In this document: positions 1 to 47,831 of the stretch, piece after piece
How the letters are laid out: every line of letters begins with the position of its first letter
How positions within the stretch are numbered: position 1 is the stretch's first letter
Virus record (IMG/VR): IMGVR_UViG_3300042868_000789
Coordinates: 1-47,831 of that record
Strand: one strand, 5' to 3'
Source: a virus
Length of the DNA stretch: 47,831 nucleotides
The notes under the pieces: model-generated
Seen by the model: the letters and a program-made list of their open reading frames with translations, nothing else
What the model was told of the DNA's origin: nothing
Database searches by the model: none
Translations under genes and position numbers: made by a program

Positions 1-360
1 TATTTCTCTACGATACCAACCATCACGTTCGCAGTAAGGCTCGTGTAGATGATATTCAACATCTGCTAATGTATAGTTATTATAGGCTTTAGTGACATGG
101 TCCGATGGAAAAGTAAATCTACTATGGTTAGTTGTTGATATTAATACCAACGGCTTATCTTTATGTTTGTATTCTTGTATTACCTGCTGAACTTGCAAAT
201 AGATAATATAATTACAGCAACCGCTTCTTGCATAAATCTTATAAGATGCATTCAGTGATTCAGCCACTAAACTTCCAAAACTTTTTTCAAAGCAATACTC
301 GGTGTCTATACCTGAGCCACAAGCAAAACTGTCGCCACAAATTGCAACTGTTTTTACCAT
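1..360 (-). CDS. SGNH/GDSL-like hydrolase, C-terminus beyond window
   Basis: An open frame of 120 codons runs from an ATG at 358-360 off the left edge without a stop. Its N-terminus (MVKTVAICGDSFACGSG) carries the block-I GDS motif of SGNH/GDSL hydrolases (Ser of GDSF as presumed nucleophile), followed by an alternating strand/helix pattern including LVLISTTNHSRF. The family hydrolyses esters or acetyl groups on carbohydrates and lipids; substrate here is unknown. The catalytic His block would lie outside the window and cannot be checked. The ATG overlaps the stop of the preceding gene (ATGGTAA), so translation is probably coupled. It is a second SGNH-type gene beside the next one, but the two are only distantly alike. 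Confidence 0.72.
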   Translation of the reverse strand, partial: MVKTVAICGDSFACGSGIDTEYCFEKSFGSLVAESLNASYKIYARSGCCNYIIYLQVQQVIQEYKHKDKPLVLISTTNHSRFTFPSDHVTKAYNNYTLADVEYHLHEPYCERDGWYRREI

Positions 361-1172
361 AGTTTATTTTCCTTGCCGTACTCATACATGTGATCCGCCC
401 ACCAAGTATGACCTAATTCACTCGGATGCATATTTAGAATACTATCCTTTTGTCCGGGACTGGTATCTTTATTAACAATATAATTGTGGAAACTATGAAT
501 CTTATCATCCTTGTGCATAAATCGCACAGGATCAATCATGTTCCATACCATCTCGTCGGGCTGACCTTGATAGTGTCTATTGTAAGGATCGTCGGTCCAC
601 TGACGAATGTGCATGTCATTACGCTGATAAAACGCTTGGAAGAATAAATGTTTGATGCCGTAGTTATTAAACAATGTTTGCAAATAAAATACTTGCTGAA
701 GATATCTATGTACATACTCTTCTGGATTCCACATATAAGCGGCATACAGATCAGCAAACTCGTTCAACGACTCTTGAGGATAGCGATGTTTCCACATTGG
801 CCATAATGTGTACCAAAAATGTTCAAATTTATTATTAATATTTCTGTAGTAAAAGTCTTTGCGTTCAGGGCTAGTAAATCCTACAACCACAAAAAGTTCA
901 CTAGTATCTCGTTTAGGTGCAAGATATTCTTGTGTGAGCCATCCTACAAGATTTCTAACAATTCTATCATTGCTGGCAGCGGGGTAACTTAAATTTACAA
1001 CATCGTCTACACCTAGATAGTTACCTAACTTTGTAGGCCAAATTTTAGGCAAGCGATAGGCATCATTAGGTTCGTCCCAATCTTTAACACTCTCTGGTAA
1101 TTTCGGATCACGGATTTCGCTACCGTAAGTCCAACTATCTCCACTGACAACTAATCTTTTAAAATTTGGCAT
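354..1172 (-). CDS. SGNH/GDSL-like hydrolase
   Basis: A 272-aa protein. It begins MPNFKRLVVSGDSWTYGSE, with the GDS nucleophile block at residues 11-13. A plausible C-terminal block V with catalytic His is seen in MHPSELGHTWWADHM (about residues 248-262). Between them is an aromatic-rich region. No signal peptide or membrane segment is visible, so it should be cytoplasmic or virion-borne. SGNH proteins typically remove acyl groups from sugars; in this operon of sugar-related genes a glycan deacylase role is an inference. The start overlaps the upstream gene by 14 nt and the stop overlaps the next start by 7 nt. Some phage proteins of this look are annotated only as hypothetical, so the enzymatic role is not certain. 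Confidence 0.72.
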   Translation of the reverse strand: MPNFKRLVVSGDSWTYGSEIRDPKLPESVKDWDEPNDAYRLPKIWPTKLGNYLGVDDVVNLSYPAASNDRIVRNLVGWLTQEYLAPKRDTSELFVVVGFTSPERKDFYYRNINNKFEHFWYTLWPMWKHRYPQESLNEFADLYAAYMWNPEEYVHRYLQQVFYLQTLFNNYGIKHLFFQAFYQRNDMHIRQWTDDPYNRHYQGQPDEMVWNMIDPVRFMHKDDKIHSFHNYIVNKDTSPGQKDSILNMHPSELGHTWWADHMYEYGKENKLW

Positions 1173-1893
1173 ATCTATCTCTTATTTTATCGTAATCTTT
1201 TGTTGGGTCTAAATGGGCAACATCTTCTCTCCAAGGTATTTCATTAATACCCTGCGCCCATCTAATATGTGCAATATTTTTTTCTATTGTCTTTTGATAT
1301 ATCATTGTGCCAGGACTTAGATAATAATCGCTGACATCCATTTTAACACCTTCTTTTAAAAAGATGTCATTATACAATGCTGTATATTTGTAATATCTAA
1401 AAGTATTACAAGCAATATCCATACTTTGACTGTCACCCCAGAAAATTAAATCACTAATACCATGATGTTCGTAATCTGTATTGTTAATGCCTACATTGCC
1501 ACCGGCACTATATATTGTTCTTGGAAGTATGGGTGTTACTGGAAAACTCGAATGTTCATGAAAAATTAAATCAAATCTAGTTTTAATAACAAGATCATAT
1601 CTAAAATTATTTTCAATCTCGTGTTGTTTCTTTAATTCATTAGCCATCATTATGCTATAAAGCATACTTCCAAAATTGCCAACTTCGTCTACATCAATAG
1701 AAGGCTCTTCTATGAATCTCTTTGGATTATACAAGGATTGCAATTTCAAACTAACATCCGGTTTCAATGTCCATGTATGATAGAAAATATCATAATTGTC
1801 TAGACTGCCAAAAAATCTACGGAAAACATCGTGGCTGAGAATGCCAGTGCGAAGTTGACCGCTAATACATATTGCAACTTTACCAGACTTCAA
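1159..1893 (-). CDS. putative glycosyltransferase-like protein (VAICxSGQLRT family), copy 2
   Basis: A 244-aa protein starting MKSGKVAICISGQLRTG. It shares with its upstream neighbour the N-terminal VAIC-x-SGQLRT block, a YDIFYHTW-like block, a SMLYSIMMANELKKQHEIENN helix and a V(I/V)(K/R)(T/A)R(F/Y)D block (TRFDL, residues 105-109). The final block sits where GT-A glycosyltransferases have a metal- or nucleotide-sugar-binding Asp, which is why I favour a glycosyltransferase-like fold. This is inference; the family is mostly unannotated. It lies in an overlapping gene string (14 nt overlaps on both sides), so it is co-transcribed with the paralogue and the SGNH genes. No membrane segment is visible. 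Confidence 0.6.
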   Translation of the reverse strand: MKSGKVAICISGQLRTGILSHDVFRRFFGSLDNYDIFYHTWTLKPDVSLKLQSLYNPKRFIEEPSIDVDEVGNFGSMLYSIMMANELKKQHEIENNFRYDLVIKTRFDLIFHEHSSFPVTPILPRTIYSAGGNVGINNTDYEHHGISDLIFWGDSQSMDIACNTFRYYKYTALYNDIFLKEGVKMDVSDYYLSPGTMIYQKTIEKNIAHIRWAQGINEIPWREDVAHLDPTKDYDKIRDRYAKF

Positions 1894-2653
1894 AGCCGCC
1901 CTCCTTTTTTGCGCAACTTAATTCTGCACTTTGTCTAAACAGTTTAACATCCCAATGATTATTTTGCAACCGAATATTATTTTTCTTTAAGTAATGGAAG
2001 AAAACAAACTCTGGTGTAAATGTTGTTTGTCCAGGATTAGTAAACCATTTTTTATCAATATACCCTAAATTAATATAGTAATCAGAAATTAGGTCGTATG
2101 TATCGCTATCTGAGATCCAAAATATATCACCCATACGTCCTTTGAATTCTGTAGGAGTCCATCCCATGTGAAACCCGTGCATGGTCATGGGAGATATATT
2201 TCTATAAAACTCTGTCATGTTATGAGTATAAAATGCGTCATACCTTGCGCGAACAACTGCTTTATATTGCAAGTCGTTTTCAATTTCGTATTGGCGTTTA
2301 AGATTTGCGGCTCGCATAATTCCATAAAACTGACTGACGAATGGTCCGTGTGTAATTGCCTGTGTTTCATTAAATGCAGGGAACTCTTTATAAGACTCTA
2401 CTAAAAACTTTTTAGGTTTCAGTGTGTCGATGATGTCTTGAATTTCACTATCTGCTACTGATACTGGTGGTTTGTTTACATCTGAAACACTATTCGGTAT
2501 AGTATTAAAATCCCAGATGTGGCAAAAGACATCTATGTTATCTCTAGTGCCACCGTGCTCTAAGATATGAATCCAGGTATCCTTACATTTACGCCATGTT
2601 CTTAGTTGTCCGCTAAAGCAAATAGCAACTTTATTGACGCCAGGATTGAACAT
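1880..2653 (-). CDS. putative glycosyltransferase-like protein (VAICxSGQLRT family), copy 1
   Basis: A 257-aa paralogue of the next gene. The frame is open upstream to a TTG at 2698, but the ATG at 2653 is chosen because it gives MFNPGVNKVAICFSGQLRT, which aligns with the neighbour's MKSGKVAICISGQLRT and limits the overlap with the upstream gene to 23 nt. Shared blocks are NIDVFCHIWDF, QFYGIMRAANLKRQYEIEN and AVVRARYDAFY; ARYD occupies the position of TRFD in the other copy. The two have diverged widely outside these blocks, suggesting an old duplication with different acceptors or sugars. Function (sugar transfer) is inferred from the GT-A-like block order and the operon context, not demonstrated. 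Confidence 0.6.
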   Translation of the reverse strand: MFNPGVNKVAICFSGQLRTWRKCKDTWIHILEHGGTRDNIDVFCHIWDFNTIPNSVSDVNKPPVSVADSEIQDIIDTLKPKKFLVESYKEFPAFNETQAITHGPFVSQFYGIMRAANLKRQYEIENDLQYKAVVRARYDAFYTHNMTEFYRNISPMTMHGFHMGWTPTEFKGRMGDIFWISDSDTYDLISDYYINLGYIDKKWFTNPGQTTFTPEFVFFHYLKKNNIRLQNNHWDVKLFRQSAELSCAKKEGGFEVW

Positions 2654-3065
2654 AGTCGCCACATACTGCAATTGCTCGTGAGACATAGTCATAATCAAGT
2701 TCCTTATCTAAAATAACAACAACAGCGTTGTCAATAATTTGTTTGTATGGATAGGTCCAAACATACCCTTTACTAGTTAGTACACGTTGATCATTTTCGT
2801 GCCAAAAACAATGTACATTGTTTGCCAACATTAACTCTAATGCTTCTGCATTTTTAGCGTGACACCAAAATCTAGTATTTTTTATAAAATTTAATTCAAC
2901 TTCGTAGGTCGGAGTATCGTGACCTAACATTATTTTACCGTCAATATACCATACATCAACTTCAACATCGAAGTCAGCACGAATTGCAGCCATGATGTAT
3001 TCTGGGCTATTTTCTTTGTCAGGAAAGACGTCTGTCAAATTTCCTCTGTGACTGATATATTTCAT
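2631..3065 (-). CDS. GDPD-like (PLC-type) phosphodiesterase, short form
   Basis: A 144-aa protein. Starting at the ATG at 3065 it shows the glycerophosphodiester phosphodiesterase signature in order: HRG (6-8), EN (18-19), E-x-D (35-37, within DFDVEVDV) and GHD (48-50). These are the general acid/base His residues and metal ligands of the family. It is much shorter than typical GDPD enzymes (about 240 aa or more), so the C-terminal half of the TIM barrel is reduced. The start is set by a classic ATGA overlap with the radical SAM stop; a longer frame beginning 15 nt upstream is less likely. It may cleave phosphodiester-linked headgroups or glycan phosphates; substrate unknown. Confidence 0.75.
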   Translation of the reverse strand: MKYISHRGNLTDVFPDKENSPEYIMAAIRADFDVEVDVWYIDGKIMLGHDTPTYEVELNFIKNTRFWCHAKNAEALELMLANNVHCFWHENDQRVLTSKGYVWTYPYKQIIDNAVVVILDKELDYDYVSRAIAVCGDYVQSWRQ

Positions 3066-4474
3066 AATGCTGCCTTGCAAAGTTTGTAAAACTCTTCCAT
3101 TTCTGGAAAAGTTTCTAAGAAATTCGTACCACGGCGGCGATCATGTTCATCAACAAAGCGCACAAAGTCCTTGCGTTTATTTACAGTACTCTGCTGTAGA
3201 TGCTCCTCAACTTTGAATGTACTTTCCAAAAGGTGATACACTCGTTGTAGTTTTTCTACTTCCCAATCATAAAACCCATTACCAGCAAGTGGTTGCCAGT
3301 TGGCTGTTTGACGATTTTGATACATGAATGTCACTTGCTCTTCTACCTTTTCAAGATAGTCTGGAGTAAGTATAGTCATACTCAAGTGTTCTGGATAACG
3401 TAGATACGGAATATCAAAAATTAGTGGATGAACACGATTTTGGTAGTGATTAAATGTATTGTTTAATTCTAGCAAATCTTTCATAAACGGCATGTAACTA
3501 GTGACACTTAAAATATTATAAGTACTCATAATGCCTAGTCTACCGTTAGGAACTTCGCGCATAAAAGTGTAGCAGTTATCCAACCATTTATTGTAGTCAA
3601 GCCCGTTGCGTATATACTCTGCACGTTTTCCATGTGCTTCGGCACTGGTAAACAAGGTAAAGTCTTTAATCATTCCTTCGCCTTGAATGCGTTTCATCTT
3701 TTCAACAAACTTTTTAAATAGTTCATCCGGGATGCAAAGATTACTGTTGATCATTAGTTCAAGATCAGGATTAGGATTCTCAATCACATAGTCAAGAACT
3801 TTAAATGTATCTTTACTTAACAAAGGTTCGCCGCCGGTAATACGAAATACTTTTAAAGACTTATATAACTCTGGCCACCAATGCCAAAAGGCATTAACAT
3901 ACGGATTGTAATCCTTGTGCGGTATTGGCATCTTATCAATGCTCTTTAACCAATCAATATTATTGAACTTGTTGCTAGTTGGATAAGCACCATGTTGTTC
4001 AATTTCCTCCATCCACTTGCTGGATACTTCAGGACTGCAATAACTACATTTAAAATTACAGACGTTGCTAAAACTAACTTCAACATACGTAGGATTAAAA
4101 TTTCCTGCGCCTACTTCAAGTACTTCATCTAAGTTCTGACTCCACTTCTCAGCACTCTTAGCAACACGATCACTGAAAATGTTTGCCTCTTTGACATTAT
4201 CTTCTACATTCCAACAGTAGCCACACTCTTCAGGTCTATCGCCGTCAAGCATACGCTGACGTTGTTGTTTTTTAAAAATAGTATTATGTAGTGCGCTCGG
4301 GTCTGCGGCAATTTCTTGTAATGGAATTTTATGCGTGTTAGGATGATGACAACTATGTGTATGCCCTGTGGCTAAATGAATAGTCACTTGATTCCATTTA
4401 GCCAAGCACATACCTGGACCAACTTGATCCAATGCGGCTTTTACACTAGGATAAAAATCAATTTTACTTACCAT
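3062..4474 (-). CDS. radical SAM protein with N-terminal extra cysteine cluster
   Basis: A 470-aa protein. The radical SAM motif C-x3-C-x2-C is at residues 139-146 (CNFKCSYC), preceded by a strand (YVEVSFSNV) and followed by the SAM-contacting GGEPL block (FRITGGEPLL, about residue 210). Before the core lies a second cysteine set, C23, C42 and C84-x2-C87 (ECGYCWN), which resembles the auxiliary-cluster ligands of SPASM/twitch proteins but lies at the N-terminus. The family does radical chemistry on peptides or small molecules; the substrate here is unknown. Start and stop overlap the neighbours (TAATG upstream, ATGA downstream), so it is translationally coupled to a glycosyltransferase-like gene and the GDPD-like gene. 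Confidence 0.9.
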   Translation of the reverse strand: MVSKIDFYPSVKAALDQVGPGMCLAKWNQVTIHLATGHTHSCHHPNTHKIPLQEIAADPSALHNTIFKKQQRQRMLDGDRPEECGYCWNVEDNVKEANIFSDRVAKSAEKWSQNLDEVLEVGAGNFNPTYVEVSFSNVCNFKCSYCSPEVSSKWMEEIEQHGAYPTSNKFNNIDWLKSIDKMPIPHKDYNPYVNAFWHWWPELYKSLKVFRITGGEPLLSKDTFKVLDYVIENPNPDLELMINSNLCIPDELFKKFVEKMKRIQGEGMIKDFTLFTSAEAHGKRAEYIRNGLDYNKWLDNCYTFMREVPNGRLGIMSTYNILSVTSYMPFMKDLLELNNTFNHYQNRVHPLIFDIPYLRYPEHLSMTILTPDYLEKVEEQVTFMYQNRQTANWQPLAGNGFYDWEVEKLQRVYHLLESTFKVEEHLQQSTVNKRKDFVRFVDEHDRRRGTNFLETFPEMEEFYKLCKAAL

Positions 4475-5367
4475 TATTTTCTCCTAATTATTCTAGGTGT
4501 ATTCATATAGACACTTTTAAAAAACTTACTACCTTCTTTATCTAACGCAGAAATTTCTAAACCTAATTCGTGTTTAAGCGTTTCACCTAATCCCATAATC
4601 TCATATGGTAACATTTTTTCAGTAACTTTACTATATTTTTCTTCCCACTGTGTGGTTAGATATTCAAAGTCGCGTACATTAGCATAGTCCCAATCGGTAC
4701 AGTTGGTCAAATAGCATCCTTCGCGGGCCCCATATATTGCCCAGTCACCATTTTCTAAGTCACTGCCAACACTGCACCAAATAAGAAGACGCTGATAATT
4801 TTGCCACCAAATGTCTTTAATACTGCTAACTTTGGCTCCTTGATCTAAACTCATCTTTACACCTTCACGGAAGCCTGCACGGAATGCTTGGAATGGACTT
4901 GCATTAATTATACTGGTAGAATAATTTTCGTTAAACTGATAGTATCTGTCATCAAAACAAAATTCAACAAGACCTTTAGTGTCGCTTGGATCCGAATTTT
5001 CATGTGTACGCATGTTGTTGACAAACTTACGTGTCCATAATTTAAGACCGCCATTACCGTACATTAAACTGTTAACATTGACTTTACCACACCAACTAAA
5101 CACATGGTCTGTGGTTAATCCTAATTCATCTAAATCAATTTCAACATTGATAAACTCTGGGTCAACAATGTTATCACCATCCACGGTGACAAAGTATTCT
5201 GTTTCACTCAAGTTGGCACAGGCTTTGTGTGCGGCATCGCTACCTTTAACTCCGTGGACTCGTTTGGCCCAAGGTATTTTGCTACACAAGTCTGCGTAAT
5301 TCTTCTCAGCGTTTGGTTCATCGTAACTGAGGTAAATGATATCTTGTTCTGCTATTCTTATTTTCAT
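4474..5367 (-). CDS. GT-A-like glycosyltransferase
   Basis: A 297-aa protein. The N-terminal half has strand IIYLSYDEPNA and then a helix and TEYFVTVDGDNIVDPEF, giving a DxD motif (D63-G-D65) at the position typical of GT-A nucleotide-sugar transferases. SDAAHKACANL just before it matches the usual helix preceding the DxD strand. The C-terminal half is rich in Trp/Tyr and has no recognisable second domain. No signal or membrane segment is seen. The gene starts in an ATGA overlap with its upstream neighbour and ends in a TAATG overlap with the radical SAM gene. Donor and acceptor are not predictable from sequence. Confidence 0.7.
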   Translation of the reverse strand: MKIRIAEQDIIYLSYDEPNAEKNYADLCSKIPWAKRVHGVKGSDAAHKACANLSETEYFVTVDGDNIVDPEFINVEIDLDELGLTTDHVFSWCGKVNVNSLMYGNGGLKLWTRKFVNNMRTHENSDPSDTKGLVEFCFDDRYYQFNENYSTSIINASPFQAFRAGFREGVKMSLDQGAKVSSIKDIWWQNYQRLLIWCSVGSDLENGDWAIYGAREGCYLTNCTDWDYANVRDFEYLTTQWEEKYSKVTEKMLPYEIMGLGETLKHELGLEISALDKEGSKFFKSVYMNTPRIIRRK

Positions 5368-5966
5368 AATTGTATATGTGCGTAACTGTCAAACATTCTG
5401 CGGCAGTATACACTAGTTGGAACTAGTGCTGACTCATGTTTGATTGTAAATGTACCTGTTGTTAATAGATCAAGTATTCTGAATTTTAATATTCCATATA
5501 ATACGTTGACGTCATCGGGTTTAGTAGCATAGAATGCCAAATTATAATTGACATGATGCGATTGACCTGAAAAGACACTTGTTATTTGCTCGCTAATTGT
5601 TAGTGTCCATGTACCATCAGCAGTGTTTTGAACTAACTTAACGCTTGCTTCTCCTGTGTTGGGCATTTGATACACTTCGTCATTCCAGTTAAAACTACGA
5701 ACATCCCCATCAGCAATATTTTGCATAATGTATTCATTGGTTTTAAAATCCATAACTACATGATAATCTGCTGGACTATCTTTATTAGATCGTATATCAG
5801 CAAGTTCAGCGTTATTAACTTGAATATAATTTGATTCGCCCGGTATCAAATAGTTAGAAATATGTTTAATCTCACCAGTCTCTGGATTAAAATAAACATA
5901 GTTGTTACTAGGCTTACTAAGTTCTTCTTGAAACGCGATAAGTTGCTCTAAAGTCATCTCAGACAT
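5364..5966 (-). CDS. unknown protein, beta-rich
   Basis: A 200-aa protein I do not recognise. It has a short N-terminal helix (MTLEQLIAFQEELSK), then YVYFNPETGEIKHISNYL, a segment style common in phage structural or fibre-associated proteins, and a C-terminal part with alternating beta-strand-like stretches. There are no cysteine clusters, membrane segments or catalytic motifs that I can name. It overlaps the glycosyltransferase-like gene downstream by ATGA and the upstream one by 13 nt, so it belongs to the same transcript. Its position between two sugar-transferase-like genes suggests it may be an acceptor, adaptor or accessory protein; this is only context. Confidence 0.6.
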   Translation of the reverse strand: MSEMTLEQLIAFQEELSKPSNNYVYFNPETGEIKHISNYLIPGESNYIQVNNAELADIRSNKDSPADYHVVMDFKTNEYIMQNIADGDVRSFNWNDEVYQMPNTGEASVKLVQNTADGTWTLTISEQITSVFSGQSHHVNYNLAFYATKPDDVNVLYGILKFRILDLLTTGTFTIKHESALVPTSVYCRRMFDSYAHIQL

Positions 5967-6796
5967 AGTGTCTCCAATTTTGAAACTATTTTATCTGTTA
6001 AGAAATCTTTTTCAGTATAATGGAAAACGCCCTGTTGTTGGTAATTGGCAATTTTTAATTTACACAAGTCGTCGAAATACACTGCAACACTTTGCATCCA
6101 ACTGTCTGTAGGCTGAGACCAACCTTGTATGCGGCTTTTCATATGTATAAATGTCACAGGATCATGTTGTGTGTTAGTAACCTGTTCAGTAACATCCATT
6201 ACTTTTGCGGCAAGTGCGGCTGTAATGTCCATGCTGGCTCTATCTGGGTAATGTTCGCTAACAAATTTACCGTAAAATAGTTCCCAGTTGTTGGTAATAA
6301 CTTCAACCCACGAATAGAACTCCTTGGCAAAATCACTTTTCTTGAAATAATGTAAACCTGAATATAGATTAGGTAACTGATTAGCAGTAAATGCTTTACG
6401 ATAATAATCACTGGTCACTGTTTTATTACGATAGTCTAACACTTTTCCTGTGTAATATACATCGTAGTGCTCAAAGGTATCCCAAAAACTATTCAAGTCG
6501 TCTAAGATTAGCATATCAGTGTCTAATACAACTGTTTGATCATAAGGACTTGCGTGATAAATCTTCCAACGATTCTCAACTTTGAATCTACTATTAACTG
6601 CGGCATCTCCCCAGGGAATAGGAATAATGTTTTCAAATACAGACTTATACTCTTCCGGAACTACATCGTCTGTAATAATGGATATGTTGGACACTGAACG
6701 TTGACTCAGTTTTAAACTTAATGCTAGTGCATAGGCTTGTCTAATATAATCGATTGTGTCAGTATTTTGTGCTAGGACTACGTAACCTTTAGTCAT
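5954..6796 (-). CDS. GT8-like glycosyltransferase, copy 2
   Basis: A 280-aa protein. MTKGYVVLAQNTDTIDYIRQA resembles the first strand/helix of GT8 (glycogenin/LgtC-like) transferases, and QTVVLDTDMLIL carries the DxD motif (D92-T-D94) used for Mn2+/nucleotide-sugar binding. Downstream are the expected acceptor-side segments (LYSGLHYFKKSDFAKEF) and a late His/Lys block (FIHMKSRIQGW), like the conserved C-terminal HxxG/K region of the family. It is a tandem paralogue of the upstream gene (same block order). It overlaps its neighbours by 8 and 13 nt. Likely cytoplasmic; sugar specificity unknown. Confidence 0.72.
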   Translation of the reverse strand: MTKGYVVLAQNTDTIDYIRQAYALALSLKLSQRSVSNISIITDDVVPEEYKSVFENIIPIPWGDAAVNSRFKVENRWKIYHASPYDQTVVLDTDMLILDDLNSFWDTFEHYDVYYTGKVLDYRNKTVTSDYYRKAFTANQLPNLYSGLHYFKKSDFAKEFYSWVEVITNNWELFYGKFVSEHYPDRASMDITAALAAKVMDVTEQVTNTQHDPVTFIHMKSRIQGWSQPTDSWMQSVAVYFDDLCKLKIANYQQQGVFHYTEKDFLTDKIVSKLETLCLR

Positions 6797-7670
6797 TGGC
6801 TTGTCCTTTCATTACCCGATGTAAACTAAACTTGTTCATTAGATGTACACTAACGTCTTTAGTTTTCATAAGTGTATATTCGCCTTGACGATTTTGTTTT
6901 TCAAGCAGTATACGGAAGCCTGAATCATCCATGCTAACTAATACATCTTTATCTAAAGTAAACACCATACGTCCTGGCATTTTTCCTTGCCATTGTTCGC
7001 CGGTATAGCCGTTGATAATGTGTAGTGCAATACTAAATGCATGGTCGTTTCGATACATATGACTGGCGAACTGATAAACTAGTTTGTAGTAATCCCAATT
7101 ATCTCGCACATGATCTACTAAGTTGAAGAATGTTTCTGTTAGTTCGCTTTTACGAAACCAAAAAGCAGTTGCCCAATAAAAATCTACAGTATAGTCACTG
7201 ACCTTTTCAAATTCTGCATGATGTCGATACCCTGCAAGATCGTAACCTTCTTTATAAATTAAAAAGTCCTGCTCCTGTTCCCAACAGTTCTTTAGAATAT
7301 CATTGGCTAGGAAGTAATCGCTATCAATGACTAGTGTTTCATCGTAGGGCGTGAGTTCGTATGTCTTAGTACGTAGACTATTTTTAAAATTACTTTTCTT
7401 GTGAGCAAGTGTACCGTCAGAAAACTGTCTAATATTTCGAATATTTAAAAGTTCTGCTGTGGATTTTAAAGAAGGATCTTGCCACACATCGATTACTGTG
7501 TCAAAATAAATCCTGTCGGGGTCAACTTTATCAACTTGTGTAGAAGAATCGGTCACTAGACAGACAGGTACACCTAAGTGCGTCTTAACTCTTCGAGCAG
7601 CCTCTTTGGCCATTGTGATGTAATCTATTTCCTCGTTGTTAAAGGCGTAGATTAAACAACCTCTACTCAT
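6789..7670 (-). CDS. GT8-like glycosyltransferase, copy 1
   Basis: A 293-aa protein. GCLIYAFNNEEIDYITMA at the N-terminus parallels the next gene's YVVLAQNTDTIDYIRQA, and ETLVIDSDYFLAND gives a D-S-D motif (116-118) at the position of the neighbour's D-T-D. Later blocks FYWATAFWFRKSELTETFF and the C-terminal VSVHLMNKFSLHRV correspond to the paralogue's FKKSDF and FIHMKSRIQGW blocks. A gene pair produced by duplication and strong divergence is the simplest reading. The start lies in an ATGA overlap with the small first gene of the operon. Confidence 0.7.
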   Translation of the reverse strand: MSRGCLIYAFNNEEIDYITMAKEAARRVKTHLGVPVCLVTDSSTQVDKVDPDRIYFDTVIDVWQDPSLKSTAELLNIRNIRQFSDGTLAHKKSNFKNSLRTKTYELTPYDETLVIDSDYFLANDILKNCWEQEQDFLIYKEGYDLAGYRHHAEFEKVSDYTVDFYWATAFWFRKSELTETFFNLVDHVRDNWDYYKLVYQFASHMYRNDHAFSIALHIINGYTGEQWQGKMPGRMVFTLDKDVLVSMDDSGFRILLEKQNRQGEYTLMKTKDVSVHLMNKFSLHRVMKGQAND

Positions 7671-8014
7671 TGAGTGATGCCCTCTACACTGCGTTGCTTA
7701 CGTAGTTTTTGATATTCTGTATAGTATTCGTTGTTGGCTGTAAAGAACTTGTTCATGACAGTTTCAAAAAAGTCATTAAGATTTGAAATTTCTACAGGAA
7801 CATCATTATCGTCGATTAAAATGACTCCAGTGTCGTTACCGGTATCTACAAGTAGTTTAACAAAATTGATTAGTTCTTTGTTGACAGCAAAGCATCCGCC
7901 GTTGTGGTAGTAAATGATGTCAGCCAAATACTTTTCTTTAAGAGCCCGCCTTTGGTTATTAAGTGTTACACTGTAATTGGCAAACTCTAATGCTTTGGAT
8001 AAGCGTTCATCCAT
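7667..8014 (-). CDS. small unknown protein, first gene of the early operon
   Basis: A 115-aa, mostly helical, soluble-looking protein (MDERLSKALEFANYSVTL at the start, EYYTEYQKLRKQRSVEG near the end). I do not recognise a domain. Its start is well supported: AGGAG lies 7 nt upstream of the ATG at 8012-8014 and a consensus sigma70 promoter ends about 20 nt upstream. It is the promoter-proximal gene of the overlapping string that continues to the left edge of the window, and its stop forms ATGA with the next gene. Being first and small, it could be a regulator, chaperone or adaptor, but nothing in the sequence decides this. Confidence 0.75.
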   Translation of the reverse strand: MDERLSKALEFANYSVTLNNQRRALKEKYLADIIYYHNGGCFAVNKELINFVKLLVDTGNDTGVILIDDNDVPVEISNLNDFFETVMNKFFTANNEYYTEYQKLRKQRSVEGITQ

Positions 8015-8021
8015 TAAAAAT

Positions 8022-8058
8022 CTCCTAGGCTATACTGTGTATTATATAGCACTAGGAG
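8022..8058 (-). promoter_or_regulatory. long dyad containing the Shine-Dalgarno; candidate hairpin switch/operator
   Basis: Left arm CTCCTAGGCTATA (8022-8034) and right arm TATAGCACTAGGAG (8045-8058) are complementary over 13 bp with one bulged base; the loop is 10 nt (8035-8044). On the minus strand the 3' arm contains AGGAG, the ribosome-binding site of the 8014 gene, and is followed by ATTTTTA. A transcript coming from the fibre genes would contain both arms and could hide the RBS or terminate. The predicted sigma70 transcript starts at about 8034 and would contain only the 3' arm. A protein-binding operator is an alternative. Confidence 0.65.
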
Positions 8059-8069
8059 ACAGATGTCAA
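8041..8069 (-). promoter_or_regulatory. perfect-consensus sigma70 promoter
   Basis: Read on the minus strand, TTGACA (8069-8064) and TATAAT (8046-8041) are separated by exactly 17 nt: a full match to both consensus hexamers. The predicted start is near 8034, giving a leader of about 20 nt with AGGAG in front of the ATG at 8014. This is a host-type (early) promoter, unlike the ATAAATA motifs in front of the tail genes. Confidence 0.85.
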
Positions 8070-8077
8070 GAAAAATA

Positions 8078-8995
8078 TTAGGTAATAGCGGTTGTTGTAG
8101 TTAAAGTTGGTGAATTTACCTGCACGTTTGAGCCTGTTGCACGGCGAATATCTAAACGACTTGTTAGTGTACCAGTGACAACTTCGTCGAAATTTGGATT
8201 ACCACCTTTATTGTCGTTGAATTGAATATTAAAAAATACGTTACCGGCATTGTCTGTACGTGCATTAATGATGTATGTGTTAGTAGCATAGTTACCAGAA
8301 CCAACACGTCGGAAAATTTCTTGATTACTTGTTGTTAATTGGTAAAAACCAATTGCCTGCGCAGTTCCTGCCGAGCCTGATCTGGTTGTACCATTATGAT
8401 TCATAGTAATAGTACCCATAGTAGAAAACATCGTAGACCAATCTGTGAAAATTTGGTTAACACCAGTATCGCTAGTACCGCCTGTTAGTGTAACACGAAA
8501 GCGAATGTCTCCGCCACTGTTGAAGTAAAAGCGGGCTGCGTTTTGACTACCAAAAGCCACAGTAACGTTGTGCGTTAACAACCCGTTCCAACTTGCAGTA
8601 CGTTGACTAGTATTGGCATCACTGGTATCTGTGAACTGATTTCCCAGTGTGCCGCCAGCACCTAGAGACAATTTGTTAGTCTCTATGGTAGTCATTTGAC
8701 TTTCAAGGTTGGCTGCAAACGCATCAGTAACTTGGTCTGCGGTAGTAACTAACGGAAATGCTCCTGTACCCGGACTCGGTGCTTCGTTATTAGCAGTTTG
8801 GTGCTGTCGAGCCTTGATCATATCTGTGCGTAAATTCAACACTCTGATAAGGTCTACGTTACTGCCCACTGCAACTTGGGCACTGACCAAAGCCTGTCCG
8901 TATCCGCTGTTACCAGAGCCTGTACCCATGATAACATTAATCCTACTCTGTAGGTTATTATATCTTGTTGCTGTAATTAAATCACCGACTGCCAT
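8078..8995 (-). CDS. tail fibre/virion structural protein
   Basis: A 305-aa protein. The N-terminal part (GDLITATRYNNLQSRINVIMG, then SGYGQALVSAQVAVGS and LRTDMIKARQHQT) is helical and resembles a segment found in fibre-associated proteins of marine T4-like phages. The rest is Gly/Thr/Asn-rich beta sequence typical of fibres (NHNGTTRSGSAGTAQ, NAGNVFFNIQFND). No collar or chaperone domain is visible. AAGGAAG precedes the ATG at a good distance. It is the last gene of the fibre block and is followed directly by the early promoter of the sugar operon. Virion location is inferred from composition and neighbours. Confidence 0.65.
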   Translation of the reverse strand: MAVGDLITATRYNNLQSRINVIMGTGSGNSGYGQALVSAQVAVGSNVDLIRVLNLRTDMIKARQHQTANNEAPSPGTGAFPLVTTADQVTDAFAANLESQMTTIETNKLSLGAGGTLGNQFTDTSDANTSQRTASWNGLLTHNVTVAFGSQNAARFYFNSGGDIRFRVTLTGGTSDTGVNQIFTDWSTMFSTMGTITMNHNGTTRSGSAGTAQAIGFYQLTTSNQEIFRRVGSGNYATNTYIINARTDNAGNVFFNIQFNDNKGGNPNFDEVVTGTLTSRLDIRRATGSNVQVNSPTLTTTTAIT

Positions 8996-9029
8996 AATTC
9001 TTCCTTTTAACCTTGTCTATTATATATCA

Positions 9030-10580
9030 TTATAATACTAATACTTCTATTTTTTTGATGCCAACGTCATCGCTAGATTCTAACGCAACTCCAAAAACAT
9101 CTGTGTGCTGGTGAAATCCGGCAGCAATAGCAGATCCATTGTCCGATGCTACTAAACGTTGTCCTTTTCGTACTGCGCCAATAACTTTACATGGAACACG
9201 ACCTTTTAAAGCAACATAAGTTCCGCCTTCTAATTCGCTATTCATCATATATGCAGGTGCAGTAGAAACTACACCAATTGCACGTTCTCCAAATTTAACA
9301 GCAGTAACTTCCTTTTCTCCGCCAATACACACGACGGTTCCTGCTTCGTATTCAGCATCAGCAAGATATTTTTCTGCTAAGTCAGCGTAACGTGCTGTTG
9401 TTGCTGTACCGTTAAAGATAGTAGCAGTAATATTTCCTGAACTATCACGACAAGCCACTGTATTTGCAGTTGCCGCAGTACTTGCTTGACGGAATACTGG
9501 ATTATTAAATAAATCCACACCCACTTGTAATGTTGCCGCTTGAGTGGCTGTACCTGTAAATGTGTTTGAGTAAATATTAGCCCATTTCTTAGAATTTGTT
9601 CCTAAGAAGAAAGTGCTGTCAGATCCTGGGGAAAGACTTAATGTTGTTGCATCGATAACTGCAATATCTTTTGGTATGCCGGCTTGTCTTGCACGGAAAA
9701 TTAATTTTGGGCCGGATTGATTTTCATACACCGGTGTTTGTTGATCGTCTGGATCAATATACACTGCCAGGTCTTGGCCTAATCCAACTGTTAATCCGTC
9801 GTCAGATGAGAAGTTAACTAATGTATTATTAGTACCTTCTGAAATTTCTTTTAGTTTTGCTCCAGAAACAAAGTTGCCTAGACTGTCTACGATGCCTTGA
9901 GCAGCCGCAGAAATGCCCCAAAATCTGTGAGCACTACTAGTAACTTGTTGACCTTCTGTTAATACGCTGACTGTGTTAGGCAGTGTCATGCCTTTCTTAA
10001 TAACACTATAACCTGCAATAGGGTTGGTTGTATTATCAAGAGTAAACTCTGCTTTAGAAATAATATAAGTTACTTCTTCAATTCCAGTACCGCCAATAGT
10101 AGCGGCAATGATAGAATATAAGTTAGCATCGGTACCTCTTACTTGACGTGATACTAACTGAGTAGTACCAGCGCCTGCTGTTTGCGGACCAACTACTAAC
10201 CAGTCGGAAGCAGTCCTAATTTTTAATTGATTTAGTCCAGAATCGAACCATTGGTCTCCTTCTGTGGCACCCAAGGGCGCAGTTGTACCGTATTCTACGC
10301 CGCCGGCTGTTTTAAACACTTTAACACCGCCTGGTGCTTCTCCTGTATAAAACTTGATTTTTTTAGAAGGAACATCGTACCATAGTTGGCCGCGAATTGC
10401 TCTAGGCGGCGGACTACTACTGGCAAAATTTTCCAGCATGTGTAAGAAATTTTCGTTTTGAAGTTCGCCGTAGCCAGCGTAATTCTTACCAATAAGTTTG
10501 ATATCGAGCGTCTGATCTACAGTACCGTCTTCGATAGTACTAATTGCTTGCCCGTCAAATCTATTAATAACATAAGACAT
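9030..10580 (-). CDS. tail fibre/collar-type structural protein, paralogue 3
   Basis: A 516-aa protein. Residues 1-75 carry a module shared with the next two upstream genes: an Asp-Gly-rich start, the GKNYAGYGELQNENFLHMLENFAS block and AIRGQLWYD. The middle is beta-rich. The C-terminus holds a distinct domain (ADLAEKYLADAEYEAGTVV through IGVVSTAPAYMMN to HQHTDVFGVALESSDD) of the type found at the ends of phage fibre proteins. The ATG has AGGGGTG upstream, and an ATAAATA late motif lies 25-32 nt before it. Presumably a tail-tip fibre; receptor specificity cannot be read. Confidence 0.75.
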   Translation of the reverse strand: MSYVINRFDGQAISTIEDGTVDQTLDIKLIGKNYAGYGELQNENFLHMLENFASSSPPPRAIRGQLWYDVPSKKIKFYTGEAPGGVKVFKTAGGVEYGTTAPLGATEGDQWFDSGLNQLKIRTASDWLVVGPQTAGAGTTQLVSRQVRGTDANLYSIIAATIGGTGIEEVTYIISKAEFTLDNTTNPIAGYSVIKKGMTLPNTVSVLTEGQQVTSSAHRFWGISAAAQGIVDSLGNFVSGAKLKEISEGTNNTLVNFSSDDGLTVGLGQDLAVYIDPDDQQTPVYENQSGPKLIFRARQAGIPKDIAVIDATTLSLSPGSDSTFFLGTNSKKWANIYSNTFTGTATQAATLQVGVDLFNNPVFRQASTAATANTVACRDSSGNITATIFNGTATTARYADLAEKYLADAEYEAGTVVCIGGEKEVTAVKFGERAIGVVSTAPAYMMNSELEGGTYVALKGRVPCKVIGAVRKGQRLVASDNGSAIAAGFHQHTDVFGVALESSDDVGIKKIEVLVL

Positions 10581-10604
10581 ATATATTCACCCCTGGTATA
10601 ATTT

Positions 10605-10612
10605 TATTTATC
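10605..10612 (-). promoter_or_regulatory. T4-late-like promoter (GATAAATA)
   Basis: On the minus strand the sequence reads ACGATAAATA in the gap before the 516-aa fibre gene, followed by AGGGGTG as ribosome site. It shares the ten bases ACGATAAATA with the motif before gene 6 and matches the T4 late consensus TATAAATA at seven of eight positions. Confidence 0.7.
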
Positions 10613-10644
10613 GTATATTTTGGAATACGCTCGCTCGCCCAACA

Positions 10645-12510
10645 TTACGCTAAATCCTCAGTAAATGCCCAATTTCCACTGGTCATTGTAAACTTCTTGT
10701 TTTGACGGGTAACTATTACTGTTAATGCTGGTGCTAGAATTGTCTGCCCTGTGACAATATCTGTTACTGCGGCAGTAGTGCCGGGAGGCTGACCTAAAGC
10801 ACTGCTAATATCCACTGTACTAAACTCATCGCCTACGTTTGGACTATAGTCTAAATCTGCAGAAGTTGCAGTTGTTGCTGTTCCGTGTAGACGTAAAATT
10901 GTTCCGTTAATTGCAATACCCTGCTGTTCAGCAAGAGTACCATTGGGATTGTAAAAAGGTGCAATGTCATCAAGAATAGCGGCAATCTCGGTATTATCTA
11001 GCCCGGTGATATCCATACTAAATGCAATACCTCGAGCAAATACTGCATCGTCCACATACTGTTTGTTAGTAGCATCTTGCAAATTAGTTGGTAGAGGCAA
11101 ATCTATAATCTTTTTACCATTTACTGTAACTGCGCCAGCAACAGGGTTAAGCCCAATATTACCACTTGCTAGACTGATTGTGCCGTCTTGTAAATTTAGG
11201 CCGCTGGTGCCGGTGCCAGCCATTTGTAAGGAAATTAAATTGCCAACACTGACTAAACTAGAGGTGATAACTGTTGTACCTAGCGTATATTGACCTAATC
11301 CATTGGGAGCAATGATTTCATCGTTACCTATAGAAAATGTTTTTCCAGATGCTAGTTTTAAGTTTTCTGAAAGATCCCAACTATTACTGACATTGTTATA
11401 AACGATTGTTTTATCAGTGGAGCCTTTGAGTGTGATGCCGCCGCCTGCGGCAGTTAAGTTTGTAGGGAAATCTGTTTTTCCTAGTGTGATATTTTTATCT
11501 TCTACTTCAAGTACTGATGTGTTTAAAGTAGTTGTTGCACCGCCGACAAATATATCACCAGATACTTTTAAATCGCCGGTTATATCTAGCGTTGATGTAG
11601 GTGTTTCATTGAAAATTCCAACACGTTGTCCGTTTCCAGCAATAGTAATTCCAGAAACTGTAGTGGATCCTGATTTAACTTTTAGTAGAATTGATTTATT
11701 TTCAATTTGATTTTCGATTATTAAATCATTTGACGATATATATTGTCTTGCCTGGCTGGCTGTACCAATGTCTAGTCCGTCATTGTTCTGAATGAATACT
11801 CGTTCTGTAAATGTATTTTCTTCGTTGTTAAAAACTAGTTCAGATGCAGTTTTTGATGTTACACCGTCCTCGAGCAAAATACTTTCGCTTCTTGTAACTG
11901 TAACATCAAATTTTAAATTTGCTAGAGTTGCGGCATTAAATCCTATTTTTACTGGTTTGTCTACTGTACCGTAACCTGGAATAGGTAGTTTAGGAAAAAA
12001 TGCTGTACTACTAAAGATACCTAATAGCACATTTTTAACAAATAACTGGCAAATACTATGACTTACTCCGTCTATGTCTATAACTGTATCTATTTTAAAT
12101 CCAGTTACGCCTTGTTGTGCTGTGTATATTGGTCCTACTAAAATCAAATCTGTACCGTCATACATGTACATTTGATTTGTTTCATTGTTTATCCACAGAT
12201 CGCCCGTGGTCAACGGGTCTGGAACTCTCGGACTAACTTGCGGGCCACCGGATGCTCTAAATATATTTCCATCAAACACATTAAGTCTATTAGTTTGTGT
12301 GTCGAACCAAATTTGACCTTTAATTGCATTTTCAGGTGCAGTAGTAGAAGCAAAATTTTCTAGTAATTTTACAAAATTTTCATTGAATGCTTCTCCAAAT
12401 CCTACTGAATTTCTACCGATCAATGTAAGCGCAGTAGCAGAAGTATCCAACGTACCATCTGGAATCTTTGTTAATTCATTGCCATCTGTTTTATTAATAG
12501 TATATGTCAT
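10645..12510 (-). CDS. tail fibre structural protein, paralogue 2
   Basis: A 621-aa protein. It begins with the shared module (INKTDGNELTKI, GRNSVGFGEAFNENFVKLLENFAS, AIKGQIWFD; residues 3-75), followed by LYDG/MYDG-type repeats and long beta-helix-like stretches (for example VSGDIFVGGATTTLNTSVLEV) as in trimeric fibres. The C-terminal 120 residues (from about residue 480, ATNKQYVDDAVFARG on) form another domain. Only 6 nt separate it from the upstream paralogue, so it is probably translated from the same late transcript. Part of the adsorption apparatus by context. Confidence 0.75.
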   Translation of the reverse strand: MTYTINKTDGNELTKIPDGTLDTSATALTLIGRNSVGFGEAFNENFVKLLENFASTTAPENAIKGQIWFDTQTNRLNVFDGNIFRASGGPQVSPRVPDPLTTGDLWINNETNQMYMYDGTDLILVGPIYTAQQGVTGFKIDTVIDIDGVSHSICQLFVKNVLLGIFSSTAFFPKLPIPGYGTVDKPVKIGFNAATLANLKFDVTVTRSESILLEDGVTSKTASELVFNNEENTFTERVFIQNNDGLDIGTASQARQYISSNDLIIENQIENKSILLKVKSGSTTVSGITIAGNGQRVGIFNETPTSTLDITGDLKVSGDIFVGGATTTLNTSVLEVEDKNITLGKTDFPTNLTAAGGGITLKGSTDKTIVYNNVSNSWDLSENLKLASGKTFSIGNDEIIAPNGLGQYTLGTTVITSSLVSVGNLISLQMAGTGTSGLNLQDGTISLASGNIGLNPVAGAVTVNGKKIIDLPLPTNLQDATNKQYVDDAVFARGIAFSMDITGLDNTEIAAILDDIAPFYNPNGTLAEQQGIAINGTILRLHGTATTATSADLDYSPNVGDEFSTVDISSALGQPPGTTAAVTDIVTGQTILAPALTVIVTRQNKKFTMTSGNWAFTEDLA

Positions 12511-12516
12511 TTCCGT

Positions 12517-14877
12517 TTACGCTCCAGTGTAGATAATAAAGTTTAAAGCCATGAACGGGTTCAATATGTTAACTGCTGTCTGGCTAAATGTGCCTGGAGG
12601 ATCTGTTAAGATACCGCCTGAATTGCCTAGATACTGTCCTAGATTTGCATCATCTGGAGGATTACCTGTGCCCGGAACAGCATCTGTATCTGAAGGTGAA
12701 CCTGGAGCATTTCTATAAGCAAAGTATGGGTTACCTGCATTACCTCGTAGATCGTGCTCGTGATCCGGAAGATTAGTCTTTTGTAATGTAATTTCCTGAT
12801 TACCGCCGCCTGGTCGTGCTTGATAAGGATTTGCTTGATTAATATCTGCTTTAGGATCTGTTACACGATTTGCACTTGCGCCGATAGTTTCAATTTCAAC
12901 GGTAGGATCCCATCCTGGACCACTACCTGGTCCTTGAGGCACACGAAGACCGTTGTTCATGTTATCAACACCTAGTGGGAAACGTCCACGCAGATCCGGT
13001 AGTCTAAATGTACCTAGACCTAATAATGTTGCTGAATCACCGTAGGTATATTTGATAACATCAAATAATTCTGAATACTCAGATGTTTGAACTTCCGATC
13101 CGTCACATAGTAACCACCCTGCTGGTGCAGTTGGACCACCGTAGGGAATAATACTTGCTACAGGTATTCCTGGAATCGCAGTAAACAAATCTGATTTTTT
13201 AATCTTCTTAAGACCTTCTACACCCCTGCTTACTACAAATTCATCGTTTTCAGCAATCGATGATACTTGAGGTTTATCTGCAATGAACGTATCACTTAAT
13301 CTTGTAAAAAATCTTTTTCTATTGCCCAAAGGCTCTAAACTTTGAATGCTACCAACTGTTGTTTGGTCACCAGTTACTGTACTTGCAAAACTTACACTAG
13401 TTACTGTGGCTCCTGTTACAACGAATGTTCCTCTATATGCAATAGGAACAATATTTGAAACTGTTATTGTAGACCCTATAGGATATGGAGGTACTGTCTG
13501 AGGGGCAAACGTCAATGTTGCCGTCGTGCCATTTCCCGATGCTGTTAAAGTTGATAGTGTCGGAATTCCTCTCTGTCCGTCAAACTCTACTTGACTACTA
13601 ACCACGTCTCCAGTTAATTCAAACACTGTTGAACTTGCAAGTTTACTTGCAGAACCTGAAACGTTGCCTGTAACACTACCCACTAAGGATCCATAAAAAC
13701 TTGCATCCATTCTACTGGCAATAATTCTATTAAAGCGTTTTTCTGTTGTTCCTATATCTGCACCAAGGTCAAAATTAGGAACTATTGCTCCACCAATTAT
13801 GATGTCTTGATCTTCAGCAACTACTAAGTCGCCACCAATATTAACTGTGCCCGAAACACCTACACCACCTGTTACAACTACTGCTCCAGTGGTGGGGCTT
13901 AAAGATGCTTCATCGTTGGTAAATTTGGAAATACCGTTGACTAGTAATGTTCCGTTAACATCTACTGTTTCTTGAGGAGCAAAATTGTTAGGGCCTAGAC
14001 CAATACGTTCGTTGCTGTCAACACGCACCATAGTGCGGATTGTTCCGTTATTATTAATACGAATGTCTGTACTAGATCCAGTTGTCTTATTAAGTAAAAC
14101 ACCAATAGTGCCTTCAAGACCCAGTGTAACTTGCCTATCTGAACCGATTGCTAAACCAGTACTATTACGAATATCAATACCAAAGTTAGTACTACTGGTT
14201 ACATCACTACGTAAAAAATTTGCAGTTGGTACTGAGGTTGATCCTACACGTAACGATGTTGCATTTTCTGAAATACCGTAGTAATTAGAATAAAGTGTGC
14301 TAAGGTTAACACCGGCCTTGATTTCTGGAAAACCTGTGATAACAGCCTTAGGAATGAAACTTACTTTAGAAATAATCATTACTCGTTCGCCGCCGGCAAA
14401 CTGACTAACTACAGACTGACTGTTATTAGATGTGTCAACAATAATTTCAGGTTCTGCTCCTGTTTTTGCACCGCTGGATATGTTTGGTCCAACTAATATC
14501 CAACTAGATCCTGTAAACAAATATAATTGTTGAGTATCAGTATTGACCCATAGATCTCCAGCAATACTGCTTTCTGAATCCGGGGCTGTGGTGCCTTTCT
14601 TTAAACCGCCGGCTGCGCCCCAACCTGTTCCGTCGTAGACTTTAAGTTGGTTAACACCTTCTGTAGTATCATACCACAGTTGTCCTTGAATTGGATTCAC
14701 TGGCTCGGCTGGGTTGGCAAAGTTTTCTAACATGTGTAACATGTTTTCGCCAATGACTTGTCCGTAGCCTGTGGTATTACGTCCAGGGAATCGAAGAGTC
14801 GTTGTATCGTCGATGGTGTTATCTTCGACGATTATCGATCCGTTTAACTGATTAGTTCTAAAAATTCTATATGACAT
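12517..14877 (-). CDS. tail fibre with phage tail collar domain, paralogue 1
   Basis: A 786-aa protein with three parts. Residues 1-75 are the shared module (GRNTTGYGQVIGENMLHMLENFAN, PIQGQLWYD). The middle is beta-rich, with SSIAGDLWVNT- and LYLF-type repeats. The C-terminal part is a tail-collar domain: VASIIPYGGPTAPAGWLLCDG, then FRLPDLRGRFPLG, ending NPFMALNFIIYTG, as in T4 gp12 and related short fibres. The collar domain in T4 gp12 belongs to the receptor-binding, metal-binding end. Several His in the DHEHDLRG region could bind metal. It is the first of three fibre paralogues and lies 2 nt from its upstream neighbour. Confidence 0.85.
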   Translation of the reverse strand: MSYRIFRTNQLNGSIIVEDNTIDDTTTLRFPGRNTTGYGQVIGENMLHMLENFANPAEPVNPIQGQLWYDTTEGVNQLKVYDGTGWGAAGGLKKGTTAPDSESSIAGDLWVNTDTQQLYLFTGSSWILVGPNISSGAKTGAEPEIIVDTSNNSQSVVSQFAGGERVMIISKVSFIPKAVITGFPEIKAGVNLSTLYSNYYGISENATSLRVGSTSVPTANFLRSDVTSSTNFGIDIRNSTGLAIGSDRQVTLGLEGTIGVLLNKTTGSSTDIRINNNGTIRTMVRVDSNERIGLGPNNFAPQETVDVNGTLLVNGISKFTNDEASLSPTTGAVVVTGGVGVSGTVNIGGDLVVAEDQDIIIGGAIVPNFDLGADIGTTEKRFNRIIASRMDASFYGSLVGSVTGNVSGSASKLASSTVFELTGDVVSSQVEFDGQRGIPTLSTLTASGNGTTATLTFAPQTVPPYPIGSTITVSNIVPIAYRGTFVVTGATVTSVSFASTVTGDQTTVGSIQSLEPLGNRKRFFTRLSDTFIADKPQVSSIAENDEFVVSRGVEGLKKIKKSDLFTAIPGIPVASIIPYGGPTAPAGWLLCDGSEVQTSEYSELFDVIKYTYGDSATLLGLGTFRLPDLRGRFPLGVDNMNNGLRVPQGPGSGPGWDPTVEIETIGASANRVTDPKADINQANPYQARPGGGNQEITLQKTNLPDHEHDLRGNAGNPYFAYRNAPGSPSDTDAVPGTGNPPDDANLGQYLGNSGGILTDPPGTFSQTAVNILNPFMALNFIIYTGA

Positions 14878-14879
14878 AA

Positions 14880-15494
14880 TTAAGCCTCATTGAAACCGGT
14901 TAAACTTTGTACTCGAACAGTATAGTCAACTTGAATTAATCGGTTCAAAGATTTTTGCACTGGATGAAAAATAACATGTGTTAGTAGTCTACCTGGGCCA
15001 TTAGGATTATAACTGCGCAATCCTAGTTCATCAAACACGTATGCACTTTCAGTAAATGTTGCATTATCAAATGCTTCCTGATCTGCTGGCTCACCGTAGT
15101 CAAGCAAACAACTAACAATAATGTCTGTGTAGTTTGTTCCAGTTAAGTGTCGTGTTTCAATCTTGTTACGCACTGGATCGATGTTGTTTGCTGAACGATC
15201 GTCCACAACTTTTGTGTAAGTTTCATTGTATAGACCGCTGTTAATGCCTATAGTGTTTGGTGTTAAGTATGTAATGATACCTGTTGGATCTACTGTAGTG
15301 CCACCATTGCCAAATGCCATTTCATAGATAAATCCTCGACCTTCGTTGCCGAGACTTTCTGCTAATGAAATACTCATGTTTTCGTAATGGATTGCATTAC
15401 GCTTGTCAATAGCGACTTCTCCTGTTTCAGGATACCAAATTTTGATATGCCCTTCTACGTGGAAGCCAGCGTTTTCTTTAAGTGCGTTAGTCAT
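14880..15494 (-). CDS. virion structural protein of the fibre/baseplate block
   Basis: A 204-aa protein with HIKIWYPETGEVAIDKRNAIHYENMS near the N-terminus, a MAFGNGGT block, and a C-terminal FDELGLRSYNPNGPGRLLTHVIFHP segment ending in beta strands (LIQVDYTVRVQSL). This style is common in uncharacterised structural proteins of marine T4-like phages, but I cannot assign a T4 gene number. An AATAAATA late motif sits 20-27 nt upstream of its ATG and AGGT acts as a weak ribosome site. It is located between the giant protein and the fibre genes, so attachment of fibres to the baseplate is a reasonable guess. Confidence 0.6.
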   Translation of the reverse strand: MTNALKENAGFHVEGHIKIWYPETGEVAIDKRNAIHYENMSISLAESLGNEGRGFIYEMAFGNGGTTVDPTGIITYLTPNTIGINSGLYNETYTKVVDDRSANNIDPVRNKIETRHLTGTNYTDIIVSCLLDYGEPADQEAFDNATFTESAYVFDELGLRSYNPNGPGRLLTHVIFHPVQKSLNRLIQVDYTVRVQSLTGFNEA

Positions 15495-15513
15495 GTTTTC
15501 TACCTATTTCTTA

Positions 15514-15521
15514 TATTTATT
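15514..15521 (-). promoter_or_regulatory. T4-late-like promoter (AATAAATA)
   Basis: The minus strand reads GAATAAATATAAGAAATAGG just upstream of the ATG at 15494. The motif overlaps the last codons of the giant gene and would start a transcript for the fibre block. It matches seven of eight bases of TATAAATA. Confidence 0.6.
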
Positions 15522-18500
15522 CAGACAAATCTACGCCCTTGGCGCGGATGAATTTAGCAGGATCGCTGGTAGCCTCTGATAATGCTACCCCCGGAGTTAC
15601 CCATGTTTTTCCAATTCGTTTTTGAATTACAACTTTAACTCCAGGTTCTGGAGGCGTTGTCAATCTAACATAGGCACCTACATTCTTGTTTACAGCAAAC
15701 TCTGCTTCTAGTACTTTATTACCACTGGGACTATCTTGACCAAGCGTTTCGTCATAGACTTCAACTGGACTCTTACGTAGTCTACGACCACCTACAAACA
15801 CTTCTATATCCATACCTTCCCAGTACTCATAAGGGATGCTTGTATAATCAAAGACTGTACCTGTGCCAGTGCCTGCGGTGGTTGCTATAAATCCAGTTCC
15901 TATAGCGTTTGATCCGGCACCTATTGAACCAAAATTAGTAGTTCCTGTAGATGCAATTATATATCCCCTGCCTGGCTGAATACTTGTTACTGGAATTATT
16001 CTAGTATTTTTATACCATCCTGTTTCTGTTGCAGGATTTGGTCGAGGTGCAAAAGGTAGCAAGATCTGTACATATTTAATAGCGCCTGTAACTACAACGC
16101 TCGTTGCTGGAATAATAAATGGCGTAGTCTTTGCAGGATTGAATATTACTAAATCGTACGCTCCTACACTCTTTGCAGGTGTAATAAATGTTAGCCTTGT
16201 TTCGCTTATATATGTAGTAGGACATTCTGTTTCGCCTACATATACCTTAACATTGTCCCTAAAGCCTGTTCCTGTTACTGTGGTAACTTGCCCACCTAGC
16301 GGAAAGGCTGTGGTATTATTAAAGTTATAAGTGAAGTTAGTCACTGTTACACCTGGAGAATTTGTGTAGAATTCACTGGCAGTTAAATAACCGTCAGATA
16401 TTGCTTCCACTGTTTGTACTTCGTCAGTGTAAGGAACTGTGTTAGAATTTCCCTGGTCTCTAACACGAGTACCCGCAGGGTATTGATTTTTAATACCAGT
16501 ACCTAACGTGCCTCGGCGTAGTTGACTTAGAATATTGCCAGTTTTCTTCAAGTACTCAATTCTTTCTTTGTCGATAACGATTATACCGGGCTCATTCTTC
16601 AACGCATTAGGAGTTGCTAGTTTTTCTGCATCAACAACAGTAATTTTAGCGTCGAATCCATTTAACGGCTGTGCCAACTCTGTACTGGTCGAATCGTCAA
16701 CTCGTTTGTAAACAACTCTATTGACCATGTCTTTGAATATGCGATATCCAAATGCTGAACGAGTCGTTTCACTGCTGAATACTATAACTTCAATGACATC
16801 TGTCTCTAATAGCAATCTAGAAACTCTAATATATTTTAGATTGTTTTCAAGAACATATTCTACATCTGGTACTAGTAATTCGCCGTTGACTGTGACCCAC
16901 ACATACTCTGGTCCTATAGATTGTTTAGATAATTCAATTCTACCTGCACCAAGTTGTGTGTATTTTTTATATTCAACAGTACCAGGTACTAGGCTGGAGT
17001 CAAAGACTACTTGATCATTAAATCGCTGTATGTTTAATATGTCATGATTACTAAAAGTTGTAATGTCAATTTGTGTATTGTCTGGGTAACTATCTAAGAA
17101 TGTAATCGAATTTCCTTCAATTAGATAATTTGCATCTTTAAAGATTGCCAACGTAACAACATCACCAGTTACTGCTACATTACGTTTTAATTTTAATTCG
17201 TTATTATTAGACACCCAATTCCAATCACGGCCTCGCTGAATTGGTAAGCCGTTGACAAACACTTGTATATCATCTGGGTCTACGGAGTTAAATGCATAAT
17301 CTGCAGAACTTACAATATATGTTCTAGAAGTGCCTGCTACATCAAAATAATAGTTGTCGATGGATTTTAATATCCTTCCATTGACTACGATAATAACGTT
17401 ACTCTCCAACGGCTTCCTTACAGCAGGAGTATACTGTAATGTATATGTAGCAGTTGTACCATCGTGGAAGATAGTTTCTTTTTGTACTTTACTAATTGTA
17501 TTAACAAAGCCTCTGATCAGTGTAAAATTAATAACTGACCCTTGAGCAGGAGCATTTGAAAATCTAATTACAATGTTACCTTGCAGGTCAAATGTGTCAT
17601 CGGCATTGAAAGTTGTCACTGATTCAGTAACACCATCTACTGTGACAAACGCTGTATATGCATCGTTAGACCTAGCGGCTGTGACATAATCTGTAGTTAC
17701 GCCATCTGCAATAAAGAAATCTAAATCTAAAATACCTAAACCGTTTTGGCTCAAACTAGTTATAGATATTTCAGTGCCGACTACAGGAGCAGTTATTAAT
17801 CGTATTTGTTGATCTTTATAATCTACAATATAATCAGTTAATAGTCTTGCAATATTATTATCTATTTTAACTATTAAAGAATCTACAGTGCCCGGACGTT
17901 GTCCTATGTCAAAGGTGATGTCTGATGTTGAATTAACTTTATAAAACTTATTTAAAATAGTTGGGGCTCCATCACTGACCTTGTTGTAAACTTGAATATC
18001 AACACTGTCAACAATTTGTCCTGGGACAACTTCTTCTGGAGCGTGACTAGACCATGTAGATACAAACGCATCACCGTCAATGTTGATTGCTTCTGGATTA
18101 ACGCCTCGAGCACTTGAATACGCCAAGTCGCCACCTGTTATGTCAACATCAAATGTTTGATTATCAGGTTTAACACTACCGTCACTGGTGCTTTCGCGTA
18201 AAACAATTTTATCGCCGTTCATTAGTAAAACACTAGTAGGCAATATAAAAACTTGTGTACTTGCGTCGCCATATAAACTATTCATTACAGCATTAGTATT
18301 AGTGATTGAGTCTAAATTATCCAACGCAGTCACTGCTGAATTTAACACGGCCTGCTGTTGAGCAACTTGTATTTGTTTATTATTAACAGCAGTCACTGAT
18401 GCGTTGTACTCAATAATTGCCGCAGACAATGCAGTATTTGCCGCAAGCACTACGTTTGCTTGTATAACAACCTGGGCTTGAATCTGCATAGCCAGTATTA

Positions 18501-21500
18501 TGTTGTTGTCTAGCAATGCTTGATTATATTGTGCAGTTAGCGAATCTAATTCATTTTGTTCTAGTACAACCGTGTCTACTGCGGCTTGTCTTAAAGCATT
18601 TTTCTCAGCACGAATCTGTACTAGGTCTTGTAATTGATTATCTAAAACATCAAGTGTTGTCTGTTCTTGTGTAACAATATCTTGTGCTAGAGTAACTTGA
18701 TCATAGTTGGGATCATCAATTTTGACGTTATTCAAATAAACGTTAATTTCTACTCCGTCAGCAGGAATATAACCAATGTCTAAATTTCTATTTGTACCGT
18801 TGCTGATAAACAATCTATCTTTAAACTCAGTATCAAAACTATCCCACCCACCTACAAACCAAGGTAAGGCATCCCATCCTGAACCGATATCAAAATTCAA
18901 TCCTGATAGTTCCACACCGCCGTAGTCAACACCCTGCATCAGTTGACCAAGATCTTTACCAAGTTGTCCGCTTATTGGGTTATAAAAGAACTGTATTCTA
19001 TCAGCGGCTGTTAATAAATTAGTGTCCTTTTTGTAAGAAATTACAATAGTACTTTGATTCGCTGGTGCAACATCAAATGTGATTCTAGAAAAATATCTAG
19101 TATAATCTGATGACAAATCTTCTATGTTTGCTATAGTAAAGTCGCTGTCTAAAATATCTAAGCCATTAATAGAAACAACATATGTATTAGGACGAATATC
19201 CGCAGGCCATTTTAAATCAAAGCGAGTCTGCGATCCTGATCCTGTAAATTGTTGTGTGGCATCCAACGATGAAATTTGATATCTTGGAGATACTCTATCA
19301 AATTTCATCCCGACCTTATTAGATCTAACAAGCCCTCTGGCAAGTTCGATACTTAGTTGTGCAGGTGTACTATCCGGTTCTTGGCCGCCATCGAGTTCGA
19401 TCGTCGGTGTTGTTAAATATCCCTGACCAGATTCATCTACTACAATTTTAGTAAGTTTGCCTTGACTTATATATGCTGTTGCAGTTGCTTGAATAGTACT
19501 AATTCCATTGATTATCACCTTAGGTGCGGTTCTATAACCGCTACCTGGATTACGTACATCTATTGACTTAATAGAATGTCCTAGATTATAATACCAATCG
19601 CTGTATGGCTCTTGTAGAATTATGTTATTATCGACTACAACTACACCGCCACTGATCTGTGTAGAAATTGCTTCTATCATTCCAATGTCTGGATTATAAA
19701 CCGACGGCAAGTCAAAATCTGAAACTAGTGTACGAGATTTATCAGTTTTATCGTAGGCACTGACAAACTCTCTAATTTTAGTTCTGTAAGGTTTGACTTC
19801 ATTAATATAGTCTTCATAACTATCTAAACTATCGTTTTGATAGGTAACTTTTTGTTTTAATTCTCCAAGATTATGTTTGGATTTAATAAAACTGGTTTTA
19901 AATGCCCAATCGACAAAAATCTGTTCTGAAAATACATATCGAAGACTTGCAAAGAATAGTGCATTGTACTCTTGTGTTAGTTGATCGACAAATATATTGT
20001 TCTTTAGTACATCAATAATAATACGTAGTTCTTCTTTAGGTTCGTCATCGAATACATCAATGTCGTAGAATGGGCCGTCGAAACCAACATTGCTGTTTGC
20101 AAATTCATAGATATTTTTATTAAATTGCAACGTTCCGTTTTGTCTACCTATAACTTTGAAACTTGAATTAATATCTAAAAGATTGGTACTGTCGGTATTT
20201 TTTTCTAGTAATAACCAGCCTGCAGATCCTACGTTTTTAATTTTAACTATATCACCGATGTCAGCAGTTAGACCTGCTAACTGATAAGAAAAGTCAATAG
20301 TTGTACTAATTTTTGTAAACTGATTATAACCATCTGCATACCAATCTGTTAATGACCAGTACTTGGCAACATCGTAGGTTTGTACTAAATTCTTAACCCA
20401 GATTTTGTTATCTGCATTCCAAACATATAGTGCCCATTTGCCACCAGAGTTTTCATCTGTTCTTACTAGTGCTGTAAACGGACGTACTGTCAGTGTGGTG
20501 GATTCCTGGTACCCGCTACCTGTATTTTCAACAACAACTTTAATAATTTCGCCTTTGTCATTGATAATTGTACTAAGTTTTGCGCCTGTTCCAATGCCAG
20601 ATATTTTTACATATGGTCCTTTCTTTGGACGGCCTTGACTACTGTCATAACTTAAATCATTATAGTTTCGACCTGGGTCAACAATATTAACTCGAATTAT
20701 TCTACCGTTTTCAATCACAGGATTAAGTACGGCGGTTTTACTTGGAGCAACGTTGATAAATCTTAATTCAGAAAATAGGTCTTTTACAGCATCGTATTTT
20801 AAAGAATATACTGTTGGCTCTTGATCTTTTTCATATAATTTAGACAGATCCACGTCGTCAACAATATTAGTTTTAATAAGAGTACGGTTTACACGTTCAA
20901 TAAATTGCTTTAATGCTTCTAGACGATTAACAAACATGCTTTGTCTAGGTTTGTTTAAAATTCCATATTTAAGTTTCAACGGTAACTTAGGATCCGGAAC
21001 TTCATTGCCTAACTCGTCAAACCCAATTAAACTTTCCAACCATTTCTTTTCAATGTATTTGTTTAATTGTTTTGTTTCGTCGCCTTCGGCTAGTAATTGA
21101 TAATGGCTATGTACATTTAATTCTGTATTATCTATAGTCCAGTATCTGAAGTTAATTGCAACTTTTTTATCTGTAATTAAATCTTTACAATTGACTAGAC
21201 TAAACTGTCGTGGGCCATGTATTGCAATATACTTGATGCCTTTACTCTTAGGATCAGCAATATATGCGGCAACATCCTGTGCTGAGAAATTTCTTCCTTC
21301 AACAGGAGGAACAGTTTTTTTATTTTTTACCCAGAAATAATATGTTGTTGAGATTGATTCGGATACTGGATCAAATTGCTGTGTCACAGAATATGCAAAA
21401 TCGCCATATTTACTTGTGCCGCTAATTCCTAGTGCTAGTCCTTCTTCTGTGTCTGCGAGACTGTCCCATACACTAGGCGTATAAATTGAACTTACCCATT

Positions 21501-24500
21501 CCCACACTGCAACATCATTGTCGTTGAATCTATTATTCCAATTATTAGATTTAAAAACTACATTACCTTGATATGTATTAATAAATTTAGAGCCAGTAAG
21601 GTCCCACCATAATTTTCCAACTTGTTTTCCGTTCCAGCCAGTTAGTTGGTCTACATTTACATTTTCTGTACCAATGATATAAGTTGCAGGATCGTAATAA
21701 GTTTTATAACTTAATTCTTGTTCTGCTAGGCCTAAAATTTTACCTTGCAACGGATCAACAAAATCTAGATATTGTAATATCTTACTAGTGTCGGTGTCGT
21801 ATAAAAAGATAGATTTAATTTTGTCAACATCCACTGCTGGGTTAGGCGTTTGATATTTCTTCCAACTCTTAGTTGGACTTGTGAATTCGTACATAGCGCC
21901 GCGAGACTTTGTAGGATCTCCTATATACACTGACTTGCGGAAATTTAAAGAATTTCCATAGCGTATACCTAACGCATTGTCAATTTCTAACGTTTCAGCA
22001 AACACAAATCGAGTATCGTATTTGTCAAATATAGAAACGGAACCATAACCTGGTTCTAAATCTACAAATCGAGTTTTTCGTTTGTCGAAGACTGTGGCGG
22101 TATTATCAAACGTTGTACTTGTATCATGTTTAATTCCAGAAGCATATACAACTAGTTGATCGCCTTGTAGATTAAATTTAATCTTTGATCCAAATCTTCC
22201 TGCTGAAGTGTCACCTGGGCCTTCGATAATATATTGTGCAACATACTGTTCATTGATTAATTCGAATAGTACAACACAACCTTGCTGTGAATTTAGACCT
22301 GTATAATCTGGGGCTCCGACTGCAAGGTATTTGCCGTCTTGAGTAATTGATACTGATTCTGCAAAATTAGATCCTGTAGAAATACTAATATTTGTATTAG
22401 GAATTAAATCTCCAAACGTAACAGTATCGATTAAATCTAATTCATTGTTGAATACATTGTAGACGTTAACTGTTTCATTTGCAAATGCAACTACCAGCAA
22501 ATTATTTCCTACAGAAATGTCTGTAATTTCAAATAATGAACTAAAACTAGTTACTGTATCTAATTCATTGCCTTCTAAATCATAAAGGAAAATTGCAGGA
22601 GACACAGAGTCAGCAGTTCCGTTAGAAACTACTATTAAATTGTTATTGGTAAATGCTAATTCTGCGCCAAACAATTCATCTTGACGGCGTGTGTCTGGTA
22701 ATAGATTTGCGGTGAACTGAAAAATATTTGCAGGACTTTTTGTAAACAGCGAAACGTGTCCGCGGTTACTGTCCGATGCAGGAACTCCTACTGCCAGTAA
22801 GACACCATCAGACGACAATGCCAATGCTTGGCCAAAAGAACCATTTGTATTTAATAGTGATGTTGCGCCAGCATTAATAGATTCTGCAAACGCCCAATTA
22901 AATGTGGACGCTGGTCTAGTAAAATATAATACTTGATCATCAGTTTCTGTGCCAGCCCTAACAGCCATTACAGTTTCATTTTTATCAACAGCAACAGTAC
23001 TTGCAAAATTATCTGTTTCGTCAGTTACTGGTTTTATAGCATAATTGTTTTCATACAACCACACACTCCAGTCATTGTCTGCTCCATCGATCCATACTAA
23101 ATCGCCGTTTTCTCTTACAGGAATTTCAATTTCGTCTAATCTATCTATAGATGCTATCAGTGTTTGCCCGTTAACTAGCCGCTCTTTAAGTCTTAAAGAA
23201 CTAAATTTATAGATTATAAATGCGTTCTCTACAGTTGCTAATAACAAGTCGTCTTCTGTAACATCTCCAGCATTTATTTCAATAAAGTTGTAGCCAACAT
23301 TAGTAATTTTATAGATGCCGTCTATTGACGACGTTGCATCAATTCCAATGTAGTCATCAACTAATAAATCAGTGTCTTTGTTGCTGGCGAATGTGATACG
23401 AATTGTTTCGTCTGAAAGAACAACCGTAGATACTCGTGCAGAAATCGCTGTAAATCTATAAACACCCCAAGTGTTCTTATCATTGCCGATCCACAGACGT
23501 GTACCTTCCGATAACTGCGAAAATTCCAATGCAGAAATTTCATCTTTGCTATTAAAGACAAAATCTACATCTTCTCTGCGAACATATCCTGGAGTATCAA
23601 CAAAGTATTCTGTTGGAATATGACTAGGGAATGGTGCATGATTGTAATTTTCACTAGGCACATATACTTGATTAGGCGTAATTCTATATACAAAGTCATT
23701 AAACGAATTATCAACACTATCTACTAATTCAAAAGGTTGAGGGTTAATCAACATTTTCGATTCGTCAATTTTGTATTCTACTTCTTCAAATGCAGATGTT
23801 GCTCCGTATGTGCCAAGACGAATTGCCCACTCTTCGTAGAATTCTAAACTATCTTTATCTGCCGAACTCAGTGGATCAAATAATTTGTTTAGTACGTTTT
23901 GGGTTCCTTTATCGCGGATCATTCCTTGATAAAATTTATATTGTGCAACATCATCGTTAATAATGTTTTCTAAATAATCTCTACGTTGGTATCCAATTAA
24001 GTGTTTTGCAATAGTTTGTTGATCAACGTCAAAACTATCGGTGTCTAAGTCATAAAAATCAAAAAATTGATTTGCTTTATAATCCCAGTTAGGAATTAGT
24101 TTACTCTCAGGCTTAGACGATAGTCTATTCCAGTATGTTTGATTAAATTCTTCAGAACCCGCTACATTTTGTCTAGCAGTATAATAAAATTCCTTATACT
24201 TAACAGTGTCACTTAACGCATAATCTTTCCATTGCGTCCATTCAGTTACAACTGCATTGTCGTAAATAAACCCTGGAATACTAAAATTACCTAACCACCC
24301 ACCAGTTCTATAACCAATTACTTTAATACGTTCTTGTCTATACCCCTGTACTTGATCATATATTACATCATTGAATACTGTAACATCGTCTAATAAAATA
24401 ACGTGTTCTTTTTGAACTAAGTTTAAAGTGACGTGGTAAATTCCGTCAGCAGTATTTCTTGGACGTATTGTAAAGTTATTATCTTTACGTACAGTGTTTA

Positions 24501-27500
24501 TAAAAGACGGATCAAGAATAATGCCGTCTTGCTTGTAAACGCTATATTCATAAAAACTGTCATTGATGTTATCGACTATTGCCGAGTCAGCAGTAAATTT
24601 AATTTCGTCTGCGCCTGGGCTTAAACTAATAACTGAGCCTGCACTCCAGTTCTGAGTGGTCCAGAATGCAAACTCTTTGATTGCAGTATTCCAATCAGTT
24701 ACTGTTGATAGTTCGGTGTTAAAAAAATCAAAATTAAATCCTTGTGCAGTTAACCATTTGCCGTATCCTGCAAGGAAGTCAACTACGTCCTGAACTGTCT
24801 TAAGTTCTGAGCCATAGTGCAGAGTGGATTCCGAAGTTTCAAATGTACTTCTTGAAATTATTTCTCGACCACCTGTAATTGGCAGACTAGGTAACTTAAC
24901 AAAATATTTTATTTCGAATGTATTAGTACTGGTATGACTTGCTGTTACTCGATAATAATTGTTATCATATCGAACTATTTGAGTTTTATTATAAAACTTT
25001 TCTCTGTCCCAGTCTACAAAACTCTCGCTGATGCCGCCTATATTAGATACAGGATCACTTGCTATTTCAGTAGGTTTGAAATACTTAAATTCTGGTAAAA
25101 CTAGATTATATCCTTTGACAATAAAGTTTTTAGGTTGTTTTTCAATAATCACACCACTATAATTAATAGTCGATACTGGAGTACTTGTGTTTAAAATAAT
25201 TTTATAGTTTTCAAAAGGTACAAAAATATTTTTTTGATTTAGGGGACTACGACTATCTAGTACTAATTTAAATTTTTCTTTAGTAATAAATCCGCCTACC
25301 TTTGTAGACAGGTTAACTTGAAGATTAGTTAAATTTTCTTTATAAGTTTCAAAACTGTCTTTACTCTTAGAAGTCGAGTACTCGCTGACAAAATTGACTA
25401 ATCCGCTTGTAAAAGTTCTAGAAGTTGCAGATACAGAATTAGGATATTCTAAATTTTTATGTGTAAAACGAGTTAACCCGTTGCCAGTTTTGTAGACTAG
25501 TTGTCCTGTGAAGTCTCTAATCTGTCTGGCTCTATCATATATTGTTGCAAATGATTTTGCAGGACGAAGTATTGTAATACCTGTAATTAAACTAAAAGGA
25601 TAATCACTACTGCGTCTCCACGCATTTTCTATTGGTGCATAATCGCCGAAACTAAATGCACCTTCTGCAAGATAAAAAACATAATCTTTAACAGCAACAG
25701 ACTCTAACGGAGATAATAAGTTTCCTTCCTCATCTACTGGGATATGGTTTATTATCGACGGTCTTGCAAATTTACTATTTCGTATTACTAGTTTATTTGG
25801 TTCTCTAATAATACCCTCGGCTATATCATTCCATAATACAAGATTATCACGTGTGTACGGTGCGGGACCATATACAGATGTCCACCAATCAGGCTGCTGA
25901 CTATATCCTAATATTTCCCAAGGATGAGAATGCGGACGATCAGTGTCATACATATATTTGTAAACACCTCTCCAATGTCCTGGAATTTCTGATCCATCGT
26001 TGCCAGAAAAGTTTTTATAGTTATATGTAAAACTATTATTGGGGTCAAAGAACGTATGTTTGGTATAATCTTCAGAAATGAATCTACTCCATTTTAAGAA
26101 GTCTTGACGAATAGTATCATCTAACTGTTTTTTAGTTAAATCATTCTTTCTATAGTATCCGCTGACAAAATTAGAAATGTCAAACAGTTCTGTATTGTAT
26201 TTTATTTTGACGTTATTGTAGATTCTTTTTTCTAATTCTAAAATTAAATCATCTCGATAATCGTTGTAGGCTAAAAGAATACTACCATCGTGTCCTTGAA
26301 TAACATTTTGTGGTGTTACTAGTGTATCATCAAGATACAGTTTAGGTTCATATAACGGGTATAGTCCTAGTTTTGTCGGTGTTGCAGGAATATAACAACC
26401 ATTGGTATTTTCATACTGAACCACTTTAAGGTTATCTTCAGCAACGATTGGTTTTAAAATACGAATAAAGTTTGTATTAAAGAACTCATAGTCACGGCCA
26501 TGCAATAGTTGTTTTTCGTTTAGATATACTATAACTGCTTTGTCAGACAATGTGTTCAAGTCAAAGTCAAAAATCAATGGATATTCTGTTATAGAATCGT
26601 CTATGACTTCTTGATCAAATATCACACTGCCACCAAACGGCGCCATATCTGTGAAGAAAAACGGCATGGTTTTAGTCTTGTCTTTGATTAATTCTTTTAA
26701 AATTAAATCTAAGTGTATTCTAGTAATACCATCAAATCCATATGTACTAGCCACACGTAAGAAATTTCGTTTAAACTTACTATATTCATCTTTTGAATAT
26801 CTCAGGGCATTTACAATATTATGATCTTTATTTGTAAAATGATAGATAACTGGAGTCAATGGACCGCTGTGCTGAACTATCTTTGTGCCATATGCTGATA
26901 AGTTAGATAAGTCACGTAAATTTCCAGTACCTGGAATAGTTCCTCTAAAATCTTGTCTAGAATTGCCTATAGTTTTTAAATGATTAATTACTTCGCCTAG
27001 TGTGCAATCACCAATAACTAAATTACTAGGATTACTTTCTAAGTTGCTGGGAATTTCATAATACCCGTTATTATTCTTTTTAGCAGAACTTGTGCTTTTA
27101 ATTACAATACTTTCTGTAGGTAATAAATCTCTGCTTAAATTAACAAATGCAATATCGTTTCTAACTTCAATAATATAACCTGTTTCTTCACTGATAATTT
27201 TACCGTCAATATAAACCCGTGTTTCTAGATCAGTTAGAAGACCGCTTTGATCATATACATCAATAGGAAAATAATTTATTCTGTCAGAGCCGTCAAACTG
27301 TTGAACAACATATTGTCGACTGTCAGCGATTGCTTTGACCCATCCGTTGACAAACGAAACATTTGTTAAATCTGCTGATTTTTTCAAATAACCCTTATCA
27401 AGAGTCACTGTTACAATATCTGCAATGTTCTTATAGATAAAAGAATCTTTTTGTAAATTAAAGTCAAATAATATGTCGCCAATGTTGCCTATATTTTTAT

Positions 27501-29307
27501 AAGAAATTCCAAAATTTAATTCGCTGTCAATGTTACTGCCAGGTCGGTATCCAAAAATTCGTGTACCTAAAAAAGTAGTACCTGGATAAACTACATCGTC
27601 GCCGTAACTAATACCAGTTTCGTCAAATACATCAAACAACGGTGCTTGATTTACTGAATTTTTTTGCTGTGTTTCTTTCCATGTATTTCCAGTATAGTAA
27701 AACATTTTACCTTTGTTTATTACACCGTCGAGCACTAATACTGTTTCACCTTCTATTGGATTAGTATCAACTTCTTCTACTAACGTTAATCGTTTAACAC
27801 CAAGGTGTGTTATAAATTTAACTTTAAAAATTCTACCGTTAACTTGTAAATCAGGATCTGCGGTAAACAATATACGCATGCCTTCCAACAAATTAACTCC
27901 GTCGACGTTATAGCCCACGCTTCCTTCAATTGTGCTGAAAACATCTCTAGTAAAAGAATCGACCAATGTGACATTAGTTTTAAATTGGCGACCAAAATTC
28001 CATAATTTTAAATCTGCTTCAAATTCAATAATAGGACGAGTAGCACGTTGTGACTGATCAAGCACTGTTGGTAAATTATTGATTTGAGAAGATGCTTCTA
28101 TGATATCTTTATGGAACCATCGGTTGAATCTACTCCATGGGTTTAAATCTTTGCTGGATCTATTAATTAAAATATAATCTTTATTGCTTGGAAGATTACC
28201 TGATACTTCAAATCCTTGACTATCAAACGGTTCGTTGTCAAATTCAATGCTAGTACTTGTTGAATATGTAGACGGTGTTGCTAAATCTGATTCTTTGATC
28301 AACTTGATTGCAGTGCCAACTCCTTCAACATACCAGTTTCCCGAAGCATATTTTTCTGGTGTTATTCTTCCTTGAAAAAATACTTTCATCCCGTTAGACA
28401 ATTGTACTTCATTAGATGACAGATACGATTGTTTTCCAAGAATTTCTTTTTCTACATCAATACTACTAGCATCAGTTACATCATAGATTTTAAAAATGCC
28501 GCCGGTGTTTACATCAGTTCCGCTGACATAATAAATGATGTTGGGTGCATCAGTAGGCACAGTAAATTCAATAGTGCCGCTTTCGACATATTGATTTCCA
28601 GTACTAACTCCCTGAGTATAAAAATTACTATCACCAGTTTCTCTTACAGTTTTAAATGCAATTCCAAAATCTGGACACTCTACTTGAAAATTATAAGTTT
28701 GTCCTCTGTATAATTTTAAACTAGGATTACTTGTTAGTCCATCTGGGGTAAAAACATATGCACGGTTGTCGCCGTCATCAACAAGTTTAATAGTGTAAGT
28801 GCTGGTAATATTGTCAGATTGTCCTGCAATAGGAACACTAACAGGGCCCAGCGGTAACCAGTAATAATCCCGATAATTAACAAACTTGTCCCAGTTAAAA
28901 TGTGGGTCCCAAGAATAAAATTCTTGAGCATTGATCTTGTTATGGTCAGTATCGCCGCTGTTAAAACTTGCTAACTGATTAATATAGTCTGGATAATCTT
29001 TAAAGAATGTAACATTGTCCAGTGAATCTTTTATAATTACTGCTGGTTCAAATTGATAATCTTCACGTTGTTTTGTGGCACCTTGTAGATATTTGTCCAA
29101 GACACGATAAGGCTCAAATGTTTTTCTACCTATAAAGGCATTTATTTTTTCTACTTCACCTTCAGACATCATCTGATCGATGGTTGCGCTTAAAAATTTT
29201 CGATTAGAACTAGTTCTAAAATATTTAGGTACAAAACTTAGTGAAGTTTTTTCACCGTCATTTCCAATCGGTAAAAATGGGTCGATTTGATCGTTATTAA
29301 ATGCCAT
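15517..29307 (-). CDS. giant virion protein, probably baseplate/tail-fibre mosaic
   Basis: An uninterrupted 4596-aa frame. The ATG at 29307 is preferred over an in-frame TTG 21 nt upstream because of an AGAG site and a small 11-nt overlap with gene 6. It sits where T4 has gene 7 (wedge). Visible regions are: an N-terminal conserved part (NDQIDPFLPIGNDGEK, later WDPHFNWDKFVNYRDYYW); a beta-propeller/FG-GAP-like stretch near residues 2150-2340 (SSDGVLLAVGVPAS, QDGKYLAVGAPDY); a heptad-rich Gln/Ala coiled coil at about 3540-3665; several V-x-VNG-x-x-L...DY modules between about 3400 and 4150; and an IPT/TIG-like Ig domain at about 4320-4407. Virion role is inferred from neighbours and composition. 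No frameshift was seen. Confidence 0.85.
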   Translation of the reverse strand: MAFNNDQIDPFLPIGNDGEKTSLSFVPKYFRTSSNRKFLSATIDQMMSEGEVEKINAFIGRKTFEPYRVLDKYLQGATKQREDYQFEPAVIIKDSLDNVTFFKDYPDYINQLASFNSGDTDHNKINAQEFYSWDPHFNWDKFVNYRDYYWLPLGPVSVPIAGQSDNITSTYTIKLVDDGDNRAYVFTPDGLTSNPSLKLYRGQTYNFQVECPDFGIAFKTVRETGDSNFYTQGVSTGNQYVESGTIEFTVPTDAPNIIYYVSGTDVNTGGIFKIYDVTDASSIDVEKEILGKQSYLSSNEVQLSNGMKVFFQGRITPEKYASGNWYVEGVGTAIKLIKESDLATPSTYSTSTSIEFDNEPFDSQGFEVSGNLPSNKDYILINRSSKDLNPWSRFNRWFHKDIIEASSQINNLPTVLDQSQRATRPIIEFEADLKLWNFGRQFKTNVTLVDSFTRDVFSTIEGSVGYNVDGVNLLEGMRILFTADPDLQVNGRIFKVKFITHLGVKRLTLVEEVDTNPIEGETVLVLDGVINKGKMFYYTGNTWKETQQKNSVNQAPLFDVFDETGISYGDDVVYPGTTFLGTRIFGYRPGSNIDSELNFGISYKNIGNIGDILFDFNLQKDSFIYKNIADIVTVTLDKGYLKKSADLTNVSFVNGWVKAIADSRQYVVQQFDGSDRINYFPIDVYDQSGLLTDLETRVYIDGKIISEETGYIIEVRNDIAFVNLSRDLLPTESIVIKSTSSAKKNNNGYYEIPSNLESNPSNLVIGDCTLGEVINHLKTIGNSRQDFRGTIPGTGNLRDLSNLSAYGTKIVQHSGPLTPVIYHFTNKDHNIVNALRYSKDEYSKFKRNFLRVASTYGFDGITRIHLDLILKELIKDKTKTMPFFFTDMAPFGGSVIFDQEVIDDSITEYPLIFDFDLNTLSDKAVIVYLNEKQLLHGRDYEFFNTNFIRILKPIVAEDNLKVVQYENTNGCYIPATPTKLGLYPLYEPKLYLDDTLVTPQNVIQGHDGSILLAYNDYRDDLILELEKRIYNNVKIKYNTELFDISNFVSGYYRKNDLTKKQLDDTIRQDFLKWSRFISEDYTKHTFFDPNNSFTYNYKNFSGNDGSEIPGHWRGVYKYMYDTDRPHSHPWEILGYSQQPDWWTSVYGPAPYTRDNLVLWNDIAEGIIREPNKLVIRNSKFARPSIINHIPVDEEGNLLSPLESVAVKDYVFYLAEGAFSFGDYAPIENAWRRSSDYPFSLITGITILRPAKSFATIYDRARQIRDFTGQLVYKTGNGLTRFTHKNLEYPNSVSATSRTFTSGLVNFVSEYSTSKSKDSFETYKENLTNLQVNLSTKVGGFITKEKFKLVLDSRSPLNQKNIFVPFENYKIILNTSTPVSTINYSGVIIEKQPKNFIVKGYNLVLPEFKYFKPTEIASDPVSNIGGISESFVDWDREKFYNKTQIVRYDNNYYRVTASHTSTNTFEIKYFVKLPSLPITGGREIISRSTFETSESTLHYGSELKTVQDVVDFLAGYGKWLTAQGFNFDFFNTELSTVTDWNTAIKEFAFWTTQNWSAGSVISLSPGADEIKFTADSAIVDNINDSFYEYSVYKQDGIILDPSFINTVRKDNNFTIRPRNTADGIYHVTLNLVQKEHVILLDDVTVFNDVIYDQVQGYRQERIKVIGYRTGGWLGNFSIPGFIYDNAVVTEWTQWKDYALSDTVKYKEFYYTARQNVAGSEEFNQTYWNRLSSKPESKLIPNWDYKANQFFDFYDLDTDSFDVDQQTIAKHLIGYQRRDYLENIINDDVAQYKFYQGMIRDKGTQNVLNKLFDPLSSADKDSLEFYEEWAIRLGTYGATSAFEEVEYKIDESKMLINPQPFELVDSVDNSFNDFVYRITPNQVYVPSENYNHAPFPSHIPTEYFVDTPGYVRREDVDFVFNSKDEISALEFSQLSEGTRLWIGNDKNTWGVYRFTAISARVSTVVLSDETIRITFASNKDTDLLVDDYIGIDATSSIDGIYKITNVGYNFIEINAGDVTEDDLLLATVENAFIIYKFSSLRLKERLVNGQTLIASIDRLDEIEIPVRENGDLVWIDGADNDWSVWLYENNYAIKPVTDETDNFASTVAVDKNETVMAVRAGTETDDQVLYFTRPASTFNWAFAESINAGATSLLNTNGSFGQALALSSDGVLLAVGVPASDSNRGHVSLFTKSPANIFQFTANLLPDTRRQDELFGAELAFTNNNLIVVSNGTADSVSPAIFLYDLEGNELDTVTSFSSLFEITDISVGNNLLVVAFANETVNVYNVFNNELDLIDTVTFGDLIPNTNISISTGSNFAESVSITQDGKYLAVGAPDYTGLNSQQGCVVLFELINEQYVAQYIIEGPGDTSAGRFGSKIKFNLQGDQLVVYASGIKHDTSTTFDNTATVFDKRKTRFVDLEPGYGSVSIFDKYDTRFVFAETLEIDNALGIRYGNSLNFRKSVYIGDPTKSRGAMYEFTSPTKSWKKYQTPNPAVDVDKIKSIFLYDTDTSKILQYLDFVDPLQGKILGLAEQELSYKTYYDPATYIIGTENVNVDQLTGWNGKQVGKLWWDLTGSKFINTYQGNVVFKSNNWNNRFNDNDVAVWEWVSSIYTPSVWDSLADTEEGLALGISGTSKYGDFAYSVTQQFDPVSESISTTYYFWVKNKKTVPPVEGRNFSAQDVAAYIADPKSKGIKYIAIHGPRQFSLVNCKDLITDKKVAINFRYWTIDNTELNVHSHYQLLAEGDETKQLNKYIEKKWLESLIGFDELGNEVPDPKLPLKLKYGILNKPRQSMFVNRLEALKQFIERVNRTLIKTNIVDDVDLSKLYEKDQEPTVYSLKYDAVKDLFSELRFINVAPSKTAVLNPVIENGRIIRVNIVDPGRNYNDLSYDSSQGRPKKGPYVKISGIGTGAKLSTIINDKGEIIKVVVENTGSGYQESTTLTVRPFTALVRTDENSGGKWALYVWNADNKIWVKNLVQTYDVAKYWSLTDWYADGYNQFTKISTTIDFSYQLAGLTADIGDIVKIKNVGSAGWLLLEKNTDSTNLLDINSSFKVIGRQNGTLQFNKNIYEFANSNVGFDGPFYDIDVFDDEPKEELRIIIDVLKNNIFVDQLTQEYNALFFASLRYVFSEQIFVDWAFKTSFIKSKHNLGELKQKVTYQNDSLDSYEDYINEVKPYRTKIREFVSAYDKTDKSRTLVSDFDLPSVYNPDIGMIEAISTQISGGVVVVDNNIILQEPYSDWYYNLGHSIKSIDVRNPGSGYRTAPKVIINGISTIQATATAYISQGKLTKIVVDESGQGYLTTPTIELDGGQEPDSTPAQLSIELARGLVRSNKVGMKFDRVSPRYQISSLDATQQFTGSGSQTRFDLKWPADIRPNTYVVSINGLDILDSDFTIANIEDLSSDYTRYFSRITFDVAPANQSTIVISYKKDTNLLTAADRIQFFYNPISGQLGKDLGQLMQGVDYGGVELSGLNFDIGSGWDALPWFVGGWDSFDTEFKDRLFISNGTNRNLDIGYIPADGVEINVYLNNVKIDDPNYDQVTLAQDIVTQEQTTLDVLDNQLQDLVQIRAEKNALRQAAVDTVVLEQNELDSLTAQYNQALLDNNIILAMQIQAQVVIQANVVLAANTALSAAIIEYNASVTAVNNKQIQVAQQQAVLNSAVTALDNLDSITNTNAVMNSLYGDASTQVFILPTSVLLMNGDKIVLRESTSDGSVKPDNQTFDVDITGGDLAYSSARGVNPEAINIDGDAFVSTWSSHAPEEVVPGQIVDSVDIQVYNKVSDGAPTILNKFYKVNSTSDITFDIGQRPGTVDSLIVKIDNNIARLLTDYIVDYKDQQIRLITAPVVGTEISITSLSQNGLGILDLDFFIADGVTTDYVTAARSNDAYTAFVTVDGVTESVTTFNADDTFDLQGNIVIRFSNAPAQGSVINFTLIRGFVNTISKVQKETIFHDGTTATYTLQYTPAVRKPLESNVIIVVNGRILKSIDNYYFDVAGTSRTYIVSSADYAFNSVDPDDIQVFVNGLPIQRGRDWNWVSNNNELKLKRNVAVTGDVVTLAIFKDANYLIEGNSITFLDSYPDNTQIDITTFSNHDILNIQRFNDQVVFDSSLVPGTVEYKKYTQLGAGRIELSKQSIGPEYVWVTVNGELLVPDVEYVLENNLKYIRVSRLLLETDVIEVIVFSSETTRSAFGYRIFKDMVNRVVYKRVDDSTSTELAQPLNGFDAKITVVDAEKLATPNALKNEPGIIVIDKERIEYLKKTGNILSQLRRGTLGTGIKNQYPAGTRVRDQGNSNTVPYTDEVQTVEAISDGYLTASEFYTNSPGVTVTNFTYNFNNTTAFPLGGQVTTVTGTGFRDNVKVYVGETECPTTYISETRLTFITPAKSVGAYDLVIFNPAKTTPFIIPATSVVVTGAIKYVQILLPFAPRPNPATETGWYKNTRIIPVTSIQPGRGYIIASTGTTNFGSIGAGSNAIGTGFIATTAGTGTGTVFDYTSIPYEYWEGMDIEVFVGGRRLRKSPVEVYDETLGQDSPSGNKVLEAEFAVNKNVGAYVRLTTPPEPGVKVVIQKRIGKTWVTPGVALSEATSDPAKFIRAKGVDLSE

Positions 29308-32300
29308 AGTTTGAACTCTGTATACCAATATTATTATTCAGTGTTGTCGACACTGCGCCGTTGGCTCGTATTCTTGATGCTGTTATTTCGCTAATAATTT
29401 CAATATCGTTAACTGTTGCTGAACTGATAAAGATTTCATCAGAGTTAGATTTGATTTCGTACAGACTACCAAAACTTAAATTTGGATCTTTAGGAACAAT
29501 TATCATGTTGCTAATGTTTGGTGCAACTCTATTCATTATGTAAGTTGTCAACTCAGCAAAGAAAAATGTATCTCCAAATTCCCAATTTTCAATTGCAAAA
29601 AATTCGTTTATTGCATTAGTCACTGACGCTTTAATATCACTGTCACTGACCGATACATTATTATTTTTAACTATTTTAAATGTTGCTTGAAGGCTTGTAG
29701 GCGCTGTCGATCCAAATACTTCTTTATATTTTACAGGATGATATATGACTTCGTCGCTAATTGCTTTAACTTTTTGTAGTCTTGTTCCAAAGTTAATAAA
29801 CAGTGCATCACTGCTTGGCGGCAGTGGTTTTGTAAGACTTTCTTGTTTGACCCATCGGCGATACTCTGTGTCATAGGACTTTGTTAAAACATATACGTCC
29901 ATAATGTTTGTGGCACTAGGATCTAACCTAGCACTACTGTCTGCACTATGTACATATTGGAACTTTATGTCTCCGCGGCCAAAGAATCCTCTATATTCAT
30001 TTGTAACTTGAAATTGAGGCTGACCGGTTCTAATAAATCTTTTTATTAATTTATCATCTAAGCAATATACTAGTTGTCCTTCAGCAATTCCTCCTGGAAC
30101 GCTGGTATCAATTTCTGATTGTGTATTGTACGTACGGATCAGATCATCATCGTTGGCAATGTAAAAGTAATCCGTAACTCCATCCAGTCCGGTTCGACGT
30201 TGTTGAAAAATAAGTTTTTTAGTGGGCTCAACGCTTGTTTCTACAATTCTTTCAAAAATTTCAGGATCGTCGATCACACCGTCTTCGTCCTTGTCTGTGA
30301 AAGTTACGCTGATTTTTTTACTGTCGATGTACCCGTCTGCACCCTTGAACTCGTCGAGGATTTCCCAGTCATAATTTTTGTTCAGCGGATATACATCTAA
30401 TGGTTTAGGATTAATACTCAATACAGAAATTTTATCTTTGACAATTTTTCCAGTGTTAGTATCGTAAATTTTGTCGCCGCTGTCAAAAAAGAATCGAACT
30501 TCCTTAATACTTTCAAAAACATATCTAGTAGAACGATTAGTTACTGTGTATGTTTCGCCGTCAGTTTCGAATAAAATTAACCAACTTGCATCGAGTCTTT
30601 GATTACTAATGTCGCCAGTTTTTCCCAAACTAAAGTTAGAAATTTTATCTACGTTTGATTCGGTAATAATTTTCCACGCAGTATCAACTGCATCATAGCG
30701 TAATGCAAATTCTTTTTGTGCAAATATTAAATCAAATATTCTGTTTCTTACACTGTCTGATATTTCTTTTACAAATTTAGGAATAATATTTTGTAATTCT
30801 GCCGCAGACGGAATTACTTCATTAAGTTTAATTGGGCCGTCACCGTTTGGTAAAGTGTTGTTTGAACCAACAACTCCGCTACCTGTAATATTAACTACCT
30901 TTGTCCAGATATACGACTTTTCTCCTGGTACTACCGGTGCAGTATTAGCAATAAAATTATTTTTAGAATCAAATGCTCTAAATCCAGGAGGTGGAACAAA
31001 CTTTAACAAACTATCGTTTACTGCATACCGAAGATTAGAACTTGTAAATGCGCCAACAGTCCTAAATTCTCCTGTGGTATTATTTGAGAAAAAACCTGTT
31101 GATAAATTTGTGGCTTTAGTAATACGGTTCCACGCAATGAACGGAACGCCCAAATTGATACTTGAGAAATTATCTAAGTAAAAATCATAAACGGTTTTCT
31201 TTTTAAGAACAGGTATGATTCGATTTACTACTACACTTTCAATTTCGCTTTTTGTTGCAAAATTAAAATTAAATGTTTCTGTAAAATTTTCTTTATAGAT
31301 GATTCCATCTGTTCCAAATAAGTTTGTACTACTATATTTTCCAGTTACATCTTTTAAATCAAAATATCGACTAATACCCGAACTTGAACGGTTAACAGAT
31401 TTGACTTTTAAAATTTCTTGACTAACACTCAGTGGCAGAATATTATAGTCCTCTCCTGTTATCATTCTATTTTGTGTATAGTATGTTCCTGGAGCATTCT
31501 GTTTGATAGATGATGTTGATTCTTGCGAACTAGCATTAGTAACTGTATATTTTAATGATAGTACAATTGATAGAGTCTCCGCTTTACCGTTGCGATTTAA
31601 GTAAGGTATATCTATAGTAACACTTTTTATGTTACCTGGAGAAATCTTATATGATGATCCGTTGCTGATGCGGTAATATGTTTTAAATGGGCCTTGGGGT
31701 AAATCTCCGAACACTCCATCAGCAAATGCTAATCTAACACGGTCGTTGGATCTAGTTTGTACACTGTATAATTTTCTAGAATTCTTTTGAGTAGAGTTAT
31801 AAATGATGTTATTTCCAACAACTGATTCTACCTGTGTCCATAAAGTCGATTCTACTCCTAGTGTATTAGTACTGTACAACCAAATATCAGTGTTATTAAT
31901 TCCTGGAGAATCTAAATCTACAACTTCGTTAGGTGTAGGACGGTCTACTACAAAGTTTCCTTCTTCTAATGTACCTTGACGGAAGTGTAAAAAGAATCCA
32001 GTATTACTACTTGCTGGTCCGCCGCCGTCGTCCCTGTACAAAAATGCCAAGTTGTTGCCGGGGAATGGGGGTTCTTCGTATATTGAATCAGAATCTTTAA
32101 ATACTGTAGAAACAATATCAAAGTCCATGGTTCGACCATCAATGTTTTTAGTAAAACTGTATACAGGAACTTCTGTGTTTAACCCATTAATTCTGTATTG
32201 TTCTGTTGCTACGCCGCCAATAACTTTTTTGTCTTGAGGACGACCAAATTGTATTATTTCGTTCATTGACGAATTAATAATCTTAATGAATTGTTCATAC

Positions 32301-32755
32301 CAATTACTGTTACTAGGATCATTCCACAGAACAGTTTGCCCTGATAAGTTTCTACCGTTACTATCAATAATTTCTTCGGTGGTACTTACAGCAGAAAACT
32401 TTAATAAGCCGTTGGCTGGAATATTTCTTTTAGGATTATAGGATAGCAGACGTGCTAGACGTAGCACACTTTCTCTGCGTTCTGCTAGTTCAAGGAAGTT
32501 ATCTCGAGCATTTAAGTCAAATCTAAATGCCAGGTTTTGACCTAAAAATGCAATAAGGTCAATAAGAGCCAAGTACTCACTTGACTCAATATAATCGTTG
32601 AAATCTTCAGGATAATTTTCACGCAGGTACGCAATCATCGTACGGCGTAAGTTGTCAAAGTCGTAACTTTGAAAGTCTGCATTACGGAAACTCTGGTAAA
32701 TTTTTGTCCAGTCTTCCGCGGCAATTAATCGATTTTGTCTATCTATGCTACCCAT
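29297..32755 (-). CDS. 6: baseplate wedge protein gp6-like
   Basis: A 1152-aa protein whose first 200 residues are typical of T4-like gp6 (DWTKIYQSFRNADFQSYDFDNLRRTMIAYL, then ESSEYLALIDLIAFLGQNLAFRFDLNARDNFLELAERRESVLRLA). gp6 forms the ring that joins the baseplate wedges. T4 gp6 is about 660 aa, so this version is strongly enlarged, with extra beta-rich sequence in the middle and a C-terminal part (about residues 1030-1140, SDIKASVTNAINEFFAIENWEFGDTFF) that looks like gp6/gpJ C-terminal wedge domains. The ATG is preceded by GAGGG and a GATAAATA late motif. It overlaps the giant gene's start by 11 nt. Confidence 0.85.
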   Translation of the reverse strand: MGSIDRQNRLIAAEDWTKIYQSFRNADFQSYDFDNLRRTMIAYLRENYPEDFNDYIESSEYLALIDLIAFLGQNLAFRFDLNARDNFLELAERRESVLRLARLLSYNPKRNIPANGLLKFSAVSTTEEIIDSNGRNLSGQTVLWNDPSNSNWYEQFIKIINSSMNEIIQFGRPQDKKVIGGVATEQYRINGLNTEVPVYSFTKNIDGRTMDFDIVSTVFKDSDSIYEEPPFPGNNLAFLYRDDGGGPASSNTGFFLHFRQGTLEEGNFVVDRPTPNEVVDLDSPGINNTDIWLYSTNTLGVESTLWTQVESVVGNNIIYNSTQKNSRKLYSVQTRSNDRVRLAFADGVFGDLPQGPFKTYYRISNGSSYKISPGNIKSVTIDIPYLNRNGKAETLSIVLSLKYTVTNASSQESTSSIKQNAPGTYYTQNRMITGEDYNILPLSVSQEILKVKSVNRSSSGISRYFDLKDVTGKYSSTNLFGTDGIIYKENFTETFNFNFATKSEIESVVVNRIIPVLKKKTVYDFYLDNFSSINLGVPFIAWNRITKATNLSTGFFSNNTTGEFRTVGAFTSSNLRYAVNDSLLKFVPPPGFRAFDSKNNFIANTAPVVPGEKSYIWTKVVNITGSGVVGSNNTLPNGDGPIKLNEVIPSAAELQNIIPKFVKEISDSVRNRIFDLIFAQKEFALRYDAVDTAWKIITESNVDKISNFSLGKTGDISNQRLDASWLILFETDGETYTVTNRSTRYVFESIKEVRFFFDSGDKIYDTNTGKIVKDKISVLSINPKPLDVYPLNKNYDWEILDEFKGADGYIDSKKISVTFTDKDEDGVIDDPEIFERIVETSVEPTKKLIFQQRRTGLDGVTDYFYIANDDDLIRTYNTQSEIDTSVPGGIAEGQLVYCLDDKLIKRFIRTGQPQFQVTNEYRGFFGRGDIKFQYVHSADSSARLDPSATNIMDVYVLTKSYDTEYRRWVKQESLTKPLPPSSDALFINFGTRLQKVKAISDEVIYHPVKYKEVFGSTAPTSLQATFKIVKNNNVSVSDSDIKASVTNAINEFFAIENWEFGDTFFFAELTTYIMNRVAPNISNMIIVPKDPNLSFGSLYEIKSNSDEIFISSATVNDIEIISEITASRIRANGAVSTTLNNNIGIQSSNYGI

Positions 32756-32772
32756 ATATGGCCCTCACATGT

Positions 32773-32780
32773 TATTTATC
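32773..32780 (-). promoter_or_regulatory. T4-late-like promoter (GATAAATA) for gene 6
   Basis: ACGATAAATAAC on the minus strand in the 50-nt gap between genes 25 and 6, followed by the GAGGG ribosome site. The identical decamer precedes the 516-aa fibre gene. Confidence 0.7.
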
Positions 32781-32805
32781 GTGTAAGAAAATGTGGGTAG
32801 TTAAT

Positions 32806-33240
32806 TTATAGAATACTATTGGCTTCGTCGAATCTAAAACGCAGACTTTCTGATATGTTATAGGGCAAGTAAGTTAAATCGCATTCTATTTGTAGGCCGC
32901 TTTCATATTCACTTACTGTGATATCCACCACTCGAACACGGGGATCGTAGTTAATAACAGCAGTTACATCATCAATGATTAACTCTTTTATTTCTTCAGT
33001 CAATGGTTCAAATAAAACATCCCAAATAATTGTTCCGAAATTTGGATTTTCTAATTTTTCACCTTTTCGAATATGAAAATGATTAGTAATATCTTGTTTT
33101 ATTAATGAAATATCATATAAGGGAAACGTACCCGAGTCTGCAACTGTGCTGATTCCCCTATAGGTACGACTGCCCACAATGGTGGTGCTTTTTGAGGACG
33201 GTACATTGATTCTAGAAACGAGATTTTTTTCGATATTCAT
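32806..33240 (-). CDS. 25: baseplate wedge gp25-like (GPW/gp25 family)
   Basis: A 144-aa protein, close to T4 gp25 (132 aa). The core LIKQDITNHFHIRKGEKLENPNFGT followed by IWDVLFEPLTEEIKELI and YDPRVRVVDI is the GPW/gp25 domain (residues about 45-115). In T4, contractile-tail and T6SS relatives, gp25 links the wedge to the sheath and seeds sheath assembly. It lies between 5 and 6, a conserved baseplate neighbourhood. The ATG is only 5 nt from an ATAAATA motif and lacks a clear ribosome site, so it is either translated from a longer upstream transcript or from a nearly leaderless one. Confidence 0.92.
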   Translation of the reverse strand: MNIEKNLVSRINVPSSKSTTIVGSRTYRGISTVADSGTFPLYDISLIKQDITNHFHIRKGEKLENPNFGTIIWDVLFEPLTEEIKELIIDDVTAVINYDPRVRVVDITVSEYESGLQIECDLTYLPYNISESLRFRFDEANSIL

Positions 33241-33245
33241 AGCAG

Positions 33246-33253
33246 TATTTATT
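33246..33253 (-). promoter_or_regulatory. possible T4-late-like promoter (AATAAATA) before gene 25
   Basis: The minus strand reads AATAAATACTGCTATG, so the motif ends 5 nt before the start codon of gene 25. A transcript start would fall inside or at the start codon, which makes the site doubtful as a promoter for 25, though it could serve gene 6 and downstream genes. Confidence 0.35.
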
Positions 33254-34622
33254 TTCCAATTTTCTTAAATGTGTCAAGTGTTGCTGACAACTTGCCATCT
33301 GTAGGCTTGGCATCAGGAGTATGTCCTTTGGGATTTAAGTTTTCGTGGCCGCTCCAAGGTTCTGCTTGTGGAACTCTGCCTGGTTTATTTCCTGAACCAG
33401 CCGTGGCTGCGTCTGGGCCGTTCATATGAATCTGACTGGCTGTTTCTAAATGATTACCACCGCTGTTTATATGTGTAGTACCGCTGGTAGTTATTTTAGT
33501 GTCAGCGGCGCTGACAACTTCCATGTCTGCGCCACTATCTAAATGCATTTTATCGCCAGATAATATATTGACTTTGCCGCCAGCACTCATGTTAATGTCT
33601 CTGTCGGCTGTGATATTCAAATCGTTTTTAGTGTGGATGCTGACACTGTCAGCGGCATAGATATCTAACTTACCGTTACTTGTCAATTCTATCCATGTAG
33701 TACCTTTGGCATTACCAATGTAAATTAAATCCTCAGTGTTGTGTAGTAGAATTTGATGTCCTGTTCTAGTACGAATCCTTACTAACTCGTTGTGAGGTAA
33801 TGTTGGATCTCCGTCTTTTGAAAGTTCAACATTAACATATTCTGGTGGGCCTTCACTGGCTGGAGTTTTACGCAACAATGTTGGATCGCCGTCATCCATG
33901 ACAAACGTGGATCCGCCTAATCTGCTTACAAATGCGCCCGACACTTTGCTTTCATAATGACCGATAGATCCTGTTTTTGCGCCGCCGCGTCGATCAACTG
34001 GTCCAGGTGTAGAAATGCCAAACACCATACTGGGCAAGTCTCGTCGAGCACTAGATGTAGTAAGTCCTCTAGTTTCGTCTGTGGCTAAACCTTGCTGTCC
34101 TAACACCGAGTTAAAAGGATGTACTGGTTTTTTAATTAGTGTTGTGTCTGACTGTACAGTATCGTTTGTTTTTTTATTCCACTCTGCAACTACTTTTTTA
34201 CCCTTGCCACCTGGATCATTATGAATTTCTGTTGCGGCTAATCCAGGAACCATGAAGTTCATAAATTCGTCCTGCACACACCCTATCCAGAATCCTTGCT
34301 TAATGTCGCCTTCTATAAACACACACAGTACTGTACATCCTACGTCTGGCGGTACTGCCCAGAACCCGTAACTTTTTTGTGTTCCGTTAAAATTGTTATT
34401 TTTATCAGTGCTGTCTGCATTTGTAACCCCATAGAAGGGACTTAGATATCTTACAGGTATTGTTTGACCTTCACGATTATAAGTGTTACCCACTTCTCGT
34501 CGTAGTAATTGTACATAGAGTGTTCCCATGTACTTAGGATCCGCGTTACTTACCACTCTTGCAAGATACGGGCCACCCTTGAATTTATGTCTTCCTTCGG
34601 ATGATCTTTCAGGTGTAGTCAT
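33249..34622 (-). CDS. 5: gp5-like baseplate spike, without lysozyme domain
   Basis: A 457-aa protein. An N-terminal OB-fold domain (about 15-130: GPYLARVVSNADPKYMGTLYVQLL, YLSPFYG, GFWAVPPDVGCTVLCVFIEGD) is followed by a linker. A C-terminal beta-helix of short repeats (about 295-390: LNITADRDINMSAGGKVNI, ILSGDKMHLDSGADMEV, TKITTSGTTHINSGG) matches the trimeric needle of T4 gp5/VgrG. The tail end contains AEPWSGHENLNPKG, as in gp5. T4 gp5 has about 575 aa with a lysozyme domain between OB and needle; no lysozyme motif is present here. The missing activity may be supplied by the upstream 1074-aa protein. AAGGATC is the ribosome site. Confidence 0.88.
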   Translation of the reverse strand: MTTPERSSEGRHKFKGGPYLARVVSNADPKYMGTLYVQLLRREVGNTYNREGQTIPVRYLSPFYGVTNADSTDKNNNFNGTQKSYGFWAVPPDVGCTVLCVFIEGDIKQGFWIGCVQDEFMNFMVPGLAATEIHNDPGGKGKKVVAEWNKKTNDTVQSDTTLIKKPVHPFNSVLGQQGLATDETRGLTTSSARRDLPSMVFGISTPGPVDRRGGAKTGSIGHYESKVSGAFVSRLGGSTFVMDDGDPTLLRKTPASEGPPEYVNVELSKDGDPTLPHNELVRIRTRTGHQILLHNTEDLIYIGNAKGTTWIELTSNGKLDIYAADSVSIHTKNDLNITADRDINMSAGGKVNILSGDKMHLDSGADMEVVSAADTKITTSGTTHINSGGNHLETASQIHMNGPDAATAGSGNKPGRVPQAEPWSGHENLNPKGHTPDAKPTDGKLSATLDTFKKIGK

Positions 34623-34655
34623 AGTGATCCTTGATGTTTAAAAATGTATGTATAT

Positions 34656-37600
34656 TCATTGGTTGTTAAATTCGCTTGTATTTTGAGTTTCATTTTTACT
34701 ATTTGTAGGTTTAAACAATGTAGACACTACTTTATTTCTTATTATTCCAAGGCCGTCGACTAATGATTTTACAATCGACCCTGGCGCAGTTGGATTGGCA
34801 GTTGCTGATCCCGAATCTCCGCTATCGTTGGCTAGATCAGATCTATTAAAGGCTGCTACTCGCTGATTAGGTGCGCTGTCTCCAGGTGGTGAACCAGCGG
34901 CGGGTCCTTCAATTGCAGGAGTACGATCATTAGCATCGTTTTGTGCGGCACCTGAAAATGCTACACCTGCGGTATTATCTACTACAAAATCGCCAGGTGT
35001 TTGTCCAGTTACTGGCACAGGTTTATTTGTGCTTTCAGCAGTTTGATTACGTCGGCGTTGTAATGATAACTCTTGAGTAAATTTGCCGTTTTGAAATCGA
35101 TGTCTTGCTTCAAGGACTCTATACAGGCCACTAAAATGTCTAACTATTTGTGTATCTCCAAAATCCATCAACCCTGTAGAACTATTGTAGTCTATTGGTG
35201 TTCTAAAAGTAATTGCTATGTCTACTTCTCCGCTTTGATAATCCATGGCCAGATCTTTTGTGACATTAAATGACCCCGATCCGGTATTGCTAAAATTACC
35301 CAAGCCACTATCGGCAAGGAAATACGGGTCGCCCATTATTGTAAAATTAGGAATATTTACTAGATCTGTTTCACTGTCATTCAATGCTCGTTGGAAGGCT
35401 TCGGCAACCCGTGTTCTTTGATCTGCATAGTTAGTGCCACCATTGTTATTACTTTCAGGTGTTGGCGGATTAGATGTCATTTTTGGACCATTGCTTTCGC
35501 CCCAGTAAGAACTATTATCCGCGGCAATTTTGGCTGTGGGCGAATCAGGTGTGGCAGCGTTTCTGCCGTTGTCTGTTAATGCCGCATCATCTAAGTTGGA
35601 ACCTTTGGCCACAGAGTTAAACATTGCTTGTGGGAATTCAATATTAAAACCTAAAACTTCTGTGTTTTTTCCTGTGTAAAGATAGTCATATACCTTGGCA
35701 ACTTCTGTTGACAATTCAGCAAGTCCAGCAGGAGCCGCTTGGTTCGCAGTATTTCTTTCACTGTGTACAAAGTAAGGAACAACTTTAAAAACTAACAATT
35801 TAGGTACGGTGTTATCTCCAATGTTGCCTTCTTTAGGTTGTTGAAAATGCACTTCTGATTCTATTCTAAACCAAGATATCATTCCCTTTGGGTCTACTTT
35901 TTGTGCGTCTAATCCTGCTCTGCAATATTTGCTATGTAGCAGTATGCTGGAAATAGCATTAACAATACTAGTACCTTGACTATATGTAAACTGTCTTTTG
36001 CTTTTATCGTAGGTAACTCTCTTTCTAGATATAGGATTTGCTGGATCTAGTTGAATATCATTTTGATTGTTAGATCCACTTTCTGCAGACATAGTAGAAT
36101 CGAACTGTAAAACACTTTTACCAATAGCGTTTAAATCATCACTGTCTTGTATTAAGTTGGCTGCAGAAAATTTTCTACTTACTTTTGGTACGAATGATTC
36201 TGCGGAGTTAGGATTTATTTTTGCTACTTCGGGGCTAACTCCCGGCGCTTGCGAACTTAGCCCTGAAGCATCATATCGTGTACCGTCTTCAGGGTTTACC
36301 TTAATAGTACTAATAGTGCCGTCTTCGGCACGAAGTTCTAATCCTATGTTATTTCCTTCTTGATTAGTTCCTTGTAATTCAGATACGTCTTGTGTTTTAG
36401 GAAAAATTATTATTACTTCGTCGAAGGCAGTGGAGGCTGGATTTTTAGATGCATATTCTTGCAGTCTTTTATTAACAATAGTCTGCAAACTGCGCTCGCC
36501 CGATTGCAACGCTTCTTGAACTGTCGATCCTTCAACAGAAATGTCATGTTCAAATAATTTAAAATTATTTAAGAAAACCGTTTCGTTGCTGGGACGGGCC
36601 GTTACTCTATAAACAGATCCGCCGCCAGTTGCGGTCATTGCCATAGTTGTAAACGCGAGTGGAATATGGCGGGTGGTGTTTGGTATTCTTGTAGGGGTTC
36701 CGTCGGCGTCATAGCCTATAAATTCAAAAGTTAATAAAAATGTTGTATCACCTAAATAACTGGACCACCCTTGGCTTTGGGCTGCGTTCTGGCAGACCTG
36801 CATAAACAGTCCCATGCTATAAGGTTCAAGAACATCAAAACTTATAGTATAAGCATTTGATGCTTGTGTTTCACGGTTATACGTTATCTGTGAATTTATT
36901 TCAACGTTGTTGATGCCAAAGTCATATTTTCCTGTTGGATTTTCTTTTGTCGTTATTGCCGTCTGGCCTGCTAGATCTCCGGCTCCTGAACTACGTAAAA
37001 CTACAGTTCCAATGTTTCCGTTTTTATAAGACTGTTTAGGATTACTATGCATGGTGCGGCTGATGCAACTCAGTGTTATGATGGCATTATGACTGGAAAA
37101 TGATGACAACACATTAGGGAATGGCAGAGGGATCGGTGGTTTCTTTTTAGCCGTGGCACCTATGTAAACTGTGTTGCCAATTCTAGTTTCCTGTAACGAT
37201 CTGTTAGTGCCATTCAATACTTTTGGATCTGTTGGAGGTTTATCTTCTGCAGGCTTGCCGTTTTGTTGGGCTGCATTTCCTGAAGGTGGTGGTGCTTTTC
37301 CGTTAACAGCGGCTTGGGCTCCGGTTAGATATGTAGATACTCGAGTGCCTGCGCCATCTGCTTTAGTTGGATCTGCTAAAAATTCTTTGTATCCTTTTAC
37401 GCCTGCGGCATGAGATGCGGCAAGGATTCCTGCTACTTGATCTGGAGGAGTATTTGGTGTTATCAGACCTTCAGCCACCAGTTGTTGGTAGTTTTTTTGC
37501 GTACCTTTATCGAATGCTTGATCCTGAATTTTTGGACTTGCTAAAAAGTTTTTTACACTACCTGGAGGGTTATTCCAGTTATTATCGTTGTCCATCAAGG

Positions 37601-37880
37601 CTTTGTGATTGGCGGCTTTTTCAATCGGATTGCTGCCTAACTTACGATAATCTGTTTCTATACCTGATTTGATCAACCCTTGACCTTGTGCATATTCGGC
37701 ACCTATTTGATATGCACCTCTGTAGCCAGCGTCAACATTCCTAGCAATGACATTACCTGCTTTGTCTTTTAAATTAACATTCTGAAGACTAGCATAATTG
37801 CCGCCGCTTTCTTTTGTTTTTATAAAATTACGAAACTTTTCGTAATTCTCGGCTCCCATAGCCTGTTGTGCTGTGGCCAT
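34656..37880 (-). CDS. large baseplate-hub protein with N-terminal muralytic-like domain
   Basis: A 1074-aa protein directly upstream of the spike gene. Residues 1-170 look like a lytic-transglycosylase/lysozyme-like fold: catalytic-type E24 in KESGGNY, the GAYQIG block at 55-60 and a helical AAGILAASHAAGVKGYKEFL block near 150. The rest is beta-rich with a Pro/Asn-rich linker around 190-215 and blocks such as NAYTISFDVLEPYSMGLFMQVCQNAAQ and GLYRVLEARHRFQNGKFTQEL, the last being typical of hub proteins. It probably forms the hub socket for the spike (T4 gp27 position) while carrying the cell-wall-degrading activity that T4 places in gp5. Its fold is not certain beyond the N-terminus. Confidence 0.72.
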   Translation of the reverse strand: MATAQQAMGAENYEKFRNFIKTKESGGNYASLQNVNLKDKAGNVIARNVDAGYRGAYQIGAEYAQGQGLIKSGIETDYRKLGSNPIEKAANHKALMDNDNNWNNPPGSVKNFLASPKIQDQAFDKGTQKNYQQLVAEGLITPNTPPDQVAGILAASHAAGVKGYKEFLADPTKADGAGTRVSTYLTGAQAAVNGKAPPPSGNAAQQNGKPAEDKPPTDPKVLNGTNRSLQETRIGNTVYIGATAKKKPPIPLPFPNVLSSFSSHNAIITLSCISRTMHSNPKQSYKNGNIGTVVLRSSGAGDLAGQTAITTKENPTGKYDFGINNVEINSQITYNRETQASNAYTISFDVLEPYSMGLFMQVCQNAAQSQGWSSYLGDTTFLLTFEFIGYDADGTPTRIPNTTRHIPLAFTTMAMTATGGGSVYRVTARPSNETVFLNNFKLFEHDISVEGSTVQEALQSGERSLQTIVNKRLQEYASKNPASTAFDEVIIIFPKTQDVSELQGTNQEGNNIGLELRAEDGTISTIKVNPEDGTRYDASGLSSQAPGVSPEVAKINPNSAESFVPKVSRKFSAANLIQDSDDLNAIGKSVLQFDSTMSAESGSNNQNDIQLDPANPISRKRVTYDKSKRQFTYSQGTSIVNAISSILLHSKYCRAGLDAQKVDPKGMISWFRIESEVHFQQPKEGNIGDNTVPKLLVFKVVPYFVHSERNTANQAAPAGLAELSTEVAKVYDYLYTGKNTEVLGFNIEFPQAMFNSVAKGSNLDDAALTDNGRNAATPDSPTAKIAADNSSYWGESNGPKMTSNPPTPESNNNGGTNYADQRTRVAEAFQRALNDSETDLVNIPNFTIMGDPYFLADSGLGNFSNTGSGSFNVTKDLAMDYQSGEVDIAITFRTPIDYNSSTGLMDFGDTQIVRHFSGLYRVLEARHRFQNGKFTQELSLQRRRNQTAESTNKPVPVTGQTPGDFVVDNTAGVAFSGAAQNDANDRTPAIEGPAAGSPPGDSAPNQRVAAFNRSDLANDSGDSGSATANPTAPGSIVKSLVDGLGIIRNKVVSTLFKPTNSKNETQNTSEFNNQ

Positions 37881-37883
37881 TTG

Positions 37884-38186
37884 TTACAATCCTAACAATT
37901 TAAATAGTCCGCTTTTTTTAGGAAGAAATATTTCTATGCCCGATCTAAAATCAAAAATAGGATCTCTAATTTCGTCCATGTTTCGCTGTGCAAACACCCA
38001 CCATAACTTTGGAGTGCCGTAGAGATAATTGGCCAATAAATCTGGTCTGTAATTAAACTGAGGTTCGATCACATAAAGGATATCATCGTCCTGTGCGGCC
38101 ACAGGTCTAATATTAAAATATCCTAATAAACTTGGACTTAGATTAGTCTTGGCCCATGGACTAGTGTTAGGGTATTGTGCAGACAT
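37884..38186 (-). CDS. 53: baseplate wedge gp53-like
   Basis: A 100-aa protein with the gp53 signature: PQFNYRPDLLANYLYGTPKLWWVFAQRN, then IRDPIFDFRSGIEIFLP. The second half is LysM-like (typical of phage wedge proteins). T4 gp53 is about 196 aa; this shorter form is like those of marine T4-like phages. gp53 locks adjacent wedges together in the baseplate. Start and upstream stop overlap by one base (TAATG); 3 nt separate it from the following large hub gene. Confidence 0.85.
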   Translation of the reverse strand: MSAQYPNTSPWAKTNLSPSLLGYFNIRPVAAQDDDILYVIEPQFNYRPDLLANYLYGTPKLWWVFAQRNMDEIRDPIFDFRSGIEIFLPKKSGLFKLLGL

Positions 38187-39055
38187 TAGATGAATCCTTT
38201 TCCATCAGTTGGATTTAGGTATTTTCCACCAGCAAAATCACTTAAATTAAACTTTCTAACAGATTCCCTGCTGTACATAGGCAACAACGTCACTGTAAAA
38301 ACACTTTTTACAGGAACATAACCTACCCCAGTGCCTGATTTTAACTCGGTTGGTACTAGAAAACTAGTAGGAATATAATCGACGTCCTTGGGCATTTCCA
38401 CTGAAAACTGTGTAACTGCTACTGGTACTTGATTAAAAACAAAGTCCCCGTAACCGCTTAACTTAATGATCGGAGGGGGTGACCCTGAATACGCACCTTC
38501 ACCAAAAAACATTTTAGTCATAGTTCTAAAAAAATGTACACCAGCGATCCAGTATGCCGCATCAAAAGAAGTTTCACAGTAAAAATCTCCTACAATGGTA
38601 ATTTTATCTAGTTTACTGTTTTCATAGGCTGCAAACGGATAATTATTATGTATAGGATCCATTGAAGAATAGTTTGCTGAATGTGTTAAAGTTACTGAAG
38701 GTGTATAAGGAAAAATAAAGCCGTTACTGTTTATAAGCGGACCTAATATAGGACCTTGGTAAGTTCCATAACTTTGTCCACCTAGTTGAAGATCAAATAA
38801 ACTGTCTATTGGGGGTAAACTTAATCGTACCCGCCAGTCTTTAGGACCATTTGATACAAATTTGGCTTGACCTTGACCGTAGACACCGTCTCCTTCTGCA
38901 CCTGGAGCCACTGTGCTACTGCCTGGGGCGCCAAATAACTTTCTGGCTCCTTGTACAAGTCCTACCCCCGACTTAACAAGACCGCCCAGGTTGCCGCCGA
39001 TGCTGGTACCGAAATTATCAGCACCTTCTAAAAATTTATTAATACCCTGTGTCAT
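38186..39055 (-). CDS. baseplate/tail-tube-associated structural protein
   Basis: A 289-aa protein. The N-terminal 60 residues are Gly-rich and probably flexible. Then come FPYTPSVTLTHSANYSSMDPIHNNYPFAAYENSKLDKITIVGDFYCE and AYWIAGVHFFRTMTKMFFG, a block pattern found in uncharacterised structural proteins next to gp53 in marine T4-like phages. It could be a tail-tube terminator/initiator (T4 gp48/gp54 analogue), but I cannot confirm that. Its ATG has GGAGA upstream and a late motif 23-30 nt before it. It is the first gene of the long leftward baseplate transcript. Confidence 0.68.
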   Translation of the reverse strand: MTQGINKFLEGADNFGTSIGGNLGGLVKSGVGLVQGARKLFGAPGSSTVAPGAEGDGVYGQGQAKFVSNGPKDWRVRLSLPPIDSLFDLQLGGQSYGTYQGPILGPLINSNGFIFPYTPSVTLTHSANYSSMDPIHNNYPFAAYENSKLDKITIVGDFYCETSFDAAYWIAGVHFFRTMTKMFFGEGAYSGSPPPIIKLSGYGDFVFNQVPVAVTQFSVEMPKDVDYIPTSFLVPTELKSGTGVGYVPVKSVFTVTLLPMYSRESVRKFNLSDFAGGKYLNPTDGKGFI

Positions 39056-39077
39056 GTTTGGCTATCTCCGTTACATA

Positions 39078-39085
39078 TATTTATT
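39078..39085 (-). promoter_or_regulatory. T4-late-like promoter (AATAAATA) for the baseplate operon
   Basis: The minus strand reads GTCAATAAATATATG followed by the GGAGA ribosome site of the 289-aa gene. It overlaps the -35 element of the divergent early promoter for gene 55 by two bases. Confidence 0.65.
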
Positions 39086-39112
39086 GACTTTATTATCTAC
39101 TGAGTTTATTAT
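39084..39112 (+). promoter_or_regulatory. sigma70-like promoter for gene 55
   Basis: TTGACT (39084-39089) and TATTAT (39107-39112) with 17-nt spacing, one mismatch to consensus in each hexamer. The predicted start near 39119 puts AGAGGAG (39118-39124) at the 5' end of the message, with the ATG at 39138. Confidence 0.75.
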
Positions 39113-39137
39113 AGCATAGAGGAGTTCCACAATAAAA

Positions 39138-39980
39138 ATGAAAAAAGTTAACTACTTAAACAACAAAGATTTATTGGCAGAAATACACAAAAGTAAAAAT
39201 TCGTATTCAAGTTTTACTAAACAAGAATACCATCAATACGATTTAATCTTGCCAAGTATTGAAAAAATCAACATACGCACAGTGGCAGAAGCCAAACGTG
39301 TTCGAGCAAAGCGTTTGTCCCAGCAGGCCTTTGAAGCAGCCAAGGCTGTTGACCCAAAGGTCAAACTTGCAGAGTTCGAAGTCGATTATAAAAAGATCGA
39401 GAAAACAGATGTAGTTTTTAGGATCATGACCTACGAGCATATTCCTGACGAACCAGGAAGAAAAAAGAGTGTTAAAAGTGCGGCAGATGCCAAGGCAAAG
39501 GTAAACTTTCCGGCATTCCAACATTGGAAGTTTGACGAAAACGATAACTTAGAATGTGTAGGTAAAAGTCACTGGACAGGTGGTGTAAAAACTGGTAAGT
39601 TCAGCAAAGAGCACGGACAGATCACCAACACGTTGGCCCGTATGTATATTAAACTTTGTGAACGTTACGCTACTCGAGGCAACGTCCGCGGATATACTTA
39701 CAATGAAGAAATGAAAGGTCAGGCAATTCTTCAACTTACACAAATTGGATTACAATTCGATGAGTCAAAAAGTGATAACCCGTTTGCATATTTTACCGCC
39801 GCAGTTACTAACTCGTTCGTGCGTGTCATCAATATTGAAAAGAAAATGCAAAACATCCGAGACGACATCCTTGAAATGAACGGCATGAACCCTAGTAATA
39901 CTAGAATGGTTAACCACGAATATTCAAATGCTATGAAACGAGAAGTCGATGCTTCAGTCGAAACACCCGCTGAGGATTGA
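39138..39980 (+). CDS. 55: late-transcription sigma factor gp55-like, with long insertion
   Basis: A 280-aa protein against 185 aa in T4. The N-terminus (VNYLNNKDLLAEI) matches T4 gp55's YNYVNNKELLQAI. The C-terminal half (ITNTLARMYIKLCERYATRGNVRGYTYNEEM, then LQFDESKSDNPFAYFTAAVTNSFVRVINIEKK) matches the gp55 sigma2-like region that recognises late -10 elements. Between them are about 110 extra residues (roughly 28-138), Lys-rich with a WKFDENDN...GKSHWTGG segment. T4 gp55 ends with a hydrophobic clamp-binding tail; this one ends in ETPAED with no obvious such tail. It would direct host polymerase to the ATAAATA promoters found in this window. Strong ribosome site AGAGGAG. Confidence 0.9.
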   Translation: MKKVNYLNNKDLLAEIHKSKNSYSSFTKQEYHQYDLILPSIEKINIRTVAEAKRVRAKRLSQQAFEAAKAVDPKVKLAEFEVDYKKIEKTDVVFRIMTYEHIPDEPGRKKSVKSAADAKAKVNFPAFQHWKFDENDNLECVGKSHWTGGVKTGKFSKEHGQITNTLARMYIKLCERYATRGNVRGYTYNEEMKGQAILQLTQIGLQFDESKSDNPFAYFTAAVTNSFVRVINIEKKMQNIRDDILEMNGMNPSNTRMVNHEYSNAMKREVDASVETPAED

Positions 39981-40005
39981 CATTACTTTAAATTTTTGCT
40001 ACACT
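39977..40005 (+). promoter_or_regulatory. sigma70-like promoter for gene 47
   Basis: TTGACA (39977-39982), 17-nt spacer, TACACT (40000-40005), with an extended -10 TG at 39997-39998. It overlaps the stop of gene 55. The predicted start (about 40012) is only a few bases before the ATG at 40016, so the message would be almost leaderless; this is the weak point. Confidence 0.6.
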
Positions 40006-40015
40006 ACTAGGACTT

Positions 40016-41020
40016 ATGTTTAAAAAAATTGCTGCCTTTACAGATATCCATTTTGGGTTAAAATCAAATAGTTCCACACATAATCAAGACTGCGAAGATT
40101 TTGTAGACTGGTTCATTGCTGAAGCAAAGAAAGATGGCTGTGACACTGGCATCTTCCTAGGCGATTGGCATCATAATCGTAACAGTCTCAACATGCTAAC
40201 TATGGTTTCCAGTGTTAAAGCATTGGAAAAACTAGGCAAAGCCTTTGATCAGTTCTATTTCTTTCCAGGTAATCACGACTTGTATTACAAAGACAAGCGT
40301 GATGTACATTCGGTAGACTGGGGACGTCACATTCCCGGAGTTACCATTGTAAATGAGATTACCACCATAGGAGATACAACTATGGTGCCTTGGTTAATAG
40401 GCGAAGAATGGAAAAAGATGGAGAAGTTAAAGAGTCGATATGTTTTTGGACACTTTGAACTTCCATTGTTTATGATGAACGCCATGGTACAGATGCCAGA
40501 TCACGGCGAACTACAGGCCAGTAACTTTAAAAATCCCGAGTATGTATTCAGCGGACACTTTCACAAACGTCAAGCCAAGCAGAACATTGTTTACATTGGT
40601 AATGCATTTCCACATAACTATGCAGATGCATGGGACGATGACCGTGGTATGATGATTTTAGAACACGGTGGAAAGCCGCAGTATAAAGTTTGGCCCGATG
40701 CACCTAAGTTTAAAACTGTCAAACTGAGTCAACTAATCGACGAAGGCGATGACCTTATCAAAAGCAAAACTTATCTAAGAGTAGGCATCGACATTGACAT
40801 CAGTTACGAAGAAGCCAGTTACATCAAAGAAACATTTTTAGCAAACGGTGATCTGCGTGAACTTACACTTATTCCTGAAAAGAAGGAAGTGGAAATCAAC
40901 AACGACATCGATGTTGAACATTTTGAAAGTGTGGATCAAATTGTCAGCAATCAAATCGCCAACATTCAAAGCGACAACTACGATTCCAAAGTGTTGCTTG
41001 CAATCTATAATAACCTATAA
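40016..41020 (+). CDS. 47: recombination nuclease subunit gp47 (Mre11/SbcD-like)
   Basis: A 334-aa calcineurin-like phosphoesterase. Metal-binding motifs are in order: D10-x-H12 (FTDIHFG), GD at 49-50 (FLGDWHHN), GNHD at 85-88, VFGHFE (near 140) and SGHFHKRQ (near 180). T4 gp47 (339 aa) has the same layout. With gp46 it resects DNA ends for recombination-dependent replication and degrades host DNA. The frame ends 3 nt before gene 46, consistent with a stoichiometric complex. AGGA lies just upstream of the ATG. Confidence 0.96.
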   Translation: MFKKIAAFTDIHFGLKSNSSTHNQDCEDFVDWFIAEAKKDGCDTGIFLGDWHHNRNSLNMLTMVSSVKALEKLGKAFDQFYFFPGNHDLYYKDKRDVHSVDWGRHIPGVTIVNEITTIGDTTMVPWLIGEEWKKMEKLKSRYVFGHFELPLFMMNAMVQMPDHGELQASNFKNPEYVFSGHFHKRQAKQNIVYIGNAFPHNYADAWDDDRGMMILEHGGKPQYKVWPDAPKFKTVKLSQLIDEGDDLIKSKTYLRVGIDIDISYEEASYIKETFLANGDLRELTLIPEKKEVEINNDIDVEHFESVDQIVSNQIANIQSDNYDSKVLLAIYNNL

Positions 41021-41023
41021 CAG

Positions 41024-42805
41024 ATGATAAAATTAAAAGATTTAACTGTAAAAAACTTCATGAGTGTGGGAAATGCCACACAAGCGGTTAATTTCTGCAC
41101 AGAGCAGTTGACGTTAGTGCTGGGTGAGAATCTAGACCAGGGCGGAGATGACAGCGGAAGTCGTAACGGCACTGGCAAGACCACTATTGTCAATGCGCTG
41201 AGTTATGCATTGTTTGGCCAAGCACTTACAAACATTAAAAAAGACAATTTGATCAATAAGATCAACGGTAAAAACATGTTGGTCACTGTTGAATTTGAAA
41301 AAGATGGAAAACTTTATCGCATCGAACGTGGACGTAAGCCAAATGTGCTTAAATTCTATATCGACGATCAAGTAATTGACGATCAAGATGTCGACGATGA
41401 AGGACAGGGCGATAGTAGAGAAACACAAAAAGACATCGACGAACTGTTTGGTATGAGTCACGACATGTTCAAACACATTGTTGCCTTAAACACCTATACT
41501 GAACCGTTTCTTTCAATGAAGGCCAATGACCAACGTGCCATCATTGAACAACTACTAGGCATTACTCTGCTCAGTGAAAAAGCAGAAATGCTCAAGGAAC
41601 AGATTAGAATCAGCAAAGACGACATTCTACAAGAAAGTGCTAAAATCGATGCTGTAAAGAAAAGCAATGATAGAATTCAGGAAAGTATCAACAGTTTAAA
41701 GTTGAAGCAAAGTGCATGGCAGAAAAATAAAGAAACAGATATTACAAAAATTCAAAAAGCCATCGACGAACTTGCTGGTGTAGACATTGAGCATGAAATT
41801 AATCAACATGCTCTTTTAAAAACCTATGACGACCACGCGGCTAAAATTAAAAGTCTTAACAAAGAACGTGCTACTTTAGAAACTGCGCTGATGCAGGCAG
41901 ATAAGACTGTTAAAAAATATGAAAAAGAAATTACAAAATTAGCAGATAACAAATGCCCTGCCTGTGAGCAAGACCTGCACGACCACAAGCATGAAGAAAT
42001 GATTAAGTCTGCTGAAAAGAATTTACTTGAAGCAGATATATACATGTCCGATGTTGCTGGAAAATTAGAAGTTGTAATAAAAGAACTGGATGGTATTGGA
42101 GATATCAACGGGCGCCCTGTGTCTTTCTATGACACATTGGACGAAGCATACAACCATCGCAGTAATTTAGAAAATCTAGGTACTCAGTTAGAAAATAAAC
42201 GCAATGAACTTGATACCTATCAAGAACAAATAGAAGATTTAGAGAATACTGCACTGCAAGATGTTTCGTGGGACTCCGTTAATAGTTTAACTTTGATGAA
42301 AGACCATCAAGAATTTTTATTAAAACTGTTGACTAACAAAGATTCGTTTATTCGTAAGAAAATCATTGATCAGAATCTTGCTTATCTTAACAACAGATTA
42401 ACCTACTATCTTGACAAGGTCGGTCTTCCGCACAGCGTAGTATTCCAAAACGACTTGAGTGTTGAAATTACACAGTTGGGCCAGGATCTAGACTTTGATA
42501 ATTTGAGTCGTGGTGAACGTAATAGACTAATACTTGGATTGTCATGGAGTTTCCGTGATGTATGGGAAAGTTTATATCAAAATATTAACTTGTTATTCAT
42601 TGACGAACTTATCGACAGTGGAATGGATGCTGCCGGTGTTGAAGGCAGTCTAGGTATATTGAAAAAGATGGGTCGTGAACGACATAAAAACATTTACTTG
42701 ATCAGTCACAGAGATGAATTGATTGGTAGAGTAAACAATGTATTAAGAGTTATTAAAGAAAACGGTTTTACTAGTTATAGCAACGACATAGAAATTCATG
42801 AGTGA
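41024..42805 (+). CDS. 46: recombination nuclease subunit gp46 (Rad50/SbcC-like)
   Basis: A 593-aa SMC-like ATPase. The Walker A loop is extended (GENLDQGG...RNGTGKTT, residues 34-54). Long coiled-coil arms flank a zinc hook C311-P-A-C314. The ABC signature reads LSRGERNRL (near 495), Walker B is LLFIDELID (near 522), and the His switch lies in YLISHRDE. T4 gp46 is 560 aa. The complex with gp47 processes double-strand ends for recombination-primed replication. The start has no strong ribosome site and probably depends on translation of 47. Its last 8 nt overlap the next gene. Confidence 0.96.
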   Translation: MIKLKDLTVKNFMSVGNATQAVNFCTEQLTLVLGENLDQGGDDSGSRNGTGKTTIVNALSYALFGQALTNIKKDNLINKINGKNMLVTVEFEKDGKLYRIERGRKPNVLKFYIDDQVIDDQDVDDEGQGDSRETQKDIDELFGMSHDMFKHIVALNTYTEPFLSMKANDQRAIIEQLLGITLLSEKAEMLKEQIRISKDDILQESAKIDAVKKSNDRIQESINSLKLKQSAWQKNKETDITKIQKAIDELAGVDIEHEINQHALLKTYDDHAAKIKSLNKERATLETALMQADKTVKKYEKEITKLADNKCPACEQDLHDHKHEEMIKSAEKNLLEADIYMSDVAGKLEVVIKELDGIGDINGRPVSFYDTLDEAYNHRSNLENLGTQLENKRNELDTYQEQIEDLENTALQDVSWDSVNSLTLMKDHQEFLLKLLTNKDSFIRKKIIDQNLAYLNNRLTYYLDKVGLPHSVVFQNDLSVEITQLGQDLDFDNLSRGERNRLILGLSWSFRDVWESLYQNINLLFIDELIDSGMDAAGVEGSLGILKKMGRERHKNIYLISHRDELIGRVNNVLRVIKENGFTSYSNDIEIHE

Positions 42806-43103
42806 CGAAATAGAAGATAGTTTGCATGACAAAATTGTCAAGGCATTTATTAGATACTGTACAGCCAACGAGAAATTTGAAAACTTTGGATATATTCAAA
42901 GTGCCAGAGATGCTCGTGCGGCTCTCAACGACATTTCACCACTAATTAAACACAGGCGCAGAGAAATACAAGAAACAAGAATTAAAATGCACGGGAATCC
43001 TATGTTGGGTATTGAGCCCACAGAACCCAGCGAACGCAGGCAACGAAAAATAGACAGGCAACGCCAAAAAGAACAGGCTAAGGACGACACAAACACTAAT
43101 TAA
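42798..43103 (+). CDS. small charged unknown protein downstream of 46
   Basis: A 101-aa protein, helical in the first 60 residues (DKIVKAFIRYCTANEKFENFG, AARAALNDISPLIKHRRREIQE) with a very basic, Arg/Gln/Glu-rich C-terminal tail (RRQRKIDRQRQKEQAKDD). I do not recognise a family. The basic tail suggests nucleic-acid or protein binding. The start overlaps gene 46 by 8 nt, so the two are translationally coupled; a role alongside the nuclease complex is only inferred from this. Confidence 0.75.
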   Translation: MSDEIEDSLHDKIVKAFIRYCTANEKFENFGYIQSARDARAALNDISPLIKHRRREIQETRIKMHGNPMLGIEPTEPSERRQRKIDRQRQKEQAKDDTNTN

Positions 43104-43107
43104 CATT

Positions 43108-43542
43108 GTGCTGTGGACGTATCAAAATCAACCTGTAGAAGAGATTCCAGAAGGCTATATTGGCTTTGTGTATCTTATTACGAATCTACAAACCGGACAA
43201 AAATACATAGGCAAAAAACTAGCACAGTTTAAACGCACCAAACCACCACTCAAAGGCAAAAAACTTAAAAGAAGAAGTGTAGTAGAAAGCGATTGGCGCG
43301 ACTACTATGGTTCATCTGATAGGCTCAATGCAGATGTCCAAGCACTAGGTCCGGAAAATTTCACAAGAGAAATACTATATCTTTGCATGTCCAAGGCAGA
43401 AATGTCATATCTGGAGGCAAGAGAACAGTTTGAACGCAGAGTACTGGAAAGCGATGACTACTATAACGGTATTATCAACGTTAGAGTAGGCGGTTCAAAC
43501 ATACTTAGGCAACGGCTGTTAGAACAATCTAAGGCAAAATAA
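43108..43542 (+). CDS. GIY-YIG endonuclease, SegE-like
   Basis: A 144-aa protein. GFVYLITNLQTGQKYIGKK (from about residue 19) is the GIY-YIG core in variant form, followed by SDWRDYYGSSD and a helical C-terminus with a catalytic-type Glu region (MSYLEAREQFERRVL) and a final YNGIINVRVGG block, as in T4 SegE-type free-standing endonucleases. Such enzymes cut DNA in related phages lacking them and move by gene conversion. Start is GTG at 43108 (4 nt after the previous stop); no in-frame ATG lies before the core. No clear ribosome site. It stands immediately before the gene-free region with RNA-like structure. Confidence 0.82.
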   Translation: MLWTYQNQPVEEIPEGYIGFVYLITNLQTGQKYIGKKLAQFKRTKPPLKGKKLKRRSVVESDWRDYYGSSDRLNADVQALGPENFTREILYLCMSKAEMSYLEAREQFERRVLESDDYYNGIINVRVGGSNILRQRLLEQSKAK

Positions 43543-43915
43543 AGCGGTTTTTGGCTTGCACTGGCTTATATCAAGTGTCTAAGAACAACTGGACCTCGGG
43601 TCTCAGGGACGGAAATCTGTGCCGCAACAGTACTCAGCAACTATCCTTAACAGGACGTAGATCGGATATGCCTACATACAACCGGTTTTGCTGTTTAAGA
43701 CAATTATAAAAGGCTAAAAGAGGGGAAATACGCCCCACGTATACACGCATGTTAGCGTATGTTTGTATACCGCCGTCATATAAGACAGCACGATTAGGTA
43801 CCGGATGACCGCCTAAGCAAGTAGAAATACTATAGTGCCAACGCTAAGTGAACTGCTCAACTCAGATAATGTTCAAAATAACTTTGCCCGCCAGGGCGAA
43901 GTGTGACTACACAAT
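43543..43915 (+). ncRNA. candidate structured non-coding RNA (unknown class)
   Basis: No open frame of note on either strand; instead many helices are visible: 43591-43595/43599-43603 with loop TCG; an 8-bp stem CTTAACAG (43646-43653) with CTGTTTAAG (43691-43699, one bulge) closing a multibranch region; GGGG/CCCC (43722-43725/43733-43736); 43739-43750/43759-43770 with one internal loop; TTAGG/CCTAA (43794-43798/43812-43816) with inner CGG/CCG; AGTA-GAAA-TACT with a GNRA-type tetraloop (43820-43831); and a 9-bp GC-rich stem 43881-43889/43894-43902. The strand is assumed from the flanking genes. I cannot match it to tmRNA, RNase P, a tRNA or a group I core. Ends are approximate. Confidence 0.5.
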
Positions 43916-43926
43916 CTAGATAATAT

Positions 43927-44042
43927 TTAATGTGCTTCGCACTTAATAAATTCCTATAATTAATAAAAGAAGTCGAATAGTTCGAGCGCAAGCGAAGAAC
44001 AGATGAACGTAGTTCATCTATATTGATACTAAATATTGTATC
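43927..44042 (+). promoter_or_regulatory. hairpin-rich leader of the 312-aa gene
   Basis: Four consecutive hairpins precede the ribosome site AAGGAT: TTAAtGTGC-ttc-GCACTTAA (43927-43946, one bulge); GTTC...GAAC (43980-44000) enclosing GC-GCAA-GC with GA/GAA internal loop; a perfect 8-bp AGATGAAC-GTA-GTTCATCT (44001-44019); and GATAC/GTATC (44025-44042). A TATAAT at 43955-43960 could be a -10, but no -35 is at a suitable distance. The region may control stability or translation of the mRNA. Confidence 0.45.
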
Positions 44043-44058
44043 TTAAGGATAGAAGTGA

Positions 44059-44997
44059 ATGAAAGCGATAGAAATTCTTTCTGAAAATAAACAGATTGCT
44101 GAAGGGCCTGCTGGTATGCTAGGACAAGCCGCGAAGCGTATTGGTGCAGCCGCATTAAGTGCCGCTGGATTAAAGACATGGGCTGGGCAATTAGACAGTA
44201 AAGCAGATGTTGGACAATTTGCTAATCGTTATTATAAAGAATATCAAAGATATTTGAGAACTGCTGGTCGTCCTGAAGCCGAAGCAACACTCGGTGATCT
44301 CAAAGACTTTATGTTGAAGAACGGCATTCCTACACAAAATGTACCGCCTAACCTCACTGGCAGTGCTGACAAAGATTCAGTGTTTGCTATTCTTAATAAA
44401 ACTGCACAAGAATATATTAAAGGTTCTGGTGGTGCTGGAGGCGCTGTAGCCTCCACAGCAGGTGCTGGTGGTAATACTGCGACACAGACTGCACCACAGT
44501 CAACTCAGCCTAATCAAGCACAACAGTCAACTCCTGGCGCACAAGCACCTAATACACAAACACCTACAAATCCGTCAAATCAGCCATTTAATATTCCTGC
44601 ATTGTTACAAGTTATTCCGCAGATGAATAAGAAAGATCTTAAGAAGATTGTTTTGGCTGCGCAAACAGCATTGCAAAATCCTGCCGCGGCCTCTAAAACT
44701 GCCGCAACAACTACTGCACCTGTTAATACCAGCAATATGACTCCTGCACAAATTCGTGCAACTAAACAAGCACAGGCTGCAAATGCGGCACAGGCACAAA
44801 TGAAAGCCAATCCTGCGCCATCAACACCTGTTGCACAAACACCTGCACAGATAAGGGCTGAAAAACAGAAAGCGGCAGCGGCTAATGCACAGAATCAAAT
44901 GGCTAATCCAAAACCAGCGGCTGCACCTGCTCCTCAATCCAGCGTTAAAGTTTCTGCGCCGCGACGAGGCCGTAGACGAGTAGCAGTGGCCGTTTAA
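44059..44997 (+). CDS. putative packaged internal/head protein with prohead-protease site
   Basis: A 312-aa protein. The N-terminus MKAIEILSENKQIAEGPAG resembles the capsid-targeting sequences of T4 internal proteins (MKTYQEFIAEA...), and I13-A-E15/G16 fits the gp21 protease rule (I/L)xE before a small residue. A folded domain of about 100 residues (YYKEYQRYLRTAGR, LKDFMLKNGIPT) follows. After this comes a low-complexity Gln/Pro/Thr/Ala-rich part with a twice-repeated TPAQIRA-x-KQ block and a basic end (PRRGRRR). Packaging in the head with DNA is inferred. AAGGAT is the ribosome site, and the 3' end overlaps the stop of the convergent gene by 3 nt. Confidence 0.6.
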   Translation: MKAIEILSENKQIAEGPAGMLGQAAKRIGAAALSAAGLKTWAGQLDSKADVGQFANRYYKEYQRYLRTAGRPEAEATLGDLKDFMLKNGIPTQNVPPNLTGSADKDSVFAILNKTAQEYIKGSGGAGGAVASTAGAGGNTATQTAPQSTQPNQAQQSTPGAQAPNTQTPTNPSNQPFNIPALLQVIPQMNKKDLKKIVLAAQTALQNPAAASKTAATTTAPVNTSNMTPAQIRATKQAQAANAAQAQMKANPAPSTPVAQTPAQIRAEKQKAAAANAQNQMANPKPAAAPAPQSSVKVSAPRRGRRRVAVAV

Positions 44998-45182
44998 AAG
45001 AACGGCATCTGTGTTTTTTTAGTAGTTTCTAAATTGTCTTTAATGATGTCTGAGATGATGACTCTGTCATCATATGTCAAGGCAAACCCTTCATCAATGG
45101 TCACACTACCGCGCATGTACCAACACAGCCTGAATATCTCGTTTTTGATTTCTTTAACTTGATTATCAAGCCCCTTAATCAT
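44994..45182 (-). CDS. small conserved-looking protein downstream of gp26
   Basis: A 62-aa protein: helical start MIKGLDNQVKEIKNEIFRLCWYMRGS, then DEGFALTYDDRVIISDIIKDNLE and a PFF end. I have the impression that similar short proteins accompany gp26 in marine T4-like phages, but cannot name it. It follows gp26 after 35 nt and likely shares its late transcript. In T4 the neighbour of 26 is 51, a hub assembly factor; this ORF is far shorter and equivalence is unproven. Its stop lies within the stop region of the convergent 312-aa gene. Confidence 0.65.
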   Translation of the reverse strand: MIKGLDNQVKEIKNEIFRLCWYMRGSVTIDEGFALTYDDRVIISDIIKDNLETTKKTQMPFF

Positions 45183-45202
45183 GTCTAGTGCTTCATTCAG
45201 AC

Positions 45203-45220
45203 TAAGGCTAAGGAGCCTTA
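45203..45220 (-). other. 7-bp hairpin at the gp26 stop codon
   Basis: TAAGGCT (45203-45209) and AGCCTTA (45214-45220) are perfectly complementary with a 4-nt loop. On the minus strand the hairpin includes the TAA stop of gp26 and lies just before the small 62-aa gene. No T-run follows, so it is not a standard terminator; it may limit or couple translation. Confidence 0.45.
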
Positions 45221-46075
45221 CGCGAAAAAATTTGAACTGTCCAATGTAATAGGTACTTCAAATTCTGCTGCCGCACCCTTTTCGATTTCTTCTGGAGAAG
45301 AACGTACTTTAAAAGGTTCAATGTTGAATTTCTTTTTTTGCTCGTCTAAGTGCGCAATGATACTTTTTAGTATATCTTTGTCTGCATTGTTGACAAATTC
45401 TTGAATAAACGCAGGATCATCTACTGTACCTTCGGGTGTAATCACAGACATAATACCGGAACTCACCATGTTGATAGTAATTTCTGTTAATTTTCTAAAA
45501 CTCACAGCAAACTTTTCAAGTTTGTCTGCATCGTCTAACTTGTCATCGTTAACAATTTGAATTATACGTTGCTCTTCTAAACTACGAGTAGAATTTTTAG
45601 TAAACTCTGCATAGTTTAACGGACGTATTCTAACTTCAAACGTATCATCGATTTTACAAACAGTGTCAAATGTAGAATTAATCAGTTTATCCAATACTAA
45701 TCTTAAATCAGTTTCGTAGGTGCGCTCTTCGTCTAAGCCTGGAATCATGGCATTGACATCCAACATCTCTCCGTAGGTAGCAATACGTATTGCTACCAGT
45801 ATAGCATCAAGATCAATGCTAGGAACTTTCCAAGCATCTTTAATATTGGGTATACAACTTTGGATTATATCTACAGTTGCCTGACCGTTCATTAACGCAT
45901 CAGGTGTTTTCATTACAATTTCATCTTTTGCAGTCATAGAGTACACAGGGTATTCTCCGTTTTCTGTTTTCTCCAATGCTCCTTCAGGATAGAAATTTCC
46001 TGAACTAGGCAATCTAAGATATATTTTAGGTTGTCTAAAATACTTGTGCAAAGGATTTTGTCTGATATTTTCCAC
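45218..46075 (-). CDS. 26: baseplate hub protein gp26-like
   Basis: A 285-aa protein with the T4 baseplate hub (gp26-type) pattern: IYLRLPSSGNFYPEGALE, YSMTAKDEIVMKTPDALMNGQATVDIIQSCIPNIKDAW, IDLDAILVAIRIATYGEML. T4 gp26 is 208 aa; the C-terminal extension here (DEQKKKFNIEPFKV onward) is helical and charged. The family shares features with tail assembly chaperones made before the tape measure, which fits the divergent tape-measure-like gene next door. Start is GTG at 46075 with GGAG 9 nt upstream, and a perfect TATAAATA late promoter lies 35-42 nt upstream. Confidence 0.85.
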   Translation of the reverse strand: MENIRQNPLHKYFRQPKIYLRLPSSGNFYPEGALEKTENGEYPVYSMTAKDEIVMKTPDALMNGQATVDIIQSCIPNIKDAWKVPSIDLDAILVAIRIATYGEMLDVNAMIPGLDEERTYETDLRLVLDKLINSTFDTVCKIDDTFEVRIRPLNYAEFTKNSTRSLEEQRIIQIVNDDKLDDADKLEKFAVSFRKLTEITINMVSSGIMSVITPEGTVDDPAFIQEFVNNADKDILKSIIAHLDEQKKKFNIEPFKVRSSPEEIEKGAAAEFEVPITLDSSNFFA

Positions 46076-46088
46076 GATTTTTAACTCC

Positions 46089-46096
46089 GATAAATA
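46089..46096 (+). promoter_or_regulatory. T4-late-like promoter (GATAAATA), rightward
   Basis: CCGATAAATA on the plus strand, about 50 nt before the ATG of the tape-measure-like gene. It shares CGATAAATA with two leftward late motifs of the window. Confidence 0.6.
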
Positions 46097-46101
46097 AAAT
46101 A

Positions 46102-46122
46102 GCGCATAGTATTTATATGCGC
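46102..46122. repeat. inverted repeat around the leftward late promoter
   Basis: GCGCATA (46102-46108) and TATGCGC (46116-46122) are perfect inverted repeats with a 7-nt spacer; the spacer and right arm hold most of the TATAAATA motif. TATGCGCATA (46116-46125) is itself a palindrome. It may be an operator or an RNA hairpin in rightward transcripts. Confidence 0.5.
46110..46117 (-). promoter_or_regulatory. T4 late promoter, perfect TATAAATA, for gp26
   Basis: The minus strand reads GCATATAAATACTATGCGC, an exact match to the T4 late consensus octamer, 35 nt upstream of the GTG start of gp26. Confidence 0.75.
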
Positions 46123-46144
46123 ATATTTTGGGTGAAAAATTATT

Positions 46145-47831
46145 ATGGCTGAAGTCACTGGTGAATTAGGCGGGCAACCGATTTTGTTAGAAAATGCCGC
46201 AACTGAAGCAACACTGTATGCGTTGCTTCAAGCCACTTTGGCCACTAATTCAAATAAAAGTGAAGCAGCCAAAATACAAAGAGCATATGAAGAAGCACTA
46301 AAACGTACAACTAAAGAACAACAAAAAAATCTTGAACAAAATAACAAAAATCGAAAATCCATAGCCGAGGAAATAGAACGCAGAGATCAACTTAACAAAC
46401 GCATAGAAGAAGAAAAAGAAAAACGAAAAAAATTCATGGATGGTCTTAGAGACGTAGTCGGCGTCTTAAACAGCATTGGGAATGTCATAGGCAAAACTCT
46501 TAACTTTGCGTTCAGTTCTGCAACACCTAAAGTTACTGATTTTACTGATGCACTTAGCGGCATCCCAATAATTGGGCCAATTATTGGTGCTGTGGGCAAA
46601 GCCATGCAGGAACAGATAGACATGTTCAGGAAATTAAGTACAGTTGGTGCAGATTTTGGCAGTGGTATTAACACTATGAGAGACATGGCTGCTCGTGCCG
46701 GGTTGCCATTAGAAGTGTTTGTAAAAGCCATTACTGAAAACAGTTCAGCACTGGCACAACTAGGTGGAAATACCACTGCTGGTGCTAAAATTTTTACTGC
46801 GGTTAACAAAAGTCTACAAGGACCATTTCAACAAGGTTTAGCAAGATTAGGATTCAGCATGGAAGAAACTGCTGACTTGACCGCAGGGTATCTTGCAATG
46901 CAGACTCGTCTTGGTCGTGCTCAAAACATGAACCAGAATGAATTAAATGAAAGCACTAAAGAACATTTGTTACAGTTAGATATGCTGTCCCGTGTGCATG
47001 GTATGACTCGCCAAGAAGCCCAAAAAGCGTTGGCTGAACAAATGTCGGATAAGCGATTAAAATTATTTTATCGACAACTCGGCTCAATGGGAAAAGAAAC
47101 ACAATCGTTCATGGCAGCACTGAGTAAGGTTCCTGAGGTAGGCAAAGATTATGCAGACGCTATGGCCGATTTAATGCTGAACAACGGTGTACCTAGTGCC
47201 AGCAATGACTTGGCCATGGACATAGCAAGGAATTCTCCTGCATTGGTGAAACTGTCAATGCAATTAAGGAAAGGCACAGTATCTCAAGAAGAAGCCAATA
47301 AAGTTATTAGAGAAGAGTCCATAAGAATGGGTAAATTGATGGAAACAACCGGTGTCACTACTGGACAAATGTTAAATCTAAATAGCAAAACTGGCCTAGC
47401 CGCGTCCACTATGATAGGACTTGACAAATTTGGTCAAGAAGCGGCCGCCGCCCAAGTTGCTCAAGGCAAAGCATTAAAAGACACAAGTAAAAACATGTTA
47501 AATCTTGACAAACAATTAATGGCCCTACGAGAACAACTGTTAAAGGCATTAATGCCAGTGTTTAAATTAGTTGCTGATAACATTCAAAAAGTAATACCTG
47601 CTCTTACTAGATTTTTAGAACAGTTTGTAGCCATACTCAACGGTCCTGGAGGAGTTGCTGCCGCATTGAATTTTGCTTTTAAAAAGTTAGGAGAATTAGT
47701 CGCTCCAGCATTCAAAGCAATATTATCTGAAATGTTTACCAGCCCGTGGACGTATGCAGCATTAGGTGCAGGATTTTTAGCACTGTTCGGATCGACAATA
47801 GTACAAATGGCCTTGGCCCGTGCTATTATGA
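46145..47831 (+). CDS. tape-measure-like tail protein (gp29-type), C-terminus beyond window
   Basis: An open frame of 562 codons from ATG at 46145 to the right edge. The first 100 residues are highly charged and coiled-coil-like (AYEEALKRTTKEQQKNLEQNNKN, EIERRDQLNKRIEEEKEKRKK). Then come Gly/Ala-rich amphipathic segments (SGIPIIGPIIGAVGKAMQEQ, LPLEVFVKAITENSSALAQLGGN), and near residue 533 a hydrophobic helix that could span a membrane (YAALGAGFLALFGSTIVQMA). This is the pattern of tail tape-measure proteins, which set tail length and pass into the host membrane during injection. It lies opposite gp26, a hub/chaperone-type gene. T4 gene 29 equivalence is probable, not proven. Confidence 0.75.
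   Translation, partial: MAEVTGELGGQPILLENAATEATLYALLQATLATNSNKSEAAKIQRAYEEALKRTTKEQQKNLEQNNKNRKSIAEEIERRDQLNKRIEEEKEKRKKFMDGLRDVVGVLNSIGNVIGKTLNFAFSSATPKVTDFTDALSGIPIIGPIIGAVGKAMQEQIDMFRKLSTVGADFGSGINTMRDMAARAGLPLEVFVKAITENSSALAQLGGNTTAGAKIFTAVNKSLQGPFQQGLARLGFSMEETADLTAGYLAMQTRLGRAQNMNQNELNESTKEHLLQLDMLSRVHGMTRQEAQKALAEQMSDKRLKLFYRQLGSMGKETQSFMAALSKVPEVGKDYADAMADLMLNNGVPSASNDLAMDIARNSPALVKLSMQLRKGTVSQEEANKVIREESIRMGKLMETTGVTTGQMLNLNSKTGLAASTMIGLDKFGQEAAAAQVAQGKALKDTSKNMLNLDKQLMALREQLLKALMPVFKLVADNIQKVIPALTRFLEQFVAILNGPGGVAAALNFAFKKLGELVAPAFKAILSEMFTSPWTYAALGAGFLALFGSTIVQMALARAIM

Follow-up and report, generated by a model that had tools for sequence, protein, structure and literature searches.

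The T4 genes e, soc, 49 and I-TevI, and likewise I-TevII/III, segB and Aeh1 mobE, carry a late promoter nested in a hairpin that hides the Shine-Dalgarno (SD) sequence, and a 100-fold block is reported for T4 e (PMC3014915, PMC2988022). The element described here, in a 47,831-nucleotide stretch of viral DNA analysed at its full length (the window), resembles those of e, soc and I-TevI: the promoter lies in the hairpin, RNA started upstream hides the SD, and RNA started at the nested promoter, without the 5' strand, is open, which for the window is a prediction. The nested promoter of the T4 genes is late and early read-through is silenced, whereas that of the window is of the sigma70 type with read-through expected late, and unlike the T4 hairpins that of the window has a terminator-like U-tract. 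Protection of IS10 (Tn10) and IS200 against outside promoters is cited in a passage of PMC2965389. As predicted for the window, outside RNA is blocked, RNA from the native promoter escapes and the promoter is of the host type, although the insertion sequences have a mobile-element context and no temporal programme. Davis, Simons and Kleckner in 1985 (IS10) and Beuzon et al. in 1999 (IS200) reportedly found the transposase to be shielded by a terminator and/or RNA structure over the start. In L050, L058, L121, L174 and other relatives of the window, an ordinary terminator ahead of a promoter also separates the fibre operon from the next one, but there the two signals stand apart and any SD present is free. 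Among the open-licence papers searched, we found no early-promoter version and no promoter inside a terminator. The principle is already known; the novelty lies in a T4-like phage using sigma70 polarity, in the fusion with a terminator and in a promoter class that is exchanged at one orthologous junction.

Layout of the element

By gene content, the window, a viral record, belongs to a T4-like myovirus, with genes for baseplate wedge and hub proteins, fibre proteins, a gp55-type late sigma factor and SbcC/SbcD-like proteins; it has no near DNA match in the annotated phage collection. One ORF of 4603 aa (15517-29328, minus strand) lies between structural genes. After the stop codon of the gene at 8078-8995 (minus strand) comes TTCTTGACATCTGTCTCCTAGTGCTATATAATACACAGTATAGCCTAGGAGATTTTTAATG; in the element, about 60 bases in size, promoter, ribosome-binding site and predicted terminator hairpin are packed into one sequence. 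The features, in order of transcription, are as follows.

10610-10617, minus strand: T4-type late promoter GATAAATA, upstream of the fibre gene 9030-10580
8078-10580, minus strand: upstream fibre/structural genes, whose transcript would run through the element
8064-8069, minus strand: -35 hexamer TTGACA, part of a 12/12 promoter match
8045-8059, minus strand: hairpin 5' arm, TCTCCTAG (8059-8052), bulged T (8051) and GCTATA (8050-8045), only in RNA started upstream
8041-8046, minus strand: -10 hexamer TATAAT, after a 17-nt spacer, sharing bases with the inner portion of the 5' arm
8021-8034, minus strand: hairpin 3' arm, TATAGC (8034-8029) and CTAGGAGA (8028-8021), beginning at about the predicted transcription start and containing the SD
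8022-8026, minus strand: SD sequence AGGAG
8016-8020, minus strand: U-run TTTTT, directly after the stem and between SD and ATG, a terminator-like tail
7667-8014, minus strand: 115-aa gene (o8014), first of the operon, ATG at 8014-8012, predicted helix/beta-hairpin/helix fold
354-7670, minus strand: remaining operon, with two related 293/280-aa proteins, 200-aa and 297-aa proteins, a radical SAM protein, a DUF6071-like protein and others

Direct reading of 8069-8041 confirms the perfect TTGACA-17-TATAAT on the minus strand that a preliminary description had reported, and a promoter scan found no other 12/12 match in 1-20000 and none scoring 11 or 12 in 28000-47831. The position of the -10 hexamer predicts a transcription start at about 8034, and because of this the entire 5' arm would lie upstream of the start even with an error of 2-3 nt. 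The dyad, initially given as 13 bp, has 14 pairs (8 + 6) with a one-nucleotide bulge; its other reported properties, an AGGAG of the first operon gene within the 3' arm and a 5' arm ahead of the predicted start, hold as described. TAAATA of the T4-type late promoter TATAAATA was not found within the element, and an Rfam search of 7900-8300 gave no match.

Other structural genes carry ATAAATA-like sites, while the gp55 gene is preceded by TTGACT-17-TATTAT and the SbcD-like gene by TTGACA-17-TACACT. The T4 counterparts of the gp55 and SbcD-like genes are not known to be late. From the T4 analogy we infer an early nested promoter and late read-through.

The model of the 115-aa protein (pLDDT 90.7, good confidence) runs helix, beta-hairpin, helix, beta-hairpin, helix. 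A fold search found no significant match in the PDB, one uncharacterised viral match (E 1.3e-6) and weak DUF4376 matches, and tblastn found no relative in the annotated phage collection. The proteins of 6789-7670 and 5954-6796 (minus strand) share about 24% identity; the former contains VIDSDYF, a DSD motif of the kind seen in GT-A glycosyltransferases, and family searches gave no firm name.

Predicted folding of the two transcripts and the terminator-like signal

The preliminary description had called for folding of both transcript forms. In the read-through form, the hairpin is predicted at -20.9 kcal/mol (z -5.1, 0/200 shuffles), and opening the SD would cost 13.2 kcal/mol, against 0.1 kcal/mol in the promoter-started RNA, so that the SD is predicted to be foldable only in read-through RNA. 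None of 1000 dinucleotide shuffles, in which only the part upstream of the start was shuffled, reached 13.2 kcal/mol; with the promoter hexamers held fixed, p was 0.007, the floor for 150 shuffles. Ranked by pairing across the predicted start, among promoter-gene pairs taken from a simple scan, o8014 came first of 9 in the window, first of 103 in a 328-kb relative (G009) and second of 12 in an 89-kb relative (G001). The observation of a dyad joined to a promoter is confirmed as real.

The d'Aubenton-Carafa terminator score is d = 18.16 x nT + 96.59 x Y - 116.87, with zero as the cut-off. The window hairpin with its U-run, TTTTTAATGG (-20.3 kcal/mol), scores d = 4.5, a modestly positive value, with a long loop and a T5 tail; 0/300 shuffles of the window's upstream part gave d > 0. 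Only two hairpins in the entire window score above zero, the second being antisense and inside the 4603-aa ORF, and no other positive-scoring candidate lies between the fibre-gene late promoter (about 10610) and the element. The element is the only sense-strand candidate and the window's best, exactly where relatives carry an ordinary terminator, in line with the earlier suggestion that the ATTTTTA behind the stem might permit termination. Among nested hairpins, positive scores occur in the window, L006 (6.5), L163 (15.9) and L170 (4.6); they also occur in 10 lineages with a separate upstream terminator, and the remaining lineages have d < -30 or no candidate. The hairpin followed by U5-U6 scores as an intrinsic terminator, and it is therefore probably more than a translational device.

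The same junction in related phages

Since a scan of IMG/VR for the exact dyad pattern found no match, the dyad was traced through the 115-aa gene instead. About 190 relatives of this gene occur on IMG/VR contigs; the best 80 were retained and more added by further searches. In all, 107 distinct upstream sequences fell into 41 lineages at about 72% identity. The gene order of fibre genes, o8014, o7670, o6796 and o5367 recurs on about 100 contigs, and the conserved surroundings also include (o5966) ahead of o5367 and a radical SAM protein behind it. The 305-aa fibre-adjacent gene, single in the window (8078-8995), is present as two tandem copies in many relatives (e.g. L014, L018, L029).

Promoter, including the -35 hexamer, and dyad are both kept across the window clade (L002-L007). 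The inner closing pair is G-C in the window, L003 and L004, G.U in L005 and A-U in L006, which provides the paired change with an intermediate that had been asked of related phages; this compensatory change concerns one base pair only, in a register that follows the pairing, as MAFFT sets the gap beside the inner pair differently. A promoter kept where the dyad is lost had been named as the finding that would count against the proposal. Within the clade (>80% identity) the two always occur together; at a distance the adverse case does occur, the sigma70 lineages L057, L021, L096 and L099 keeping the promoter but lacking both a significant nested hairpin and a terminator.

Beyond the clade, L163/L164 carry TTGACT-17-TATAAT within CCTCCGTTATGTATAAT/ATTATACATAAACGGAGG, in a hairpin CCTCCGTT.../...AACGGAGG with T6 and then ATG behind it; this is an independent copy of the sigma70-in-hairpin design in a different sequence. 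In L170 the late promoter GATAAATA lies inside CCCCCGTT/AACGGGGG and is followed by T5, a further independent copy of the nested design, with a late promoter. L029, L049, L055 and L064 have a late promoter in an SD-hiding hairpin without a U-tract, the T4 soc/e arrangement; they and L170 share with T4 e and soc the T4-type late promoter in the hairpin. L014 has an SD-hiding nested hairpin, again without a U-tract, and L019 with 14 near relatives has a similar, weaker hairpin around a late promoter (p = 0.066), while in the late-promoter lineages L046, L016, L053 and L157 the nested hairpin is not significant. Plain terminators of the type AAAGCCAGT...ACTGGCTTTTTTTT stand before a late promoter in L050, L058 and most of L111-L155, and a plain terminator precedes a sigma70 promoter in L174/L176. 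Between the sister phages L163 and L174, the nested hairpin has been exchanged for a separate terminator with the promoter type unchanged. Combining the shuffle tests gives p = 3.5e-7 across 15 sigma70 lineages and 1.6e-5 across 15 late ones; both values are indicative only, because the lineages are related and not fully independent. A tree of o8014 and o7670 requires at least 5 changes of promoter class, and its sigma70 promoters fall into two separate regions, one on the window's side and one comprising L163/L173/L174; single branches need care because the tree was made by a quick method.

A probable compact insulator and its alternatives

Why would a phage place terminator, promoter and SD on the same bases? 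We think it fairly likely that the element is a compact insulator, a terminator plus SD lock, with a nested early-type promoter. Polymerase arriving from the late fibre genes would copy both arms, and the 14-bp hairpin with five U residues formed in the read-through RNA should stop part of the polymerases in the manner of an intrinsic terminator; in RNA escaping termination, the SD would be buried and the 115-aa gene left untranslated. Host sigma70-type holoenzyme would start at about 8034, inside the element, and yield an RNA that, without the 5' arm, could not fold and would expose its SD about 10 nt behind the 5' end. With promoter-started RNA open and read-through blocked, the operon would be expressed only from its own early-type promoter, and the small gene past the tail-fibre genes is probably read in this way alone.

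Another explanation would be an ordinary intrinsic terminator that serves the fibre operon and overlaps the next promoter by chance, the pairing with the SD being a by-product of packing. It is consistent with the positive score of the window's sole sense-strand candidate and with the terminators that other lineages have at the same junction. Several lineages, on the other hand, hide the SD in nested hairpins unable to terminate, and the combined p value for the late-promoter lineages also argues against this explanation, which we regard as unlikely.

Slightly less favoured, and in our view likewise unlikely, is a purely translational early-on/late-off switch, in which late read-through RNA is full length with its SD hidden and termination plays no part. 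The 13.2 kcal/mol lock fits such a switch, and SD hiding alone can be selected, because five lineages (L029, L049, L055, L064 and L014) hide the SD without a U-tract. Against it stand the U5-U6 right behind the stem in the window, L006, L163 and L170, the four nested hairpins with d > 0, and the plain terminators at the same junction in 10 other lineages. 

The preliminary description had proposed an early-on/late-off translational switch, and this is partly supported: the SD is predicted to be hidden only in read-through RNA, the fibre gene has its own late promoter with no other positive-scoring terminator before the element, close relatives keep the dyad with a compensatory change, and L163/L164 repeat the layout in other sequence. 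The emphasis on timing has to be revised, because many orthologues carry a late promoter there, and the property shared by the locus is insulation and not early/late timing. The theme of the junction appears from its sequences to be insulation from read-through, by a sigma70-nested hairpin, a late-nested hairpin or a terminator followed by a promoter, and early-on/late-off behaviour is plausibly a consequence of the insulator.

A dimeric repressor binding the dyad as a DNA operator over the promoter is very improbable, even though dyad symmetry spanning the -10 hexamer and the start is in the usual place for an operator. The distance between the outer arms varies by 2 among close relatives (23 nt for the window against 25 for L006; 19 for L163 against 21 for L164), which makes it unlikely that the arms are read as two half-sites by a dimeric protein, and we rejected the protein operator because half-site spacing is not fixed among relatives. 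The one-nucleotide bulge, arms that are always complementary to the SD and arm sequences that vary among lineages also speak against it. A chance palindrome in AT-rich promoter DNA is scarcely credible: short AT stems do form easily around TATAAT and some sigma70 lineages are no better than shuffles, but the shuffling results for the window, with and without fixed hexamers, the clade-wide conservation and the independent L163 and L170 copies all oppose it.

The compact insulator may also be viewed more broadly, and we give about even chances to the reading that, across this large set of environmental T4-like phages, a one-piece insulator has evolved repeatedly at the fibre/o8014 junction, with terminator, promoter and SD on the same bases, in which the sigma70 and gp55-type late classes are exchanged and the design is kept, producing true mirror images of soc/e, early-on/late-off included. 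A phage could in this manner separate neighbouring operons without spending extra bases, and the T4 late-gene hairpin may be an instance of a broader insulating design in which the promoter can be early or late. L163 against L174, and the window clade against L170, offer natural comparisons of termination and SD hiding.

Other nested hairpins

Elsewhere in the window, at 46075-46127 (minus strand), a late promoter TATAAATA lies inside a hairpin AAAATA-T-GCGCATA / TATGCGC-TATTTT. This hairpin, which likewise has a single bulged T and a T-rich tail, precedes a baseplate-hub-like gene (45218-46075) and has the SD CGGAG just beyond it. In the 328-kb relative G009, one more hairpin that scores as a terminator encloses a promoter (61396-61432, L203), a late promoter in TCTGCCTA...TAGGCAGA with T7, directly before the ATG of an unrelated 116-aa gene (61440); tested as a paralogue, this second nested hairpin of G009 was rejected. 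Before the 1152-aa baseplate wedge gene of the window (32755-32800, minus strand), CCCACAT upstream of a late promoter can pair with the SD-containing ATGTGAGGG, possibly a further nested hairpin of the T4 type.
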